Assembly (NCBI RefSeq): GCF_017921895.1 | Contig: NZ_JAFIDN010000001.1 | Span: 186,001-250,000 of the forward strand | Direction: 5' to 3' | DNA: 64,000 bases | Origin: Natronogracilivirga saccharolytica | GTDB lineage: Bacteria > Bacteroidota > Rhodothermia > Balneolales > Natronogracilivirgulaceae | Shown: positions 1-64,000 of the stretch, piece by piece | Numbering within the stretch: the stretch's first letter is position 1 | Layout of the letters: each line of letters opens with the position of its first letter | The notes under the pieces: model-generated | What the model was told of the DNA's origin: nothing | Seen by the model: only the letters and a program-made list of their open reading frames with translations | The model's database searches: none | Program-made: the position numbers and the translations under genes

Positions 1-852
1 CGCGGACGCGAACGGAGCCGCCCTGTTGAAAGCGTCATTGACGAGTTTCAGCAGCTCAGCGATGCAGGATACAAGGAAGTCACACTTCTCGGCCAGAATG
101 TAAATTCCTACAACCATAACGGACGGGATTTTGCAGAGCTGATGTACCGCTGCAGTCTCATTAATCCCGAGATGAGAATCCGGTTTTCGACTTCACATCC
201 CAAAGATTTCCCTGATGAGTTTCTTCATGTGATGCGTGAGCGGCACAACGTCTGCAACTATATCCATATTCCGGTGCAGTCGGGAAATAATACCGTGCTT
301 GAGCGGATGAAGCGTCCGTACACACGGGAAGCGTACCTGGAGCTGATCGACAAAATGAGATCCATGATCCCGGGCGTTTCACTTTCTACCGACATCATTG
401 CCGGTTTCTGCGGCGAAACGGAAGAACAGCATGAAGAAACACTGGATATCATAGAGAGGGTGCGTTACGACATGGCCTACATGTTCGCCTACTCCGAGCG
501 GGAGCGTACTCTGGCACACCGGAAATACGAAGACGACGTACCTGAAGAGGTTAAAAAACGGCGTCTGTCAGAGATCATCTCACTGCAGCACGGTATTGCC
601 GCAGAGTTAAATCAGCAGGAAATAGGCCGGCGCCATATTGTTCTGGCTGAAGGTACCAGCAAAAGATCGGAAGATCAGCTCTCGGGCAGGACAGATACGA
701 ATAAAATGGTTATTTTTGACAAAGGCGTGTGCAAAGCCGGAGATTATGTTGAAGTGGAAATTTTTGATGCCACCTCGGCAACACTCAAGGGAAAGGCACT
801 CAGCAAAGTTTTATTATCCGATACCTCGCCCTTTCCGGCGGTGGCACTCTGA
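1..852 (+). CDS. miaB: tRNA-2-methylthio-N6-dimethylallyladenosine synthase MiaB, 3' part
   Basis: Radical-SAM methylthiotransferase that adds the 2-methylthio group to i6A37 of tRNAs. The frame is open from the first base of the window, so the N-terminal iron-sulphur domain and the radical-SAM CxxxCxxC lie outside. What remains starts with the family's RGRERSRP stretch, followed by [13 protein letters not shown], then the TIM-barrel part ([24 protein letters not shown]) and a C-terminal TRAM domain for tRNA binding (about the last 65 residues). The first internal ATG is at 142, but homology clearly runs further upstream. The identity of MiaB over the related MtaB and RimO rests on the [10 protein letters not shown] block. 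The gene ends 113 bases before the next gene. Confidence 0.93.
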
Positions 853-942
853 ATAAAGTCCTGCTTTCCGGGGATTACATGCAAACATGCCGGTCATCGT
901 GGCACAGCTGTTCCACGGACATTTGATATCATTAAAATTGCC

Positions 943-956
943 GTAATAATTATTAC
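943..956. promoter_or_regulatory. Perfect 14-base palindrome upstream of the sigma-54 activator
   Basis: GTAATAATTATTAC is its own reverse complement and ends nine bases before the GTG start at 966. It could be an operator for autoregulation or only an AT-rich leader. A short hairpin (898-917) precedes it and may be the weak end of the miaB transcript. No promoter was assigned. Confidence 0.3.
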
Positions 957-965
957 ATTTATAGT

Positions 966-2390
966 GTGGATCGAAAAGAGCTTCAGAAAAAATACGGAAT
1001 CATAGGAGAGTCTCCTGCACTTAAGCAGGCCCTCGACAAGGTGCTGCAGGTAGCACCTACAGAGATAACTGTACTATTGTATGGAGAAACAGGTGTCGGC
1101 AAGGATGTCATTGCCAGAGTCATTCATGATCTGAGCCCCAGAAATCAAAAAAATCTGGTTATCGTCAACTGTGGTGCCATACCCGAAGGTATTATCGAAA
1201 GTGAACTGTTCGGACACGAAAAAGGTGCTTATACCGGAGCCCATGAATCCAGAATGGGCTACTTCGAACAGGCTGACGGCGGCACCATCTTTCTCGATGA
1301 AATTGTAGACACGCCCAAAAATGTGCAGGTAAAGCTGCTTCGCATTCTGGAGTCCGGGGAGTTCTTCCGGGTCGGTTCCAGTAAACCCCGGAAGGTGAAT
1401 ACACGGGTCATAGCCGCTTCCAACAAGGACATGTGGAAGAGTGTGGAGGCAGGTGATTTTCGCCAGGACCTTTTTTATCGCCTGAATACCATTACCATCA
1501 GCATCCCGCCTTTACGGGAACGCGGCAACGACATTCTGCTCATTTTCCGTGATTTTGTTTCCCATTTTGCCAAAAAGTACGACTCTGTTTTCCGGGGGAT
1601 GTCCGATGAGGCACGGCAGCTGCTGCTTTCCTACCGCTGGCCGGGCAACATCCGGGAACTCAGAAATGTGGCTGAGCAGCTGGTTGTTCTTGAAAAATCC
1701 CAGTTTGTCAATGAGGATGTCCTTAAAAAGTATCTGAAAGGCAGACAAAGTCTTGGTTCGGCGGATAATCTTCCCATGCTCTTTGACCACGATGAGCAGC
1801 ATCAGCATCAAACCGCTTCCGCAACGGAGAGCCGCGAGCTGCAGCTGATCTACCGTGCTCTGCTCGACATGAAAAACGAGATGGGCGATATGAAACGGAT
1901 GATTGCCACCCTTTTTTATCATACTTTCAGGGAAGGTGGTCTTCCGAAACACCTTCCGGCGCATACCGGCACCCGGGGTGAAGAAAATCCACAGAACCCC
2001 CAAAAACCTGCTTCTGCCAAGGATATCAATGATTTAATGGTCGGGGTTGCTCCCTATTCGGATGCCGAAATTGATGATGTCGATGACTTGCCGGAGCAAA
2101 ATCACAATAAAGGTCCTTACGATGAATATGGACCAGCGGATCATGACATAAACAGAGAGGGCGAGAATCATGCTTCCGGAACAGAAAACCTGCAGGAACT
2201 GACCGATGACCAGCGGCATGCAGCAGCATTGTTTGGCAAAGAGGATCTTCCCTCACTGGAAGACGTTGAGAAATTTCTTATCAAAAGAGCACTCGAAAAA
2301 TACAGCGGAAACCGCCGGAAAGCGGCCAGAATACTGGGCATGAGTGAACGTACGTTATACCGGAAAATAGACCAATATGAACTGCTTTAA
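966..2390 (+). CDS. Sigma-54-dependent transcriptional activator without a receiver domain
   Basis: AAA+ enhancer-binding protein that would remodel sigma-54 RNA polymerase. The ATPase domain starts almost at the N terminus: Walker A GETGVGKD (about 40-47), the sigma-54 contact loop GAYTGA (87-92, the conservative Tyr variant of GAFTGA), and Walker B GGTIFLDEI (105-113). A Fis-type helix-turn-helix ends the protein (about 447-474, NRRKAARILGMSERTLYRK). There is no receiver, GAF or PAS domain in front. Instead a poorly conserved, charged linker of about 150 residues lies between the ATPase and the HTH. The start is GTG, chosen because translation begins just before the ATPase core. The stop overlaps the first codons of the LptE-like gene, which suggests co-transcription and a link to envelope biogenesis. 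Confidence 0.9.
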   Translation: MDRKELQKKYGIIGESPALKQALDKVLQVAPTEITVLLYGETGVGKDVIARVIHDLSPRNQKNLVIVNCGAIPEGIIESELFGHEKGAYTGAHESRMGYFEQADGGTIFLDEIVDTPKNVQVKLLRILESGEFFRVGSSKPRKVNTRVIAASNKDMWKSVEAGDFRQDLFYRLNTITISIPPLRERGNDILLIFRDFVSHFAKKYDSVFRGMSDEARQLLLSYRWPGNIRELRNVAEQLVVLEKSQFVNEDVLKKYLKGRQSLGSADNLPMLFDHDEQHQHQTASATESRELQLIYRALLDMKNEMGDMKRMIATLFYHTFREGGLPKHLPAHTGTRGEENPQNPQKPASAKDINDLMVGVAPYSDAEIDDVDDLPEQNHNKGPYDEYGPADHDINREGENHASGTENLQELTDDQRHAAALFGKEDLPSLEDVEKFLIKRALEKYSGNRRKAARILGMSERTLYRKIDQYELL

Positions 2391-2919
2391 TACTTCCAGG
2401 GGTATGTCATTCACCGGCAGGGTAATGATCCTTGTTCTGCTCGCAGGAGGATTGCTTTCGGGATGTATTCGTTACAGTTTTACCGGGGTAACCATTCCGT
2501 CCGATGTCCGTACGATATACATTCCTTTTTTCTCAGACCGCTCCGGCAGTGGTATTGGTGATCTGAGTGACCAGCTGAACGATGCCATGATTGACCGGTT
2601 TATCAATCAAAGCCGTCTGCAGCTTACCGATTCACCTGAAAATGCAGATGTCATTATTGAGGGTACCATTACATCCTATTCAAACAGACCATTCAGCGTC
2701 GCCGGTGATCAGCGTGCAGATTTGAACCGGGTGCAGATCGGGGTTCAGGCAACGTATAAATATGTTGGCAGTGATGAGCCCGAATGGCAAAAGAATTTTA
2801 CCGGCAATTATGAATATGACCCCAGTGAAGACCCCGTAGACGGGGAAATTGAGGCCATATTTGAAGCCATGCTGCGGCTGGCCGACAGCATGTTCAACGA
2901 TGCCATGGGTGAATGGTAA
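2377..2919 (+). CDS. lptE: LptE-like outer-membrane lipoprotein
   Basis: Likely partner of LptD in placing lipopolysaccharide in the outer membrane. It has a lipoprotein signal with lipobox LLSGC (Cys30), then the pattern of Bacteroidota LptE-like proteins: SFTGVTIPSDVRTIYIPFF, a central VIIEGTITSY strand, and repeated beta segments. The longest frame starts inside the upstream activator gene (14-base overlap). An ATG at 2404 would give a more typical signal peptide and is an equally good start. The residues after the lipidated Cys (IRYS) are not acidic, as expected for a lipoprotein facing the periplasm. The family is divergent, so the name rests on fold-level resemblance and gene order. Confidence 0.75.
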   Translation: MNCFNTSRGMSFTGRVMILVLLAGGLLSGCIRYSFTGVTIPSDVRTIYIPFFSDRSGSGIGDLSDQLNDAMIDRFINQSRLQLTDSPENADVIIEGTITSYSNRPFSVAGDQRADLNRVQIGVQATYKYVGSDEPEWQKNFTGNYEYDPSEDPVDGEIEAIFEAMLRLADSMFNDAMGEW

Positions 2920-2983
2920 TATCAGCATCTTTGTTTTGATCCATGCTGTTTCTATATTCAGGGTATTAACCTAAGATACTATC

Positions 2984-3613
2984 ATGCAAGGACTACCTTT
3001 TGAAATTCCCCAGAGCCTGAGCTCTTACATTACACAGTTTGAAATAGACCCGGAAAAAGGTATTTCCAATCTCGAAAATCATTTAAAAAAGCGGGGTATG
3101 GATGCCGTCGGTTATTTTCTGCTCTCATGGCTTCACCATCTCAATGGCCAAAATAACCAGGCCATTCATTATGCGCTCAAGGCTAAATGTTATGCTCCGG
3201 GCAGTCCTTTTTTTGAACATCTTCATTATTTTCTGACCCACCCGGATCATTTCAAGGCCTGGAAACCGTTTTCTCCCGATTCGGATACAACCGATGCTCC
3301 TGAACCCGGGGATACTTCCCCACAGACGCTTCAGCTTGACCGGCTTATCGAACAGCTTAACAAGGCAGAGAACAAGAAGATCACTCTGCAGCCGGAACCG
3401 GACGATAAGCGGGAAGAGGCAGAGCAGCCTGATCTTGGTGAAAACTCAATAAAAGTGGGTGATATCGCTTCAGAAACACTTGCCAGGATATATGAAAAGC
3501 AAAACAAATACGATGAAGCTCTGAGAACCTTTGAAAAGCTGGTTCAAACAAGGCCGCACCGGTCCGAATACTATCGCAAGGAAATGGAACGCATCAGAAA
3601 TCTTATGGAATGA
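2984..3613 (+). CDS. Tetratricopeptide-type protein of unknown function
   Basis: A 209-residue soluble protein with no signal peptide. The first 90 residues form helical pairs with TPR-like spacing (DAVGYFLLSWLHHLNGQNNQ, AIHYALKAKCYAPGSP). An acidic, low-complexity middle follows, and a second TPR-like unit lies near the C terminus (SETLARIYEKQNKYDEALRT followed by FEKLVQTRP). Such proteins usually scaffold other proteins; no partner is identifiable here. It follows the LptE-like gene by 64 bases on the same strand and may belong to that transcription unit. The product is otherwise unrecognised. Confidence 0.7.
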   Translation: MQGLPFEIPQSLSSYITQFEIDPEKGISNLENHLKKRGMDAVGYFLLSWLHHLNGQNNQAIHYALKAKCYAPGSPFFEHLHYFLTHPDHFKAWKPFSPDSDTTDAPEPGDTSPQTLQLDRLIEQLNKAENKKITLQPEPDDKREEAEQPDLGENSIKVGDIASETLARIYEKQNKYDEALRTFEKLVQTRPHRSEYYRKEMERIRNLME

Positions 3614-3725
3614 GTGTTGCAGGCAAGGGAAGCTGCAGGCATTTGCTCTTGTGTATCAACACTTCCGGGCATCTGAAAATCTGCTTAATCCGGTTACGAA
3701 ATCACCCCGTATTCCGGCAGCTTAA

Positions 3726-4373
3726 TCACAGCCCCTTGACAAACGGATTTGTCTTCTTTTCGTAACCAATAGTTGTGTTGGGACCATGTCCGGGCCATAC
3801 TACAGTATCATCAGGAAGGGTGTACAGCTTTTTTTTGATACTCTCCTCGAGCAGCTCATAATCACCGCCAAACAGATCCGTTCGTCCGATACTTCCGGCA
3901 AAAAGAGCGTCACCGGCAATAACCCATCCGCCATTCTTATGGTAAAAAGACAGATGACCCGGAGAATGGCCGGGCGTGTGTCTGGAGTCATACTCGAATG
4001 AACCAATCTGCAGTGTCCATGATGCATCAATAAAAACCGGATCGACCTCCAGTGGCTCGGCGTTCATGCCAAACATCATGGCCTGCCGGGGATATTGTTC
4101 AATAAAGATGTAGCTGTCCTTGTGCATGTAAAGCGGTACTTCAAACAGCTGCATGGCCCGCTGCAGTCCCATAATGTGATCGACATGAGCATGTGTGATT
4201 ACCAGCGCTTCCACATCGAGCTTCACGGATTCAAGATACTGCAACAGTCTGTCCCATTCTTCTGCATTGTGAAACCCGGGATCAAACAGATGCGCCTTTT
4301 TGTTATCATGTACGAGATAGGCATTTTCCTGAAACGGATTCAGGCCTTCAAATTTCTGGAGTTTCAGATTCAT
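3726..4373 (-). CDS. MBL-fold metallo-hydrolase (glyoxalase II-like)
   Basis: A 215-residue cytosolic metallo-beta-lactamase-fold hydrolase. The metal ligands are visible: THAHVDHIMG for the HxHxDH motif, HTPGHSPGH for the next His, GDALF for the bridging Asp, and WPGHGP for the last His. This pattern and size match the small glyoxalase II/YcbL group, which hydrolyse thioesters such as S-lactoylglutathione or related thiol adducts. An organism that makes bacillithiol (bshB1 is at 55071) could use a bacillithiol thioester instead; that is inference. It converges with the upstream TPR gene and is divergent from the NRDE gene. Confidence 0.88.
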   Translation of the reverse strand: MNLKLQKFEGLNPFQENAYLVHDNKKAHLFDPGFHNAEEWDRLLQYLESVKLDVEALVITHAHVDHIMGLQRAMQLFEVPLYMHKDSYIFIEQYPRQAMMFGMNAEPLEVDPVFIDASWTLQIGSFEYDSRHTPGHSPGHLSFYHKNGGWVIAGDALFAGSIGRTDLFGGDYELLEESIKKKLYTLPDDTVVWPGHGPNTTIGYEKKTNPFVKGL

Positions 4374-4443
4374 ATAAGCTTAATTCAATTCTACGGTTAC
4401 CTGGCCCGGCCAGTTGCCGTTAAAATAACGGATTTTTTCACGG

Positions 4444-5232
4444 ATGTGTACAATTACATTTTTACCGACCGGGGCCGGCTCTTATTTACTGGCATCCAAC
4501 CGTGACGAGCAAAAATCCCGGCCGTCATCCACAGAACCGCTTCAGCACAATGTCAGCGGAATACAGTGTGTATGGCCTGTTGACCGCCAGGCCGGAGGTA
4601 CCTGGATCGCTGCCAACGAAACAGGTGCTGCCTTTGCACTCATGAACGACTACCAGAGCCGCCAACACGCATCCGGTTCAGATACATCCAGCCGCGGGGT
4701 TATCATACCGGAAATAGCCGACTGTTCCTCACCTGACCAGGTTGCGGAACGATTTGCAGATTCGGACCCCCTCAAGCACCTCTCTTTTCAGCCGTTCCGG
4801 CTGCTGATGGCAGATTCACGGAACGGAGTAACCATGTGGCATTTTGACGGGCAGGCACTGCAGAGAAGCCATCAGGGGTACGGTGCAGGCATATGGGTTT
4901 CGGCAGGCAAAGAGGAGTCAAAGATACGCAACGGCCGCAGGCAATTATTTGAAGATTTCCTGGGGCGCAGCTACAAAAACAATCTGGGAAGAATTATGGA
5001 TTTGCACACCACACAAAACGGGCTGAAGCAACCTGATGATATAAACGAGGGCAACCCTGACCTTTTTGGATTCAGTATGGAGCTGGAACATGTGCGCACC
5101 GTTTCATCTACCATTGTGGAATTTGTGCCGGATAATGTTGCAGGAAAACGGAAATCAGGCAGTTTGAAAATGCACTTTATGCCGGGCCGTCCTGATCCGC
5201 AAAAAAAATGGCAGACCCGTGTGCTTGATTAG
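4444..5232 (+). CDS. NRDE/TANGO2 family protein
   Basis: A 262-residue member of the NRDE family, whose eukaryotic relative TANGO2 is linked to Golgi organisation and haem handling. The family start MCTITF is present, with Cys2 as the predicted N-terminal nucleophile of an Ntn-hydrolase fold, and the naming motif ASNRDE follows at about residues 17-22. Other family blocks are GGTWIAANETGAAFALMND and the late SSTIVEF. The biochemical reaction is not established. The start is fixed by the need to place the Cys at position 2. It is divergent from the MBL-hydrolase gene and converges on rpmE. Confidence 0.85.
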   Translation: MCTITFLPTGAGSYLLASNRDEQKSRPSSTEPLQHNVSGIQCVWPVDRQAGGTWIAANETGAAFALMNDYQSRQHASGSDTSSRGVIIPEIADCSSPDQVAERFADSDPLKHLSFQPFRLLMADSRNGVTMWHFDGQALQRSHQGYGAGIWVSAGKEESKIRNGRRQLFEDFLGRSYKNNLGRIMDLHTTQNGLKQPDDINEGNPDLFGFSMELEHVRTVSSTIVEFVPDNVAGKRKSGSLKMHFMPGRPDPQKKWQTRVLD

Positions 5233-5307
5233 CACACAAATCTGCCGGAAAATGGATGGCACCTGTAGCCAGATGTCCGTAAACAGCAGAGTTACTGCCG
5301 GATATAA

Positions 5308-5532
5308 TTATTTCTTGGCGGCTTTCTTGCCAAAACGACGATTAAACTGTTCTACACGTCCGGCGGCACTCATCATTTTCTGACTGCCGATGTAGAACGG
5401 ATGGTTTTTAGAGTCCACTTCCGCTTTGTAAACACCATCTTTGGTTTTCATGGTGCTCCGGGTAACCACCTCACTGCCATCGCTGAGAATGACCTTTACT
5501 TCCTTGTATTCAGGATGAATGCCTTTTTTCAT
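5308..5532 (-). CDS. rpmE2: 50S ribosomal protein L31, zinc-free type
   Basis: A 74-residue large-subunit ribosomal protein. MKKGIHPEYKEVKVIL and KNHPFYIGSQKMMSAAGRVE are family blocks. It has no cysteines, so the zinc ribbon of the CXXC form is absent; this resembles type B. It is short for type B (usually 80 or more residues). Its leader (AT-rich, ending in GCACATGAAA) closely resembles the leader that ends the intergenic repeat units elsewhere in the window, which supports that sequence as a strong translation-initiation context in this genome. Confidence 0.93.
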   Translation of the reverse strand: MKKGIHPEYKEVKVILSDGSEVVTRSTMKTKDGVYKAEVDSKNHPFYIGSQKMMSAAGRVEQFNRRFGKKAAKK

Positions 5533-5615
5533 GTGCTTATAATTTTTAATTCTGACAGAATGATATCATTTTTTTTCAGAAGGATAAAGATATGACTATT
5601 ACTATCGTTTTTCAA

Positions 5616-7049
5616 CTACCAAAACGTATGATTTACAGGTAATGCACGGGCTTTCAACCAGCTCTCCTGCCACTCCTCTTCCGGATCTGAATCGGAAGTT
5701 ATGGCACCGCCTACAGAATAGTACAATCTCCTTTCTTTAATAATGGCCGTCCGGATGACAACGTTGAAGTCAAAATCATCATTTGGGGCAAAATAACCAA
5801 CGGCACCGGAATAAAGCCCCCGGCGATAAGTTTCCAGTTCATCAATTATTTCCATTGTACGAATTTTCGGTGCCCCGGTCATTGATCCCATAGGAAAGCA
5901 GGCCCGGATAATATCCACTGATGCCATACCGGTGCTGACTTCGGCCGAAACAGTGGAAACCAGTTGATGAACCGTCGCAAAACTCTGTACTTCAAGCAGA
6001 GAATCGGTTTTTACAGTACCGGTTTTCGCCAGCTTGCCAAGATCATTTCTCACAAGGTCGACAATCATAACATTTTCTGCCTTGTTTTTCTCCTTGTTAA
6101 GAATGTCGCTGATAATTTCCCTGTCTTCTTCAGGGGTGCCTCCTCTCGGCGATGTCCCCTTGATTGGCTGGGAGACAACACGATTTCCCTTTCGCATCAG
6201 AAAACGTTCCGGCGAAGCACAGCAGACATCCACCCCATTGTATGTAATCCATGCAGCAAACGGCACCGGTCCGTGCCCTCTCATATTATCAAATAACTCA
6301 AGAGAACCGGATTCAAACGGACTCTCGAGCTGATGAGTAAAATTCACCTCATACGTATCCCCCCTGGCGATATAATCCTTGATCTGCCGGATCTTGGCGC
6401 GATAGTCCTGCCAGCCTTCTCCCGATTTCAGGGTGCCGGATGGCAGCTTTTTGTCGATGGATGCTATTTCCTGTGAATACAATCCATTAGTATTTTGGGA
6501 ATTGAACTCTGCCACGCCCGCAGGTACGGTATTACACGGGCCTTTTAATACTCTGACGGAGAGTTGCCTGCGATCGACCTCCAGCAGCGACGAAGGGATA
6601 AAAAAACAGAGATCGGGCAATCTGATGCGATCCTCGTTAGCAGAGGAAAGCGTTTCGATCCTGTTTTTCAGGTCGTAGGAAAACCATCCGAACATCCAGT
6701 CCTTATGCTCCCTGCGATAGGCTTTCAGGGCTTCCCAGGGATCGGTTTCTTCCCGTTTGATCCAGGATTCAGGTCTGTCCGTCGCGGCACCCAGACCTGC
6801 ATTCCGGGCATCGTACTCAAAAACACCTTCCGGGTCACCGTAATCTTGCCGGTACCACAACACCGACTCGGGATTACTGGCTATGTATCCGTGCGATGAG
6901 GCCGGATGCCCGTCAAGCTGGGAATCCAGAAATACAACCGGTCCCTCCTCTTTCTTCTTCCGAAGGTAGCTCCGAATCCATGCATCGAATTCTTGAACCG
7001 TCCGGAACACCAGATTCCTTTTTACAGTTGCAGATGAATCAGCCAACAT
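5616..7049 (-). CDS. pabB: Aminodeoxychorismate synthase component I
   Basis: Converts chorismate with ammonia or glutamine nitrogen to 4-amino-4-deoxychorismate in folate synthesis. The chorismate-binding half is clear: PIKGTSPRGGTPEEDR (Lys about 297, the PabB signature; TrpE has Ala there), IVDLVRNDLGKLA, and GSMTGAPKIRTMEIIDELE. The open frame extends to 7100 inside pabC. I chose the ATG at 7049 (residue 18 of the long frame) because it reduces the overlap with pabC to 11 bases and matches the family's length. The order pabC then pabB suggests translational coupling. The glutaminase subunit PabA is not in the window. Confidence 0.93.
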   Translation of the reverse strand: MLADSSATVKRNLVFRTVQEFDAWIRSYLRKKKEEGPVVFLDSQLDGHPASSHGYIASNPESVLWYRQDYGDPEGVFEYDARNAGLGAATDRPESWIKREETDPWEALKAYRREHKDWMFGWFSYDLKNRIETLSSANEDRIRLPDLCFFIPSSLLEVDRRQLSVRVLKGPCNTVPAGVAEFNSQNTNGLYSQEIASIDKKLPSGTLKSGEGWQDYRAKIRQIKDYIARGDTYEVNFTHQLESPFESGSLELFDNMRGHGPVPFAAWITYNGVDVCCASPERFLMRKGNRVVSQPIKGTSPRGGTPEEDREIISDILNKEKNKAENVMIVDLVRNDLGKLAKTGTVKTDSLLEVQSFATVHQLVSTVSAEVSTGMASVDIIRACFPMGSMTGAPKIRTMEIIDELETYRRGLYSGAVGYFAPNDDFDFNVVIRTAIIKERRLYYSVGGAITSDSDPEEEWQESWLKARALPVNHTFW

Positions 7050-7944
7050 ATTGCAGATTATCGTTGATGTGTGAAGCAAATCGATTCTGAATCCGGTCAA
7101 AAAAGCTGTACTGAAGCGGAAACTCCTTGTTATCTATGCGTCCTGCCAACCCAATTCCACGGACAGAGTTGCATATCCACACAGCATCAGCTGTTTTCAG
7201 AAAGTCGGCGGAATACGCACCCTGATTAGTGTTGATATCCATTTCATCCAGCACTTCGATGATGGTATTCCGGGCAATTCCTGGAAACAAATCACAGGAA
7301 ACCGACGGAGTAAATACAAAATCGTCTTTGATCCAGAAAATGTTTGCGATGGTTGTCTCGCTTACCCACCCCGTAGTGGTCATCATCAGTGCATCATCAG
7401 CATTGTGCGACTGGGCCTGTCGTGCAGCGAGAATGTAATTTATCCCGTTGGACCATTTTACATCTGCAGGAAGGGCAGCGTGTGGTATGCGCGGGACAGT
7501 ACTTGTAATCAGATTGACTCCGGCGGGTTTTTCGCCGGTGGTAGTGGTGATTATCCGGGATCCGGAGACATGGATTTTTGCCGTTCTGTTACCCGGCCGG
7601 TACCCTGCTGTGATATCATCAGCCCATACCTGGACGCGGATACGCACATGCTGTCCGAGAGCATCGTTGGCTTTTAAAAAACCGGTGAGCATGCCCAGAA
7701 AAGAATCGGTATCAGCCAGATATCCGGATGGTTCGAGTCCCAGATGCTCCAACCCCTTCCGGAGCCTGGTCAGGTGATCTTCCGGACGGAAAAAACCACC
7801 GGCATAATATCGCATAGTATCAAAACAGCCCTCTCCGTAACGGGCCAGTCTGATTTCGGGACTGAGCGAAGCCTGTTCTGCCGGTAGGAATGCATCGTTG
7901 AACAGGACAACAGGCAGTTTCTCTGAGGCGGTATTCCAGCTCAT
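7039..7944 (-). CDS. pabC: Aminodeoxychorismate lyase, class IV aminotransferase fold
   Basis: PLP enzyme that releases pyruvate from aminodeoxychorismate to give p-aminobenzoate. The fold-type IV blocks are present: RYGEGCFDTMRYYAGGFFRPEDHLTRL is split over residues 35-61, the PLP lysine is about Lys163 in DVKWSNGINYI, and DDALMMTTTGWVSETT gives the phosphate-cup region. The 301-residue length fits. It cannot be separated from a D-amino-acid or branched-chain aminotransferase by sequence alone, but overlap with pabB makes PabC the best call. A tandem structured repeat (7990-8184) lies in its leader; the ATG used here is 46 bases downstream of the repeat's own edge ATG. Confidence 0.88.
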   Translation of the reverse strand: MSWNTASEKLPVVLFNDAFLPAEQASLSPEIRLARYGEGCFDTMRYYAGGFFRPEDHLTRLRKGLEHLGLEPSGYLADTDSFLGMLTGFLKANDALGQHVRIRVQVWADDITAGYRPGNRTAKIHVSGSRIITTTTGEKPAGVNLITSTVPRIPHAALPADVKWSNGINYILAARQAQSHNADDALMMTTTGWVSETTIANIFWIKDDFVFTPSVSCDLFPGIARNTIIEVLDEMDINTNQGAYSADFLKTADAVWICNSVRGIGLAGRIDNKEFPLQYSFFDRIQNRFASHINDNLQYVG

Positions 7945-7989
7945 GGCGGTTATTTTTTAATCTATCTTTTGTGATATGGCCGACGTTTT

Positions 7990-8184
7990 CATGTGTTTAA
8001 AATTTTTGATTAAGTGGACACATGCAATTCCATGACCGGTTTTAATCATGCGCCTGTGTGTCCTGACGCCCGTTCGGTCATGTTCATTTCATCTGTTTAT
8101 AATTTATGATTCTGACGTCACATGTAGTACCCATGCTGGCTATAATCATGCTCCTGTGTGGGGGTAAGCCGCCATGGGTATTTC
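7990..8184 (-). repeat. Structured intergenic repeat, locus A (two tandem units) upstream of pabC
   Basis: Read on the minus strand, two units follow each other: 8184-8119 and 8092-8019, each followed by an AT-rich spacer. Each unit has an outer stem (ATGAAAT.. with ATT.CATGTG), an inner stem (CATGACCG with CGGTCATG in the second unit), and a conserved unpaired block CACACAGG.GCATGATTA. In the first unit the inner stem is ACCCATG with CATGGGT: both arms changed together, so pairing is kept. The final spacer (7990-8018) is the same AT-rich leader plus CACATGAAA found at the other loci. Here that ATG opens only an 11-codon frame that stops before the pabC start. Confidence 0.8.
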
Positions 8185-8220
8185 AACCGACGGCAGGTTC
8201 CGGCCGCATAAGTAACGCGA

Positions 8221-8832
8221 TTAACCCTCTTCTTGTTCGCGTTGATGCTGCAGTTCCTGCCGCGTGGACACTTCATGCCAAATCGGGACTGTCTGTGAGC
8301 CTGACTGAACCTTTTTCACTTTTCCACCGGAGTCAAACACAACTGCCGTGGGAACGCCCGGGACCCTCAGGTCCTGATATGCCGGGGTGCCGTTGACCAG
8401 CCGGTAGCTGTTCTTATTCTCACGGTCATGAGCTTTGGCAAATTCCTCGGCATCCTTTACAAAGGCAGAAATCACTTCTATATGCGGATGGCGGTCGTGC
8501 CAGTTGTAAAGATCATACAGTTCTTCCAGAGAGCGATCGGACCACGTCGCCCAGAACAACAGAACGGTCGTCTGATCAGGATTAACGTAAAGCGTATCTC
8601 CCTGCTGATCCATAAAAACCAGTTCGGACAGAGATTTGTTATCCAGACGATCGAGAAAACGCTGTTCTTGTCTTTGAGAGTAGCGAAGGCTGGCAAAAAT
8701 TATAGCCAAAATGCAAATAACCGCTACGATGACCATGAAATGATTGAAATACTTCGGATCAATTCGCATCCAGACAAGATACAAAGTACTGGCGCCGAAA
8801 ACCATCCAAATACCCCTCAAATCCGCTTGCAT
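8221..8832 (-). CDS. Membrane-anchored thioredoxin-fold protein lacking the CXXC cysteines
   Basis: A 203-residue TlpA/ResA-like protein. Two hydrophobic segments (about 7-22 and 31-48) would anchor it in the inner membrane, with a thioredoxin domain outside. The domain shows TTVLLFWATWSDRS where relatives have WCxxC: both redox cysteines are serine (98 and 101). The cis-Pro loop VPGVPTAVVFD and the fold pattern are kept. It is therefore unlikely to do thiol-disulphide exchange and may bind a partner instead. It precedes the pabC repeat region on the same strand, 276 bases away. Confidence 0.75.
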   Translation of the reverse strand: MQADLRGIWMVFGASTLYLVWMRIDPKYFNHFMVIVAVICILAIIFASLRYSQRQEQRFLDRLDNKSLSELVFMDQQGDTLYVNPDQTTVLLFWATWSDRSLEELYDLYNWHDRHPHIEVISAFVKDAEEFAKAHDRENKNSYRLVNGTPAYQDLRVPGVPTAVVFDSGGKVKKVQSGSQTVPIWHEVSTRQELQHQREQEEG

Positions 8833-8901
8833 GCGGTGTAACTTCGCAAACTTTCCGGGCAGAATGCGGGACAGCTGATCTTTTCCGCTGTGCAGCTGAA
8901 A

Positions 8902-10785
8902 TTATGGTGTGATTATCATGCCGCTGACCGGCGGGACATCCACATTGAACTTATTCTGTCTGCTGATAATCCGCTTGCCGCTGACCCGGTCGAAAACTCT
9001 TCTGGGCAGATCCGTTACGTCTCCGGAGGAAAAATCAAATGAATAGGTTTCAGAGCCGCGGTTTATTACAACGATCGCAAAATCATCATCGGTGTAGCGT
9101 TTGAATGCCAGAACACGGGCATCGTCATCGGCTTTTATGAGGCGGAACCGGCCTGTCCTGAGTGCATCCCTTTTACCGCGGATGCCGGCAAGCTTGGCGT
9201 ACCAGCTGTACATGTCGTGATCAAATGCCACGGAATCACGCGGACGCTGCCTGGAGTAGGGATGGTTGATTTCGTCATCGTATTCCATATCGGGCCAGAC
9301 CATGGGTTTGCGGTCATCGGGGTCGTCAGCGCCCCACATGCCGGCTTCGGTGCCATAGTAAATCATGGGAGCACCGGTGTAGGCAAACTGGAAGAGCGCA
9401 ACGAGCCGGTGCCGTTTTTTTTCTTCATCGTCGGGGGCTCTGACTTCGTAGGTGTTGTAAATATCCCTGATTTTGCTTTGCTCTTCATCATCCATCCCGC
9501 CCTTGTAGGCATACTCATCATTGACGATCATCGAGGCCAGGCGTTCGGTGTCATGGCCGTCAAGGATATTCTGCATGGCCATATTAGTGCGTTCATCAAA
9601 GTCATTTCTCAGGTCGGCCAGGCGATCAGCAAACTCTGATGCCGTCATACTCTGCTGAATCAGAAATGCGTGTGTGGCATAAGCCCACCGGTAGTTCATC
9701 ACCACGCCAAAAAGATCGTCAGCGATGAAATCCCGGGCTTCATCACCCCAGATCTCAGCGATGGTCAACGCCTCCGGATTCAGATCATAAACCAGCTCAT
9801 GCCACTCTTCCCAGAACTCCTTGCCGAGTTCTGTGGCCATATCAAGCCGCCATCCGTCAATGCCGCTGCCGGCATCCCCATCGGGCGCCATCCACCTTTT
9901 TGTGACGTCAAATATGTGCTGTTTTACTTCCGGATGGAGATTTTCGCCGTCTTCGGCAAACTCGGGGAGCCCCATATACCCCCACCAACCCTCGTAATCA
10001 AAGCCATCTTCATACTCATCACCGAAATCAGTGATTTTAAACCAGTCGAGAAACTCCGAATCCCTGCCGTGTTCCCTTATATCGCGAAAAGCCCAGAAGT
10101 CCCGTCCGACATGATTCCAGACACCGTCAATGATCACACGAATGTCCCGTTTGCGGGCTTCATCAAGCAGCTCAAGAAATAGCTTGTCTGCGGATGTCCA
10201 TTGCCAGGTGTCGGGGTCGGAAGGATTTTCCTGTTCCATAATTTCAATATCGCCTTCGGGATCGGGTCCGAAATGACGGTCAATGTGATGGAAATGGCTG
10301 GCATCGTACTTGTGGAGAGAAACAGCATCAAAAACCGGATTCAGATAGATGGCGGTGACCCCCAGAGTGTCCAGATAATCCAGTTTGTCAATAACGCCCT
10401 GCAAATCGCCGCCGTAGCGTCGCGTAAAGACAAAATCGTAAAAATCAGTCCCCACTCGCTGCTCCCAGTCCGCCCGCTGATACCAATCGCCGGTCCAGGG
10501 AGAAATCTCCCACCCTTCCGGTGCTCCGAGATCCCAGGAATGCGGGTCTCCGATACGCTCCGGGACCGGATCGTTATCGGGATCAGCGTTGCGAAAACGC
10601 TCCGGAAAGATCTGATACCAAACGGCGTCTTTGGCCCATTCCGGTATATTGGCACCGGTTTGAGGACGTTCAACTGATCCACCGTCTGTTTCAGCGGAGG
10701 CCGCTCCGGTGCTTTTCAGGGTCAGCGTTGCCAATAATAAAAGCGGGAAGAAACAACTGGGAAAAAATCTGATAGTCCGGGTCAT
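8902..10785 (-). CDS. Secreted alpha-amylase family glycoside hydrolase (GH13)
   Basis: A 627-residue GH13 enzyme of the neopullulanase/cyclomaltodextrinase-like type, hydrolysing alpha-1,4-glucans or maltodextrins. A signal peptide (hydrophobic 8-24, cut after about residue 31) sends it to the periplasm; there is no lipobox and no T9SS tail. The catalytic triad is visible: Asp315 in GWRLDMA, Glu344 in TIAEIWG, Asp412 in LDGHDTER. The barrel begins at AVWYQIFPERF (54-64), with no large N-terminal module. The C-terminal beta domain ends at residue 627. It resembles the lipoprotein amylase at 12666-14672 through most of its length, so the two look like paralogues. It is divergent from the PAP2 gene. 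Confidence 0.92.
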   Translation of the reverse strand: MTRTIRFFPSCFFPLLLLATLTLKSTGAASAETDGGSVERPQTGANIPEWAKDAVWYQIFPERFRNADPDNDPVPERIGDPHSWDLGAPEGWEISPWTGDWYQRADWEQRVGTDFYDFVFTRRYGGDLQGVIDKLDYLDTLGVTAIYLNPVFDAVSLHKYDASHFHHIDRHFGPDPEGDIEIMEQENPSDPDTWQWTSADKLFLELLDEARKRDIRVIIDGVWNHVGRDFWAFRDIREHGRDSEFLDWFKITDFGDEYEDGFDYEGWWGYMGLPEFAEDGENLHPEVKQHIFDVTKRWMAPDGDAGSGIDGWRLDMATELGKEFWEEWHELVYDLNPEALTIAEIWGDEARDFIADDLFGVVMNYRWAYATHAFLIQQSMTASEFADRLADLRNDFDERTNMAMQNILDGHDTERLASMIVNDEYAYKGGMDDEEQSKIRDIYNTYEVRAPDDEEKKRHRLVALFQFAYTGAPMIYYGTEAGMWGADDPDDRKPMVWPDMEYDDEINHPYSRQRPRDSVAFDHDMYSWYAKLAGIRGKRDALRTGRFRLIKADDDARVLAFKRYTDDDFAIVVINRGSETYSFDFSSGDVTDLPRRVFDRVSGKRIISRQNKFNVDVPPVSGMIITP

Positions 10786-10840
10786 AATTAGATACAGTAC
10801 TGATGCACAGTTAAATTGTGAAAAATAATTTGTGAAATAG

Positions 10841-10933
10841 AGGTATCACCTAAAATAAGGAAGAAAATCGGGATTTTTTCTTCCGATGACAAAAAGCTGC
10901 ATGGAAAAAGAATACCTCAAAACCAAGGTATTC
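10841..10933. promoter_or_regulatory. Cluster of inverted repeats between divergent amylase and PAP2 genes
   Basis: The 285-base divergent region holds AGGTATCACCT (10841-10851), a 9-base inverted repeat GGAAGAAAA/TTTTCTTCC (10859-10884), and a perfect GAATACCT/AGGTATTC pair with 8 bases between (10910-10933). The AGGTAT half-site recurs, so an operator for the amylase is possible; the second repeat could also fold in RNA. No LacI-type AAGCGCTT core is present here. Confidence 0.3.
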
Positions 10934-11070
10934 AATAAACTATGATGACCACACTTATCCATGCGCCGGCTGTTTTATGTTGAAATATGGCGTAATATTG
11001 TATTTATTAGATGTCAAACGTATGCAGTCAGCCATAAAACTTCTTATGCCAGTATAACATAAGTTTCGTT

Positions 11071-11829
11071 ATGCCAATATTAGATAAGTCCAGCCGTCAA
11101 TTTCCCAAGATTAAGATATTGTTCAAGAAAGAGATCCTGATATTGCTCGGCCTGCTGATGGTATTACTGTTCATTCGCGGAGGTATTGAAATTAGTGACA
11201 TGTTTATTGTTGAGCAGGCCAGGCAGTTCGATCAATGGGCGCTGACCATTGTCCGCAGCCCCGAAAATCCCGAACTTCTGCGCGGACCGCACTGGGTGGA
11301 TGAAGCTGTCCGCGACATGACCGCTATGGGAGGGCCAACCGTACTTACCCTTACCATAATATTTGTCGTCGGATATCTGCTTCTGAAACAGAATTACCGG
11401 TCCGCCACTTTGGTCTTTATTGCAACCGCCGGCGGATTGCTGATAAGTCTGCTGCTGAAAGATTTCTTTCTGCGGGACCGTCCTGACATAGTCCCTGCCC
11501 TGATGGTCGAGACATCGCCAAGTTTTCCGAGCGGACACTCCATGCTTTCTGCGGTGGTGTACCTGACACTGGGTTCGCTTCTGACACGGCTGGAGACCAC
11601 GTCACGCATCAGGATTTACACTATCAGCATACCGATATTCATTACCATACTGGTGGGTTTCACCCGTGTACTGCTGGGGGTTCACTATCCGACGGATGTG
11701 CTGTTCGGCTGGACGGTCGGTTTTTTCTGGGCTTCGCTTTGCTGGTTCGTGATGATTGTGCTTCAGGAACAGGATATCGTGGAAAGTGTCCCGGAAGAGG
11801 GTGAAGAAGGAATCTACCATTCTGACTGA
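11071..11829 (+). CDS. PAP2-family membrane phosphatase
   Basis: A 252-residue integral membrane phosphatase of the phosphatidic acid phosphatase type 2 family, acting on lipid phosphates such as undecaprenyl pyrophosphate or phosphatidylglycerophosphate at the outer face of the inner membrane. The three catalytic motifs are intact: KDFFLRDRP (about 131-139), PSFPSGHSM (about 150-158) and TRVLLGVHYPTD (about 198-209). About six membrane segments are visible, with a charged C-terminal tail. The exact substrate cannot be told. A direct repeat TTATGCCARTATWA occurs at 11044 and again over the start codon at 11069, so the leader may be regulated or only slipped. Confidence 0.9.
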   Translation: MPILDKSSRQFPKIKILFKKEILILLGLLMVLLFIRGGIEISDMFIVEQARQFDQWALTIVRSPENPELLRGPHWVDEAVRDMTAMGGPTVLTLTIIFVVGYLLLKQNYRSATLVFIATAGGLLISLLLKDFFLRDRPDIVPALMVETSPSFPSGHSMLSAVVYLTLGSLLTRLETTSRIRIYTISIPIFITILVGFTRVLLGVHYPTDVLFGWTVGFFWASLCWFVMIVLQEQDIVESVPEEGEEGIYHSD

Positions 11830-11883
11830 CAAAACCCTATACATATCTCAACACGAAAAAAAGTCAACAAGTAACACCAGATT

Positions 11884-12140
11884 ATTACATGTGACATTAG
11901 AAATCAAAAATTTAAACAGATGAAATGTCCATGACCGGGCCGGCGCCCGGACACACAACCGTATGATTAAACAAGGTCATGGCATTTCACTTCGTGACCT
12001 TCGGTTCATCTGACTGTATAAATCCAAAATTTTGAGCACATGAAATGATCATGACCGGGCCGGTGCCCGGGCACACAGGATCATGATTAAACACGGTCAT
12101 GGAATTACATCTGACCATATGAATCAAAAATTTTAAGCAC
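11884..12140 (+). repeat. Structured intergenic repeat, locus C (partial plus two full units) upstream of a flavin reductase
   Basis: A truncated unit end (ATTACATGTGAC, 11884-11895) is followed by full units at 11920-11998 and 12040-12115. Each is preceded by an AT-rich spacer like AATCAAAAATTTTAAGCAC, and the last spacer runs directly into the start codon at 12141. Inner stems pair CATGACC with GGTCATG; a second hairpin CCGGGC/GCCCGG sits inside; the block CACACA..(10 bases)..GATTAAACA is conserved. The spacing of 101-120 bases equals one unit plus spacer. The locus accounts for nearly the whole 311-base gap after the PAP2 gene. Confidence 0.85.
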
Positions 12141-12644
12141 ATGAAAAAGGTCTCCGTAAAAGAATCATTTGATGCCTTCAAGCCAGAAAGCTGCGTATTT
12201 GTCATTTCTGTAGATCAGAAGCAAAAGCCCAACGGGATGGTTGCCGGGTGGAATATGAAAAGTTCCATTGAACCGCCGCTTTATGCCGTATCACTGTCCA
12301 AAAGCGGAAACACCCACAAGTTGATCCAGCAGAGCGGAGAGTTTGTTGTTGCCGTTCCCAACAAAGAGCTTGAAAAGGCCGTACGGTACTTCGGTTCGGT
12401 ATCGGGTAAGTCTGTCGACAAGTTTGCAGAATCTGGCCTGGAAACGGTAAAGTCCGAGTATGTGAAACCGCCGCTTCTAAAAAAGGCCACCATCAATTTG
12501 GAGTGTCAGCTCTTCAGGGAAGTCGATTCCGGTGACCACATCATCTTCATAGGAAAAATCCTGGCTGCCTATGTCAGAAAGGGAAAAAAAGTACTGCTGA
12601 ATATGGAGTCTGTGGGTGGCGAAAGAGTCTTCAGGGAATTCTGA
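12141..12644 (+). CDS. Flavin reductase-like domain protein
   Basis: A 167-residue single-domain protein of the flavin reductase/DIM6-NTAB family, which binds FMN in a split beta-barrel and passes electrons from NAD(P)H to flavin or to a partner oxygenase. Visible features are PNGMVAGWNMKSSIEPPLYA and the following SLSKSGNTH (the FMN phosphate region), GEFVVAVPN, and the late GDHIIFIGKI strand. No oxygenase partner lies nearby. Start: the ATG sits exactly at the edge of repeat locus C, so its leader is supplied by the repeat. It converges with the amylase gene, 21 bases apart. Confidence 0.87.
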   Translation: MKKVSVKESFDAFKPESCVFVISVDQKQKPNGMVAGWNMKSSIEPPLYAVSLSKSGNTHKLIQQSGEFVVAVPNKELEKAVRYFGSVSGKSVDKFAESGLETVKSEYVKPPLLKKATINLECQLFREVDSGDHIIFIGKILAAYVRKGKKVLLNMESVGGERVFREF

Positions 12645-12665
12645 TTCCGGAACCCTGCTGCTCTA

Positions 12666-14672
12666 CTACGGCTCTTTCAAAAAAACAGCTGCGGATTTCG
12701 CCGGTATGGTTATCTCCAGAGCCTGATCGCCAAAGTCCCATGCCATGGGCTGCAAACCAAGCACCTCCTGCCATTGCTGAGGATTTTCCACCGGTAAACT
12801 GATATCGGCAGAACCTGTTTCATGGTTATTAAAAACAACAATAGCCCGTTGGCTTCCTTCAAATTCCTGCTCATTTGCTTGCCCGGGGTTTTCGCCGGCA
12901 TTACGCTCATAAACCAGCAGATTGCGGTCATCATCGGTTTTCAGCACTTCCAGCCGGCCTCTTGAAAAAACCGGATTATCCCGGCGCAGCCGGATGAGAT
13001 GCTGATAATAGTTCCAAAGCTCCATATCCGCCTGCACTTCGTCACGCGTACGTTCCCGGTCGAACGGATGCGTTGTCTCGTCTTCAAATGCCAGATCGGG
13101 CCAGATTAACGGCTTGCGGCAGTCAGGATCATCGGCGCCCCACATACCAAGCTCATCCCCCATCCATACATGAGGCGCACCTTTCCACGTAAACTGCTGT
13201 GCCAGAATCAGCCGCACATCGCGCCACGTACGGTCATCCGGACGATGGAGTTTGTAATCGGGGTTTTCGCGCGGGTTTACCTCGTACTTGTTCAGCCCCT
13301 GGTTAAAGATGGATGTGGAGAAGCGTGGTGTGTCATGGCTGGCGGTCAGGTTCATCTGTGCCCTCACAACCTCATCACGCAAACCGTTTTGAATGGAATC
13401 CAGATGGTGTACATATTCGGAGGGATCCGTCAGTTCCGGCTCGGCTCCTCCAAGCCATTGCCTTGTCGGGCGGTACCACCGGTAATTCATGGCGGCATCA
13501 AAAATGTCACCCTGAAGCCATTCGGTGGGATCCATCAGCTTATCCGGCCAGTCAGCCCACCAAAGTTCTCCTACCAGAAAAGCTTCGGGATTGATATTGC
13601 GCACAAACTTGCGATAATCCCTCCAGAAATCGACCGGGATGAGCTCTGCGACATCCAGCCGGAATCCATCGACGCCCCGGTCCACATCCCCGTCCGGTGC
13701 GAGCCAGCGGCGGGTAACGGCAAAAATGTGGCGCTTGAGCCCGGGATGAAAATCTCCGGGAATCAGGTCACCGTGCTCGAAATCCTCAACTGAATCATAG
13801 CGCCGGAACTGGGGCAATTCCGGAACCCCCGCCCATCCGGGATATTCGAATTCATTTTCTTCGGTTTCCGGATCATCGAACCGGTCAATCTGATACCAGT
13901 CGGCATAAGGAGAATCCTCCTGATGTTCCAGAATGTGCTGCCATGCCCAGAACGTGATGCCGGTGTGATTCCATGAATAATCCATTATGACCCGGATTCC
14001 TCTTTTTTGTGCTTCCTCAATGACTTTCAGAAACATTTTGTCCGCTTCCGTCCAGACCCAGGTATCGGGATCAGCGGGATCCTCTCCGGCTATGAGTTCG
14101 CGGTCACCCTCGGGATCCGGACCGAAATTGACATCCACATGACGATAATTCCGCGCATCGTATTTGTGCAGCGACGGGGCATCGTTAACCGGATTGAAAT
14201 AAATTGCCGTGATTCCCAGATCTTCGAGGTAATCCAGCTGATCCAGGACACCCAGCAGATCACCGCCGTACCGGCGCAGGTGCACCCATTCATAGAAATC
14301 CATATCCACGTCGGAAACCCAGTCATCCTCAGAGTACCAGTCCTGTCCCCAGGGTGTTGGCTGCCAGGTCTCGGGATGATCATGGGGCCAGGAACCTTCG
14401 ATGGACCGGAGGGTCGGCTGATTCCCGGAGTCACCGTCACGGAATCGTTCTACGAAAATCTGATACCAAACCGCGTCCTGAGCCCACTCCGGAACGGCAG
14501 TGAGATCTTCATCAGGAACATATTCGGGAACGGCATAAGGATCATCTTCACCACAGCCGGTAACGGTTAACAGTACAATGAGCGGAAGGATGAGAGTAAC
14601 GAAGCTCAGACGATAATATCCTGATGTCACGGCAGGTTGATCTTTCATGCTGAATACCTTTTTAGAAAGCAA
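12666..14672 (-). CDS. Lipoprotein alpha-amylase (GH13)
   Basis: A 668-residue GH13 amylase. The lipobox TVTGC (Cys40 of the long frame) makes it a lipoprotein; the following GEDD is acidic, like the signal that exports lipoproteins to the cell surface in Bacteroidota. Catalytic residues are Asp340 (DGFRLDVAE), Glu369 (FLVGELWW) and Asp447 (TASHDTPR). This is the closest thing here to SusG, the surface amylase of Sus systems, though the catalytic core groups with the periplasmic amylase at 8902. An ATG at 14648 (MKDQPA) is an alternative start that shortens the n-region. It follows the T9SS amylase after a terminator. Confidence 0.92.
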   Translation of the reverse strand: MLSKKVFSMKDQPAVTSGYYRLSFVTLILPLIVLLTVTGCGEDDPYAVPEYVPDEDLTAVPEWAQDAVWYQIFVERFRDGDSGNQPTLRSIEGSWPHDHPETWQPTPWGQDWYSEDDWVSDVDMDFYEWVHLRRYGGDLLGVLDQLDYLEDLGITAIYFNPVNDAPSLHKYDARNYRHVDVNFGPDPEGDRELIAGEDPADPDTWVWTEADKMFLKVIEEAQKRGIRVIMDYSWNHTGITFWAWQHILEHQEDSPYADWYQIDRFDDPETEENEFEYPGWAGVPELPQFRRYDSVEDFEHGDLIPGDFHPGLKRHIFAVTRRWLAPDGDVDRGVDGFRLDVAELIPVDFWRDYRKFVRNINPEAFLVGELWWADWPDKLMDPTEWLQGDIFDAAMNYRWYRPTRQWLGGAEPELTDPSEYVHHLDSIQNGLRDEVVRAQMNLTASHDTPRFSTSIFNQGLNKYEVNPRENPDYKLHRPDDRTWRDVRLILAQQFTWKGAPHVWMGDELGMWGADDPDCRKPLIWPDLAFEDETTHPFDRERTRDEVQADMELWNYYQHLIRLRRDNPVFSRGRLEVLKTDDDRNLLVYERNAGENPGQANEQEFEGSQRAIVVFNNHETGSADISLPVENPQQWQEVLGLQPMAWDFGDQALEITIPAKSAAVFLKEP

Positions 14673-14713
14673 TTTTTAATAATTTTTCAGTGCGTAATAT
14701 AGCACTTCATCCG

Positions 14714-14768
14714 GGTATATGGCAGCAAAAAATGCCTGAGTGGCTGCCCATAGCCCCGGTCATATACC
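14714..14768. repeat. Nested inverted repeat between two amylase genes
   Basis: GGTATATG (14714-14721) pairs with CATATACC (14761-14768), and inside it GGCAGC (14721-14726) pairs with GCTGCC (14743-14748). The structure lies about 50-90 bases ahead of the lipoprotein amylase start, after the terminator of the previous gene. It may be a leader hairpin or operator for the 12666-14672 gene. Confidence 0.35.
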
Positions 14769-14800
14769 TTTTTTGTCCCATACCTGCAAATACTGCCAGC

Positions 14801-14835
14801 AAAAAAAGCCCTGACTGAGATGCTTTCAGCCAGAG
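14801..14835 (-). terminator. Rho-independent terminator after the first T9SS amylase
   Basis: On the minus strand CTGGCTGA pairs with TCAGTCAG (one G-U pair, 7-base loop), followed by GGC and seven T. It begins nine bases after the stop codon of the upstream amylase gene. Confidence 0.8.
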
Positions 14836-14843
14836 CGTGAAGG

Positions 14844-17765
14844 TTATTCAATCAGCATCATCTGCCGCGTCATTTCGGTTTCGGCAGTCCGGAGCCGGTA
14901 TATATAGACTCCGCTGGAAAGTCCGGAGGCATCGAAACGGGTTTCGTGCACACCTGCATCCATCTGTCCGTCCACCAGTGTGGTTACCCGTCTGCCGAGC
15001 ACGTCGAACACCTCAAGGGTAACTTCTGAGGATGCCGGAAGCTCAAAACGGATTGTCGTCTGGGAATTGAACGGATTGGGATAATTTTGTGCCAGGCTGG
15101 TACGCTCGGGCACATCCTGTCCGACCTCTTCTTCGTCATCGGCACTGGTCAGGATATTCTGAGGAGGCGTTTCCTGCTCCTCTGTTGTGTAGATCCGGAA
15201 CTCGCCGGCTTCAAGCGTAATCGGCTGATTTCGTTCTCCTTCATCCACCTCCACCTGACTTCCCTCAAAGAAATTATACCAGGTACCCGACTGCGGAAAT
15301 GCGGGGTCAACCTCCAGCGGTTCTACATCAAAGTTGCCGATGATCACGGCATCCATGTCCGGATGCTCCAGCACAATGCGCCGGTCAAACTGTCCGTGTC
15401 CGGTGCGCATATTCACTTCCGTATCGGTGTCATGGAAGGTGGGATTGTCATGGCGGAGTCTGAGAAGCGCCTGCCAGACCTGATAGAGCGATTTTCGCTG
15501 TGAGTCGTCATAGTATTCCCATCGCACGGGCTTTGCGTCAGTCCGGCCGGGAGTGCCTTCCGGACATTCCCCGAGCGTGCCGTCGCCGGGGCGCAGGCAG
15601 TCGGTGCCATCCGGGCCGTATCCGTATCCAAGCTCGCCGAACTGCCACATCATTTTCGGACCGGGAACAGTAAAGAAGAACGCCCCGACCAGCTTTTGGC
15701 GGTTGAGCGCTACCGGCAGCTCCGTGATATCATAGTCATCGTTGGAGCGGCCATAAGCCAGATTGCGGTACATCAGCCACTGTTCATCGTGGCTCTCCAT
15801 GTAATGAATATGATTGGGCTGCTCCCATCCCTGATTGGGATACCACACACCGGATATATCGGATGAGAAATCGTCGGAGTCAACCCATCCCATGGCAGAC
15901 TGGCTGTAAGCCCTGTTCAAATTGCCCCACAGCAACATGCCGGAGCGGCCTTCATCCGTTCCGTACTCTGCAAGTTCCTGCTCTTCCTCTGCCGCGGCAA
16001 AGTGCTCAAGAATGATGTAGGCATCTTCGTCCACATCCCACATTTCATCGGCCATCCGGGTGAGATTTTCGATGCGGCGTTCATTGTAGCCGTCGAGCAG
16101 ATTACCCTGATCGACATTGGACGCAAATCCCTTGGTCAGGTCAAAACGGTAGCCGTCAACCCGGAACCGCTCAATCCAGTGTCTGTTTGCCCGGTCCATC
16201 CAGTATTTGATGTAATCGTGGTCGTGATTTAGATGGTTGAAAACGTTATATGCGTGTCCCGGACCGATGAACGGATTGTCTTCCGGATCGTTGCCGTAAA
16301 GACCGATCAGAGGAGACTGGTCGGTAGCGTGATTGTAGACCACATCGAGGATAACGGCCATGTCCCGTTTGTGGGCTTCATCAATGACCCGCTTCAACTC
16401 GTGCGCAGGTCCGTAGGCTTTGTCCACGGCAAGGTGAAAATTGGGATTGTAGCCCCAACTGTCATTTCCGTCAAAGTTCGAAACGGGCATCAGTTCGATG
16501 GCGTTAACGCCAAGATTCTTGAGATAGTCAAGCGTATCGGCGAGATTGGCATAGGTGCCGTCATCCAGAAAGTCCCGGATTACCAGCTCGTATATTACCA
16601 GTTCTGACGGATCGGGACGCTCGTAATCTTCTGCCTGCCAGTCATAGGCTTCCCTTCCGGGCTGCATAACGGAGACCATGCCTTCTGTCTGATCTTCGGG
16701 ATAGGGAATAAGATCGGGGTATACATCATCCGGAATCCAGACATCATTCCAGGGATCCAGAACTTTTTCGGAGTAAAGGTCACCGATGCGGCGGTCGCCT
16801 TCAACAAAGTACTGAAAACGATACTCCTCTCCCGGCTCTAAACCGTCGATTTCAATCCACCACCGGACATTGTCTTCGTCTTCGGTATCGCGGTACATAA
16901 AGTAGTCCGGATCAACCTCCCAGTCGGTGAAATCACCGATGACATAAACAAAATCTACAAAGGGTGCATACAGGGAAAGTGTGACAGACTGATCGGAAGT
17001 GTATGTGATACCATCCTCAAGCCCGTCAGGCCGCGCCTGTTCGATAACTTCGGGGTTGACGATGAGAAACATCTCATCTTCGGCTGTATTGCCGTCCTGA
17101 TCTTCGGCTACCGCTTCGAGTTCAATTCGCCCCGTACCGGCGACCGTCAGATCATGTGTCAGAGTTTCATCATCGCCCTCAACTGCTTCCAGGTCACCAT
17201 CCACATACAGCCTGATCTCGTCAAGGTCGGTATCCCTGGCCTGTGCGACAATCTCAACGCTGACTGTTTCATCCTCCTTTGCAAAGTAGGGTTCCAGCAA
17301 GGTTCCGGCAGGGCTTTCGAAGCGCACCGAAACCGGTTCATCAAGAATATCGATAAACAGGTCATCGGTTTGGGTTCCGCCGTCGGAGCTGCGGAGCACC
17401 ATCGCAATCTGGTAGATGGTTTCTCCCGCTTCAACATTGTAAAAATCCGGAATGTTGTCAATTTCAAGACGCCACTGATCCGGGCCGATCTCATCAAGCT
17501 GCGGCTGGGCATCATTGTCGCCCCACTCTCCGATGACGTATTCCCAGCCTCCGCTGTCAATGTCATCTTCACTGGTGATAAGTCCCGTATGGGCATATAT
17601 CTCACCGGTGTATCCTTCCAGGGGGGTTCCTTCAGCGTTGAAGGTAATCGTTACCGGCTCATCCACACTGGGAAAGGATGGATCTACAGTCAGTACCCCG
17701 GCCCTGGCGGAATGCATTGCAACCAACAGGAAGAGGAAAGACAGTATCGTCGTTCGTAGTTTCAT
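14844..17765 (-). CDS. T9SS-exported multidomain alpha-amylase (GH13), copy 1
   Basis: A 973-residue secreted amylase. Order: signal peptide (1-22), an N-terminal beta domain beginning DPSFPSVDEPVTITF (about 28-145), a second Ig-like domain (about 146-240), a CBM48/E-set domain (about 255-345, VYVIGDFTDWE), the GH13 barrel (about 385-790), a beta domain, and a T9SS type A sorting domain (NYPNPFNSQTTIRFELP to the end). Catalytic residues are Asp542 (VDGYRFDLTKG), Glu587 (AYIILEHF) and Asp660 (MESHDEQW). The tail should pass it through the outer membrane and hold it on the surface or release it. It lies 150 bases downstream of its LacI-type regulator and has a full-length paralogue at 25332-28244. 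Confidence 0.93.
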   Translation of the reverse strand: MKLRTTILSFLFLLVAMHSARAGVLTVDPSFPSVDEPVTITFNAEGTPLEGYTGEIYAHTGLITSEDDIDSGGWEYVIGEWGDNDAQPQLDEIGPDQWRLEIDNIPDFYNVEAGETIYQIAMVLRSSDGGTQTDDLFIDILDEPVSVRFESPAGTLLEPYFAKEDETVSVEIVAQARDTDLDEIRLYVDGDLEAVEGDDETLTHDLTVAGTGRIELEAVAEDQDGNTAEDEMFLIVNPEVIEQARPDGLEDGITYTSDQSVTLSLYAPFVDFVYVIGDFTDWEVDPDYFMYRDTEDEDNVRWWIEIDGLEPGEEYRFQYFVEGDRRIGDLYSEKVLDPWNDVWIPDDVYPDLIPYPEDQTEGMVSVMQPGREAYDWQAEDYERPDPSELVIYELVIRDFLDDGTYANLADTLDYLKNLGVNAIELMPVSNFDGNDSWGYNPNFHLAVDKAYGPAHELKRVIDEAHKRDMAVILDVVYNHATDQSPLIGLYGNDPEDNPFIGPGHAYNVFNHLNHDHDYIKYWMDRANRHWIERFRVDGYRFDLTKGFASNVDQGNLLDGYNERRIENLTRMADEMWDVDEDAYIILEHFAAAEEEQELAEYGTDEGRSGMLLWGNLNRAYSQSAMGWVDSDDFSSDISGVWYPNQGWEQPNHIHYMESHDEQWLMYRNLAYGRSNDDYDITELPVALNRQKLVGAFFFTVPGPKMMWQFGELGYGYGPDGTDCLRPGDGTLGECPEGTPGRTDAKPVRWEYYDDSQRKSLYQVWQALLRLRHDNPTFHDTDTEVNMRTGHGQFDRRIVLEHPDMDAVIIGNFDVEPLEVDPAFPQSGTWYNFFEGSQVEVDEGERNQPITLEAGEFRIYTTEEQETPPQNILTSADDEEEVGQDVPERTSLAQNYPNPFNSQTTIRFELPASSEVTLEVFDVLGRRVTTLVDGQMDAGVHETRFDASGLSSGVYIYRLRTAETEMTRQMMLIE

Positions 17766-17915
17766 ATCTTGGATATATTTGGCAGGATGGTTAATTGAAT
17801 CCGGATGGATTCACGTGTTTAAAGTACCTGGTCTCCGGAGCCTCGTGTTTTACCGGATCAATATCTGCTTGTGAGTTTATTTAGTCCGGGCGGAATCCCG
17901 GGTCATCAGGATGCA

Positions 17916-18935
17916 TCAGCCTGATTCTTCTGAAATTCCGGCAAAGTCCGGCGAGCTTGCTCTCAGAACGAGGTCCGGCGTGAAGATGGTATGGGTTGGT
18001 TCGGTGTCGGTCTTCTCCAGTTGCCGTACCATTTTTTCGATTGCAAGTGATCCCATGTCATACATTGGCTGGCGCATGGTGGAGAGCCCCACATATTCGG
18101 AAAACTCCAGATCATCAAATCCGATGATCGGAATACGCATATTGTTGTCTTTCATAGCCTTGATGGCGCCGAGCGCCTGGATGTCCGAGGCACAAAAGCA
18201 GGCTTCGGGGGGCGTATCGCTTCTGATCAGGTTCGTCATGGCCTGATACCCGTTGCTTTCGGTAAATCCGTCGCGTTCCATGTCCTCACCGGTGACAATC
18301 ATTTCGGGATCAACCATGATGCCGGAATCCTGCATGGCGTGGCGATATCCGAGAACGCGGTCAATGACCGGCTTAGAGTCCGGTTTGGCACAGATCATAC
18401 CGACGGAGCGATAACCCTGCTGCAGAAGATGCGAGGTGGCAATATATGCTCCCTCGATGCTGTCAACACTGATGGTGCTGAAACCCGGGTAATATTCATC
18501 CAGGAGGACTACAGGTACGTCGTATTTTTCCAGCTTCTCCCAGGATGAGTCATCGAGATGAACCGAAATGGCCATGTAGCCTTCACCCCAGCCACGTTTG
18601 ATGATGTGATCGGCCTGATCCAGAAGATCCTCGGCAACTTTCACATTGAAAATCTGCAGGTCATAATCGTACTCGGCTATTTTGTCCTGCATTCCGGCCA
18701 GTACTTCCATGAAGAAGTAGTTGGAAATTACCGGAACAATGACCGTAATGATTTTGGATTTTTTCCGTGCCAGGCTTTGTGCCAGTGCGCGGGGGTGATA
18801 ACCGAGTTGATTCGCAACATCGAGCACCCTTTTCCGGGTTGCTGCTGTGACGTGTCCGCTGTCATTAAAGACACGGGACACGGTGGCAATGCTCACCTCT
18901 GCCTGTTTCGCTATGTCATAAATGGTGATACTCAA
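17916..18935 (-). CDS. LacI-family transcriptional regulator, copy 1
   Basis: A 339-residue regulator. The N-terminal helix-turn-helix (TIYDIAKQAEVSIATVSRVFN) and the hinge helix (HPRALAQSLARKK) are textbook LacI, followed by a periplasmic-binding-protein-like sugar domain (ITVIVPVISNYFFMEVLAG onward). The recognition helix and hinge are identical to copy 2 at 28317, so both should read the same operator; the palindromes upstream of susC and of the 42178 operon are candidates. The effector is likely maltose or a maltodextrin, inferred from context. The start codon is TTG, as in copy 2; no ATG fits the family's N terminus. The susE terminator ends 16 bases before the start, so expression may depend on readthrough. 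Confidence 0.93.
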   Translation of the reverse strand: MSITIYDIAKQAEVSIATVSRVFNDSGHVTAATRKRVLDVANQLGYHPRALAQSLARKKSKIITVIVPVISNYFFMEVLAGMQDKIAEYDYDLQIFNVKVAEDLLDQADHIIKRGWGEGYMAISVHLDDSSWEKLEKYDVPVVLLDEYYPGFSTISVDSIEGAYIATSHLLQQGYRSVGMICAKPDSKPVIDRVLGYRHAMQDSGIMVDPEMIVTGEDMERDGFTESNGYQAMTNLIRSDTPPEACFCASDIQALGAIKAMKDNNMRIPIIGFDDLEFSEYVGLSTMRQPMYDMGSLAIEKMVRQLEKTDTEPTHTIFTPDLVLRASSPDFAGISEESG

Positions 18936-18950
18936 AACGTGCAGGACGTT

Positions 18951-18992
18951 AAAAAAAACATCCGCTCCGGAAGGCCTGTTCCGAAGCGGATG
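18951..18992 (-). terminator. Rho-independent terminator after susE
   Basis: On the minus strand CATCCGCTTCGGAA pairs with TTCCGGAGCGGATG (14-base stem, one G-U, 6-base loop) followed by eight T. It lies 16 bases after the susE stop and just before the LacI start, so it probably ends the susCDE transcript or attenuates the regulator. Confidence 0.9.
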
Positions 18993-19007
18993 AATTTATT
19001 ATCCGTT

Positions 19008-20066
19008 TCAGTTCATTATGAGTTCATAGCTGAAGGGAGCCTCTCCAAGGTTGAGGATGACGGTGTAGTTTCCGGCTTCCTCAACAGGAATATTTTCACC
19101 GCCTTCATCAAGGGTACCGTCACCGGTATTGTCACCATAGTCGAGATCATCCCATGTCTGGTTGGCGCGGAACTTCATTTCGCCTTCGACCAGGTCAACA
19201 TCGACGGCCCAGACCTTTTCCTCCATGTCATATTCCAACATGGTATCACCATCCCAGTCGCCTGGTGTGGCGTCACCGACAATGCCCCACTCGGTGTCAA
19301 GAACGGAGTAGGTTTCATCGTTCAGATCTACCTCCATGAGGTAATATCCGGCGTCGGCAGGGATGTTTGCACCGTCTTCATCCAGTGTTCCGTCACCTTC
19401 ATCATCACCCCAGTTGAGGTCCCAGGAGCGCTCGTAGGTGAATTTGTACTCACTGTCGTCCTCCGCGATATAGACATATCCGGTATAGACGTCATCATCG
19501 TCGAAGGAGAACAGCGGCGGAGCATCTTCCGGGCTCCACTCGTTACCATATCCGCTGACATCCTGATATCCGCCCGGAACGTAAATTTCGGGGAGTTCAA
19601 TTTCCACCAGGTAGGGACGTATCATCAGCGAAACCGGTTCTGACACTTCCTCATCGACTTCAGCGCCATCCACTTTGGCAATGACCCTGATCTGCACTTC
19701 GGCATCCTGGGTATCGTCGAAGCCCATGGCTATCAGTTCACTGTTGACCTCGCCTACGGTGAAGGATATTTCGGTTTCAGCGGTGGAGCCAAGTTCGTTG
19801 TAATTTTCGAAATTGTCACCTGTTTCACTTATCTGAACCTCATACTCAACGGCAGCATCATAGCCGTAATCGGCAGCGGTCCATTCCAGTGTAAACAGAA
19901 TCTCGTCGGCCTCATCTTCGAGCAGCTGAAAACTCTGACCTTCCATGTCGGAGGTTATGGAAGGGGCATCCGGTGATGAACTCATCACCGGTCCCGAGTC
20001 TCTGTCACAAGACGAAAAGGCGAAAATCAAGCCTATTGAAACAGTTAGAATAGATAGTAGTCTCAT
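19008..20066 (-). CDS. susE: SusE-like outer-membrane starch-binding lipoprotein
   Basis: A surface lipoprotein that should hold starch close to the SusCD importer. The signal ends in AFSSC (Cys20) followed by DRDS. An N-terminal SusE Ig-like domain (LEWTAADYGYDAAVEYEVQI and on) is followed by two related beta-sandwich starch-binding-like repeats: YVPGGYQDVSGYGNEWSPED to YSVLDTEWG, then VGDATPGDWDGDTM to the end. Both repeats carry DDGDGTLDEGG-like acidic turns (DDEGDGTLDEDGANIP and DNTGDGTLDEGGENIP). The protein is strikingly acidic. The frame runs up to 20093; I chose the ATG at 20066 because it opens directly onto the signal peptide. Last gene of susC-susD-susE. Confidence 0.85.
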   Translation of the reverse strand: MRLLSILTVSIGLIFAFSSCDRDSGPVMSSSPDAPSITSDMEGQSFQLLEDEADEILFTLEWTAADYGYDAAVEYEVQISETGDNFENYNELGSTAETEISFTVGEVNSELIAMGFDDTQDAEVQIRVIAKVDGAEVDEEVSEPVSLMIRPYLVEIELPEIYVPGGYQDVSGYGNEWSPEDAPPLFSFDDDDVYTGYVYIAEDDSEYKFTYERSWDLNWGDDEGDGTLDEDGANIPADAGYYLMEVDLNDETYSVLDTEWGIVGDATPGDWDGDTMLEYDMEEKVWAVDVDLVEGEMKFRANQTWDDLDYGDNTGDGTLDEGGENIPVEEAGNYTVILNLGEAPFSYELIMN

Positions 20067-20094
20067 TGTTCTGAAATTTGGTGTGATAATCAAA

Positions 20095-21660
20095 TTAGTA
20101 TCCGGGATTCTGGGTCAGATTCGGATTGGAGTTGATATCCGAAGAAGGAATCGGATAGAGCTTGAGATGCTCTGAGGTCGATGTTCCTTCCTGGGTATCA
20201 CCTTTCCATGCCCAGACATAGTCGGCAGAAGTGTAGTAACCGTACCTGATGAGGTCGGTTCTGCGCTGGGCCTCCCAGTAAAGTTCACGTGCCCGCTCAT
20301 CGAGAATGAAATCAAGATCGAGCTCGTCTGATGTGATGTGACCGGTCTCGTCACCGTAGGCACGCTCGCGGATGTCATTGACCAGATTCAGAGCCATGTT
20401 CATGTCACCACCGGCTCCGCCTCTCAGTGTAGCTTCGGCATACATGAGATAGACATCGGCAAGGCGGAACATGGGGAAGTCGGTATCGACATAAGCCGAT
20501 CGTGATCCGGGCTCCCCGGTGGAAGTGACATTGCGCCATTTTGTGACCGCATATCCCTCGTTGAAATCACCGAGGTTGTCCACATCACGGTTTTGCCCGT
20601 CGGTGTGGAACATGGCCCTGACATCATTGTCCTTGTCAAATTTGTCGACAAACTCGGGAGTAACCCGATGGCCTTCCCAGCCGCCGGAAATCCCGAAATC
20701 AGCAGCACTCATGCTTCCGCCGACTGCGGCATGAATGATAAAGTTCGTGCCTCCGAAGCTCTGGGTATTGTTGCCGTCAAACGGAATGGCAAAAATAACA
20801 CCATCGGCCTCATCATTGTCGGCAAGGAAGAGCTGATCGTAGGTGGAATTCAGCTCATATCCGCCTTCGTCAATGATTCTCTGTGTATAGGTGACCGCCT
20901 CATCATAGCGCGGTTCATCAATATACACTTCGGCATTCAGGTAGAGCCTGGCCAGCAGCATCCACACGCCGGCCCGGTCGGCCCTGCCATACTGATTTTC
21001 CTGAGGAGCCGGCATGGCGTCCTCTATGTCCATCAGTTCGCTTTCAATATATGAGAAGATCTCCTCGCTTCCGACGGGCTCGGGTTCAAATGCGCCGATG
21101 GGATCATCTTCGGTCACAAAAGGGATATTCCCGCCAAACAGATCCAGTGCATGCCAGTAGCTGAACGCCCGAAGGAAACGGGCCTCGGCCATATACTGCT
21201 GAATCTGGGGATCATCTTCATCCCTTGCATTTCTGATGAACTCATTGGCAAGGGTGATCTGATAGAAAATGCGGCTGTACATCCCCATGACAAAGTCATT
21301 TCCAGGACTCCAGGACTGGGTGTTGAATCCTGGCAGTCCGGGATCGGGCCATGCCACCACCGCCTGGTCCGTCGGGAGCTCCTGGGTTACCCAGAGCTGG
21401 CGGATATAGCTGGAGAAGCCTTCATCGATACCGTCGATATCGGGGCTTCCAGCCGGTCCTTCCTGTCCTGTCACCGCAAGTCCGGCATATAGTTTTGCCA
21501 ATACCTTGCGGAAATTTTCAGGATCTTCATAGATCATATCCGAAGTCACTTCGCTGTCATCTATAGGCGAGGTGGACAGATCGTCGGTGCAGGATGTCCA
21601 TACGGGCACCACTGCTACGATCATTGCAATTAGTAATATTCGATAATTTCGTGTCAGCAT
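20095..21660 (-). CDS. susD: SusD/RagB-family nutrient-binding lipoprotein
   Basis: The lid of the SusCD outer-membrane importer, binding oligosaccharide at the cell surface. The lipobox is VWTSC (Cys24) followed by TDD, an acidic start that fits surface export. The helical SusD scaffold is clear: AEARFLRAFSYWHALDLFG with the preceding NEFIRNARDE, ADRAGVWMLLARLYLNAEVY, and the C-terminal LDFILDERARELYWEAQRRTDLIRYG. Length (521 residues) is normal. It follows susC by 24 bases and precedes susE by 28, one operon. The sugar is inferred to be an alpha-glucan from the surrounding amylases. Confidence 0.96.
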   Translation of the reverse strand: MLTRNYRILLIAMIVAVVPVWTSCTDDLSTSPIDDSEVTSDMIYEDPENFRKVLAKLYAGLAVTGQEGPAGSPDIDGIDEGFSSYIRQLWVTQELPTDQAVVAWPDPGLPGFNTQSWSPGNDFVMGMYSRIFYQITLANEFIRNARDEDDPQIQQYMAEARFLRAFSYWHALDLFGGNIPFVTEDDPIGAFEPEPVGSEEIFSYIESELMDIEDAMPAPQENQYGRADRAGVWMLLARLYLNAEVYIDEPRYDEAVTYTQRIIDEGGYELNSTYDQLFLADNDEADGVIFAIPFDGNNTQSFGGTNFIIHAAVGGSMSAADFGISGGWEGHRVTPEFVDKFDKDNDVRAMFHTDGQNRDVDNLGDFNEGYAVTKWRNVTSTGEPGSRSAYVDTDFPMFRLADVYLMYAEATLRGGAGGDMNMALNLVNDIRERAYGDETGHITSDELDLDFILDERARELYWEAQRRTDLIRYGYYTSADYVWAWKGDTQEGTSTSEHLKLYPIPSSDINSNPNLTQNPGY

Positions 21661-21684
21661 AATTTCTGTTATTAATGGGTTCCT

Positions 21685-24675
21685 TTAGAAATCGATATTC
21701 ACGCTCATGATCCAGGTTCTGGGTCTTGGGTAGACCTGGTTGTCGATACCTCCGAATACTTCCGGATCCAGTCCGCTGTAATTGGTAATCACAAATGCAT
21801 TATTTACGGTACCGGATACCCGCATGGACGGGACGACATCAAAAAGGTTTTCGAATGTGTATCCGACAGTGATGTTATCCATGCGAAGGAACGAAGCGTC
21901 CTCAACGTAATGATCGGAGTGGAAACGCGGGTCTACAAAATTGGTTTCCGTTATGGAAGCCGGGGAATTCCGGAGATACTGGTTGTAAAGCATCATGCTA
22001 TAGAAGCCGTATTCGGAATCCACGTTGTTATATACATAGTTGCCGACCTGCGCGCGTGCGGAAAAGGAAAAGTCCCAATTTTGATACTGGAATCGGGAAG
22101 AGAGGCCGAATGTCACATCCGGATCGGGACTTCCGAGGCGATACTTGTCATCCTCAGTGATTCTCCCGTCACCGGTGCGGTCGACATAGGCTCCCTCAAC
22201 AGGATTGCCTTCCTCGTCATACACCTGTTCATAGACATAAAATGCACTTCTCGGATTACCGACGGAGTGGATCTGAATGGTGTTTCCGGTTCCGCCTGCA
22301 ATATCTCCTGTTTCTACACCGATGTAGTCAGGGTCATCTACGGTAGTCAGACGTGTAATCTCATTGACATTGTGGGATACGTTGAAACTGACCTCCCAGT
22401 AGGCATCCCTGGTGGCAACCGGTACACCGGTGAAGTCCAACTCGATTCCCTGAACTTCAAGGTCACCCACATTGGAGATGATCCTGTTGGTGAAGTTGGT
22501 TCCCGCGGCAACCGGCACAACATTCAGCAGATCTTCAGTTTCTCTGTGATAGGCTTCAATGGTACCGCGAAGCCGGTTGTCATAGAACCCATAATCCAGC
22601 GCAATGTTGTAGGTTTTGGTCTCTTCCCACTTAAGATCCAGATTATAGCCTTCCGGCCGGTACGTGCGGATGAAGTCATCACCGAAGCGGTATTGTGCCG
22701 ATGTTTCACCAAAGGTATAGCGGGCAAGATAGGGGTAGTTACCCTGCAGAATTTCCTGCTGACCCGTCACACCGTACCCTATTCTCAGGCGGAGTTGGGA
22801 GAGTCTTCCGAAGTCTTCCATGAAAGGCTCACGATGCATATTCCAGGCAAACGCCATGGACGGGAAGTAACCCCAGCGATTATCTTCAGCGAATCGGGAG
22901 GAGCCGTCTGCCCGCATCGTGGCTGTAAGCGAATAACGGTTCATGAGTGAATAATTGGCTCTTCCAAAGAAAGATACCAGGTAATTCTCGGTCTTGTAAT
23001 CCGTATCTGAGTGAACCACAACCGTATCTTCGATATTGTAGTTGGTAGTAAAGGTTTCTCCTTCCTCATAGTTGTGTTCCCATGAATAACCGGCAGTAGC
23101 ATCGAAGTTACTGCGAAGATCCGGCAGTTCCGTTTCATAGTTCAGGTAGAAGTCCAGAAGCTGGTTTTCTCTTCTTTGATCATACTCTGTCCTGCTGCCG
23201 GAAAACTCATCGCCTTCGAAGTCAAATGCGGCGTTGTCAGTTACGAAGTTCCGGCCGTCAGAAACATCAGAGTAATCATACCCGAGATTCAGCGTTGCCG
23301 TAAGATCCTGCAGAAATGGCATATTGTAATCAAGCTGGAGATTACCTACCGAGCGATATACCGTTGACTCATCCCGTGTCTGTTCCAGAAGGGCGACAGG
23401 GTTTGCCGGTGCAATGTCAATAGGCTGTCCATCAGCATCGGTCCATGCAAAATAGCCACCAAACGGGGAGTCCTCATCCATGACAGGTTGCGTTGGGTCA
23501 AAAGCAATCGCTGTGTTGACCGCCTCGGTATTAGCAAATCGATTTTCAACTCTGGAACCTCTCAGGTTCAGATCTACCTGAAGATTATCATCAAGAAATC
23601 TCGGAGTGAGCCTGAGTGATCCGGCAAGACGATCATTGCTTGATGTGTTCAAAATGCCTTCATCTCCGGTAAAACCGATGGAAGTATGAAAGGGGACTTC
23701 ACGATAAGCTCCGGACAGGCTGATATTATGCTCGTGACTGAGTACGTTGCTGTAAATCTGATCCTGCCAGTCGGTTTCATGGTCACCAAGCCTGTCTGTT
23801 CCTCTTTCACCGAACCGGTCATCAATGACCTGCCGGAATTGATCCGGCTCCAGAACGTCCAGGGTTTCACGCTGGGTCTGGTAGCTGAGTTTGCTCTCAT
23901 AGTTAAGCTGCAGGGGCTGACCGGCCTGGCCTTGCTTGGTTGTAATAACGATAACGCCGTTGGAAGCACGGGAACCATATATAGCCGTTGCAGAGGCGTC
24001 TTTCAAGACGGTGATGTCCTCAATATCATTCGGATTGATTGAGTTCAATGGATCTCGCATCCCTGATATGCCGCCTGGCGCTATGGGAACTCCGTCAATT
24101 ACAAAGAGCGGATCATTGCTTGCGGAAAGTGACGAACCGCCGCGGATACGTATTGCGGGACCGCTGCCCGGAGCACCGTCGCTTGATGTAACATCCACAC
24201 CGGGGATTCTGCCCTGGAACAGTTCGCCTGGTGATGTTGAGCCGGGATTAAACTGATCAGCAGTCACCCTGCCGATCGATCCGGTATTGTCTTCCACCTG
24301 CCGGGTTCCGTAGCCAATGAACACGACCTCGTCACCGACAATGGACTCGTCCATCATTTCAACGGTAATTGTACTCCGGCCTTCAATGGGTACTTCCAAA
24401 GACTGATACCCGATATATGAAAAAGTAAGAGTATCGTCCGGGGCTGTTTCCAAGCGGAAGTTTCCGTCTGAATCGGAAGTGGTTCCGATGGTAGTTCCTT
24501 CTACGAGAATATTAACTCCTACGAGTTCTTCCTCGGTATTGGCATCAATTACCTGCCCCTCTACGGTATGATCCCGGGCTTGTGCAAAAGCATTTCCGGA
24601 GAGGATCGGCGACAGGAAAAAAGCCGCCAGCAGGTAAGACATTAGTTGATATTTCTTTTTTAGCATAGAAATCAT
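21685..24675 (-). CDS. susC: SusC/RagA-family TonB-dependent outer-membrane transporter
   Basis: A 996-residue TonB-dependent barrel that imports the glycan captured by SusD. A signal peptide (cut after NAFAQA) is followed by a carboxypeptidase-regulatory-like domain (HTVEGQVIDANTEEELVGVN), the plug with the SusC signature (PGELFQGRIPGVDV, IRIRGGSSL, YGSRASNGVIVITTKQG), and a 22-strand barrel ending in the terminal Phe (SVNIDF). A start at the ATG at 24666 (MLKKKYQL) is equally possible. Two LacI-type palindromes lie 180 and 299 bases upstream. First gene of susC-susD-susE. Confidence 0.96.
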   Translation of the reverse strand: MISMLKKKYQLMSYLLAAFFLSPILSGNAFAQARDHTVEGQVIDANTEEELVGVNILVEGTTIGTTSDSDGNFRLETAPDDTLTFSYIGYQSLEVPIEGRSTITVEMMDESIVGDEVVFIGYGTRQVEDNTGSIGRVTADQFNPGSTSPGELFQGRIPGVDVTSSDGAPGSGPAIRIRGGSSLSASNDPLFVIDGVPIAPGGISGMRDPLNSINPNDIEDITVLKDASATAIYGSRASNGVIVITTKQGQAGQPLQLNYESKLSYQTQRETLDVLEPDQFRQVIDDRFGERGTDRLGDHETDWQDQIYSNVLSHEHNISLSGAYREVPFHTSIGFTGDEGILNTSSNDRLAGSLRLTPRFLDDNLQVDLNLRGSRVENRFANTEAVNTAIAFDPTQPVMDEDSPFGGYFAWTDADGQPIDIAPANPVALLEQTRDESTVYRSVGNLQLDYNMPFLQDLTATLNLGYDYSDVSDGRNFVTDNAAFDFEGDEFSGSRTEYDQRRENQLLDFYLNYETELPDLRSNFDATAGYSWEHNYEEGETFTTNYNIEDTVVVHSDTDYKTENYLVSFFGRANYSLMNRYSLTATMRADGSSRFAEDNRWGYFPSMAFAWNMHREPFMEDFGRLSQLRLRIGYGVTGQQEILQGNYPYLARYTFGETSAQYRFGDDFIRTYRPEGYNLDLKWEETKTYNIALDYGFYDNRLRGTIEAYHRETEDLLNVVPVAAGTNFTNRIISNVGDLEVQGIELDFTGVPVATRDAYWEVSFNVSHNVNEITRLTTVDDPDYIGVETGDIAGGTGNTIQIHSVGNPRSAFYVYEQVYDEEGNPVEGAYVDRTGDGRITEDDKYRLGSPDPDVTFGLSSRFQYQNWDFSFSARAQVGNYVYNNVDSEYGFYSMMLYNQYLRNSPASITETNFVDPRFHSDHYVEDASFLRMDNITVGYTFENLFDVVPSMRVSGTVNNAFVITNYSGLDPEVFGGIDNQVYPRPRTWIMSVNIDF

Positions 24676-24854
24676 TTGTTTTCGTGTTATTCAAAAAGAC
24701 GTGTCTTCAGGTTGTCATGAAATGATTCTGGATTGATAGATTCTTTGTAGCAAGAGTCTTATGATTTTGATATTTGAAAGTTTTTTTTGTTTTAATTGAG
24801 TGTTTATCTGATTATGCCTCACCGGCTTGTGCCGGAATTTGATTAAAAAACAAC

Positions 24855-24868
24855 TGTAAGCGCTTACA
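24855..24868. promoter_or_regulatory. LacI-type operator upstream of susC (perfect palindrome)
   Basis: TGTAAGCGCTTACA is a perfect 14-base palindrome with the central CG typical of LacI/CcpA-family operators, where the hinge-helix leucine intercalates. It lies 180 bases ahead of susC. Likely ligand proteins are the two LacI regulators in this locus. Confidence 0.75.
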
Positions 24869-24973
24869 TTCACCATCGTATAAATTACGCTCACATGTAA
24901 TATTTATTTAAATCTAATGATTACACCACAAAAAAACGCTTTTTTAAAAGAACTTTTACATTTTATAACAAAA

Positions 24974-24987
24974 TGAAAGCGCTTACT
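24974..24987. promoter_or_regulatory. Second LacI-type operator upstream of susC
   Basis: TGAAAGCGCTTACT matches the first palindrome at 12 of 14 positions and keeps the AAGCGCTT core. Centre-to-centre spacing from the first site is 119 bases, compatible with looping by a LacI-family tetramer or with two dimers. Confidence 0.65.
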
Positions 24988-25331
24988 CCTGCTATATAAC
25001 ACAAGCATTGGAAAAGCAGAGAGGGGTGGGATGAATTTTACAAAAGGTGCAAAAACGGATGGGAGGGGTGGTGGTTTTTTTACAAATTTTAATTGTATCA
25101 GGCATAAACTATGACTGTTCAAACTCTCCATGCGATGAGGTTTTGTTATTTGAGTTGATAAACAAAAAAAGCGCCTGCTCGCAGTTCATTACGTACAGAC
25201 GCCTAAAGTGCATAATAGATAGTTTGAAAATTATTCGGAAATTTACGTAACCAGTCTCATGAAAGTGCCATAAATAAATCGATTTAAATATTTCTGCGTA
25301 TCTAAAGTCAGGTTCATATGGTCATAGGATA

Positions 25332-28244
25332 CTATTTGATCAGCATCATTTTTCGTGTGAAACGGTGTCCACCGGCATCCATCTTAATGAGATACGTGCC
25401 GCTTCCAAGCTGTGAGGCATCAAAAACAACCGTGTACGACCCTGCTTCGCGAAACTCGTTAACCAGTGTGGATACGCGTTGTCCGATAATATTATAGACA
25501 TGCAGCTTCACTTGTACGGCTTCCGGCAATTCGAAGGCTATATTGGTCGCCGGGTTGAACGGATTGGGATAATTTTGATCCAGTGTGAATCTCTCCGGCA
25601 GATCCGACGGATCCTGATCGATGGCGGCCGAGGTTGGAGTCAGTCCGGCAGGCGGGGTTTCTACCGGCTCACTGGTGAATATTCGAAACACTCCGGGAGG
25701 AAGAGACATACTGTAGGAATCCCCAACCATATCAGAAGAAACTTCAATTTCATCACCACTGAAGTAATCATACCAGGTGCCCTCATGTGTGAAGCGGGGA
25801 AATACATCCCGTTCAATCACTCCGAAGTTTCCGGTTATTGAAACATCCATGGTTTCATACTGCAGGGTAATTGTCTTGGACGCCGTATTCATGCCGTACA
25901 TTGCCACATCAGTAGCTGTGTCATGGAATACCGGGTTTTCGTGGCGCAATTTCAGCAGCCACTGCCACGTCTGATACAGGGCGTTTCGGTCCGGATCATC
26001 ATAGTAGTCCCAGCGGATGGGTTTTCGGGCTGTCCGGCCGGGGTCATCGGGTCGGCATTCTCCGTCAGTACCGTCTCCCGGTTTCAGACATTCATCCGGA
26101 CCACCGCCGTACCCAAGCTCTCCGAACTGCCAGATCATTTTGGGACCCGGAATGGTCAGGAAAAATGCCCCGGCCAGCTTCTGCCGGTCAAGTGCTGTTT
26201 CCAGTTCGGTAATGTCATAACCATCCATACTGTTCCCATAATTCAGGTTTTTGAACATCAGCCACTGTTCGTCGTGGCTCTCCATATAACCGATCAGGTT
26301 GGGTACATCCCATCCCCTGTTTTTATGATACACTCCGGAAAAGTTGGACCGGCTGCCGCCATGCCAGCCCATGGAAGCCTCGCTGTAATTATAGTTGTGA
26401 TTACCCCACAGCATCATGCCGGGCATCCCGTCATCAAGCCGGTATTCTGCCAGCTCCTTCTCTTCGGCGTTATCAGCAAAGTGCTCAAGGATAATGTAAG
26501 CTTCGGGATCAAAGCTCCAGAGTTCATCAGCCATCCGTTTCAGATTTACTATACGCTCCGGATTAGGTCCCTGCAGCAGGGCCCCGTCCTGAACGTTTGT
26601 CGCAAATCCTTTGGTCAGGTCAAACCGGTAACCGTCTACATTGAACTCCTCCATCCAGTACCGGTTGGCCCGGTCCATCCAGTACTTGATGAACGGATGA
26701 TCATGGTTCAGGTGATTGAATACGTTGAAAGCATGTCCGGGCCCTATGAGCGGATTTCTCTCACGGGATTCACCATACAGCCTGATCAGCGGAGATTGCC
26801 CGGTAGCATGATTGTAGACCACATCGAGTATGACCGCCATGTCACGCTTGTGAGCTTCATCAACCAGACGCCGGAACTCATCGGCTGGTCCATACGCCTT
26901 GTCCAGGGCCAGGTGAAAATTCGGGTTGTAGCCCCAGCTGTCGTTTCCGTCGAAGTTGCTGACCGGCATCAGCTCTATCGCATTAACCCCGAGACGCTTG
27001 AGATAGTCCAGGGTGTCAGCAAGCGATCTGTAGGTGCCATCCTCCAGGAAATCGCGGATAACGAGCTCGTAGATAACCAGTTCGGACTGATCGGGACGCT
27101 GGTAGTCAACGGACTGCCAGTCATAAGGCTCCTGTCCAGTCTGCATTACACTGACCATGTGGTTTGTTTTACCGTGGGGATACTCCTTCAGGTTCGGGTA
27201 GACACTTCCGGAAATGTACTGGTCATTCCATGGGGACAGGACTTTATGTGAAAACGGATCGCCCATCCGGATTTCCCCGTCAATGAGGTATTGAAAACCG
27301 TATTCGACGCCGGGCTCAAGTCCGTCAACAGTGATCCAGTACAGCACGCTGTCGGACCGGGCTGTTTCCCTTGCCATGAAATAATCGGATTCAGGTTCCC
27401 AGTCATTGAAATCTCCGATCAGGTAGACAAATTCTTTTTCCGGAGCCCAGAGCACAAAAGTAGCTCTGTCATCCTGGTCATGGTAATTGATCCCGAGCTC
27501 CATTCCATCCGGAACCGGTGCTTCGGTGACCGGCGGGCTTACGGTGGTGTGAAAACTGTTTTCGGCTTTGTTGCCCTGTGAATCTTCGGCTACTGCGGTA
27601 ATAAGAGCGCGGCCGGTTGCATCGATGTCAATATCATATGCCAGAAAAGCGGAATCACTCACTGCCACCACGTCATCGTTTAACAGGAGTTCTATGGATA
27701 TGATCTCATATTCCAGCGAGTTGGCACTCATCTCGACCTCAAGCAGCTCATCATCACTCAGAATCAAAGAGCCAAACTGGGGTAACGAAGGTTTGTCAAA
27801 CCGGACGACCACAAGTTCTGAATATATATCCACAAACAGATCACCGGTCTGGGAATTGCCGTCTGAGCTCCGGAATACAAATGCGAGCTGGTAGATACTC
27901 TCTGTATCGGGGGCATCATAAAAGCTGTAAATATCTTCAATGTGCAGTTCCCACAAATCCTGTCCGATCATGTCCAGTTCCGGCTGGACATTATTCTGCC
28001 CCCAGTTGCCTATGACATATTGCCAGGCACCGGAGTTTTTGTCCTGCTCGGTAACAATGAGTCCTGTATGGGCATAAAGACTGCCGGAGTAGCCTTCCAG
28101 GTTTGTATCCGAAGCATCAAATGTGATCGTAACCGGCCGGTCTGCCGAAGGGAAGGATGGTTCAGTGGTAATTTGTGCCGTGACATTCTGCACAAATGAG
28201 AATGTCAGCAGCATAAAAATCAAGGTATAATGAAATTTGTTCAT
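25332..28244 (-). CDS. T9SS-exported multidomain alpha-amylase (GH13), copy 2
   Basis: A 970-residue paralogue of the amylase at 14844-17765 with the same order: signal peptide (cut after NVTAQ), N-terminal beta domain starting EPSFPSADRPVTITF, Ig-like domain, CBM48/E-set domain (VYLIGDFNDWE), GH13 barrel, beta domain and T9SS type A sorting domain (NYPNPFNPATNIAFELP to the end). All three catalytic motifs are kept: VDGYRFDLTKG, AYIILEHF and MESHDEQW. The barrel is the most similar part and the Ig-like linker the least. Downstream of LacI copy 2 by 72 bases, mirroring the pair at 17-19 kb. Confidence 0.93.
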   Translation of the reverse strand: MNKFHYTLIFMLLTFSFVQNVTAQITTEPSFPSADRPVTITFDASDTNLEGYSGSLYAHTGLIVTEQDKNSGAWQYVIGNWGQNNVQPELDMIGQDLWELHIEDIYSFYDAPDTESIYQLAFVFRSSDGNSQTGDLFVDIYSELVVVRFDKPSLPQFGSLILSDDELLEVEMSANSLEYEIISIELLLNDDVVAVSDSAFLAYDIDIDATGRALITAVAEDSQGNKAENSFHTTVSPPVTEAPVPDGMELGINYHDQDDRATFVLWAPEKEFVYLIGDFNDWEPESDYFMARETARSDSVLYWITVDGLEPGVEYGFQYLIDGEIRMGDPFSHKVLSPWNDQYISGSVYPNLKEYPHGKTNHMVSVMQTGQEPYDWQSVDYQRPDQSELVIYELVIRDFLEDGTYRSLADTLDYLKRLGVNAIELMPVSNFDGNDSWGYNPNFHLALDKAYGPADEFRRLVDEAHKRDMAVILDVVYNHATGQSPLIRLYGESRERNPLIGPGHAFNVFNHLNHDHPFIKYWMDRANRYWMEEFNVDGYRFDLTKGFATNVQDGALLQGPNPERIVNLKRMADELWSFDPEAYIILEHFADNAEEKELAEYRLDDGMPGMMLWGNHNYNYSEASMGWHGGSRSNFSGVYHKNRGWDVPNLIGYMESHDEQWLMFKNLNYGNSMDGYDITELETALDRQKLAGAFFLTIPGPKMIWQFGELGYGGGPDECLKPGDGTDGECRPDDPGRTARKPIRWDYYDDPDRNALYQTWQWLLKLRHENPVFHDTATDVAMYGMNTASKTITLQYETMDVSITGNFGVIERDVFPRFTHEGTWYDYFSGDEIEVSSDMVGDSYSMSLPPGVFRIFTSEPVETPPAGLTPTSAAIDQDPSDLPERFTLDQNYPNPFNPATNIAFELPEAVQVKLHVYNIIGQRVSTLVNEFREAGSYTVVFDASQLGSGTYLIKMDAGGHRFTRKMMLIK

Positions 28245-28316
28245 GGAAGCGGGAAAATTGTGTTATCAGAGTTTAGAGAGGCAAAGTTGCTGCTGGATTA
28301 GAAGAGCAACGGAAAA

Positions 28317-29351
28317 TCAGGAAGTGACAGGTTTATCCTTAGTTTTCGTAATTCCGGCAAAATCCGGAGAGCTTGTACGGAGCACCAGGTCAGGTGAAAA
28401 AACGGTATGGGTAATATCGCTTTGCTTTTCTTCGAGGCGTTTTACCATTTTTTCGATGGCCAGAGCACCCATTTCATACATGGGCTGTCTCATGGTGGAC
28501 AGTCCGACATATTCAGAAAACTCAAGGTCGTCAAAGCCAATGACGGGGATTTTCACATTATTGTCACGCATAGCCTTGATGGCACCAAGAGCCTGAATAT
28601 CGGACGCACAAAAGCATGCCTGGGGAGGCTGTTTGTTTTGGATCAGTTTTGTCATTGCCTGATAGCCATTGTTTTCGGTAAAACCGTCACGCTCCATGTC
28701 GTCACCGGTCACGATCAACCCGGGGTCGACCAGAAGACCCGCATCTTCCATTGCCCGCCGGTAGCCCAGCCTGCGGTCGATTATCGGCTTGGAATCGGGC
28801 TTTGCGCAAATCATGCCTATGGAGGTGTACCCCTGTTCAATCAGATGGCTTGTAGCCGTATAGGCTCCTTCGATACTATCGACACTGATGGTATCAAAGC
28901 CGGGATAGTATTCGTCAATCAGTACAACAGGCACGTTGTATTTATCCAGCAGTTCCCACTCGGAATCAGCCAGGTGCACAGAAATGACGACGTACCCTTC
29001 TCCCCATCCCCGTTTCATGATATGATCGGCCTGGTTGAGCAGATCATCCGCGATTTTCACATTGAATATTTGCAGGTCATAGTCGTAGTCGGCAATTTTA
29101 TCCTGCATTCCGGCGAGTACTTCCATAAAAAAGTAGTTGGAGATCACCGGTACAATAACGGTAATAATTTTCGTCTTTTTTCTGGCCAGACTTTGGGCGA
29201 GTGCCCGTGGATGATATCCGAGATTTTCAGCCACAGCAAGTACTTTTTCCCGCGTCTTCCTGGTGACACTGCTGCTGTTATTGAAGACCCGGGAAACGGT
29301 AGCGATGCTTACTTCTGCTTCTCTGGCAATATCATAAATCGTTGAGCTCAA
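28317..29351 (-). CDS. LacI-family transcriptional regulator, copy 2
   Basis: A 344-residue paralogue of the regulator at 17916. HTH (TIYDIAREAEVSIATVSRVFN) and hinge (HPRALAQSLARKK) keep the same recognition residues as copy 1, while the surrounding residues and the C-terminal tail differ. Sugar-contacting stretches of the effector domain (VISNYFFMEVLAGMQDKIA, ICAKPDSKPIID) are nearly identical, so both may respond to the same sugar. The start codon is TTG, like copy 1. It is followed by the second T9SS amylase and preceded by the terminator of the 42-kb operon. Confidence 0.93.
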   Translation of the reverse strand: MSSTIYDIAREAEVSIATVSRVFNNSSSVTRKTREKVLAVAENLGYHPRALAQSLARKKTKIITVIVPVISNYFFMEVLAGMQDKIADYDYDLQIFNVKIADDLLNQADHIMKRGWGEGYVVISVHLADSEWELLDKYNVPVVLIDEYYPGFDTISVDSIEGAYTATSHLIEQGYTSIGMICAKPDSKPIIDRRLGYRRAMEDAGLLVDPGLIVTGDDMERDGFTENNGYQAMTKLIQNKQPPQACFCASDIQALGAIKAMRDNNVKIPVIGFDDLEFSEYVGLSTMRQPMYEMGALAIEKMVKRLEEKQSDITHTVFSPDLVLRTSSPDFAGITKTKDKPVTS

Positions 29352-29389
29352 TAGTGTTGACCTAATATTACGTTTCTTGAGGGCAGGAT

Positions 29390-29426
29390 TAAAGAGACAC
29401 GCGGGACCACGTGATTGTGGCCCCGC
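29390..29426 (-). terminator. Terminator after the 1004-residue T9SS protein gene
   Basis: On the minus strand GCGGGGCCAC pairs with GTGGTCCCGC (10-base stem, one G-U, 6-base loop), followed by a modest T-rich tail (TGTCTCTTT). It closes the operon that begins at 42178. Confidence 0.7.
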
Positions 29427-29451
29427 ATGTCAGAACAGATACAGAGCAATG

Positions 29452-32400
29452 CTATTTCACGAGCATCATTTGTCTCTGCTGTACAAAATCGCCTGCCTGC
29501 AGACGATAGATGTACATGCCGGATGCCAGCCTTGATGCATCAAACTGAACAGTATGTGTACCGGCATTTTTGTATGTATTGACAAGTGTCGCCACCCGCC
29601 GACCGAGTATATTGTACACTTCCAGCCGCACATCATGGCTTTCCGGAATGGTAAATTCAATATTTGTGGTCGGGTTGAACGGGTTGGGATAGTTCTGTCT
29701 CAGGTTATACGTAACCGGAGTGTCTATGCGGGCATCCTCTGAACTGGTAAGCAGTGCTCTGTAATCAGGAGCAGCTTCAACGGTCAGGCCTTCATCGTTG
29801 AAGTTTTCACCGCCATACCATGTCAGTACATCGAGATCAGGTTCAGCCGGCCAGTATGATACCAGAATACCATCAAAATCAACGACCTGTGTTGGCATGG
29901 CAAACTGATAGTAGCGTCGTCCGCTTCCGAAACCACCGCCATTCCAGGTAATTGTTCCTTCGCCAATATTGGGCTGTCCGTAACCGATGATGAACCCGAA
30001 TGAGTTGACAGACGGGAGCTGGGCATCTACCGTGATTTCGTAGATTCCGTCGCCATCCACATCCTCAAGCAGGTAGTTTTCATTGCGCTCAATATTGGAA
30101 GCATCCTCAACAGATCCCGGCCCTGTGCCAAACCCTTGAGAGAAAGCAAAGATCTGCTCTTCAAAAGCGATGAAGACCGAATCCTCACCAGGAACAAACC
30201 TGTCTTCTGCATCAGGTATTTCGGTTGCACGGGTCATGTCGATACGGAAAGTGATCGGCCATGTTTCCGGCTCACCTTCAATAAACTCCTGAAGGATTAC
30301 CGAGGCACCCGGAAGGTCATTGAAGTAATCATAGCCCGGATCATCCGGATAAGTGGTCTGCTCGGCATCTTCAGTCACGAAATATATACGATCAGAACCA
30401 CCGGTCGTTCCCGGCTCTTCCCATCCGGCGCCTTCGGCATCAAGACCGGGGATGTAGTTCGGGCTTTCTGAATCTTCGCGGGATTCATCCCAGAGAATAA
30501 AGTACTTGTATGCGTAACGCTGTCCAACGGAGACGAGGTCACCGCCGGAATAGTCCCGGGTGATCTGGTAACGGTCGAGGGTCGGGTTGAAGGTCAGTTC
30601 ATCACCTCCGGCCCAGCTGTTAAAGTTGCCGCGAAGTTCTACCCCGTCGATGGCATCATCAAAGATCCCCAGGTTGGAAAGTACGTTGACGTTGACGGCA
30701 AACTGAATGTCGGCTTCAATGAGCTCAACTTCATCCGGTGACGGTTTCTCACCGCTGAAAAAGCCGTACTGAAGTGTTGTGTCGGCAATTTCACCAAACC
30801 GCACTGGCCGGTCATCACCATCTTCCCAGCCGATGCCATCAATGTCGGTTACAAACTTGAAGTCAAATCCACCTTCTTGTTCAATTATATCCTCAGCGGC
30901 ATAAAAAACACCGGAGTAGAAAATATTATCTGATCCTTCCATTCTGCTTTCCTTATTGAGAAAGAACAGGGTTTCATCCCAGTCAAGGGGCGGTTGTCCG
31001 CGGACACCAACTCTGTCTTCATCGGTATTGAACTGGCCTTGCTGCACCTGAGCGCCGATATTGACCCGGAAGTATATGCCAATGGAATCGGCTTTTTCTT
31101 CAAAGAGTTCAACCTGGTTGTAGAAGAGCAGATCACTGGCAATGATTCCAGTCTGGTCATCAGGAATGACAAACATACGGTCATCTCCGCCTTCCCATCC
31201 GCCGTTGGCAGTTGGTTCTTCGGGATCCAGAGAAAACCCGGTCCAGAATTTGAAGATTATGGTATCACCCGGAGCACCGCTGATGGTTGCCTGCCAATAG
31301 TCGCCCCCGATATTTTCAGCCAGAACCGGGCTGTCAGCACCCCAGGTCAGACCGGCAGGGGAATAATCACCGCGTACCTGTACGACATCTTCTGCACGAA
31401 GGGTGTCGGGCACGGTTGCTGCGTTGAAATTAAGCACAACAGTAACCGCCTCGAGTGCCGGAGTGATGTCAAATTTAGCTACGGCATTGTTGGTTCCAAC
31501 CACATACAGCATCTGATTGTCTGCATCCAGCTCAATACTGCCGACGCCATTAAGATTTTCCTCGTCGCCAAGTTGTGCTGTGCGGCCGATTTTTGCGATA
31601 TTTTCAGCATCGGTAACATCGTAAATGGCTACGTACTGTCCCTCAGGCTCGGTATCGGTCGGGAATAATGCAGCGATACTGCGATCACCGATCTGGGCGA
31701 AGGAAACTTCCATGGTTTGATAAGGAATAGCCGTTTCTGGCACCTCGAGAAGAACATCGCCGCTTTCCAGATCTACAAGTGTCAGCGGGGTGCCGTATCC
31801 GTTGATCCAGACCTGATCCTGTCCGTCAACCGAAGCAAAACCGCCGCGTGCGTATCCGGCCGGGATGTCCTCAATCAGACCATCGGTGTAGGTGTCGTCC
31901 TGCTTGTCGCGTGTCAGGGTAAAAATGGCATCATTGCCGGTGCCACTGGCCATGAGCACAACCTTGTCATCGTCTTCGTACATACCGAAAGAATCCCCCA
32001 TACGCGTGCTGTTCGGATTCCCTTCGAAGGCCAGTGTCGGCTCGCTGTCCTCATCGGCCCATCGGTACAGGCGATAATTGGAACCGGGAACCGAAAGATT
32101 GGCGGCATAAATTACACCATCACTGGCTACCTTGATGAGATTGATGGGGAAGTCTCCACCGGAAACGCCTTCCATGTCCAATTCACCTGTAACCGAGCCG
32201 TCATCAGCATCAACGACATAAATTGCCGGTCCGCCGGTGCGGCTGACTACCAGCAGATTGCCTGTAACAGGGTTCAGACTTCCGCCCCTCATGGTGTTGT
32301 CAGCAGTCACCCAGTCTTCTTCTTCAAAGCCGATTTTCCACTCGGCATCGGAGAGTTCCACTTGTGCCTGGGCCGTATTCAGCGACCAGGAACAAAGCAG

Positions 32401-32466
32401 AGTCAGTGCCAGCAACGCTGCCAGCGACCTGAATGACCGTTTGATACTACGGTAAACAGTATTCAT
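29452..32466 (-). CDS. T9SS-exported protein with propeller-like N-terminus and four carbohydrate-binding-like modules
   Basis: A 1004-residue secreted protein. Signal peptide 1-35; residues 36-340 have the repeated short-strand pattern of a beta-propeller (LLVVSRTGGPAIYVVDADDG, SIELDADNQMLYVVGTNNAV). Four beta-sandwich modules follow at about 341-450, 461-570, 586-716 and 737-870. The third reads like a starch-binding CBM20/CBM48 domain (VELRGNFNSWAGGDEL, RYAYKYFI), the first has VRGDYSPAGLTWG, and the first three end in a GWE..G.DR-type turn. A T9SS type A domain (921-1004) ends the protein. No catalytic triad is visible, so it is probably a surface glycan-binding protein doing the job of SusF-type proteins. 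Function is inferred. Confidence 0.8.
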   Translation of the reverse strand: MNTVYRSIKRSFRSLAALLALTLLCSWSLNTAQAQVELSDAEWKIGFEEEDWVTADNTMRGGSLNPVTGNLLVVSRTGGPAIYVVDADDGSVTGELDMEGVSGGDFPINLIKVASDGVIYAANLSVPGSNYRLYRWADEDSEPTLAFEGNPNSTRMGDSFGMYEDDDKVVLMASGTGNDAIFTLTRDKQDDTYTDGLIEDIPAGYARGGFASVDGQDQVWINGYGTPLTLVDLESGDVLLEVPETAIPYQTMEVSFAQIGDRSIAALFPTDTEPEGQYVAIYDVTDAENIAKIGRTAQLGDEENLNGVGSIELDADNQMLYVVGTNNAVAKFDITPALEAVTVVLNFNAATVPDTLRAEDVVQVRGDYSPAGLTWGADSPVLAENIGGDYWQATISGAPGDTIIFKFWTGFSLDPEEPTANGGWEGGDDRMFVIPDDQTGIIASDLLFYNQVELFEEKADSIGIYFRVNIGAQVQQGQFNTDEDRVGVRGQPPLDWDETLFFLNKESRMEGSDNIFYSGVFYAAEDIIEQEGGFDFKFVTDIDGIGWEDGDDRPVRFGEIADTTLQYGFFSGEKPSPDEVELIEADIQFAVNVNVLSNLGIFDDAIDGVELRGNFNSWAGGDELTFNPTLDRYQITRDYSGGDLVSVGQRYAYKYFILWDESREDSESPNYIPGLDAEGAGWEEPGTTGGSDRIYFVTEDAEQTTYPDDPGYDYFNDLPGASVILQEFIEGEPETWPITFRIDMTRATEIPDAEDRFVPGEDSVFIAFEEQIFAFSQGFGTGPGSVEDASNIERNENYLLEDVDGDGIYEITVDAQLPSVNSFGFIIGYGQPNIGEGTITWNGGGFGSGRRYYQFAMPTQVVDFDGILVSYWPAEPDLDVLTWYGGENFNDEGLTVEAAPDYRALLTSSEDARIDTPVTYNLRQNYPNPFNPTTNIEFTIPESHDVRLEVYNILGRRVATLVNTYKNAGTHTVQFDASRLASGMYIYRLQAGDFVQQRQMMLVK

Positions 32467-32524
32467 AGCTTCCTCTTTTTTATTTGTTGTTATTTTACGG
32501 TGTTATCCGTGTTTGTTGGTTTTG

Positions 32525-33556
32525 TCAAAATGCAACTGATGCAGAAATCCGGTTTGTCCCTCCCAAATGCTCATGCTGCTGGTAGGCATAGCCGAAATCC
32601 AGTGCCAGGTTATTGCCAAAGGAGTATTTCAGCCCCGCACCAAGTGCAAACTTGTACATTCTGTCTTCCTGAGGCAGACCAATTTCGGGAATCCCTCCCC
32701 GGAAAGTGATCAGTTCATTCAGGAATGCCAGTTCGGCAGCCACGCTGAGATTCTGGTAGTTGTCGCTGGGACTTTGCCCGGAAGCCATCAGGCTTACCCG
32801 CATGTTTTCGGTATCAAATGCGTGCCAAAGAAGACCGGCGCTGAGCCCGAGCGGCAGATCAAAGCGGTCCGTGTCGAGATTGGCCGGGATTTCACTGTTG
32901 TTACCGCTGGACGACCTGTCTACATCAGCAGGAATTAGCAGATCATCTCCCAGCATCCGGAATTTTTGTCCGAAATTGGTCACGCTCACACCAAATACGA
33001 TATCATCAAACGGTGTGACATAGGTGGTCCCGATGTCAAAGGCTATGCCGCTTGCGGATGTATTCCATATGGTTTCATTGATGAACTTGACATTGGCACC
33101 AAGTGAGAAGTTGGGCAGAAGCTTGAGGGCATAGCTGACACCGGCGGCATAACTGTAGGCGCCGAACATCCTGCCAGTACCATCCGGACGGTCAAATGTT
33201 GTCTCCTCCATATCATCCATCGTCATGGCCGTAATATTCAGTCCGATCCCCGAGTTTCCGTTGATCGGCAGAACCACGCCCAGATATGAGTGCCGGATAC
33301 TGGCAAACAGTTCTGCATGGTCCAGCATAACTTCGGGCCGGTCAAACCCGGTAAGTGCAGCCGGGTTCCAGCGCATGGCCGACGGGTCATTGACGGATGC
33401 GGCAACAGCGCCTCCCAGTGCTGCAGATCGTGCTCCTACCGGCATTTTAAGAAAGTTTCCGGCGGTGGTTCCGGTCTTGCTGACACTCTGAGCGGCAACG
33501 TCTGCCATCCCGACAACAAGGATTAAAAAGAGAGTTATAAAAATTCGTGCTTGCAT
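32525..33556 (-). CDS. PorV/PorQ-family outer-membrane protein
   Basis: A 343-residue predicted 14-strand outer-membrane barrel of the PorV/PorQ (UPF0164) family. Signal peptide 1-22, then the family block TAGNFLKMPVGARSAALGGA and the pattern NDPSAMRWNPAAL. PorV shuttles T9SS substrates from the translocon to their attachment site. Here the gene lies between two genes for proteins with C-terminal sorting domains, 18 bases after the first and 58 before the second, which suggests a shuttle dedicated to them. Core T9SS genes (porK, L, M, N, sov) are not in the window. Confidence 0.88.
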   Translation of the reverse strand: MQARIFITLFLILVVGMADVAAQSVSKTGTTAGNFLKMPVGARSAALGGAVAASVNDPSAMRWNPAALTGFDRPEVMLDHAELFASIRHSYLGVVLPINGNSGIGLNITAMTMDDMEETTFDRPDGTGRMFGAYSYAAGVSYALKLLPNFSLGANVKFINETIWNTSASGIAFDIGTTYVTPFDDIVFGVSVTNFGQKFRMLGDDLLIPADVDRSSSGNNSEIPANLDTDRFDLPLGLSAGLLWHAFDTENMRVSLMASGQSPSDNYQNLSVAAELAFLNELITFRGGIPEIGLPQEDRMYKFALGAGLKYSFGNNLALDFGYAYQQHEHLGGTNRISASVAF

Positions 33557-33574
33557 GATTATTCTTGTTATGGA

Positions 33575-36500
33575 TTACTTAATCACCGCGAATCTGCTGA
33601 CATGTTCGCCGATACCTGGTACCTCTATGTGGTACACGTAGACCCCGTATGCCAGCTCAAGATTATCTTTGGTCAGCATATCCCATTTGTAGGTACCATT
33701 GAAGGTATTTGACTCAGTCAGCTCAATGGTTTGCACAAGCTCCCCGGACACCGTGAAGATCCTGATGGTACCGGGTACCGGAAGCCTGGTAAAATGCAGT
33801 TCCCGCACCTGATCGGGTCTTGCCATCGTGGGTGCCGGTTCATAAGGGTTGGTCGCTATGTAAGGATTGGGCACCACACGTATCCTTTCGAGGTCATCCC
33901 TGATTTTTTCATTATCAACCATGCCCACCTGGATGTCCGACATGCGAAACTCAAACACATCGAGAGAGGTGAACGGTTTTCTGGTGAAGACCTGCAGGGT
34001 ATCACCGGCGCGCGGATTCCGGGAAATTGCGGTGCGGTTGGAACCCGTACCCTCTGTAGTGGGATTCATGAAGAGCGTCCAAGTCAGTTCGCGCTGAACG
34101 TCCCCAACCGGCTCGTAAATAAAGATCTGATCCCTGCGCATGTTCACAAAGGGGCCCTGCCTTACCGGGCCCGCACTGAATTCGCCGGGCTCGGTTTCGT
34201 TGGGATCATTGGCCGTTGCCGTGGGGTTGTTGTGAGCGTCATTCAGGGCAAACTCCACCTCAATCGGATTTCCGTCATCATCGGTGATGGAGGTATTGAA
34301 AATCCGGAAGTTGACATCTTTTTGAGGTAAATCAATTCCGGCATAGGTAGTATCAATGGACTGGTTCACACCCAGCTCATCGAATACCACCAGATAATCG
34401 GATGCTCTCGGAGTTCCCTCCAGGAAGAAAGCAAAGGGGTGGACTCCCTGCTCGTATTCCTCATTTTCCAGCCACCCGGATCTCTCCATATTGACGCTCA
34501 GCTCCAGTTCGGCATTATCAAGTGTCAGACGGAACCCTTCCCTGACGGGATTATCTTCCATATTGAAGTTTTGTGATTCCCTGATGAGGGAGTCTCCGGT
34601 GGAAATGTTGAGAAGAGAGAAGTTTTTGGTTCGAAGTGTATCGGGACGGTCATCACGGCCTGACGGAATCAGTGTGTCTTCGAAGACGACCCGGTAAAGG
34701 TCATCCACCCGTATTTCCCGGGGATCGATGACTTCCACAAAAACACGTCCGCTGGTGGTCCCCCGGACAGGAGTAGCTTCCGGGTTTTCCGGATCGATGT
34801 AACCGGCCTTGGATGCCGCGGGTGTGACCACATTTACGTTGGGCCCGGTATCAACGCTGCCATCCGGATTGATGCTGATGAAAATCGGCGATTCGGACGG
34901 GGCAATGTCATTTTGCACATTACCAAAACTGTACGATGTTACCGCATAGTAATAGCGGCGGCCGTTTACCACATTTTCATCCACAAATTTTCTTTGCAGA
35001 CCGGAGTTGGATCCGAGGTTGAATTTCACCCCGTTGATATCGACCGGATGCAGTCCGGACCATTCGTTTTCCAGGTCAAAAACGGCCAGCGGCTGACGGA
35101 AAATTCTGTTGCCGCGGGCATCTGTAATGTTAAGAATATCCTGAAAGCCGGGATCCGTGGAGCGGTAGACTTTGTACCCCTGGAAGTTTCGTGCATCGGC
35201 TTCGGTATTACCCGGCAGCCGGGACAAGTACCGGTCAAAATGTTCTTCCGCAATGTCATCCCAGTAGAGTGTTACCCGTCCGTCACCGGCGACTGCCGTT
35301 ACATTCGGCGCTGGAGGAGCCGTTGCAAACTGGTAGTCGGCTTCGTAGGCATTGAACGCCTCATCCAGGTTGTCATTGACTTTGTCCCGGTCTCCGTCTG
35401 GTGCATCATAATCCGCTATGTTGGTTTGGGCGACGGTAATAGCTACAGAGAAGCGCTCGGTTTGTCCGCGCTGCAGAGGGAACAGAGATGAAGTCACCAG
35501 AATGTCGGTATCATCTCCGGGCTGGGCTTCATCACCCAGGTTACCCGGGAGCATCCGGTTTCTCCAGAATGCACCGTCGCGGGCAAAAGAAGGACCGTCA
35601 CCCAGGGACCCTGCGAGCGGGAAGGTTACCGAGGAAATCCCGATCATATCGGATTCTGCCACACTGGTTTTGTCAATATTCGGTTCACCGGGAAACGGGG
35701 TACCGGCACCGGATGTCGGGAAGCCGTCACCCTCACCACGTGCACCACTGAATGGCACGCCGTCCAGCCCCACATCATCCTGCATGGCATCCCAGGCCTT
35801 GTTGTTGTCAAAATAGTCCTCCCGCGATTCGTCAATCATCGGAGCCGAAGTGTGATGATTTCGGAAATAGTTGTCGAAGGCGCCGGGCGAGCGGTAGCCG
35901 CCGTTGACATGTACAAGGTTGAGCGCTTCCTGATAATCGAGGATCAGATTGCGGAAATTCTCATCTTCTGCCATCCGCTCACGTATTTTCTGATTGGGCA
36001 CGATCAAACCGCGCTGAAGTGTATCACCAACTTCGTACTGATCCCACATGTAGTTGATGTAGCGAACCGGACGGCGGAAAAAGTCGCGCTGAGCTCTGTC
36101 AAAGAACTGCTTCTCCAAATGCAGTTCCTCGGTCTCATCTATCAGTCCGTTCAGTGTATTGTCAAAAAGGTCGGAATTGGTAGCATCAGGGAACAGGTCA
36201 TTTGTTCCCTGATCAGCATCTTCGGTCAAGTCGTAGCAGCCGCCGTTCAGGGTGAACTCTCTTCCCTGACTTGTAAATGTTCCGCCACCTTCCGGATATT
36301 CGGTAATGATCCGGCTGTGATCATCATCTATCAGAACAATGCGATCGCCGGGACAGATGCGGCGGGTACCGAAGTCATTCCTTTGAAATTCGGGAATAAC
36401 TTCCATAAACAGCACATTCTCATTCTGAAAGAAACCACCATTGCTTTCGAGAAGCGGAGCCATCAGGTCGGGATTGTCCGGATTGTAATATCCGCTTCCG

Positions 36501-37519
36501 GGCAGATAGTTATCGCTGTCGCCATCGTTGTCGATACCGTCAATGGAATTGCCCGGTGTTTCCAGAAACTGGATTCCTGCCATTCCAACCCGCGTATCAC
36601 CGAAATGGGACCGCCCTGTACGAGGCTCAAGATGCGTCAGATAGGAAATGGCTGAGCGCTCATCGAATTCGGGAAGATCGTTGCCGCCTCCTCCGACCAG
36701 GTCGGCAATCCAGAGCGTGAATGCCATCCGGTCATAGTCAAATGAACCGTCGTTCCGGATCTCGAAAATATTGAAATGGACATCATTGATCAGAGTCTGT
36801 GACCATGCCATGATTCGGGCATCTATAATCAGTCCGAGACCGCCGCGAGAGGGGTCGGTCAGATCAGGACGGAAAAGGTTGTCGGGGTTGGTCGGTTCGG
36901 AAAACCGGGTGTACTCGTTTCCGCTGGCCCGGTAGAAGAATTCCTGATCGGCGCTGAACTGATCTTTGCCGAAATAGCCATTCCAGGATCCGCTCCAGCC
37001 GGGATCGGTCTCATCATCCATCTTGTCCGGCCAGACACTCGGCCAGGTTTCCGGACGGTCGCTGCGAGCAAACTGCTCAGGAACGGCGGGGTTGTAGTAC
37101 CCGGGAACCGGGTTCATATCCCAGCTGCTTCCGTCGGGGGATTCTCTTCCATTTGGTGTAAGTACGATGGGGAACTGCTCCGGTCCCGTTTCGGCCTGAT
37201 TATTTACTTCTGCGCCTACAAAAAAGGCGACAAGTGCAATATAGACCCGGTTGGTATTTCTGGGGAATTCATAGGTTACCTCGTCAACGGCATCACCGTC
37301 AAGACGTCCGCCCCACCCGAAATTATGATAGGTAGCACGCAGATTATTCCCGTCCAGGATCATCTTGCGGCGGGCTTCGAACGACCCTCTTTCATCGCCG
37401 GGTTGGTGATCTGTGTCGCTGCCATTCTGGCCCGATGAAACATCCTGGACAATCAGCAGAAGCGCAAAAAGTAAAAGAGAACTTTTAAGCATGGTTCTTG
37501 AAAACAGATATGATTTCAT
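33575..37519 (-). CDS. Large secreted surface protein with C-terminal sorting-like domain
   Basis: A 1314-residue secreted protein of unknown function. Signal peptide with the hydrophobic stretch SLLLFALLLIVQ (an ATG at residue 10 is an alternative start). The N-terminal 700 residues are Asn/Asp/Gly-rich with no family I recognise. A fibronectin type III-like unit starts PPAPNVTAVAGDGRVTLYWD and includes YKVYRSTDPGF and YYYAVTSYS. The C-terminal 102 residues (VVPNPYIA, GTIRIFTVSGELVQTI, AYGVYVYHIEVP) have the shape of a T9SS sorting domain though not the NYPNPFN form. It follows the TonB receptor by 21 bases, so the two may form a surface pair. Confidence 0.8.
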   Translation of the reverse strand: MKSYLFSRTMLKSSLLLFALLLIVQDVSSGQNGSDTDHQPGDERGSFEARRKMILDGNNLRATYHNFGWGGRLDGDAVDEVTYEFPRNTNRVYIALVAFFVGAEVNNQAETGPEQFPIVLTPNGRESPDGSSWDMNPVPGYYNPAVPEQFARSDRPETWPSVWPDKMDDETDPGWSGSWNGYFGKDQFSADQEFFYRASGNEYTRFSEPTNPDNLFRPDLTDPSRGGLGLIIDARIMAWSQTLINDVHFNIFEIRNDGSFDYDRMAFTLWIADLVGGGGNDLPEFDERSAISYLTHLEPRTGRSHFGDTRVGMAGIQFLETPGNSIDGIDNDGDSDNYLPGSGYYNPDNPDLMAPLLESNGGFFQNENVLFMEVIPEFQRNDFGTRRICPGDRIVLIDDDHSRIITEYPEGGGTFTSQGREFTLNGGCYDLTEDADQGTNDLFPDATNSDLFDNTLNGLIDETEELHLEKQFFDRAQRDFFRRPVRYINYMWDQYEVGDTLQRGLIVPNQKIRERMAEDENFRNLILDYQEALNLVHVNGGYRSPGAFDNYFRNHHTSAPMIDESREDYFDNNKAWDAMQDDVGLDGVPFSGARGEGDGFPTSGAGTPFPGEPNIDKTSVAESDMIGISSVTFPLAGSLGDGPSFARDGAFWRNRMLPGNLGDEAQPGDDTDILVTSSLFPLQRGQTERFSVAITVAQTNIADYDAPDGDRDKVNDNLDEAFNAYEADYQFATAPPAPNVTAVAGDGRVTLYWDDIAEEHFDRYLSRLPGNTEADARNFQGYKVYRSTDPGFQDILNITDARGNRIFRQPLAVFDLENEWSGLHPVDINGVKFNLGSNSGLQRKFVDENVVNGRRYYYAVTSYSFGNVQNDIAPSESPIFISINPDGSVDTGPNVNVVTPAASKAGYIDPENPEATPVRGTTSGRVFVEVIDPREIRVDDLYRVVFEDTLIPSGRDDRPDTLRTKNFSLLNISTGDSLIRESQNFNMEDNPVREGFRLTLDNAELELSVNMERSGWLENEEYEQGVHPFAFFLEGTPRASDYLVVFDELGVNQSIDTTYAGIDLPQKDVNFRIFNTSITDDDGNPIEVEFALNDAHNNPTATANDPNETEPGEFSAGPVRQGPFVNMRRDQIFIYEPVGDVQRELTWTLFMNPTTEGTGSNRTAISRNPRAGDTLQVFTRKPFTSLDVFEFRMSDIQVGMVDNEKIRDDLERIRVVPNPYIATNPYEPAPTMARPDQVRELHFTRLPVPGTIRIFTVSGELVQTIELTESNTFNGTYKWDMLTKDNLELAYGVYVYHIEVPGIGEHVSRFAVIK

Positions 37520-37540
37520 AGATAACTGAGTAGAAATAAA

Positions 37541-40390
37541 TTAGAAGGAGACTTCAATTCCGAACTGCACACGGCGGGGTTCGGTATAGAAAAACGGATT
37601 GTCGTAATACCCGGGATCAATCTGTGCCGGCTGGTTTTCCGGCAGCGGTTCATCAGCGGTACCTGAGTCAGCAAAGACAAAGTTTACATTACGGGTATCG
37701 AGCAGATTGTAGATATTCAGATTGGCGCGCAACGTCGCACCCCCGATTTCCATACCCCTGTAAAGATTGATGTCAAAAGTGAGCCCATCAGGCTTTCGCA
37801 GACTGTTCTGCTCAAAATAGGTCAGAGAAGTTATCCCGGTGCGCGTTGAATAAGTGGCATCGGCCGTATAGGGTTCACCGCTTTGATAGCGGCCGATCAG
37901 ACTTGCGCCCCAGTTCTGGCTTGCAAAAAACATGGTTGCATTGAGCTGATGGCGGCGGTCCCAGTCCAGCGGCTGCAGCATCTGCGTCAGTGCGGTTCCC
38001 GTAGTATCTCCCCGGGAAACAGCAGCATTGAATTCGGCCTGCGGATCGGAATTGGTGCCTTCGGCAACCATAAAGGTATAATCAAACAGCATGTTGATTC
38101 TGCGGCCGAGCTGCTGCGTCAAAGTAGCTGTAACACCTTTTACATTGGCGTAGTCGCGGTTCACCCAGGTTCCGTACCGGATGCCGGGATTGGAAGTGAG
38201 TTCGGTTGGTCCGGATGAAATCCAGTCACGTATATCACGGTAAAAGCCGCTTACCTCAAGTACCGTACCGGGAATCAGCTGCTGCTGCAAGCCCAGTTCA
38301 TACTGGATGGTCTGCTGCGGTTTCAGGTCCGGATTGCCATACACCCCAAAGATTCCCGATGTCTGCGGCATCACTATCCGGTCTCCGTTGTAAAGCCGCT
38401 CATATTCCGGTAACTGCAGAAAGTATCCGTAAGAAAAGTGGATGACACCGGTTTCGCTGATGGGATAGGCCACACCAAGGCGCGGACTCAGCTGGAACTT
38501 CGGATCCGCCGAGGTCCAGAAATCATCATGACGGTCATTTGGTAATTCAAAGAGGTCAGGATCCTGCGAATCGGCCGGTATGCGGCCGTTTGGCTCAAAA
38601 TATTCAAACCGGAGGCCGGCGTTGATAATCAGGCTCTCATACTCGATGCGATCCTGAATAAACGCACTCAGGAGCCAGGGCCGGCGGGTGTAGTATTCTC
38701 TTCTTCTGCCGTCGCGGATAGGCACTCCCAGATCATCGGTATCCGGAAGAGGATCAATATTCGGCCCTACCGGCTGAAGCGAAAATGCATCTCTTTCGAT
38801 TACATCCTGCTGAAACTCCACCCCTGCTTTGATCTGGTGGACAGGGTTGATCTGACTGGTGATGTCTCCCTTGAGGATATATGTGGTCGTAGTTCGTTCT
38901 TCCACATAATTATCTGTTCCGATGATGCTGAACCTTCCTGATCCCCCGGCATATCGTGACGGCAGTTCCGATATCCTGTCCGGATTGAAATAACGCGGAT
39001 CATTCAAATCATCAAAGAGCCGCTGTTCAAAGTGATTGGTACGCATTGCGGCATTGAAGTTCATGTAGGTGTTTGCACTCGGCGTGATGGTAGCGCGCAA
39101 ATTATTGTAGTAGCGCGTGCGGTCAAATGTGGCTACACCTCCCGGCACCAGCCGGTTGTTATGGCCTCCTCCGGCATCACCTTCCTCGATAGAGTAATTT
39201 CCGATAAGATTAAGCCGCAGCCCGCGGAACACATTCCACTGCAGGTTGTATTGTCCGGTGAAAGAGTTGAACTGCTGCATCGGAACCCGCGTACTGTCCC
39301 GCTCGCCCGAGTCGGTGTAATAAATCCAGTTGTCGTCTTCGTTGATGATATCAATCCAGGGAAGATCACCATCAATGCGGTCGCCAAAGCGATTGACAGG
39401 ATTGTCCCTTGGTACTCTTGGAAATTGCGGACGGCCGAAATCATCCGTCCCTTCCAGCATGGGACCGTAAGGCGTGTAGGCGTTTCTGCCATAAAACCAC
39501 CCGTCGGTTTCAAAATAGCGTCCGCTGACAAAGAACGTCAGCCTGTCCCGCATCACAGGCCCGGAAAGGCTTCCTTCGATATTGTATTGGTTTGAGAGTC
39601 TCAGGTCGCTGATATTATGGGCAACACCATCGTATAAATGGCGGTCAGCAGACAGATAGTCCCCTGCCCATGTTCTGATGCTCCCCTGATAGTTATTGGA
39701 TCCGGCCCGTGTCGTAACATTGACGATTCCGGACATGGCCTGACCGTACTCGGCGTTATATGCGCCGGAAACCACCTGAAGCTCCTCAATATTCTGGTTT
39801 TCTATGCGCACTCCCAGAGAGCGGTCAAAATCGTCGGTCACGCGTATTCCATCGACGATATAGGCTACTTCTGTTGCACGGCCGCCGCGTATGTGAATCT
39901 GTCCGGTGCTGCTTTGCGTTACCCCGGCCTGAAGGCTGAGCACATCCCCTACTTCCTGAACAGGCATGGCTGACAGCTGTTCTCTTGATACGCGGGATTC
40001 CGAACTGGTACGGTCGCGGGTGACGATGTCTCTGGTTGCCTGTACTACGATTTCCTGACCTTCAAAGACGGCTTCCTGCAATACGATATCAAGATTGGTA
40101 CGCAGGTCGCTTTGCACCAGAACATCTTCGATAAACTTGGTTTGATAACCGATGTAACGGACAACAAGGGTGTATGTTCCCGGCCGCACATTGAGAATCC
40201 GGAAGTTGCCGTCCAGGTCGGTTGATGCACCCCGGTCTGTTCCTTCGATCATGACATTGGCACCGATAAGCGGTTCGCCGTCATCGGCATCGGTTACTTT
40301 TCCCGATATGAATCCCGCTTGCGCAAGGGCTGTTCCGGCGGTAAAGAGTATCAGAAAAAGAGTAATGTGAAGTCTGTATAGGTGTTTCAT
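37541..40390 (-). CDS. TonB-dependent outer-membrane receptor without SusD partner
   Basis: A 949-residue TonB-dependent receptor. Signal peptide cut after ALAQ, a carboxypeptidase-regulatory-like domain (FISGKVTDADDGEPLIGANV), a plug (VGDVLSLQAGVTQ, IHIRGGRATEVAYIVDGI, EYGQAMSGIVNVTTRAG), and a barrel ending in Phe (VQFGIEVSF). It lacks the SusC-specific plug signature and has no SusD next to it; instead the 1314-residue surface protein follows. The substrate is unknown. The LacI-type operator in front of the operon suggests an alpha-glucan-linked role. Confidence 0.9.
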   Translation of the reverse strand: MKHLYRLHITLFLILFTAGTALAQAGFISGKVTDADDGEPLIGANVMIEGTDRGASTDLDGNFRILNVRPGTYTLVVRYIGYQTKFIEDVLVQSDLRTNLDIVLQEAVFEGQEIVVQATRDIVTRDRTSSESRVSREQLSAMPVQEVGDVLSLQAGVTQSSTGQIHIRGGRATEVAYIVDGIRVTDDFDRSLGVRIENQNIEELQVVSGAYNAEYGQAMSGIVNVTTRAGSNNYQGSIRTWAGDYLSADRHLYDGVAHNISDLRLSNQYNIEGSLSGPVMRDRLTFFVSGRYFETDGWFYGRNAYTPYGPMLEGTDDFGRPQFPRVPRDNPVNRFGDRIDGDLPWIDIINEDDNWIYYTDSGERDSTRVPMQQFNSFTGQYNLQWNVFRGLRLNLIGNYSIEEGDAGGGHNNRLVPGGVATFDRTRYYNNLRATITPSANTYMNFNAAMRTNHFEQRLFDDLNDPRYFNPDRISELPSRYAGGSGRFSIIGTDNYVEERTTTTYILKGDITSQINPVHQIKAGVEFQQDVIERDAFSLQPVGPNIDPLPDTDDLGVPIRDGRRREYYTRRPWLLSAFIQDRIEYESLIINAGLRFEYFEPNGRIPADSQDPDLFELPNDRHDDFWTSADPKFQLSPRLGVAYPISETGVIHFSYGYFLQLPEYERLYNGDRIVMPQTSGIFGVYGNPDLKPQQTIQYELGLQQQLIPGTVLEVSGFYRDIRDWISSGPTELTSNPGIRYGTWVNRDYANVKGVTATLTQQLGRRINMLFDYTFMVAEGTNSDPQAEFNAAVSRGDTTGTALTQMLQPLDWDRRHQLNATMFFASQNWGASLIGRYQSGEPYTADATYSTRTGITSLTYFEQNSLRKPDGLTFDINLYRGMEIGGATLRANLNIYNLLDTRNVNFVFADSGTADEPLPENQPAQIDPGYYDNPFFYTEPRRVQFGIEVSF

Positions 40391-40450
40391 GTTGTTATTT
40401 GCTGATTTCTGTCGGTCACAGGAGGTAAGGACCCGTTATGCTTTTCTTTG

Positions 40451-42178
40451 CTACAGTTTCAAATCCACTTCATCAATGCGGTCGTAATGCACCCTGGCAT
40501 TGTGCCGCTCTTTGGTCTCCCCGATAATATTCCTGCGCATTTCCATGACATACATTTCAGTCAGGTTATTCATTATCCGGGGCTTAGCCTCTTCAAATGT
40601 CATGGGTTCGGCTTCGCGGACACCGAGGCATTTAAAGAGAAAAATCACATCGCTGGTCATCTCAAACGGCCCTGCAAGTTCACCCGGCTGGATTTCAGAC
40701 AGCGCAGGTGATATCGATCCGAAATTGGAAACCGGTGTATATCCTATTTCACCGCCCACCTGCTTGGCTTCCTCGTCGAATCCGTACTTCATAAGTGCAT
40801 CCTGAAACGACATCCCTGCCTGAATGGCGTCCCAGGCTTTCTCGGCGGTATCCATATCGCGTACAGCCAGTTCGGCTACATTCACCTCTCTCGGATACAT
40901 GTACTGGTCGGGGTTATTGTGATACTCTTCTGCCAGCACATGGGCGGGTATTTCCACTTCAGATTCTAGTGTGCGGTACAGCCTTCGGTTCAGATAGTTC
41001 TGGAAGGTATTTTCTACCGAAAGGGCAACCAGCTCTTCATCATAATGCGGACTGTTTTCATAGGCGTTCATAGCATAGGCACGATAGGCAACACCTTCGA
41101 CCAGATTCCTGAAGCTATGCCGGTTGTCGATATTCCGGCGTGTTTCAAGCGGTGTGTACCAGGTTTCCTGAAGAAGCATTTCCACCGTAAGGTCGAATCC
41201 GTCGTGTGACGCCACTATGCTGCCGTAATACTCCTGCGGGACGCGCGAGTGAAAACCCTCGGTTTCGACATCGGCAACAGGATCAACGCCAAGATGTCCG
41301 TCCAGCCACTCCCGGAGATCCGCAAGCAGCTGCTCGTCAAAGCTGTAAGCATCAATTATCTCATCCATATGCTCCCGTTGACGCAATTCTGCTTTTTGCC
41401 GGATGGCCAGATCACGGATACGGTTTTTGTTCTGAGCATACTGGTATTCCGTGATGATAGGAGTCGTGATCCGGTCGGTCACCTTGATGATGCTGAAACC
41501 GCGGCTGGTTCGCACCGGGTCGGAAATTTCTCCGACAGCCATGGAGTAAGCCGTGTTTTCAAAGCCGACATCCATATCATCCACCGTGAAATATCCCAGG
41601 TCGCCGCCGGACTCTCTCAGCGACTGCGAATCAAATATATCGCGGGCAAGTTGTTCAAAGCTGGCACCGTTTTTTACCAGCTGATGCAGCGAGTCGGCCG
41701 TTTCCCGGTCCGGTGCATATAAATGTGAAGCACGGAGATGGGTATTGTAACGCAGAAACAGCTCTTCAAGATCAGACTCTTCAATGCGGATATCAGACTT
41801 CAGAAACGATTCCCTGAACTCATCCATCATAACCTGTCGGTAAATCAGGTTTTTCTGATGCAAGCCCTCATAATCTTCGTGCCAACCCTGATCAATTCCG
41901 TGCTGAACGATGGAGTAAAAGCTTACTCTCTGGTCGAGGATTTCTCTCAACACCGACGGGGTTACCTGCAATGCCTGTCCCGAGCGATCAAATACATTTC
42001 TGAACGCACCGAGAAATTCCTCGCTGGTAACGGTATAGTCGCCGATCTCCGCCATGGGCAGCACCTGCTCCTTGTCTGATGACTTACGGGAACAGGAAAG
42101 CGGCAGTGTGACGAGGATTAGCAAAACAACTGTCAGTACGGCATGCATGACAGGCAGAGCGGGCCGATCATTCATCAT
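40451..42178 (-). CDS. SurA/PpiC-type peptidyl-prolyl isomerase lipoprotein
   Basis: A 575-residue periplasmic chaperone-like lipoprotein. Lipobox PLSC (Cys29, LTLPLSC region), a SurA N-domain-like helical part (residues 45-140), and two parvulin rotamase-like domains: about 150-240 (LRASHLYAPDRETADSLHQL, GGDLGYFTVDD) and about 430-525 (EVNVAELAVRD, GGEIGYTPVSN). Residues after the Cys (SRKSS) are not acidic, which fits a periplasm-facing lipoprotein. As the first gene of the operon with a TonB receptor, a PorV-like barrel and two secreted proteins, it may help fold those barrels and surface proteins. Confidence 0.85.
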   Translation of the reverse strand: MMNDRPALPVMHAVLTVVLLILVTLPLSCSRKSSDKEQVLPMAEIGDYTVTSEEFLGAFRNVFDRSGQALQVTPSVLREILDQRVSFYSIVQHGIDQGWHEDYEGLHQKNLIYRQVMMDEFRESFLKSDIRIEESDLEELFLRYNTHLRASHLYAPDRETADSLHQLVKNGASFEQLARDIFDSQSLRESGGDLGYFTVDDMDVGFENTAYSMAVGEISDPVRTSRGFSIIKVTDRITTPIITEYQYAQNKNRIRDLAIRQKAELRQREHMDEIIDAYSFDEQLLADLREWLDGHLGVDPVADVETEGFHSRVPQEYYGSIVASHDGFDLTVEMLLQETWYTPLETRRNIDNRHSFRNLVEGVAYRAYAMNAYENSPHYDEELVALSVENTFQNYLNRRLYRTLESEVEIPAHVLAEEYHNNPDQYMYPREVNVAELAVRDMDTAEKAWDAIQAGMSFQDALMKYGFDEEAKQVGGEIGYTPVSNFGSISPALSEIQPGELAGPFEMTSDVIFLFKCLGVREAEPMTFEEAKPRIMNNLTEMYVMEMRRNIIGETKERHNARVHYDRIDEVDLKL

Positions 42179-42249
42179 ATTTCTGTAGCATATTTTCTAA
42201 ATAAATGGCTTTATTTGACGCATGTGAAGCAAAAGTTACCGAAATATAA

Positions 42250-42263
42250 TGAAAGCGCTTACA
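42250..42263. promoter_or_regulatory. LacI-type operator upstream of the PPIase-TonB-PorV operon
   Basis: TGAAAGCGCTTACA matches the perfect operator upstream of susC at 13 of 14 positions. It lies 72 bases ahead of the start at 42178, inside an AT-rich stretch suitable for a promoter. This links the 29.4-42.2 kb operon to the same regulators as susCDE. Confidence 0.7.
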
Positions 42264-42430
42264 TATTCAAATAGTTTTTACATTTATTTTAAATAAATTT
42301 TACACATACCGTGCCGGAACGGGTTGTTCAGATATGGTCTTTTCCGCCGCAATCTGACAGCAGGAAAAGAATTACGGAATCATTGGATGGCATTGCGTCA
42401 GCAAAACCGGATTATTAATCGCCGTAAAAA

Positions 42431-43660
42431 TCAGGCGTTGCCGGCTACAGATTTTTTCTGCCCGTAATTTTTCACGACATAGTCATCCAGCATTTTCCGA
42501 AATGTCTCTCCTATGTGATCACCTGTAAGAGTGGAATGATGTTCCCCGTCGATATAGACCGGAGCTTTGGGCTCTTCAAATGTTCCGGGCAGCGAAATAC
42601 CGATATTGGCATGCTTGGACTCTCCTGGTCCGTTCACCACACATCCCATCACAGCGACATTCATATCCTCCACACCGGGATACACCTCCCGCCAGATGGG
42701 CATCATTTCGACGATGTAGTTATGAATCTCATCGGCCAGTTCCTGGAAATAGGTGCTTTTCGTCCGGCCGCATCCGGGGCATGCAGCAACCTGAGGAATA
42801 AAATTGCGGATGCCCATTGATTGCAGAATCTGCTGGCAGACTCGTACTTCTTCGGTCCGGTCTCCGTTGGGCATCGGCGTCAGCGAGACCCGGATGGTTT
42901 CTCCGATCCCCTTCTGCAGCAGTACCGACAAGGCCGCAGTACTGGCTACCACTCCCTTGTTTCCCATACCGGCTTCGGTAAGTCCTAAATGGAGCGGATA
43001 TTCGCACAAACCGGACAGACGGCTGTAAGCTTCAATCAAATCCTGAACACCGGAAAGTTTGCAGCTCACGATAATCTTGTCGGACGGGAGCCCGACCTCT
43101 TCAGCCAGCGCCGTTGAACGCATCGCACTTTCGATCATGGTGTCCATCATGACCTCTTTGGCTGATTTGGGCTCGGGCAGCTCGTTGTTGCAATCCATCC
43201 GTTCCGCAAGCAGCTGCTGGTCAAGTGATCCCCAGTTTACCCCGATCCGCACCGGTTTATCCCACTTTATGGCCTGCTCAATGATCGTGACAAAGTTTTT
43301 GTCGCGCGACCGGGTTCCGGTGTTGCCCGGATTGATCCGGTATTTGGCAAGCAGCCGGGCACATTCGGGATATTCCGTAAGCAGAACATGTCCGTTGTAG
43401 TGAAAATCCCCGATAATCGGAACATTGACGCCTCTGCTGTCGAGTCCTTCAATTATAGCAGGTACCGCTTTGGCCGCCTCTTTGTTGTTCACGGTTATCC
43501 GGACCAGCTCCGATCCGGCAGCGGCAAGACGGTGAACCTGTTCAATAGTTTCGGGGATATCGGCCGTATCCGTATTGGTCATGGATTGTACGACGACCGG
43601 AGCTTCACCGCCTACCCGGACACCTCCGACATCAACTGGGATGGATTTTCTGCGAATCAT
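42431..43660 (-). CDS. ispG: 4-hydroxy-3-methylbut-2-en-1-yl diphosphate synthase
   Basis: Iron-sulphur enzyme of the MEP isoprenoid pathway that turns MEcPP into HMBPP. N-terminal TIM-barrel blocks ([32 protein letters not shown]) are followed by the [4Fe-4S] domain with CPGCGRTK and [10 protein letters not shown]. At 409 residues it is the compact two-domain form, whereas many Bacteroidota carry a longer three-domain IspG. It follows the rhomboid pair by 121 bases on the same strand. Confidence 0.96.
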
Positions 43661-43781
43661 TTCACTTTGGTTGTAGAATTCTGATTTGGCTGATCACTGC
43701 CGGACTTGAAGTCATCACCGGTCTCAGAGCCTTCGGGTGAAGCCGTTCACATTATCCGGCCGGATTTCGATATACAAAACT

Positions 43782-44717
43782 TCAATTCTTCTTGCTTAGT
43801 TCGAAAAGAAGTCGTTTTTCTTTATCCGTCAGACCCTCGTATCCCGATTTCGAAATTTTGTCCAGTATGCGGTCCAGTTCACCCTGATTGTTTTCCTCAA
43901 CAATTTCAGCATCCGTCACAGCACGCATATTACCCTTTACCGGTCGACCGGGACCTCTTCCCATGCTTCCGGATGCGGGCCGCGACTTTGCGGATCCCGT
44001 TGATGCCGATGATCCGCGCGGGGACCGGGACCGGAACCTTTGCTTGATCTGCTCAATCCAAAGATCGTAATTATAGCCCTGAAAGTACATTTTCAGCAGG
44101 ACATATCCCCACAGGGCACCTCCAAGGTGGACGATCCGGGCGACATTATCGGCCGATGAGATAAACAGCAAGTCAATGGCGATGAGTCCGGCCACCAGAA
44201 AGCGCGCTTCGATAGGCGGGAGGAAAAGAAGCATGATGGGAATGCGTGGAAACAGCATCGCAAAGGCGACCATCATTCCAAATACGGCGCCTGATGCTCC
44301 GATGGTGATCGTTGCACTGAAGAAGGGGCTGAAAACAAGGTTGATTAGCGCGCCGCCGATTCCCGACCCGAAATAGATCACAAGAAAATTGCGCGAGCCC
44401 AGCTGCTGCTCCACCGGCCGGCCCATCCACCAGAGCCAGAGCATATTGAAAGCGACGTGCAGCACGCTGCCGTGCAGGAACATATAGGAGACCAGGCGCC
44501 AGGGCTGCATCAGAGAAGTGCTCCACTCCGGCATAAAGCCGAACGTGGCGATAACGGCATTGACGATGGCTCCGCCGCCGAAAGCCATCAGCAGGCTCTG
44601 AACCAGAAAAATCACCACATTAAGCAGCAGGATTCTGCGCAGAGCCACAGGCATGCCAAGATACCCGCGTTTTAGTGCACTTCCGAAACTGTCGTCATAC
44701 ATGGACATAGCCGCCAT
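43782..44717 (-). CDS. Rhomboid-family intramembrane serine protease with C-terminal extension
   Basis: A 311-residue rhomboid. Six or so membrane segments; the catalytic Ser is in GASGAVFGM (about 134-142) and the catalytic His in VHLGGALWGY. A HGSVLHVAFNMLWLWWMG block gives the loop and first helices of the family. After the membrane part comes a basic Ser/Gly/Pro-rich linker and a short C-terminal helix pair (DRILDKISKSGYEGLTDKEK), seen in the Bacteroidota group with a cytosolic tail. It follows a second rhomboid gene by 25 bases. Confidence 0.92.
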   Translation of the reverse strand: MAAMSMYDDSFGSALKRGYLGMPVALRRILLLNVVIFLVQSLLMAFGGGAIVNAVIATFGFMPEWSTSLMQPWRLVSYMFLHGSVLHVAFNMLWLWWMGRPVEQQLGSRNFLVIYFGSGIGGALINLVFSPFFSATITIGASGAVFGMMVAFAMLFPRIPIMLLFLPPIEARFLVAGLIAIDLLFISSADNVARIVHLGGALWGYVLLKMYFQGYNYDLWIEQIKQRFRSRSPRGSSASTGSAKSRPASGSMGRGPGRPVKGNMRAVTDAEIVEENNQGELDRILDKISKSGYEGLTDKEKRLLFELSKKN

Positions 44718-44742
44718 TTACACCTTTCATACAGATTGCTGG

Positions 44743-45366
44743 TTACTCATAATTTCCTTTGATCCCCCAGAGGCGGATCAACAGATAACCTACGACCATT
44801 CCTCCCAGGTGAGCAAAATGGGCGATGCCCGTCTGCAGGTTTGCGACACCATTGAAGAGTTCAAGCGCCCCGAAAATCATCACAAAATATTTTGCCTTGA
44901 TTGGGATAGGCAGGAAGATCAGCATGATCGGGCGGTTCGGAAACATCATGGCAAATGCAAGCAGAATGCCGTAAACAGCGCCGGATGCTCCGACCATGGG
45001 CACATCGGCAGCAGTCACAGCCATATGCAGCAAAGCGGCACCCACACCGGTCACAAAATAGTATATCACAAAGCGGCGGGTTCCCCACAGGTTTTCGATG
45101 CTCTGGCCAAACATCCACAGTGCAAACAGGTTAAACAAAATGTGTCCGAAACCGCCGTGCAGAAACATGTAGGAGACAAACTGCCATGGCATGAAATTGG
45201 GATGCCCCAACGGCCAGAGCGCTCCGAGTCCGAACACGTAATTGGCCAGCCCGGGTGTCATCAGGGCCAGAAACACCAGAAGATTGATGATCAACAGGTG
45301 CTTGATGGCGGGTGGAAACAGTGAAAAGCTTGTACTGGTCTGATATGGATCGCCTTGGTAACTCAA
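44743..45366 (-). CDS. Rhomboid-family intramembrane serine protease
   Basis: A 207-residue minimal six-helix rhomboid. Catalytic Ser in GASGAVYGI and His in AHLGGMVVGY; HGGFGHILFNLFALWMFG is the family block. It lacks the C-terminal tail of the downstream copy. Substrate unknown. It is the first gene of a probable rhomboid-rhomboid-ispG unit; whether two rhomboids divide substrates or one regulates the other is open. Confidence 0.92.
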   Translation of the reverse strand: MSYQGDPYQTSTSFSLFPPAIKHLLIINLLVFLALMTPGLANYVFGLGALWPLGHPNFMPWQFVSYMFLHGGFGHILFNLFALWMFGQSIENLWGTRRFVIYYFVTGVGAALLHMAVTAADVPMVGASGAVYGILLAFAMMFPNRPIMLIFLPIPIKAKYFVMIFGALELFNGVANLQTGIAHFAHLGGMVVGYLLIRLWGIKGNYE

Positions 45367-45468
45367 AACAGATGTAAATTAAAATTGCTTATATGTGACA
45401 GTTGTTGAAATATAACCCTGCTAAAGAGCCATACTTTCTTTTTATCAAGACAGATAATATACCACTAT

Positions 45469-47052
45469 TTATCGGGAAATGCGCTTGCCTGCATCGTTTG
45501 AAACAATGCGCCAGTATGCATTGATCCCGCTCAGCGTGACACCGGGAATACCCTGTCCCGGGTACACGGTATCTCCGGTAAGGTACCAGTCCTGAAACGG
45601 TGTTTCAGCGGGGGGCCAGTCGAGCAGCGAGCGTTTCATGCTTTGGGGGATGCCTCCGACCCTGCCCTGATGGCGGTAAACCCAGTTTTGCCAGGTAACC
45701 GGTGTACCTTCGAACTGAACGGTAATGTTGTCCTTGCGGAAACCGGGGAGCGACTGTTCAAGTATGTCCAGAATGGCATCCCGCGCCCGGGTTTTTGCCG
45801 CTTCGTAATCATCGCCTCTGGTAAACCAGGAGGTGGTATCGGTATGGCAAGAAACATTGAGTACGCGGTATCCTTCCGGCGCCCGCCGGGTATCGCCCCG
45901 GGCTGACAGTGTTACAAAAACCGAGTCCGATCCGGCTTCCGGAACCGGGTTTTCAAGATGGATCTGATGATGAAGCGTCAGATCATCGGGGTATGTGTCC
46001 TTCGTTGCGATACCCAGGATGTAGGCGCCCCAGGCACGGCTGAATTTATCAGCCTGTTTGGTAAACCATGATTTTGCAATGCCGGATGTCACTTGCGGAA
46101 TATTCCAGACCGGAATATTGCACACAACACGGTCACAGAAATAACGCGCATGGCCTGCGGTGACCACGTATGCCGGCTTGTCTTTCAGTTCGGGCACATC
46201 AGAACTTTCGCCGGCCGGGGTTTCGCTGCCTTGTTCACCGTTTGAGTAAAACTCTTCGCGTGTGAAGATTCTGTTCACCTTGCTGCGCGTTTTCACCACG
46301 CCGCCTCTGTCACCGATATACTTCCTGAGTTCTTCTATCATTTGGAGGAAGCCGCCGGGGACATTGTAATTGGAACAGCTTGTATATGCAAGGCCCGGCG
46401 CGCCGAACAGAAACGGGGTGTCATCGCTTTTGCTCTGAGCGGTAATCATAAGCTGCTCATCTATGAAAGCGCGGAACTTCGGGGTATCAACTCCTAAAGA
46501 GCGCATAACCTTGCGTACACTCCGGAATGCATACTTCAGCAGCATCACATCCCGGACAGAATTACGGGTAGCAAGCTCCACCCACTCCCGGAATCCACGG
46601 GGTGGGAAAAACACATTTTTTTCAGACAATCGCCAAACGGCATCGCTGACTTCGAATGCCCTGCGCCAGAAGCGCTGCTGTCCGATGGCATTCCCGAACA
46701 CCCTGGATGCTTCCATAATCCAGTAGTCCCGATTGGTATACCGTGTGATTACATCACCGTTCATCCTCACGGTCATGGGCGGATCAATCTGCTCTTTCGG
46801 CAGGGTGATATCCAGCATCTTTTCCAGCCGCGCCAGGGGCTGATGCTTGTCGAAACCGATGAGTGTTGTTGCTCCGGTTTCAAATATATAACCCTGTCTG
46901 TAATATGAAGAACTGCAGCCGCCCGGAACGCTTGCCGCTTCCAGGACCAGCACCTTGTACCCGTCACGTGCCAGCAGCGACGCCGCAGTCATCCCTCCCA
47001 TGCCGGAACCGACGACGATCACATCGTATTTTGGATAGCTTTGCGTGCTCAT
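45469..47052 (-). CDS. FAD-dependent oxidoreductase, CrtI/retinol-saturase-like
   Basis: A 527-residue flavoprotein of the phytoene desaturase family. The N-terminal Rossmann motif VVGSGMGGMTAASLLARDG binds FAD and is followed by VLEAASVPGGCSSS; the C terminus carries the second FAD block (WYLTGDTVYPGQGIPGVTLSG). Members oxidise or saturate polyenes such as carotenoids. No phytoene synthase or other carotenoid gene is near, so the substrate is open; the FETGATTLIGF stretch resembles the carotenoid isomerase/retinol saturase branch. It follows the ABC ATPase gene by 77 bases. Confidence 0.85.
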   Translation of the reverse strand: MSTQSYPKYDVIVVGSGMGGMTAASLLARDGYKVLVLEAASVPGGCSSSYYRQGYIFETGATTLIGFDKHQPLARLEKMLDITLPKEQIDPPMTVRMNGDVITRYTNRDYWIMEASRVFGNAIGQQRFWRRAFEVSDAVWRLSEKNVFFPPRGFREWVELATRNSVRDVMLLKYAFRSVRKVMRSLGVDTPKFRAFIDEQLMITAQSKSDDTPFLFGAPGLAYTSCSNYNVPGGFLQMIEELRKYIGDRGGVVKTRSKVNRIFTREEFYSNGEQGSETPAGESSDVPELKDKPAYVVTAGHARYFCDRVVCNIPVWNIPQVTSGIAKSWFTKQADKFSRAWGAYILGIATKDTYPDDLTLHHQIHLENPVPEAGSDSVFVTLSARGDTRRAPEGYRVLNVSCHTDTTSWFTRGDDYEAAKTRARDAILDILEQSLPGFRKDNITVQFEGTPVTWQNWVYRHQGRVGGIPQSMKRSLLDWPPAETPFQDWYLTGDTVYPGQGIPGVTLSGINAYWRIVSNDAGKRISR

Positions 47053-47129
47053 GAAAGGTGGAACAACACCGTGTAATCTCCCGTTCGAGAATAATTATCA
47101 GCTGAAACATATTTCGCTTCGTATAGTGT

Positions 47130-47861
47130 TCAGGATACGACAGATTGCATATCATTGGCAAGTGCCGGATTATCTACTTGTGTATCACTTTCGATTTTCC
47201 CGTCAAAAAGATTTATGATACGGCGGCTGTGTTTGGCAACATCAAGTTCGTGCGTCACCACGATGATGGTGTGACCGGCACTGTGGAGTTCTTCAAACAG
47301 CCTCATGATCTCCTCGCCGGTTTTGGAATCCAGGTTTCCCGTGGGTTCGTCGGCCAGAAGAATGGACGGATTGTTGACCAGTGCACGGGCTATTGCCACA
47401 CGCTGCCGCTGCCCTCCTGAAAGCTCATTCGGCTTGTGGTCAACTCTGTCCGACAGGCCAACCCGATCAAGTACATCCAGCGCCCGCTTTTTCCGCTCAG
47501 AGGATTTAATTCCGGCATAGATGAGCGGCAGCTCAACATTCCCCAGGCAGTCAGAACGGGGAAGCAGGTTGAATGTCTGAAAAACAAATCCGATCTCCCG
47601 GTTCCGGACGTCTGCGAGATCGTTGTCGGTGAGATTGCTCACATCCTGTCCGTTCAGATGATAGGTGCCGTGAGTAGGGGTATCCAGACAACCGACGATA
47701 TTCATCAGAGTGGACTTCCCGGATCCCGAAGGACCCATTATCGATACGTATTCGTTCCTGTGAATGTCAAAGTCGACCCCCCGCAGCGCATATACTTTCT
47801 GCATTCCCATAACATACTCTTTTTTGAGGTCGCGGATGGTTATAATGGGTTCTTTGTTCAT
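47130..47861 (-). CDS. MacB-type ABC transporter ATP-binding protein
   Basis: A 243-residue ATPase of the LolD/MacB group. Walker A GPSGSGKS (43-50), Q-loop FQTFNLLP, signature LSGGQ (147-151), Walker B LLADEP (about 168-173) and the H-loop VTHELD are all present. It should power the MacB-type permeases at 52263 and 53492, which have no ATPase domain of their own. It lies 71 bases after the periplasmic adaptor gene. Confidence 0.94.
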
Positions 47862-47932
47862 GACAGTATCTTGTTGTGGTTGCTGGTCCGGTTAAAAAAT
47901 GTTTGCGGGATCCTGTTTTGGGGGGCTGTTTG

Positions 47933-49258
47933 TTACCGGGATGCAATTCGTATCTGGTTGCCGTCCTGAAGTTCCCTGGAAAGTACCCTGTAGTTGCCCG
48001 ACACCACCCGGTCACCCGGCTGAAGGCCGGAAAGCACATGAATAAAACGATCGTCACTTATCCCTGTAATGACTTCGACCATGTTTGCTTTGTCATCGTC
48101 AACACGGAAGACAACCCGCCTCATGTCTTCTTCATCGATTTCGGTGGTATCCGGATTGCCGGCGCTGAAATCCCGCATGGTGACAGCCTGCAGCGGCACC
48201 GAAACAACGTTCTCTTCCCGAACTGTTTCTACATCCACGGTAGCGGTCATTCCGGGCTTGAAATAGGCAACGGGCTGCCGGATGGCCACTTCGCTGTCCT
48301 GAAGCCTGACCATGTCGGACCGGTCCCACGGAGCTCCTGACTCACGGGTATCCGGGTTGTGAGGACTGAGAATCCTGATTTTGACCGGGTATTCCGTTAT
48401 CTGTTCAGCGGTGCCGTCACCGCGGGTGATGGCGGAGTTGGCGATTTCGGTGACCACGCCAATAAATTCCCGGCCGGGATAGGCATCTACTTCTATGCGT
48501 GCCGTGTCATCTTCTGCAACATAGACAATATCGTTTTCATTGACATTTACCTGCACCTCCATCTGTTCCATCCGGGCAATCCGCAGCATCTCCGTGCCGG
48601 CCATCTGGATGCTTCCCACCACACGCTCTCCGCGCTCAACATCAAGCCGGCTGATGGTTCCGGTCATGGGAGCTTTGATTGTGGTCTGACGCAGCTCTTC
48701 TTCAATCCTCCTCAGCTGCGCCCTGGCATTATCGACCTGATAGACACTGGCATTGAAACTGGCCACTTCCGCTTCGTGGGTTCTGCGCGCATTTTCATAC
48801 TCGAGCTGTGATACCATCCCCTTGTCAAACAACGTCTTTTTCTGCTCAAATTCGTTTTGGGCTCTGAGTTTTGACGCCCGGTTCTGCTCCATGCGGGCTT
48901 TCTGTCCGAGTATGGTCGCCTGCATTTCATCTTTTCTGGCCTGTATGATATCCGGACGTATGCGCAGAAGCACATCGCCTTCATGCACAAAATCCCCTTC
49001 TCTGACATTCAGTTCGATGATTTCCCCTGAAACATCGGGCGCTATCTTGACTTCGGTTTCGGGCTGGATACGGCCTGTAGCAGTAACGATACGTACAATA
49101 TTTCGCTCGGACACCTTCGACACTTCGACGGAATGACCAACCGGCTCGCCGCCAATCCACCCAGCGGCCCTGCCTATGAAGACAAGAACAACCAGACCTG
49201 CAAAAGCCAATCCTGTTACAAGCCAAATTCGTTTTCCGGATTTTTTTCGAGAAGCCAT
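47933..49258 (-). CDS. Periplasmic adaptor (MacA/HlyD-type) of an efflux pump
   Basis: A 441-residue membrane-fusion protein. One N-terminal membrane segment (IWLVTGLAFAGLVVLVF), a lipoyl-type domain (VSGEIIELNVREGDFVHEGD), a coiled-coil hairpin (about 107-190, RASKLRAQNEFEQKK and on), then the second half of the lipoyl domain (TTIKAPMTGTISRLDVERGE) and a beta-barrel domain. It connects the inner-membrane ABC proteins to the TolC-family protein encoded upstream. The 293-base gap before it contains the TolC-gene terminator, so the adaptor and ATPase probably have their own promoter. Confidence 0.93.
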   Translation of the reverse strand: MASRKKSGKRIWLVTGLAFAGLVVLVFIGRAAGWIGGEPVGHSVEVSKVSERNIVRIVTATGRIQPETEVKIAPDVSGEIIELNVREGDFVHEGDVLLRIRPDIIQARKDEMQATILGQKARMEQNRASKLRAQNEFEQKKTLFDKGMVSQLEYENARRTHEAEVASFNASVYQVDNARAQLRRIEEELRQTTIKAPMTGTISRLDVERGERVVGSIQMAGTEMLRIARMEQMEVQVNVNENDIVYVAEDDTARIEVDAYPGREFIGVVTEIANSAITRGDGTAEQITEYPVKIRILSPHNPDTRESGAPWDRSDMVRLQDSEVAIRQPVAYFKPGMTATVDVETVREENVVSVPLQAVTMRDFSAGNPDTTEIDEEDMRRVVFRVDDDKANMVEVITGISDDRFIHVLSGLQPGDRVVSGNYRVLSRELQDGNQIRIASR

Positions 49259-49464
49259 GATTCAAACTGTTTTGGGGAGTTGCATTCTGTTTTGTGCAGC
49301 GGAGCAGGAATCGTGCATTTTAAATCTTCCCGATGTTCTGTCCTTTCTGATGTCTGCAATGCCATGATACGTCATGCAATCAGGAAGGTTTCAGTACTTC
49401 AAAAAATTTCTATTCCGGATGTACTTTTCCCCTTATTCTTTGCCAAACTAATAATTTGCTCAGA

Positions 49465-49514
49465 AATAAAACTTCAGCACCGGCCGGATGCCGTGGCGCA
49501 TCCGGTATCCGGTG
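49465..49514 (-). terminator. Hairpin terminator after the TolC-family gene
   Basis: On the minus strand CACCGG-ATA-CCGGATGC pairs with GCATCCGG-CCGGTG across a 6-base loop (14 base pairs, one 3-base bulge), followed within six bases by TTTTATTT. It lies 37 bases after the stop codon and splits the efflux cluster into two transcription units. Confidence 0.65.
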
Positions 49515-49551
49515 TCAATAATTCCGGTAATGTAACGCAACGGGGCTGGCG

Positions 49552-50925
49552 TTACTCGGCCAGTGCATCGATTTCAACATCCATGGTCAGGCGTCCCAGA
49601 AAGTAGTCAAGCACCTTTTCCTGAAAAATAAACTGATACATTGCCTGAATGCGGTTGGAGCTGGCCTGGATGAACTCATTATTGGCATTGGTCAGCTCAA
49701 TAAGGGTCGCATTTCCGACATTATACCTTTCCTGTTCGGTTTCATATGCTTTCTCGGCGGCAATAAGTGCTGATTCGGTAGCTTCCAGCTCTTTGGCATA
49801 GCCTATATAGTCATTATAAGCCTGCTGGAGCTCAAGGAAGACCTCCTGACGCAGATCTTCAAGCTGAAGTTCAGCATCCCGGAAATCAATCTGACTCTGC
49901 TGAATCTGATTGCTTGTCTGCCTGCGGTTGAAAATAGGTATGCTGACATCGAATGACAGCGAACGGTTGATGTTTCCGTCAAAAAACTGATCGGAAAATG
50001 GCAGTATATCATCTGTTGCAGGATCCCGCTGCTGGTCCCTGTAGGCGGTCGATACAGAGCCGGAAAGACTGAGTTCAGGAATCCGTGCTCCCCTGCTGAT
50101 ACTGAGGGCATACCGGGCCTGCTGCACATCCAGTTCGGAAGCGCGGAAGTCCCGTCGGTTTTCCAAAGCCACAGAAATTAGTTCGCTGAGGTCATAATCT
50201 TCTACGACAAGCTCCTCTTCCTGTATCCCCGGGGCTACAAAATCATACTCACCGAGCGGATCGAGCTGAAGAAGCCGTGCCAGCCGCAATTTATTCAGAT
50301 TCAATGCATTTTCAGTTTGAATGACACTCAGCTCATTACTGGCGACTACCGACTCCTGGCTGTATTTGTCAACCACGGGCCTCATCCCGACATCTACCTG
50401 CGCTTCAACCTGCTCCAGCTGTTTGCGGCTGGCTTCGAGATTTTCCTGTTCAATCTCCAGCAGTTCAACGGACAGCAGCACATCCAGAAATCTGGCGGCG
50501 GCATCAAAAATTATCCCCTCCTTGGTCCGCTCAAATCGCTGCTCTGCGCTTTCCTTGCCGACTCTGGCACTGCGCAGTTCGTTGATATTGCGCATCCCGT
50601 CAAATAGAACCACGCTGGTGGAGATGTTGCCACTTAAGGTATTCGTGGTGAAATCGTCGAATTGTCCTGACACCTGCTCAAATTGTCGTCCGATGGTGCG
50701 GGTTCCGCCAACGGAAGCATTGAGATTAGGCAAAAAGTCTGCCCTCTGACTGCGATAATCACTTTCAGAGCGCTCAATATTACTTTTGCTGAGCTTCAGT
50801 TCGATGTTGTTTTCAACGGCAATTTCAATTGCTTCTTCCAGTGTTATGCTGCGGACTTCCTGGGCTTCTGCTGATGAGAAAGTCAAAATCAACAGAATAG
50901 TGACGATGGCTGATAATGTTTTCAT
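49552..50925 (-). CDS. TolC-family outer-membrane efflux protein
   Basis: A 457-residue outer-membrane channel. Signal peptide (MKTLSAIVTILLILTF, cut after AEA), then two internal repeats of the TolC helical fold: SITLEEAIEIAVENNIELKL begins the first, and DYDLSELISVALENRRDFRA the second. The frame continues up to 50952, but the ATG at 50925 opens directly onto the signal peptide, so I prefer it. It completes a tripartite pump with the MacA-type adaptor and the permeases. The substrate is unknown; macrolides, lipids or peptides are family examples. Confidence 0.92.
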   Translation of the reverse strand: MKTLSAIVTILLILTFSSAEAQEVRSITLEEAIEIAVENNIELKLSKSNIERSESDYRSQRADFLPNLNASVGGTRTIGRQFEQVSGQFDDFTTNTLSGNISTSVVLFDGMRNINELRSARVGKESAEQRFERTKEGIIFDAAARFLDVLLSVELLEIEQENLEASRKQLEQVEAQVDVGMRPVVDKYSQESVVASNELSVIQTENALNLNKLRLARLLQLDPLGEYDFVAPGIQEEELVVEDYDLSELISVALENRRDFRASELDVQQARYALSISRGARIPELSLSGSVSTAYRDQQRDPATDDILPFSDQFFDGNINRSLSFDVSIPIFNRRQTSNQIQQSQIDFRDAELQLEDLRQEVFLELQQAYNDYIGYAKELEATESALIAAEKAYETEQERYNVGNATLIELTNANNEFIQASSNRIQAMYQFIFQEKVLDYFLGRLTMDVEIDALAE

Positions 50926-51043
50926 TATGGCAATTGTTCTTGAGTGATACATAAATCAAAAAAGTAAACGGTACCTTCCTGCTAATCCTGCTATTCCCGC
51001 TAAGAGGTTTAGACGATAATCAACAAAGGAGGTTGCAAAAAAG

Positions 51044-51469
51044 TTACTTGTCAGTATGAATTTCTTCTTCATTGCGGTTGTCAACCGCCTCCTCGATACG
51101 TTTCATTATATATCTGACAGTACGCTGGGCAGCAAGCTTTTTCAGTTCATCTGCAAGCAGCCCTGAAAATAAACCCAGTGATGAGGGCGCCTTTTTTTCC
51201 GATGAATCTTCTGCATCTGAGAAATCGTCTGTATGCCGCATCCCTGTTTTGCGGGCAACAAGAAATCCTGCAACTACGGCAGACCCTAAAAGCTGAAGCG
51301 GATATTTTTCAATCCAGTAACGATAGTGAACCCTGCCAAAGAATGACCTGCGCACTTCCGTCAGGGAGGATTCAATTTCCGTCTGTATTTCCGCCATTTC
51401 CCGCCGCAGTGCCTGCTTGCGGGCTCTGAGCTCTTTTATGTCCGATGATTTTGTTCGTTTTTGTTCCAT
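51044..51469 (-). CDS. Small membrane protein, third of a YqjD/YqjE-type trio
   Basis: A protein of about 141 residues. A charged helical N-terminal part (DIKELRARKQALRREMAEIQ) precedes one short hydrophobic segment (PLQLLGSAVVAGFLVARKT), then a charged tail rich in Lys/Glu. It resembles the third gene of the enterobacterial yqjD-yqjE-yqjK group in layout, not clearly in sequence. The longest frame begins at 51571 inside the previous gene; I chose the ATG at 51469, seven bases after that gene's stop. Function unknown. Confidence 0.6.
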   Translation of the reverse strand: MEQKRTKSSDIKELRARKQALRREMAEIQTEIESSLTEVRRSFFGRVHYRYWIEKYPLQLLGSAVVAGFLVARKTGMRHTDDFSDAEDSSEKKAPSSLGLFSGLLADELKKLAAQRTVRYIMKRIEEAVDNRNEEEIHTDK

Positions 51470-51476
51470 TCTGATA

Positions 51477-51950
51477 TCAACCGGTAGAATGTTTGGATTG
51501 CCGTCTCTCCGATTCGTCTGTTTGTTCTCCATCCGGCCCGGATGATTCCTTACTGGACTCGTCCATTTCAATGCTTCCGAGTTGTTCTGCCAGGTCTTTC
51601 ATAAACTGATGGAGCATTTTGTCCCTAGTGGCGTTAACCATGGAGCGGGGACGGCGGAAAAAAAACATCAGTCCGATAAGAAGTACCGGAGCAGCCACAA
51701 CGATAAACCCCAGACTTTCGCTGTCCAGAAGCTCTCCTACGAAATTTGACGCCGCAAACAGGATCAGAATCAGCCCGAGCCCCAGAAAGACAATTCCGGT
51801 TATCCTGTAGACCGCATGGGCAATGACGCCTGTAATCCGCTCTCCCATTTCAAGTGTGAAGAGCTCGATTCGCTTCTCGACCAGCGTTTTCAGTTCACCC
51901 GGCAGTTTTTTCAGGTTTTTCAAAAGTGAGTCATACTCTTCGGGACTCAT
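51477..51950 (-). CDS. YqjE/phage-holin-superfamily III-like membrane protein
   Basis: A 157-residue protein with two membrane segments (ITGIVFLGLGLILILFAAS and FIVVAAPVLLIGLMFFF) flanked by charged helices, the DUF1469/YqjE layout. The name phage holin family is a database convention; nothing here is phage-related. It starts with the ATGA overlap of the preceding gene (4 bases). YqjD/YqjE-type proteins are linked to stationary-phase stress and ribosome tethering in Escherichia coli; the role here is unknown. Confidence 0.75.
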   Translation of the reverse strand: MSPEEYDSLLKNLKKLPGELKTLVEKRIELFTLEMGERITGVIAHAVYRITGIVFLGLGLILILFAASNFVGELLDSESLGFIVVAAPVLLIGLMFFFRRPRSMVNATRDKMLHQFMKDLAEQLGSIEMDESSKESSGPDGEQTDESERRQSKHSTG

Positions 51951-52150
51951 TCTTTTCTCCCTCTTTTAGTGATTTTTCCGATCAAAAAACCGGCGAGCAA
52001 GGCAATTCCAACTGATCCCAGCGGGTTGGTGCGTACCATATGAGCCAACCGGGCTCTTGCATCATCCAGTCGCTGCTGAAACTCGTCATCCTGCCATGTG
52101 TCCTGCGCCTGTTGGGCAAGTCGTTCCAGTGTATCAAGTACGGGATTCAT
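51947..52150 (-). CDS. YqjD/ElaB-like small membrane protein
   Basis: A 67-residue protein. An amphipathic charged helix (about 1-38, ERLAQQAQDTWQDDEFQQRL) is followed by the hydrophobic segment PLGSVGIALLAGFLIGKI and a basic end. This is the DUF883/YqjD pattern of a tail-anchored membrane protein. The frame runs up to 52189; I chose the ATG at 52150 (MNPVLDTLE) since the upstream 13 residues are atypical. Its stop overlaps the start of the YqjE-like gene by four bases. Confidence 0.65.
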   Translation of the reverse strand: MNPVLDTLERLAQQAQDTWQDDEFQQRLDDARARLAHMVRTNPLGSVGIALLAGFLIGKITKRGRKE

Positions 52151-52262
52151 ATCTGATGGGTTTAGTAATTTCAAATACCGGCGAAACACAGCCTGTTCAC
52201 ATTCTTTGCTTTAGAAAATAATGAATTCAGCGTTAAATGCTAAGCTTCATTCGCAGAGAGGT

Positions 52263-53495
52263 TTATTCGAATCTCAGGCTTTCGATCGGATCAAGCCTGG
52301 CGGCCTTCCAGGCCGGATAAACCCCGAAAATCATTCCGATCAGGGTCATTCCGGCAATACCCGCCACAATGGAAAGGACCGGCAGAACAAATGTTGTGCC
52401 CATAATGACGACCAGGATATTTCCTGCCGCAATTCCGAGAAACATCCCGATCAGACCTCCCAGCTGACACACGATAATCGCCTCTGTCATAAACTGGATG
52501 GTGATATTTTTTCTGTTGGCACCTACAGCTTTTCTGATCCCGATCTCTCTTGTTCGTTCGGTAACCGACACCAGCATGATATTCATCACCCCTATTCCCG
52601 CCCCGAGCAGCGCAATACCTCCCACTACAAATCCGAACAGATACAGTATGCCGGTAAAATCATCGAAAATCCCTCTCAGGGATTCATTTGTTTCGATTTC
52701 AAAGTCATTTCCGCGGTCGGGCGGCACCTGGCGGATCACCCTCAGGAGTCCCGTGGCTTCATCCACGGTCTCATTGATCAGGGTTACCGAGGGCGCCCTG
52801 ATCTGCAGGTTGATATTGTGATCCCGGCCGTAGACGGATGCCAGCCGGGAATACGGCAGCAGCACAAAATTGTCGAGTGACTGTCCGAATGCGGATCCTT
52901 TTGATTCAACCACCCCAATAACGGTGTAATGCTGCCCGTCAATCCGGATCCGCTTGCCGGCCGGGTCGCTGCCGGAAAAAAGGTCGGACCGGATGTCAGC
53001 GCCGATGATGGCATAAGGCCGGGCGTGCTCGATATCATCCCTGGTGAAATTCCTGCCCTCTTCAATGTCATAGGCGTTATTTGCCAGCGAATATTCATTT
53101 CCTCCCCACACCGTGACATTGGGCTCGGTATTGCTGTTGCCCTGATAAATCCTCTTGCTGCTCAGATTGACTTCCGGGGAAATGGCCCTGGCCAGTTCCG
53201 ACATCTCCCGGAGTTGTTCATAGTGCCGGAAAGTGATCGGCTGCCGGCGGGCATGGCTCTGATCATGTCCGGTCATTACGGTTGGACGGGTGGTGATGTT
53301 GATCACGTCACTTCCCATCAGGGTCATGGTGTTCTGGAAGTAGTTGTCGATGACCCGGACGGCTGTAGATGCGCTTATAACCGCAAATACTCCGACAACA
53401 ATGGCAAGCAGCGTCAGCGAAGCTCTTGTCTTGTTGGAACCAAGAGCACCGAATGCCATTTTTATGATTTGCCAGAGATTCATGATTTTCCTCAC
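52263..53495 (-). CDS. MacB-type ABC transporter permease, second of two
   Basis: A 410-residue permease with the four-helix FtsX-type layout: one N-terminal membrane segment (LTLLAIVVGVFAVISAS), a large periplasmic MacB domain (about 45-250), and three C-terminal segments with the FtsX block RTREIGIRKAVGANRKNI. No ATPase domain is fused. It overlaps the upstream paralogue by four bases (ATGA), so the two are translationally coupled and probably form a heterodimer powered by the ATPase encoded at 47130. Confidence 0.93.
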   Translation of the reverse strand: MRKIMNLWQIIKMAFGALGSNKTRASLTLLAIVVGVFAVISASTAVRVIDNYFQNTMTLMGSDVINITTRPTVMTGHDQSHARRQPITFRHYEQLREMSELARAISPEVNLSSKRIYQGNSNTEPNVTVWGGNEYSLANNAYDIEEGRNFTRDDIEHARPYAIIGADIRSDLFSGSDPAGKRIRIDGQHYTVIGVVESKGSAFGQSLDNFVLLPYSRLASVYGRDHNINLQIRAPSVTLINETVDEATGLLRVIRQVPPDRGNDFEIETNESLRGIFDDFTGILYLFGFVVGGIALLGAGIGVMNIMLVSVTERTREIGIRKAVGANRKNITIQFMTEAIIVCQLGGLIGMFLGIAAGNILVVIMGTTFVLPVLSIVAGIAGMTLIGMIFGVYPAWKAARLDPIESLRFE

Positions 53496-54724
53496 GAGTA
53501 GCGCAGTGATTCAATGGGATCGGACTTGGCAGCCTTGTGGGCCGGCAAAAACCCGAAAACCAGTCCGGTAATCGTTGTGATTACAAAAGCCAGCAGGATA
53601 GTGTTTATGCCCAGATGCGCAACGAAATACTGATTGATGGCATATACCGCCACGCCCGAGAGCATAATGCCCAGTATGCCGCCAATAAAGCAGATGACTA
53701 CCGACTCCACCAGGAACTGCTGCAGCACTTCCCGGTAGCGCGCACCCACGGCTTTCCGGATGCCTATTTCGCGCGTCCGTTCCTTGACCGATACATACAT
53801 GATATTCATCACTCCGATCCCGCCGACAAACAGCGACAGAGCCGTCAGAAAAATTCCCACACCGTAGATGGCGCCGGTCATGGCACGATACTGCTGCTCG
53901 AACATATCCAGGCGATTGATGGCAAAATCGTTGTCTTCGGCAGGATCAAGCCTGCGGATCTGCCTCATGATGCCTTCAATTTCGTACTGACCTTCTCTGA
54001 GCGCCTGATCGTTGTCAAACTGCACCCGGATGGAAATACCGCGATGCAGCCCGTAAATATAGCGGAATGTGTTGATGGGAATTATGGCCATATTGTCGAA
54101 ACTCTGCATTCCCAGAAAATTTCCCTGGCGCTCCAGAACCCCGATTACCTCGAAACGTCTCCCGCCAATGCGAACCCTCTGTCCGACCGGATCGCGCCAG
54201 TTAAACAGGGCATCAGCAACATCATGCCCCAGAATCACCACATTCCTGGCGGCATGATCCTCTTCTTCGGTAAAAAAGCGGCCGTCTGATATCTCTATGG
54301 CTGAAGTGCGGATATAGCTGGCGGTAACTCCATCAATCTGGACCTCTTCGGCTGTTTCATCGCGGTATGTCACGCTTCCCCGCCTGGAAGCTTCGGCGGA
54401 AACGGCTGATGCCCAGGTGCTTCTGGCAGAAATCTCGGAGGCATAGGTTACATCCATCTCCCTGCGATTGACATAATCCCACCAGCGATACTCTCCTCCA
54501 AAACCCCAGGGCCATTTCTGAACGAAAACCACATCCTGTCCGAGCATCTCCATGCTCGATTCGAACGACCGGTTGATCCCGTCGATAACGGTAACCATAG
54601 TAGTTACCATCACAATACCTATAACGATACCGGAGGTAGTCAGCGCGGAACGCAGCTTGTTGCTCCAGATGGCATAGAGCGACAGACGCACACCCTCGTA
54701 AATGCTGCGAATTCGAATAAGCAT
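53492..54724 (-). CDS. MacB-type ABC transporter permease, first of two
   Basis: A 410-residue paralogue of the downstream permease, same length and layout: N-terminal segment (ALTTSGIVIGIVMVTTMVTV), periplasmic MacB domain, and the FtsX core with RTREIGIRKAVGARYREVL. The tail FGFLPAHKAAKSDPIESLRY is the family's C-terminal signature. First gene of the efflux cluster; the region in front is divergent to bshB1. Confidence 0.93.
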   Translation of the reverse strand: MLIRIRSIYEGVRLSLYAIWSNKLRSALTTSGIVIGIVMVTTMVTVIDGINRSFESSMEMLGQDVVFVQKWPWGFGGEYRWWDYVNRREMDVTYASEISARSTWASAVSAEASRRGSVTYRDETAEEVQIDGVTASYIRTSAIEISDGRFFTEEEDHAARNVVILGHDVADALFNWRDPVGQRVRIGGRRFEVIGVLERQGNFLGMQSFDNMAIIPINTFRYIYGLHRGISIRVQFDNDQALREGQYEIEGIMRQIRRLDPAEDNDFAINRLDMFEQQYRAMTGAIYGVGIFLTALSLFVGGIGVMNIMYVSVKERTREIGIRKAVGARYREVLQQFLVESVVICFIGGILGIMLSGVAVYAINQYFVAHLGINTILLAFVITTITGLVFGFLPAHKAAKSDPIESLRYS

Positions 54725-55070
54725 GATTAGACCGGAGTTGCGGTGCAGAATTAAACCGTATACTGTTGAATAACGTCTGTAATGACCTTTTTGCGGCTAC
54801 AGTTTGCATCTTCTACGTACAAAACCGGATCCGGGTTTCAGGAAATTTTGATGCGCGCGCTGCCCGACTGCTGCGAATGGTTTCAGTGCCGGATTGAATC
54901 ACGTCTGGTCTTTGCGGTTGAAATCAGGTATTTTTGATAGATCTTATGCAGCATGTGGTTTTGGCATCCGGCCGTTTTATCTGGCAAAATTCGCCGGCCG
55001 TTACAAGCTGCAGAGACCTTCAGTGGCTTCAGTGGCTTCAGTGCTAAAATACGAATCAAACCAACTGCAA
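54725..55070. other. Divergent region between permease and bshB1 genes
   Basis: 346 bases. TATTTTTG at 54929-54936 fits the TAnnTTTG minus-7 element of Bacteroidota promoters for the plus strand, though a well-spaced TTTG minus-33 partner is not convincing. Three tandem CTTCAGTGG-type 9-base repeats lie at 55018-55044 just before bshB1. The frame of bshB1 is open from 54894, but this part has no homology. Confidence 0.4.
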
Positions 55071-55820
55071 ATGAAACTTGACATCATGGCAATTGCAGCC
55101 CATCCCGACGATGCCGAGCTTTGCTGTGCCGGCACACTTGCCGTGATGACAGCGTCCGGGAAAAAGGCGGGGATCCTGGACCTGACCCGCGGAGAGATGG
55201 GGACAAGAGGTACGCCTGAAATGAGGGTTCAGGAGGCGCAAATAGCTGCAGAAATACTTGGTTTGTCTGTCAGGGAAAATGCCGGACTGCCGGATTGCGG
55301 TCTGGAAAACACTGCCGGACACAGAGAGCAGATTATCAGGACCGTACGCAAGTACCGGCCGGATATCTGCCTGATCAATGCCCCCGAAGACCGGCATCCC
55401 GACCATCGCAATGCCGCCAGACTGACACTGGACGCACTCTTTTATGGTGGTCTGACCAGGATTGAAACAACGGACAGCGAGACCGGCGCATCTCAGGAGC
55501 CCTGGCGCCCGTCTCACATCCTTCACTTCATGCAGCACTGGCCGTTCCAGCCGACCATTGTCGTCGACATCACTGCTGCCATCGAAAAAAAAGAAGCGGC
55601 CATCCGGGCGTTTTCTTCGCAATTTCTTGATGACGGGCCGGATGACAGCGAGCCTGAGACATTTGTATCAAGCCGCCGTTTTTTTGAAGCAGTTCGCGGA
55701 CGATCCAGAGAATACGGTCAGCAAATTGGAGTGACGTTCGGTGAGCCGTTTCTCTACTACGGCGGACCTATTCCCGCCGGAAATCTGGATTTTCTGCTTT
55801 CCACACAACCGATCCGGTAA
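55071..55820 (+). CDS. bshB1: Bacillithiol biosynthesis deacetylase BshB1
   Basis: A 249-residue zinc-dependent PIG-L/LmbE-family deacetylase that removes the acetyl group from GlcNAc-malate, the second step of bacillithiol synthesis. Visible: AHPDDAEL (metal-binding AHPDD), LDLTRGEMGTRGT, and the downstream zinc ligand in EDRHPDHRNAARL. The open frame begins at 54894 but the family's N terminus fits the ATG at 55071 (MKLDIMAIAAHPDD). The other pathway genes (bshA, bshC) are not here. It converges with the CpxP-like gene, 18 bases apart. Confidence 0.94.
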   Translation: MKLDIMAIAAHPDDAELCCAGTLAVMTASGKKAGILDLTRGEMGTRGTPEMRVQEAQIAAEILGLSVRENAGLPDCGLENTAGHREQIIRTVRKYRPDICLINAPEDRHPDHRNAARLTLDALFYGGLTRIETTDSETGASQEPWRPSHILHFMQHWPFQPTIVVDITAAIEKKEAAIRAFSSQFLDDGPDDSEPETFVSSRRFFEAVRGRSREYGQQIGVTFGEPFLYYGGPIPAGNLDFLLSTQPIR

Positions 55821-55838
55821 CCTGTCGCAACCCGGAAC

Positions 55839-56492
55839 TTAGTCGTCGTCCGGCTCTTCCGCACGACGTGTGCGGTCTCTTTTAGGAGCAAACCGCTCAC
55901 TCCAGGCTTCCAGCTGTTCTTCCGTCAGGATTTCCGAGAGTTTTTCCTCGAGCTCATCCTGCAGCTGGTGATGTTTTTCCCTGATCTTTCTGTATGAAGT
56001 CACGATATCATCCCTGACCTTGTGGCGATGCTCTTCCAGCAATGAGAAAAAGTGTTCCGCTGTTTCTTCGGACAGATTGAGCTCATCTTTCAGTCTTTTT
56101 CTGAGTTGCTCATAATTTCTTGCCTCTCTGTCGCGCCTGTACTCTTCACGCCGCCACTCACGGTCTTGTTCATCACGATCTCTTTGACGTACTTCATCTT
56201 CGTTTCTGCCGTACCTTCTGTGGTCCTCATCACGCTCACCGGCTTCGGTGCGTCTTTGATCGCCGTCCCTTTCTGCCAGTGATCTTTGACCGGCACCTGC
56301 TCCTTCTCCGCGCCCTTCACGGACCAGTTCATCCTGCCCTTCAGCCACGGTATCATCGGGCATATCGTAGGACATCTGAGCCGTATACGCTCCGGGCTGG
56401 ACACTGCCGCGCAAAAGGTATCCGGCTCCGATACCGATCAGGAACGTCAGCAGAAAAGCCAGTGCAATTGTAACTTTTGGATTTTTACTCAT
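55839..56492 (-). CDS. Periplasmic CpxP/Spy-like protein, membrane-anchored
   Basis: A 217-residue protein with one N-terminal membrane segment (VTIALAFLLTFLIGIGAGYLL), an Arg/Glu/Asp-rich low-complexity middle (about 55-125), and a helical C-terminal domain (LKDELNLSEETAEHFFSLLE, LSEILTEEQLEAW) resembling heavy-metal-sensor/Spy/CpxP proteins that sense misfolded proteins or metals. It is the last gene after the ECF sigma factor and the anti-sigma-like gene, so it is probably a target or a third part of that stress circuit. Function inferred. Confidence 0.7.
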   Translation of the reverse strand: MSKNPKVTIALAFLLTFLIGIGAGYLLRGSVQPGAYTAQMSYDMPDDTVAEGQDELVREGRGEGAGAGQRSLAERDGDQRRTEAGERDEDHRRYGRNEDEVRQRDRDEQDREWRREEYRRDREARNYEQLRKRLKDELNLSEETAEHFFSLLEEHRHKVRDDIVTSYRKIREKHHQLQDELEEKLSEILTEEQLEAWSERFAPKRDRTRRAEEPDDD

Positions 56493-56551
56493 AATATCTC
56501 ACGTTGTTTCATCAAGCCAGTAACATTTTCACAGCCGGTCCGGATGCAAAG

Positions 56552-57016
56552 TCACAAATCCTCATACAACCAGTGATTGAGCTCGGACATTTCTTCATCA
56601 TGTACTCCAAAATAGGATTCCATCTGCTCCTCAAACGAGACATCAGAAGCAGTCGTTGTCATCTCAATGCCGGTCAGCACGACGATTAAAAGCACACCGA
56701 CTGTGATGACGTATTTCCGGAACCAGCTCCAGACAAGGTGCTCGAGCGCGAATTGATCACCGGTTTCGGCTTCTTTCCTGCGGTGGAACCTGCTTATGTC
56801 CGCATTGCCGGGTTCCGCCGCGTGCAGGTCCTGCATTTGCCCGAAAACCCCCTTTTCGCTTTTTTGCTCAAGCATCCAGAGGTGGTCATCCCAAAGTGAG
56901 GGATCATACGCCATTACCTCTTTTTTCAATTGCCGCAGCTCGTCTTCTTGCAGCAAACCATCCTGGGCGTCGATCAGTCTGCTTAAGAGGTATTGTTTTT
57001 TGTTCGGACGTTTCAT
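56552..57016 (-). CDS. Putative anti-sigma factor (single-pass membrane protein)
   Basis: A 154-residue protein with a cytosolic charged N-terminal part of about 93 residues, one membrane segment (YVITVGVLLIVVLTGIEMT), and a short periplasmic tail. It has the topology and position of an anti-sigma factor for the ECF sigma gene upstream, but no zinc-binding HxxxCxxC motif, so the call rests on context. Its ATG lies at the edge of repeat locus D, which occupies most of the gap between sigma and this gene. Confidence 0.6.
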   Translation of the reverse strand: MKRPNKKQYLLSRLIDAQDGLLQEDELRQLKKEVMAYDPSLWDDHLWMLEQKSEKGVFGQMQDLHAAEPGNADISRFHRRKEAETGDQFALEHLVWSWFRKYVITVGVLLIVVLTGIEMTTTASDVSFEEQMESYFGVHDEEMSELNHWLYEDL

Positions 57017-57117
57017 GTGTTTAAATGTTTGGATTTATGTCGTCACATGTAATGTCATGACCGTATGTAATCATGCGCCTGTGTGTCCGGATTTCAGCCG
57101 GTCATGATCATTTCATG
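57014..57117 (-). repeat. Structured intergenic repeat, locus D (one unit) upstream of the anti-sigma-like gene
   Basis: On the minus strand the unit (57117-57044) reads ATGAAATGATCATGACCGG ... CGGTCATGACATTACATGTG, with a CCGG/CCGG hairpin and the block CACACAGGCGCATGATTA inside, followed by the AT-rich spacer that ends in the start codon at 57016. It matches the second unit of locus C most closely. It separates the sigma-factor gene from its presumed anti-sigma gene. Confidence 0.85.
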
Positions 57118-57198
57118 TTAGGAGGAGATGGATTAATAATCAGTTACAACGGTAATCAGTATGGTTTTTGTGACTAAAGGTAATTTTTGGATAGCGCA

Positions 57199-57756
57199 TT
57201 ACGCATCGGTTTCAAATTGATGATGAACACCAAGCCGCATCAGCTCTTTTTTGAGCCTTTGCCTGGCTGTAAATAGTCTGCTTTTCACGGTACCGACGGA
57301 TATATTTTCAATTTCTGCAATTTCATCATATGCCATTCCTTCCAGATCCCGCATGGTGATAATCAGCCGGTCTTTTTCCGACAGGGCGGCAAGTGCCTCA
57401 TGCAGCATTTTCTGCCGCTCCCGCCGGTCCAGCGTTTCATCACCCGCTTCACCGGAATCAAACTCTACAGGTTCTTCTTCCGCATCACTCCACCAGAAAA
57501 TCCGGCGCTGTATTTTGTTGCGACGCAGTGCATCCAGTACGGTATTCCGGGCAATCTGATAGGTCCAGGTGTACAGGCCGCTGCTTGCGTTGTACAGATG
57601 CCGCTTGTTGTACACCTTGAGGAAGATATCCTGTGTCAGATCTTCCGGATCGATTCCGCTCCCATGCACCATAGCTCGCACCATGCGGTAGATGCGCGGA
57701 TAGAACTCCGGCAGCCGCTGGTTCAGTTCGTGCTCGGTCAGTGTGTAAGATGACAT
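57199..57756 (-). CDS. ECF-type RNA polymerase sigma factor
   Basis: A 185-residue sigma-70-family factor. Region 2 (DPEDLTQDIFLKVYNKRHLY, YTWTYQIARNTVLDALRR) is followed by a linker and region 4 (LAALSEKDRLIITMRDLEGM, ISVGTVKSRLFTARQRLKKE). It should activate an envelope stress regulon. No own promoter was assigned; the 168 bases before it are AT-rich. A membrane protein with anti-sigma topology follows. Confidence 0.93.
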   Translation of the reverse strand: MSSYTLTEHELNQRLPEFYPRIYRMVRAMVHGSGIDPEDLTQDIFLKVYNKRHLYNASSGLYTWTYQIARNTVLDALRRNKIQRRIFWWSDAEEEPVEFDSGEAGDETLDRRERQKMLHEALAALSEKDRLIITMRDLEGMAYDEIAEIENISVGTVKSRLFTARQRLKKELMRLGVHHQFETDA

Positions 57757-57924
57757 CAGGTGATTTCACTTTTCTATCTCACCCTGAAAATGTTAAAATG
57801 TAACAGTTTGCACATTGCCGGCTTTCGGTGAATGATTTCAAACCTTGCTCAACAGGTTAGACGACCGGGCGCGCAAACAGTTCATTTTTTATTTCAAGGG
57901 CGACTCGGGAAAAAGAATCCGGCT

Positions 57925-58731
57925 TCAGCTCAGAAACTTTTCCGGAATAATTTCCTGAATTCGTTGTTTCATGAATTGGTAAATATCGGAATTTCCTGCA
58001 ACAATTCGCTTTCCGAAAAGCCAGTTTTCTTTGCCGTGCCAGTCGGAAACCACTCCGCCGGCCTCACGGATCAGCAGGCTGCCGGCGGCGACATCCCAGG
58101 CAGAAAGCCCGTACTCGAAAAAACCGTCACATCGTCCGGAAGCGACCAGGCAAAGATCGTAAGCGGCACTTCCCGGACGCCGGACACCCTGGGTGTCATG
58201 CATAAACGACTTGAACAGTTCAAGGTAGGCATCCACCAGCTCCAGGTCACGATAGGGAAAACCGGTGGCCAGCAGTGATTGCTGCGGTTCCGTGATATCC
58301 GAAACAGAAATGCGCTCTCCGTTGAGCCAGGCTCCTTTCCCGGATTCGGCGGTGTACCACTCATCACGATTGACTTCAAGAATCAGTGCGGTCTGCGGCT
58401 TTTTATGCTCCCACATTGCAATGGATATGCAGTATATCGGCACGCCATGCGCGAAATTGGTGGTTCCGTCAATTGGATCGATGATCCATGTGCGCCGGTC
58501 TGTGAGGCTGGTCTCACTTGCCGATTCTTCGGCCAGAATGTCATCATCCGGAAAAGCCTGGCGGATGACACTGATTATCACTTTTTCCGCCGCCTCGTCA
58601 GCTTCGGTAATCAGATCGTTCTTGGCCTTCAGCTCCACATTCAGCCGGGAGCGGTTTTTGTCGTAATATCTGATGACATCCCTGGCTTTTTCGGCAGCAA
58701 GCCGGGCCGTTTTCAATGTTTGTGACTCCAT
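57925..58731 (-). CDS. suhB: Inositol monophosphatase family protein
   Basis: A 268-residue magnesium-dependent phosphatase. The metal and substrate motifs are WIIDPIDGTTNFAHG and SAWDVAAGSLLIREAGG, with the Glu of EESASE (about residue 68) as the third metal ligand. Members act on inositol phosphate, 3'-phosphoadenosine phosphate or fructose bisphosphate, so the substrate is not certain. It follows dnaG by 39 bases. Confidence 0.9.
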   Translation of the reverse strand: MESQTLKTARLAAEKARDVIRYYDKNRSRLNVELKAKNDLITEADEAAEKVIISVIRQAFPDDDILAEESASETSLTDRRTWIIDPIDGTTNFAHGVPIYCISIAMWEHKKPQTALILEVNRDEWYTAESGKGAWLNGERISVSDITEPQQSLLATGFPYRDLELVDAYLELFKSFMHDTQGVRRPGSAAYDLCLVASGRCDGFFEYGLSAWDVAAGSLLIREAGGVVSDWHGKENWLFGKRIVAGNSDIYQFMKQRIQEIIPEKFLS

Positions 58732-58770
58732 CTAAAAATATTTATTGATTATTGGGATAACCCTGAGCGA

Positions 58771-60876
58771 TCAGGATTCTGCCGGAAACAATGTTTCTGA
58801 TGCTACGGTTTCAAACCGGTTGCGCTCGCGACGTGCTTTCCGAATCCATTCCTGAATCTGTGCTTTGCGGTCGGTATCGGCATAAGGATAATCATCCAGC
58901 AGCCTTTGATGCAACTGTTCGAGGAATCGTATTCTTATTGTCTTCAGCGCCCCGCGTGCCGTTTTGAACGGATCGGCATCTTTGTGAATATTGTAGCCGC
59001 GCTTTTTCATGCCAAGCTCGCTGATCCAGTACCGCTCCAGCACGATTTCACCCACCAGTTCGGGGTAGGGATGTTCCCTGCGGCTGTATGCCTCGACGGA
59101 AATTTCCTCACCGTTCTGATAACGCTGCATGATGTCCTCATAAAAAGCTTTCAGCTGCGGATCTTCGAAATATTCTTCGCTGCAGTGCATACCGATAAAA
59201 GAAACCAGCTTGTTTCCGAAGGTAAGCATCAGGCGGATGAGCTCTTTTTCGTACTCCGGGCGCCTTACCGGTCCGGCCGTATCGCGGCTGGATGAGCGGG
59301 TCGCCTCCGGAAATCCGCCTTCAGCAGCAGGAACACCGCCTTTAGGCCCTGAGGGTATGTTTTGGGATGCGGCAGGTTGTCCCGGATCCCTGCCCGGCTG
59401 CTTTTCCCCCTGTTGTTCACGATTCGGCTGCGTCTGTCCGGCTTCGGGATGATGTGTGTGCCCGTGACCTGGCATACGGCCGTGTCCGGAGCCGGAATCG
59501 TGGCCGTACCGGGGCTGCGGACCGGCTTGCTCCCGCCCCGGACGCGATGAGCGCAACCGGGCGCTTTTGCGGATGCGGTTCCGGACGATCTCCAGTTCCT
59601 TTTGAAGTGTCCTGTCCCCGATCCGGCTGATTCTGCTCAGTTCCTGTAAAAAATTCATCCGGGAAACCTCGTCCGGCATTACGGCAATGGCTTCAAGCAT
59701 TTCGGTGATGATTTTCCGCCGGTCCACAGGGTCATCCCACCGGCCCTCTTTTTTCGCCAGCGAAACCAGGTATCTCAAAAAATCCATAGTCTCTTTCTTC
59801 CTGAGCTCCCGGAACCCTTCTTCACCGTATTCCCGCACATAGGAGTCGGGATCCTCCCCCTCAGGCAGCGTCAGCACCCTCACGGCCATCCCGCCTTCCA
59901 GCGCAATCGAGATCCCCCTCACCGCAGCCCTCACCCCGGCAACATCCGCATCGAAAATCATCACAACCGTATCGCCGTAGCGCTTCATCACACGCACCTG
60001 ATCCGGTGTCAGCGAGGTCCCGCTGGTCGATACCACATTGCCGATCCCCGCCTGCTGAAGTGAGATCACATCGGTATACCCTTCCACCAGAATAACTTCC
60101 CCCTCCTTGCGGATGTCATTCCTGGCCACCTGAATGCCGTAAAGCACTTCGCTCTTGTTGTAGACCTGCGTCTGCGGCGAATTGATGTACTTCGGGATGT
60201 TTTTGGCGTCGGAAAGGGTGCGGCCGCCGAACGCGATGACCTTTCCGCTCGGATTGAAGATCGGAAACATCAGACGGGCGCGGAAGGTGTCGTAATAGCC
60301 GGAACCGCGCTCACGGGCTTTGAGCAGCCCCGCTTCCATAAGATAGTCCCGGTTGATTCCGGCATCAGATGCAGCTTTAAGCAAGCCATCATAGCGGTCG
60401 GGCGCATATCCCAGACCGTACTTTCGCACCGTTTTCCAGGGGTAGCCGCGCTTCTGCAGATAATCCCGGACGTGGGCGGCTTCGTCGGAATCAGCCAGAT
60501 TGTTGTAGTAAAAATGGCCGGCAAATCTCAGTGCGTGGTAGATACCGTCCTTGAGGTACTGATTGGGATCGTAGGACTGCTCCTCCTTTTCCGGCAGCAC
60601 GACATTGTATCGCTCCGCCAGGGTTCGCACCGCTTCCTCAAACCCGACACCATCCACCTTCATCACAAAATTGAACACATCGCCGCCCTCCCCGCATCCG
60701 AAGCATTTGTAGATTCCGAGTCCGGGTGACACACTGAATGATGGTGTTTTCTCGCTGTGAAACGGGCACAATCCGGTGAAGTTGCTGCCTGTGCGGCGCA
60801 GCTTGACGTGATCAGAGACGACATCCACGATGTCGGCTGCCTGTCTTACTTCTTCTTTTTTATCGTCCGGAATCAT
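58771..60876 (-). CDS. dnaG: DNA primase
   Basis: A 701-residue primase that makes RNA primers for replication. Zinc-binding N-terminal domain (Cys37, His40, Cys58, Cys61 in [12 protein letters not shown] and [11 protein letters not shown]), catalytic core with TOPRIM motifs ([18 protein letters not shown]), and a C-terminal helicase-binding domain (about 545-701). Between them lies a long Gly/Pro/Gln/His-rich linker (about 440-540), much longer than usual. Start at the ATG giving [20 protein letters not shown]. Divergent from sucD. Confidence 0.96.
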
Positions 60877-61037
60877 ATTGTGCCTGTGCGTCGTTGTTGA
60901 TTATCTCTCTAAATTGCGTCTTTGCCGATTGCCATTCAAGCCAAATGCGAAGTTTATTGCAAGTGGTTTGGCAACTGAATTCTGCTGTCGGTATATTCCA
61001 TGCGATTTGTAAACCGAACCTCAAAAAAAGTAATGGC

Positions 61038-61904
61038 ATGAGCGTTTTAGTTGGAAATGACACGAGACTGGTTGTACAGGGCTTCACCGGAAAGGAAGGC
61101 ACTTTTCACGCCGAACAGATGATCGCTTACGGGACCAATGTCATCGGCGGGGTGACTCCGGGAAAAGGCGGCTCCAGCCATCTCGACAGGCCGGTATTCA
61201 ATACCGTGGCCGATGCGGTCAGGCAGGAAGGCGCCAACACATCGGTCATATTTGTACCGCCGGCATTTGCCGCTGATGCCATTACCGAAGCGGCCATCAA
61301 TGGCATCGGGGTGATTGTCTGCATCACCGAGGGCATCCCGGTGAAGGATATGATCGTCGCAAGGGAAGTGGTCCGGCGCCACGGAGCCACGCTCATCGGG
61401 CCGAACTGCCCCGGAATTATCACTCCGGAACAGGCCAAGGTCGGCATCATGCCTGCCAATGTATTCACACCCGGACACATCGGGGTGATCTCACGATCCG
61501 GTACACTCACGTATGAGGCTGTCGACCAGCTTACCAAGGCCGGACTTGGACAGAGCACGGCCATCGGTATCGGCGGTGATCCCGTAATCGGAACCAAACA
61601 TCGCGATGCCATTGCCCTGTTCGAAAATGATCCGGAAACCGAGGCTATCGTCCTGATCGGGGAAATCGGGGGTACCGATGAAGAGGAAGCTGCCGCCTGG
61701 GTCAGCGAGAATGTCAGCAAGCCTGTCGTTGCATTTATTGCCGGCCGCACAGCCCCTCCCGGCCGCCGCATGGGTCATGCCGGAGCTATTGTCAGCGGCG
61801 GAAAAGGAACAGCCGACGACAAGATAAAAGCGCTCAGTGAAGCCGGCATCACCGTCAGTGAAAGTCCGGCGCTTATCGGTCAGACCGTAAAAGAATTGCT
61901 GTAG
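61038..61904 (+). CDS. sucD: Succinate-CoA ligase, alpha subunit
   Basis: Alpha subunit of succinyl-CoA synthetase in the TCA cycle. CoA-binding N-terminal part ([29 protein letters not shown]), middle block [11 protein letters not shown], and the phosphorylated His in [12 protein letters not shown]. The frame is open from 60894, but [18 protein letters not shown] matches the family start, so I use the ATG at 61038. The beta subunit gene sucC is not adjacent. Confidence 0.96.
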
Positions 61905-61929
61905 CAAACACCTCCAAATTCGGCTGCTG

Positions 61930-62982
61930 GTGACAACGCAATCAAACGAGGCCAAACGGGACGTCCCCCACTCAGCAACGCGGTTCTCGATGACGCTGTA
62001 TATTTCGATGCCGGTTCTGGCATCGGCCTGCTCTATCGTGATGATTGCCCATTTTGTGCTGCTGGCAGAGGGGCGCATCGGGGAGGAAGGCACCTACGGA
62101 GACATGTTTGCTTACATTGCCCTGGCCGAATCCATGAACTTTTTCAGCACAGAAATTTCGTCTTTCCGGATTCTTGTGCCGGTTATCAGCGGCACCATTG
62201 CCGGGTTGTTCGGATTGACGGGCGAGGAAAGCCTCGGGCTGCTGACCGGATCGCTTAACTTTATTTACCTGCTGGCTGGTTTCGGGCTGATGTATTACCT
62301 GTCGCTTAAGGATAAAAGTACAAATTCGCTTGAGGTGGCCATCCCCCCGTTTTTGATTCTGACGCTGCCTGCATTCTGGCAGGGTGTTTTTCTCCCGGTA
62401 CCCGATGCCCTCATGTTCACTGCATTCGGGCTGGTCCTTGTCGGCGTGCTTTTGCAAAATTGGGTCATCCTGCTTCCGGCGATGATTGCGGGAGTATGGG
62501 TTTCGGAGTACCTGTTCCTCGGACTTTTTTTATTGCCGCTGACCGATATGCTCCGTGGACGGCTGTGGATTCAGGGATATGCTTCCGTTCTGGCTGCGGC
62601 ATTGATTTATCTTGCTGTTCCGCTGTTTACGAATGTACCCGATGCTCATCTGTTTTTCCGGCCCGGTGAGTGGCTCAGCCACATCACCACACGGCTGTCC
62701 GAATCCGAGAGTACGGTCCTGGGGGCATTTTTCAGAAGCTTCGGACTTGCCCTGGCCTTTTTTGCTTACCGAATTTTTGTGATGGGCTGGAACAAAACAG
62801 TAACTGTTCTCTCCTGCTGGTTTGCCATCATGTTTGCAGTAAGTTACTTGCTGGCTCCGGATAACGCCCATCGCATTATGTTCATGATCATGCCCGCACT
62901 GGTACTCTGGCAATACCGCTTGCAAACATTCAGCTCCATGAACATCCCCCTCAGTCGTGCGGATGAGTCACTCATGGGATAA
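61930..62982 (+). CDS. Polytopic membrane protein of unknown function
   Basis: A 350-residue protein with about eight to ten membrane segments (for example VLASACSIVMIAHFVLLA, GTIAGLFGLT, FLILTLPAFWQGVFLPV, VILLPAMIAGVWVSEYLFLG). The loops are short and there is no recognisable motif; the layout is reminiscent of GT-C glycosyltransferase-like or DUF membrane families but nothing diagnostic is visible. The start is GTG at 61930; ATG at 61990 is an alternative. It follows sucD by 25 bases and could be co-transcribed by proximity only. Confidence 0.7.
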   Translation: MTTQSNEAKRDVPHSATRFSMTLYISMPVLASACSIVMIAHFVLLAEGRIGEEGTYGDMFAYIALAESMNFFSTEISSFRILVPVISGTIAGLFGLTGEESLGLLTGSLNFIYLLAGFGLMYYLSLKDKSTNSLEVAIPPFLILTLPAFWQGVFLPVPDALMFTAFGLVLVGVLLQNWVILLPAMIAGVWVSEYLFLGLFLLPLTDMLRGRLWIQGYASVLAAALIYLAVPLFTNVPDAHLFFRPGEWLSHITTRLSESESTVLGAFFRSFGLALAFFAYRIFVMGWNKTVTVLSCWFAIMFAVSYLLAPDNAHRIMFMIMPALVLWQYRLQTFSSMNIPLSRADESLMG

Positions 62983-63147
62983 ATGGAAAAACCTGCCATT
63001 TTGTTATTTTTATCTCATTATTGTTGCCGTCTTTGATCCGGGACATAGTCCGGCAGGACCCCCGTGTTTTCAAATTCAGAAACAAAGCGGAGCATAACGC
63101 CCGGAAGTCCGCCGGATCATTATCATTTAACCTAAAACCAATGTAAT

Positions 63148-63924
63148 ATGGACCTGCAACTCAAGGATCGCCATTTTGTCGTTACCGGATGCAGCTCCGG
63201 GTTTGGCAAGGCTATTACGAATGCCTTGTGCCGGGAAGGAGCGCGTGTTACCGGTGTTGCCAGAAAACAGGACCCCCTCTCCAGGTTGCATCAGCGATGG
63301 CCTCATCAGTTCAGTCCGCTTCAGGGCGACCTGACCAGGTCCGAAACACTGGACAGGCTGGTTAACATGGTCAAGGGAAAGTCGCTTCACGGACTGGTGC
63401 TGAACTCCGGCGGACCTCCGGCAAAGCCGGCCATTCATACAAACATTTCTGAATGGGATGAGGCTTATCAGTCCGTCTTCCGGTGGAAAGTTGACCTCGT
63501 GCTGCGACTGATGCCCGAATTCCGGAGCTCCGGATATGGCAGAATTCTTTTTGTTGAGAGCCAGTCCGTCAAACAGCCCATCCCTGTGCTCGCCCTGAGC
63601 AATGCCATGCGTGCCGGCGTTGTGGGCTTTGCAAAGTCGCTGTCACGAGATGTCGCCTCCGAAGGCATAACGGTAAATGTGCTGGCTCCCGGTCCTCACG
63701 ACACTCCGGCTATTGAGCGCGTCATTGCCTACCGCGCCGGGCGAAGCGGAGAAGATACGGCCGAAGCACGAAAAGCCATGGAAAAGGCGATTCCTGCCGG
63801 CAGGTTCGGTACGGCAGAAGAGTTTGCCGGACTGGCGGCGTGGCTTTTGTCGGAACACTCGGCATATGTGACCGGACAGACCATCAGCCACGACGGCGGC
63901 AACATCAGCGGTTTGTTCGGATGA
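63148..63924 (+). CDS. SDR-family oxidoreductase with unusual active site
   Basis: A 258-residue short-chain dehydrogenase. The cofactor motif TGCSSGFG (13-20) and the NAD(P) fold are clear, with PGPHDTPAIERV and GQTISHDGGNISGLFG typical of the family. The catalytic Ser is at about 138, but the Tyr-x-x-x-Lys pair is replaced: aligning on GFAKSLS gives Ser151 and Arg155 (LSNAMRAG). The same substitution occurs in a subgroup of SDRs, so this is probably not a broken gene. Reaction unknown. A weak hairpin precedes it in the 165-base gap. Confidence 0.85.
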   Translation: MDLQLKDRHFVVTGCSSGFGKAITNALCREGARVTGVARKQDPLSRLHQRWPHQFSPLQGDLTRSETLDRLVNMVKGKSLHGLVLNSGGPPAKPAIHTNISEWDEAYQSVFRWKVDLVLRLMPEFRSSGYGRILFVESQSVKQPIPVLALSNAMRAGVVGFAKSLSRDVASEGITVNVLAPGPHDTPAIERVIAYRAGRSGEDTAEARKAMEKAIPAGRFGTAEEFAGLAAWLLSEHSAYVTGQTISHDGGNISGLFG

Positions 63925-64000
63925 GTTTACGCTTTATCATCAGTTTGAATGCAATAAAATGACGCTAAAACAGATATTTTAAATCAAAAACAGGCAGACA

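What the first reader, a model, noticed from the sequence alone, without database searches (positions are those of the whole stretch)
8119..8184. Compensatory base changes in the first unit of locus A
Most units have TCATGACCG pairing with CGGTCATGA. In this unit both arms differ (ACCCATG with CATGGGT) and still pair perfectly, while the CACACAGG..CATGATTA block between them is kept. Paired change with constant loop suggests selection for RNA or cruciform structure.
Basis: seen in the sequence. Interest (0 to 1): 0.62.

Follow-up and report, generated by a model that had tools for sequence, protein, structure and literature searches.

The report
Jumping repeats landing on start codons
The odd hairpin is one copy of a roughly 100-letter jumping DNA repeat that repeatedly inserts at the first letters of bacterial genes and supplies a new start codon, apparently with the help of an RNA-guided transposase of the IS110 family.

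Summary
It marks a recurrent subfamily: 11 of 66 own-genome units have exactly these arms, 16 of 66 if the first base may be A or G. Covariation exists in the wider family but is modest.

The main result lies elsewhere. Read on the gene strand, each unit runs ATGAA|hairpin + AT-rich leader|ATGAA, and the 3' ATGAA is usually the start codon of a real gene (rpmJ, purQ, flgB, flgK, sucC, macB-like). In the own genome 40 of 56 arrays end on an ORF start; in a second genus 16 of 31. At rpmJ, 11 of 18 readable loci are empty and 5 hold units exactly at ATGAA; purQ repeats this.

The own genome holds an intact IS110-family recombinase in a 1,529-bp element with ATGAA at both ends, a left end homologous to unit positions 1-53 and a right end matching the last ~20 bases. 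Intermediate deletion forms exist. The units are best read as non-autonomous derivatives of this IS, a family known to be guided by a bridge (seek) RNA. The guide RNA here is inferred, not shown.

The parts
8087..8186 (-). gene-distal unit of array A, the unit of the finding (subfamily with ACCCATG/CATGGGT arms); its 5' boundary reads TTGAA instead of ATGAA
8129..8179 (.). outer stem arms ACCCATG (8129-8135) and CATGGGT (8173-8179)
7987..8092 (-). gene-proximal unit of array A (CATGACCG/CGGTCATG arms); ends in ATGAA at 7992-7988
7039..7944 (-). class IV aminotransferase gene downstream of array A; its ATG is 48 bases beyond the array's ATG, which opens only an 11-codon frame, so array A is one of the arrays NOT ending on a gene start
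   Evidence: PF01063 1.8e-42
11920..12045 (+). unit 1 of array B, with the extra 19-bp module (16-base core matched at 11989-12004); a degenerate unit lies just 5' (11853-11925)
12040..12146 (+). unit 2 of array B; ends in ATGAA at 12141-12145
12141..12644 (+). flavin reductase-like gene whose start codon is the ATG of array B
   Evidence: PF01613 1.8e-34
57011..57116 (-). single unit (array C); ends in ATGAA at 57016-57012
56552..57016 (-). 154-codon ORF starting at the ATG of array C

Best explanation
The units are non-autonomous derivatives, about 94-120 bp long, of an IS110-family insertion sequence. Each keeps the IS left end (about 53 nt: hairpin plus the CACACAGGnGCATGATTA core) and a short right end (about 20 nt, AT-rich, ending CAC or CAG before ATGAA). 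The IS110 recombinase inserts the IS, and in trans the units, next to the pentamer ATGAA in one fixed orientation. An ATGAA therefore stands on both sides, and further rounds build head-to-tail arrays. When the ATGAA hit is a gene's start codon, the element's own 3' ATGAA restores the start and the element becomes the new 5' leader (hairpin, then an A/T-rich stretch before ATG). Such insertions are tolerated and kept. Shown: dispersed family, ATGAA at both ends, empty and filled sites, start-codon bias, intact IS110 recombinase gene with the same ends, deletion intermediates. Inferred: mobilisation in trans, guidance by a bridge/seek RNA from the 195-nt 3' non-coding region, tolerance as the reason for the start-codon bias, and any effect on translation.
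For: Family: 101 covariance-model matches at E<=0.01 in the own genome, 43 in G007. DNA matches in 17 of 20 genomes of the family and 1 of 20 other genomes of the order. Boundaries: 90 of 98 distinct 5' ends and 125 of 131 distinct 3' ends are ATGAA. Start codons: 33 of 42 and 7 of 14 own-genome arrays, and 16 of 31 in G007, end on an ORF start; in the window only 15 of 42 non-coding-or-start ATGAA sites are possible starts. Pfam confirms rpmJ L36, PurQ-type GATase, flagellar rod, FlgK, MacB/FtsX, nucleotidyltransferase, ATP-grasp. Empty sites: rpmJ 11 empty, 5 filled, 2 unclear of 18 readable; purQ 5 filled of 22 readable. In the macB-like case the 5' ATGAA keeps the stop TGA of the preceding gene. 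IS110: 416-aa ORF, PF01548 3.6e-27, PF02371 3e-24, NF033542 'IS110 family RNA-guided transposase' 5.1e-83, IS621 6e-12 with the DEDD positions and the serine aligned. The IS starts with half a unit (E 2e-7; in G002 1.9e-10). Three copies in G016, each behind a different unit, share that left end (50 of 53 identical), so it belongs to the IS and is not a target remnant. The IS 3' end CATAATTATAAACAC|ATGAA resembles the unit end. Intermediates: 212-bp right-end-only derivative at G000:C4; G002 left end + last tnp codons + right-end sequence in tandem with an IS; a unit in G018 whose first 48 bases are 98% identical to the IS left end. Activity: own-genome units reach 95-100% identity and an intact IS is present; G007 has no PF01548 match and its closest two of 24 full units are 88% alike. 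Literature: an IS110-family mini-IS with 29-bp left and 16-bp right ends moves in trans (PMC11187229, passages).
Against: PF01548 is found in only 3 of 20 family genomes, one of which (G006) has no units; a DNA search adds G016. Most unit-bearing genomes thus show no recombinase, though most are fragmented assemblies and G016 copies sit at contig ends. The full IS right end rests on one complete copy (G000:C16) plus two derivatives; a second internal ATGAA (CCCCGTAG|ATGAA) leaves some doubt whether the IS is 1,400 or 1,529 bp. No guide RNA was recognised: Rfam gives nothing, and only same-strand, not complementary, target-like words were seen in the 3' non-coding region. A circle of about 100 bp, the form IS110 would need, is physically strained (general knowledge). 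16 of 56 own-genome arrays, including the array of the finding, do not end on an ORF start, and in the weaker set (7 of 14, p=0.20) and G007 (16 of 31, p=0.051) the bias alone is not significant.
Confidence: 0.72

Rival explanations
1. Structured cis-regulatory RNA (riboswitch-like leader) kept by selection upstream of genes, with the paired arm changes due to selection on RNA folding.
For: One orientation relative to genes, hairpin, some covariation, leader position at start codons.
Against: Near-identical copies at unrelated genes, tandem arrays, empty sites in relatives and shared ends with an IS110 element call for mobility. Genes served share no pathway that I can see; no Rfam match. Does not exclude later use as a leader.
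Confidence: 0.1
2. REP/BIME-like palindromes spread by a Y1 (RAYT/IS200) transposase.
For: Palindromic, dispersed, arrayed; one Y1_Tnp gene in the own genome.
Against: Y1_Tnp is absent from unit-rich G003, G007, G008, G010, G011, G012 and present in unit-free G005, G006, G009; the own copy lies between other hairpins and no unit was noticed there. Ends match an IS110 instead.
Confidence: 0.05
3. The IS110 element merely uses the units as a landing site (as IS621 does with REP), and the units are moved by something else.
For: Each of the five IS copies whose upstream flank was seen sits directly behind a unit or a shorter unit-like element; IS110 elements are known to target repeats (PMC11208160, passages).
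Against: The half unit at the IS border is nearly the same in three G016 copies at different places and in the own genome, so it is IS sequence. Deletion derivatives link IS and unit. No other candidate mobiliser was found.
Confidence: 0.15
4. The paired arm changes arise by copying of one arm onto the other (hairpin-templated repair) and not by selection.
For: Arms are near-perfect inverted repeats in several subfamilies; changes come as whole-arm swaps.
Against: Many copies have decayed arms; several pairs change singly through G-U.
Confidence: 0.3

Closest known systems
IS110/IS1111 family insertion sequences with bridge RNA / seekRNA (IS621, ISEc11, ISEc21)
   Same: DEDD + serine recombinase domains, one long non-coding end, fixed orientation at a short specific target, core kept on both sides, mini-elements movable in trans.
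   Different: Here the commonest form is a ~100-bp derivative in tandem arrays, the target is ATGAA and the landing place is usually a start codon; the guide RNA is not identified.
Bacterial MITEs (e.g. MITECca01, MITEPye1)
   Same: Short, non-autonomous, many copies, share ends with a parental IS.
   Different: No terminal inverted repeats; parent is an IS110; insert at start codons and restore them.
REP/BIME with RAYT
   Same: Arrayed intergenic palindromes.
   Different: No Y1 transposase in most unit-bearing genomes tested; direct, not alternating, orientation; ATGAA borders.
Rickettsia palindromic elements (recalled, plus a search listing)
   Same: Palindromic elements tolerated at genes.
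   Different: Those lie in frame inside ORFs (recalled); these lie at the start codon.

Membership tests
[quoted passage not shown]
   NF033542 above cut-off
IS110 family (the 1,529-bp element) | D, E, D, D and S residues as in IS621 | tested here: met
   phmmer alignment with 8wt6; residue roles from PMC11208158 passages
IS110 family (the 1,529-bp element) | one long non-coding end | tested here: met
   about 195 nt after the stop codon, about 85 nt before the start; IS1111-like side
IS110 family (the 1,529-bp element) | bridge/seek RNA with target and donor guides | tested here: inconclusive
   same-strand words TGAAATAT, ATGAAAT and CACATGAAA in the non-coding end, none complementary; no Rfam match
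IS110 family (the 1,529-bp element) | circular intermediate, no duplicated target beyond the core | not testable with these tools
   needs reads or an assay
Non-autonomous derivative of this IS (the units) | shares both ends with the parent and lacks the recombinase | tested here: met
   left end; right end about 20 nt, resting on one complete parent copy
MITE (strict sense) | terminal inverted repeats | tested here: not met
   ends are direct ATGAA; the inverted repeats are internal
REP/RAYT | Y1_Tnp gene associated with the repeats | tested here: not met
Known structured RNA family | Rfam match at gathering score | tested here: not met

The most novel reading that the evidence does not exclude
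An RNA-guided IS110 system whose guide reads the start-codon word ATGAA and whose miniature derivatives carry their own start codon and leader, so that insertion into essential genes (ribosomal L36, L34, purine synthesis) is nearly harmless; the unit's conserved hairpin and CACACAGG..CATGATTA core may themselves act as a minimal bridge RNA, and the arrays record successive RNA-guided insertions.
Probability: 0.35. Interest if true: 0.85.

Novelty: new variant of a known kind. Interest (0 to 1): 0.64.

Why it matters
IS110 recombinases are a current genome-editing lead, and natural substrates of about 100 bp that move in trans would show what the minimal donor is. Repeated insertion exactly at start codons, including operon-internal ones such as infA-rpmJ, would be a clear case of a mobile element that avoids harm by rebuilding what it breaks, and of a whole lineage whose gene leaders are replaced by mobile DNA. 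It also means that start codons and leaders in these genomes carry transposon sequence, which affects annotation and expression studies.

Tried and rejected
RAYT/IS200 origin: rejected on distribution. Known RNA families: none. Phage spread: pattern scan of viral contigs found none. Integron-like cassettes: units carry no gene, and I saw no recombinase of that kind beside them (by eye only). A 123-aa protein behind arrays in G007 was considered as mobiliser; its neighbourhood gives no support. Reading through the element from the upstream ATG (coupling or bypass): single copies such as the G002 rpmJ unit allow it, but most units stop after ATG AAA TGA or a few codons (read by eye). KorB-like gene as an empty-site test: relatives are too divergent. 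RNAalifold on the mixed alignment: nothing. Mean unpaired probability near the ATG is 0.60 against 0.46 over the hairpin zone: weak, no control made. Papers on Balneolales repeats: none held; Cyclonatronum papers look unrelated, judged from the listing; for IS110 with 'MITE', with start/initiation codon or with other such terms no paper describing this was seen in the listings or in the passages read. Subscription journals and preprints were not searched.

Full report
What was reported. The arms ACCCATG (8129-8135) and CATGGGT (8173-8179) are real and pair. The unit is 8087-8186 on the minus strand, next to a second unit at 7987-8092. The window also holds units at 11920-12146 and 57011-57116.

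The change is not private. A DNA search of the own genome gave 53 matches, and 66 units could be cut out. Eleven have exactly these arms, 16 with A or G as the first base, 28 have CATGACCG/CGGTCATG and 3 have CATGACAG/CTGTCATG. Ten of the single-unit matches of the variant are 88-96% identical to the window copy over 99 to 105 bases. So one or few ancestral paired changes were copied many times.

Covariation. On 67 diverse units the stems gave 81.7% paired cells, 47 two-sided changes against 23.4 in shuffles, and much lower values when slid; but the number of doubly changed pairs and of pair types was not above shuffles. With arms anchored on CATG (104 of 117 units could be anchored, 13 could not), one inner pair clearly exceeded 1000 shuffles, the others did not. 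The stem CATNTG/CANATG around the right end is complementary at N in 44 of the 65 units tallied. RNAalifold on the mixed alignment found no pair, on the common subset 13 pairs with almost no covariation term, on the variant subset 13 pairs with the best covariation in an inner hairpin. I read this as moderate support for a conserved structure, uncorrected for descent.

Anatomy. Read on the strand of the downstream gene, a unit is ATGAA | ATGnnCATGACCG - inner hairpin - ACACACAGGnGCATGATTA - CGGTCATGGnAT | TACATGTGAC - AT-rich - AAACAC | ATGAA. ATGAA stands at 90 of 98 distinct 5' ends and 125 of 131 distinct 3' ends. Upstream flanks show no other strong consensus; an A follows the 3' ATGAA in 84% of 123. 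In each of the 39 merged own-genome loci the cores lie in one orientation only.

Start codons. In the first own-genome set 33 of 42 arrays end on the start of an ORF of 90 codons or more, of one open to the end of the stretch, or of rpmJ; in the weaker set 7 of 14; in G007, of another genus, 16 of 31. In the window, 15 of 42 ATGAA sites outside coding sequence or at starts are possible starts, so about 36% is expected if all such sites were equal (a simple gene caller). Only the first set is clearly above this (p=1.7e-8; the others 0.20 and 0.051). Genes include rpmJ, PurQ-type, flagellar rod, FlgK, MacB-like, nucleotidyltransferase and a SucC-like ATP-grasp protein, and by eye rpmH, aroQ, plsX, ilvC and mnmG. 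The array of the finding is an exception: its ATG opens 11 codons and the aminotransferase starts 48 bases further on.

Empty sites. Between infA and rpmJ, 18 of 19 loci could be read: 11 have only a short gap before ATGAA, 5 hold units placed exactly at ATGAA (G000 two units, G002, G003 and G014 one each, G010 a partial unit), and 2 (G004, G007) have a longer spacer without a clear unit. At purQ, 22 of 23 loci could be read: 5 filled (G000, G003, G011, G014, G015), 17 without a unit. At the macB-like gene the 5' ATGAA still contains the stop of the preceding gene.

Distribution. 17 of 20 genomes of the family and 1 of 20 other genomes of the order match. A pattern scan of named genomes gave 28 stretches, 27 titled Balneolales or Balneolaceae and one Bacteroidota; none in viral contigs.

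The parent element. Behind a full unit at G000:C16 lies half a unit (model 1-53) followed by a 416-codon IS110-family gene; its catalytic positions align with IS621. After the stop comes about 195 nt ending CATAATTATAAACAC|ATGAA, then another gene start. Three G016 copies behind three different units have the same left end (50 of 53 bases each), so the half unit is IS sequence. G002 has an IS110 copy (76% protein identity over residues 2-192) directly behind a shorter element made of a left end, the last codons of the transposase gene and the right-end sequence up to CCCCGCAG|ATGAA. G000:C4 has a 212-bp right-end-only derivative at another gene start. G018 has a unit whose first 48 bases are 98% identical to the IS left end. 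This series links IS and units.

Where it fits badly. PF01548 matches in 3 of 20 family genomes, and the protein at E<=1e-40 in 2 of 128 of the order. G007 has 43 units and no match; its closest units are 88% alike, consistent with past activity and loss. The bridge RNA is not identified. The right end of the IS rests on few copies.

Known biology used. IS110/IS1111 recombinases are guided by bridge or seek RNAs, excise as circles and often target repeats; a mini-IS with 29 and 16 bp ends moves in trans (PMC11208160, PMC11208158 and PMC11187229, passages only). I found no paper describing IS110 derivatives at start codons in the searches, limited to the open library.

Verdict. The thing itself is a family of short mobile elements, most likely IS110 derivatives, that insert at ATGAA and often replace gene starts.

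Noticed in passing
window 11989-12004; many units with 119-nt spacing: An optional 19-bp module (CCGAAGGTCACGAAGTG, both orientations) sits inside some units at a bottom-strand ATGAA-like site; possibly a still smaller mobile piece.
   Followed up: partly
L207 (G007:C2:405000-424500) and L211, L219: G007 has a cluster of decayed units and a variant with another 3' part (GAAGATCACGAAGTGCCCAG) that lacks ATGAA.
   Followed up: no
L079 (G000:C14): A single IS200-type Y1 transposase gene between its own hairpins; no unit was noticed beside it.
   Followed up: partly
G000:C12:46278-48005: Two arrays flank one gene for a lipoprotein-like protein; its G007 relative (L192) also starts at a unit.
   Followed up: no
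variant-subfamily units, e.g. L044:624-723: From the 5' ATG these units encode a 22-codon frame (MKYPWRLTVTQEHDYSQHGYYM, read by eye); meaning unknown.
   Followed up: no

Follow-up and report, generated by a model that had tools for sequence, protein, structure and literature searches.

Five consecutive genes in the 64,000-nucleotide stretch of Natronogracilivirga saccharolytica DNA analysed here (the window) probably encode an outer-membrane starch/maltodextrin uptake cassette that is interchangeable with SusCDE and equivalent to it in function, but built around a different core; we put the probability of this reading at roughly 75%. A role for the cassette in glycan handling is well supported, and we strongly infer that this role is uptake. 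All five genes lie on the minus strand, and an ORF check gives the order peptidyl-prolyl isomerase (PPIase), TonB-dependent receptor, a 1314-aa protein (BIG), a PorV-family protein and a 1004-aa T9SS protein (T9A), with intergenic gaps of 60, 21, 18 and 58 bp and a strong intrinsic terminator at the end of the unit (29396..29431, minus strand; 15-pair hairpin with 10 GC pairs, z = -3.9). An earlier sequence-only reading had proposed these five ORFs with gaps of 18-60 bases and a closing terminator, and the coordinates, lengths, gaps and terminator are all confirmed. All five families of Balneolales and more distant lineages keep the gene order, which is therefore not due to chance. An Rfam search returned no RNA. 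About 5 kb downstream of the cassette lies a genuine SusC-SusD-SusE operon (19008-24675), which the sequence-only reading had passed over. We found no description of such a cassette in open-access papers.

The TonB-dependent receptor (37541..40390, 949 aa) has CarboxypepD_reg, Plug and barrel domains and scores 104 bits against the SusC family model TIGR04056, well below the cut-off of 368 bits, whereas the genuine SusC of the window reaches 741 bits. None of the five cassette proteins contains a SusD domain according to Pfam and NCBIfam profiles, in line with the earlier description of the receptor as lacking SusD. Upstream, the 575-aa PPIase (40451..42178) is a parvulin-type lipoprotein, with matches to Rotamase_3 (PF13616, E 4.2e-23), Rotamase and Rotamase_2 (PF13145) and a lipobox (LPLSC) read from the sequence. 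Orthologues occupy the same position. The protein is dispensable, since one cassette subtype (L092, L093 and L112) and the majority of the distant loci described below lack it.

At the other end of the unit, T9A (29452..32466) consists of a beta-propeller-like N-terminal part, as judged from a structure model and fold search, followed by starch-binding modules and a C-terminal domain (CTD) that scores 47.7 bits against TIGR04183 (cut-off 23), identifying the protein as a T9SS type A substrate. When a profile of its conserved core (residues 320-911; 29734..31509) is compared with the PDB, the top matches are the CBM20 starch-binding domains of glucoamylase (E 0.0011), and T9A orthologues carry CBM20, CBM48, CBM53 or AMPK1_CBM domains, giving substance to the carbohydrate-binding-like modules suspected earlier. 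T9A is thus predicted, from its CBM20-like modules, to bind glycan at the cell surface.

BIG (33575..37519), the family core of the cassette, is a predicted secreted surface protein with an N-terminal signal peptide evident in its sequence. Profile searches assign it to essentially no Pfam or NCBIfam family, and a BIG profile finds no relative in the PDB, with only Fn3 at E 0.12. The structure model, of moderate quality only (pLDDT 76), is beta-rich, and a fold search of the PDB with this model gives no match below 1e-3 and only FnIII tandems. None of the profile, PDB and fold searches reveals a recognisable glycan-binding domain or fold, which counts against our preferred reading. We also considered whether BIG could be a cryptic SusD; we reject this on the lack of a SusD domain or SusD-like fold match and on the PDB profile result, which is limited to Fn3 at E 0.12. 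The C-terminal domain of BIG (33578..33892) constitutes a distinct CTD subfamily (PNPY...IRIFTVSG...WDMLTKDNLE..YGVYIYHV...GKFAVIK) that shows weak similarity to the CTD of T9SS type A proteins (hhalign E 6e-4, probability 28%) and to FlgD_ig in Pfam (E 5.5e-4, below cut-off). BIG matches neither TIGR04183 nor PF18962, the models for T9SS type A substrates, and the weak resemblance of its CTD to known T9SS signals is a further point against that reading.

The gene between BIG and T9A (32525..33556) encodes an outer-membrane protein of the PorV/PorQ family (NF033709, 159 bits, cut-off 90) that falls far short of the canonical PorV model (NF033710, 55.5 bits, cut-off 250) and is a putative dedicated shuttle or anchor for BIG. 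The genome encodes a canonical PorV elsewhere (C12, L066; NF033710, 297 bits), as well as a canonical PorQ and the SprA translocon of the T9SS (TIGR04189, 1575 bits), so the cassette PorV is an extra copy. The cassette barrel has no match to the PorP/SprF family (TIGR03519), and hence the BIG-PorV pair is not a type B CTD/SprF pair.

Downstream of the cassette, on the same strand, are a LacI-family regulator (lacI1, 28317..29351), a GH13 alpha-amylase with CBM48 and a T9SS CTD (GH13a, 25332..28244) and the comparison cassette of the same regulon, composed of SusC (21685..24675), a starch SusD (20095..21660; NF033071 E 4.6e-131, SusD_RagB E 9.5e-40) and a SusE/SusF-like starch-binding lipoprotein (19008..20093; PF14292, PF16411). 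A predicted LacI-type operator, TGAAAGCGCTTACA (minus strand TGTAAGCGCTTTCA; 42250..42263, 0 mismatches), precedes the PPIase gene, within the spacer of a promoter-like site (42270-42243) whose hexamers are a consensus match only; 0.06 matches to this motif are expected by chance in the window. SusC is preceded by a perfect predicted operator, TGTAAGCGCTTACA (24855..24868), and by a second with 1 mismatch (24974..24987). The 3.75-Mb genome has only 4 operator sites, the remainder being located by SusC, a GH57 T9SS enzyme and a small T9SS protein with weak CBM similarity. The operator is upstream of the first gene in 25/26 Balneolales BIG cassettes, as the proposed link with LacI operators predicts, and it precedes the first gene whichever cassette, BIG or SusCDE, occupies the locus. 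A search further afield failed to find it in the loci tested from Neomarinimicrobiota and Melioribacteraceae, and genome G020 gave no match either; these negatives also weigh against our preferred reading.

In Balneolales the cassette is located between ispG and the lacI-GH13 amylase pair, both lacI and GH13a being conserved beside either cassette. In three sampled relatives this same site, bounded by ispG-rhomboid and, at the opposite end, by lacI-GH13a, is occupied by SusC-SusD-SusE, and in one sampled relative only a SusE-like gene is left. Within a single genus, a Sus genome and a BIG genome were compared, and their flanking proteins are 94% (IspG), 82% (LacI) and 67% (GH13a) identical. 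Sharing a site, a control site and an amylase with SusCDE, the cassette looks like a second starch-uptake route. Among 85 near-complete genomes, 40 have BIG, 21 have a starch SusD and one, the genome of this window, has both. The expected association with amylase genes is also found: GH13 amylase is present in 39 of the 40 BIG-positive Balneolales genomes, and BIG or SusD in 58/67 amylase-positive versus 2/18 amylase-negative genomes, leaving nine genomes that have an amylase and neither cassette; Fisher values on this table ignore phylogeny, and by genus the pattern amounts to a handful of independent changes. Within the cassette, pairwise distances of the TonB receptor, BIG and PorV correlate at 0.975-0.982, as against 0.56-0.64 for the correlations of this triad with LacI and GH13a. 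The three proteins evolve as a block whose history is separate from that of the neighbouring lacI and amylase. The amylase association, the conserved operator and the presence of SusCDE at the same locus in relatives together support the original idea of a glycan-handling system in which BIG takes the place of SusD.

The two cassettes might instead differ in the alpha-glucan products they import, one taking, say, long pieces of starch or glycogen and the other maltodextrins or cyclodextrins, with both under the starch regulator and locus replacement reflecting a change of niche. The window genome (G000) and a relative (G006) hold both cassettes side by side, and in the former the operator is present at both; in the window genome the two systems are therefore not simple substitutes. 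However, at most one cassette is found in 84 of the 85 near-complete genomes and both kinds have the same amylase and regulator beside them, making this explanation rather unlikely. Still more improbable is a general secretion or surface-assembly module (an accessory of the T9SS or BAM) that lies near carbohydrate genes by chance. TonB-BIG-PorV triads are indeed widespread and multi-copy: members of the BIG family were found in 137 of the 394 genomes sampled, frequently as multiple copies, and roughly one in three sampled Bacteroidota has the triad. The triad is conserved across a sample of 40 distant loci, with PorV as the next gene in 39 and TonB in 37. The sequence-only reading would have favoured a general secretion role had the order been widespread without carbohydrate genes or LacI operators, but a glycan gene was missing near the triad at just two of these 40 loci (L180, L197). 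CAZyme or CBM neighbours occur in at least 29 of the 40 and include GH13, CBM20, CBM53, GH16, GH3, GH9 and GH53/GH35. Related triads appear to serve other glycans. Given the CAZyme and CBM neighbours, the LacI operator and the presence of SusCDE in place of the cassette at one locus, we reject the general-secretion explanation. As a separate observation, our own guess that a BIG triad would be found within the published xylan locus of R. marinus (Rmar_1070-1072, PMC6987092) was refuted, as this locus has a distant TonB receptor and T9SS proteins and no BIG or PorV. The genome of L184, a Rhodothermus marinus-like locus with BIG only, shares the gene order of that xylan locus. Finally, the weak NCBIfam similarity of the cassette receptor to heme and siderophore receptors could indicate an ordinary TonB receptor in a chance or hitch-hiking cluster. 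The corresponding scores are far under cut-off (94 vs 324 bits), the genes keep their order and close spacing across classes and the operator is that of the starch regulon, and we consider this reading extremely improbable.

In the mechanism we favour, the TonB receptor would be the energised pore for inward transport, in a putative complex with BIG, which would take on the part of SusD at the surface by capturing the glycan or gating it. BIG would be exported by the T9SS through its own C-terminal signal, with the neighbouring PorV paralogue acting as a dedicated shuttle and/or permanent membrane anchor. The starch-binding modules of T9A would fill the SusE/F role, the PPIase may be an optional folding aid, and the LacI-type operator, common to SusCDE and the starch regulon, would control transcription. 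That the PorV-like protein is a permanent subunit anchoring BIG beside the TonB receptor, rather than a shuttle, is an option to which we give slightly less than even odds. BIG and PorV show strict co-inheritance, and one genome (G028) carries a duplicated pair consisting of a BIG-like copy and PorV. By analogy, the FadL-fold BamG anchors the surface protein BamH (PMC12611786, PMC12578637) and type B CTD proteins are anchored at the surface in association with PorP-like proteins (PMC9143113), but the true PorV acts as shuttle for type A CTDs (PMC12618676). On a broader scale, the evidence is about evenly balanced as to whether TonB-BIG-PorV is a separate, widespread glycan-importer architecture parallel to SusCD, in which a T9SS-exported lid or receptor would be held by a dedicated PorV paralogue. 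Such importers would handle starch, beta-glucan, galactan and other glycans, would be exchanged with SusCDE as a cassette, and would occur in Rhodothermia, other Bacteroidota classes (in the GTDB sense), Neomarinimicrobiota and Calditrichota.

Of the known systems, BamG/BamH of the Bacteroidota BAM (PMC12611786, PMC12578637) likewise combines a FadL-family barrel with a large surface protein, whose binding in the cassette is putative, and the B. thetaiotaomicron BAM complex contains PPIase lipoproteins as well. The cassette differs in having no BamA, in its weak match to the BamG model (21.8 bits, cut-off 250) and in its linkage to glycan genes. Pairs of type B CTD and PorP/SprF proteins (F. 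johnsoniae SprB/SprF and others) resemble it in that the gene for the secreted surface protein is directly upstream of its own FadL-like shuttle or anchor; in the cassette, however, the putative shuttle belongs to the PorV/PorQ family, the CTD comes closer to type A, and a TonB receptor and CAZymes accompany the pair. The cassette PorV shares family NF033709 with canonical T9SS PorV/PorQ, but scores below the canonical cut-off and is an extra, locus-linked copy; a BIG-PorV pairing would make the role of such paralogues directly testable. Proteobacterial TonB-dependent carbohydrate receptors that lack SusD (e.g. of the Xanthomonas/Caulobacter type) provide SusD-free glycan uptake, like the cassette, but to our knowledge have no co-encoded large surface protein, PorV shuttle or T9SS.

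SusCD pairs are the accepted hallmark of Bacteroidota polysaccharide utilisation loci, and the prediction of these loci depends on them. In contrast to SusCDE, the cassette has a TonB receptor below the SusC cut-off and no SusD homologue, a much larger partner (BIG) that is beta-rich in the model and has a C-terminal sorting-like domain, a T9SS CTD on the starch-binding protein, its own PorV-family protein and often a PPIase. Should TonB-BIG-PorV be able to stand in for SusCD functionally, many loci for glycan uptake are now being missed in Rhodothermia, Ignavibacteria-like lineages and neighbouring phyla. Both systems combine an outer-membrane TonB receptor, a surface partner and a starch-binding protein next to GH13 enzymes under local regulation, and the cassette has the co-located CAZymes and local regulator expected of a SusCD-type locus (GH13a, LacI and the operator). 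In relatives, SusCDE fills the chromosomal site of the cassette under the same operator, and this same-site exchange constitutes a natural test of their equivalence.

The minus-strand unit at 29452-42178 of the window contains the five open reading frames that the sequence-only reading had assigned to it: a parvulin PPIase lipoprotein (PPI), a TonB-dependent receptor (TONB), a 1314-residue secreted protein (BIG), a PorV/PorQ-family protein (PORV) and a 1004-residue T9SS type A protein (T9A), with gaps of 60, 21, 18 and 58 bp and a strong terminator. The receptor does lack a SusD partner as proposed: SusD is encoded nowhere in the five-gene unit. TONB fails the curated SusC model. Downstream of T9A lie the LacI-family regulator gene lacI1 and GH13a, encoding an amylase with a T9SS signal, and beyond these follow a bona fide SusC-SusD-SusE operon and more lacI and GH13 genes. 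The closest named relatives of the window (G000:C1:186001-250000) are Balneolales MAGs.

No PDB relative of BIG was found. Its structural model (pLDDT 76, pTM 0.65) is mostly beta, and a fold search with this model gave nothing below E 1e-3, returning FnIII tandems only. Conservation peaks at residues 30-345 and 560-900, and the C-terminal 105 residues make up a clearly delimited CTD subfamily that only weakly resembles the type A CTD. PORV is a PorV/PorQ-family member distinct from canonical PorV, which the source genome (G000) encodes elsewhere together with PorQ, a PorV2-like protein and SprA. The N-terminal part of T9A, propeller-like in G000 and variable in other genomes, is followed by a conserved core; in a profile search of the PDB this core matches CBM20 starch-binding domains best, and T9A orthologues contain Pfam CBM20, CBM48 or CBM53.

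BIG matches occur in 45 of 60 relatives and, where contigs are long enough to judge, the order ispG-PPI-TONB-BIG-PORV-T9A-lacI-GH13a is kept in all five Balneolales families (loci L070-L096). Beyond Balneolales, two Rhodothermia loci (L183, L184) read rhomboid-ispG-lacI-PPI-TONB-BIG-PORV-T9A-GH13a-GH13, and a Neomarinimicrobiota locus (L057) reads GH13-PPI-TONB-BIG-PORV-T9A. A divergent cassette lacking PPI occupies the ispG/lacI1-GH13a site in G046, G054 and G059 (L092, L093, L112). G028 carries a tandem extra BIG-like gene (946 residues) and PorV (L087:3201-8216); both PorV copies have the same score when compared with the window protein, which suggests, at the sequence level, a recent duplication of the pair. 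Second GH13a-like genes with very long open frames (1645-1703 aa) lie away from the cassette at G054:C8:260329, G057:C16:44007 and G033:C18:173379.

The sequence-only reading had proposed checking whether the five-gene order tracks with amylase genes, and it does. Among 85 Balneolales genomes, each at least 90% complete, BIG is present in 40 and starch SusD in 21, with both in G000 only; GH13a is found in 39/40 BIG genomes, 20/21 SusD genomes and 9/25 genomes with neither (Fisher p, ignoring phylogeny: 3e-6 for BIG versus SusD, 3e-9 for either cassette versus GH13a). In G007, G036 and G056, SUSC-SUSD-SUSE fills the place between ispG and lacI1-GH13a. The Sus genome G036 and the BIG genome G046 are members of the same genus; their proteins are 94% identical for IspG, 81% for rhomboid, 82% for LacI1 and 67% for GH13a. 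The exchange within genus g18, together with the f1 case, points to at least two separate cassette changes. Over up to 23 loci, pairwise distances correlate strongly within the cassette (r = 0.982 for TONB-BIG, 0.975 for BIG-PORV, 0.93 for BIG-PPI, 0.91 for BIG-T9A) and less with the flanks (BIG-lacI1 0.56, BIG-GH13a 0.59); judged by these sequence distances, the cassette is inherited as a block that changes independently of its flanks. In G051 a SusE/SusF-like gene alone is left between ispG and lacI1-GH13a (L108:4478-5632), with two adjacent operator copies, a candidate decayed or minimal cassette.

A LacI-type operator, TGAAAGCGCTTACA, lies upstream of PPI in the window; SusC is preceded by TGTAAGCGCTTACA and by a second copy with one mismatch. 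The number of such sites expected in the window is 0.06. Allowing at most one mismatch upstream of the first gene, the motif precedes 25 of 26 Balneolales BIG cassettes and six SusC cassettes (G000, G007, G036, G056, G044, G055), and is also present at the SusE-only locus; at this threshold it was not found at three SusC loci (L096, L110, L111) or in G020. Two operator copies are spaced 217 bp apart in both G036 and G046, upstream of different cassettes. We infer that control is exerted by lacI1 itself. Only four perfect-class sites occur in the entire G000 genome. Of the other two, one (L127:8022; C3:322022) precedes the gene for a GH57 enzyme exported by the T9SS, and one (L128:8220; C9:13220) lies near a 254-residue T9SS protein with weak X25/AMPK-CBM similarity; these likely represent the remainder of the starch regulon.

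A profile of the N-terminal part of BIG matches 137 of the 394 Bacteroidota genomes sampled (GTDB sense), as many as seven times in a single genome. Across 40 loci sampled outside Balneolales, PORV directly follows BIG in 39 and TONB directly precedes it in 37; a contig edge, spurious ORFs and one PORV missed by gene prediction account for the exceptions. Among the neighbours that were annotated, glycan genes confirmed by testing (GH13, CBM20/CBM53, GH16+GH3+CBM9, GH9, GH53+GH35, GH5+GH3, sugar ABC/MFS) accompany at least 29 of the 40 loci; none was found among the annotated neighbours of L180 and L197. At L171 a TonB-BIG-PorV cassette sits beside a T9A that matches CBM20 weakly, a GH53 galactanase and a GH35 beta-galactosidase, and at L172 the only tested match near such a cassette is weakly GH5-like; L171/L172 is a candidate galactan locus. 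Two further G000 units (C8, L062:3975-11791; C9, L063:6502-14231) encode a TonB receptor, a ~704-residue protein with a sorting-like CTD, a PorV paralogue and a ~430-residue lipoprotein; they resemble BIG only partially and by sequence are a candidate sister kind of the triad. Around GH67 in G067, the genome of L184, LacI, enzymes, a TonB receptor, T9SS proteins, SusC, SusD and three further enzymes follow an order that fits the published Rhodothermus marinus xylan PUL (PMC6987092 Table 1). This locus (L211:12151-19038) includes a distant TonB receptor, a T9SS protein and also a protein weakly similar to the cassette PPIase; BIG and PorV were not found there, and this is possibly another SusD-free arrangement.

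A search of open-access full text, with subscription journals and preprints outside its scope, found no description of the BIG cassette arrangement. We propose an importer that would be energised by TonB, with BIG taking SusD's place at the surface, T9A filling the SusE/F role and PPI as an optional member. Because tests of membership found neither SusC nor SusD, the name Sus system should not be applied to the cassette, even though its mode of action seems similar. BIG would be exported by the T9SS and passed on or held by its own PORV, by analogy with type B substrates, which are passed on or held by PorP/SprF proteins encoded adjacent to the substrate genes (PMC12618676), and with the FadL-type BamG, which holds BamH (PMC12611786).
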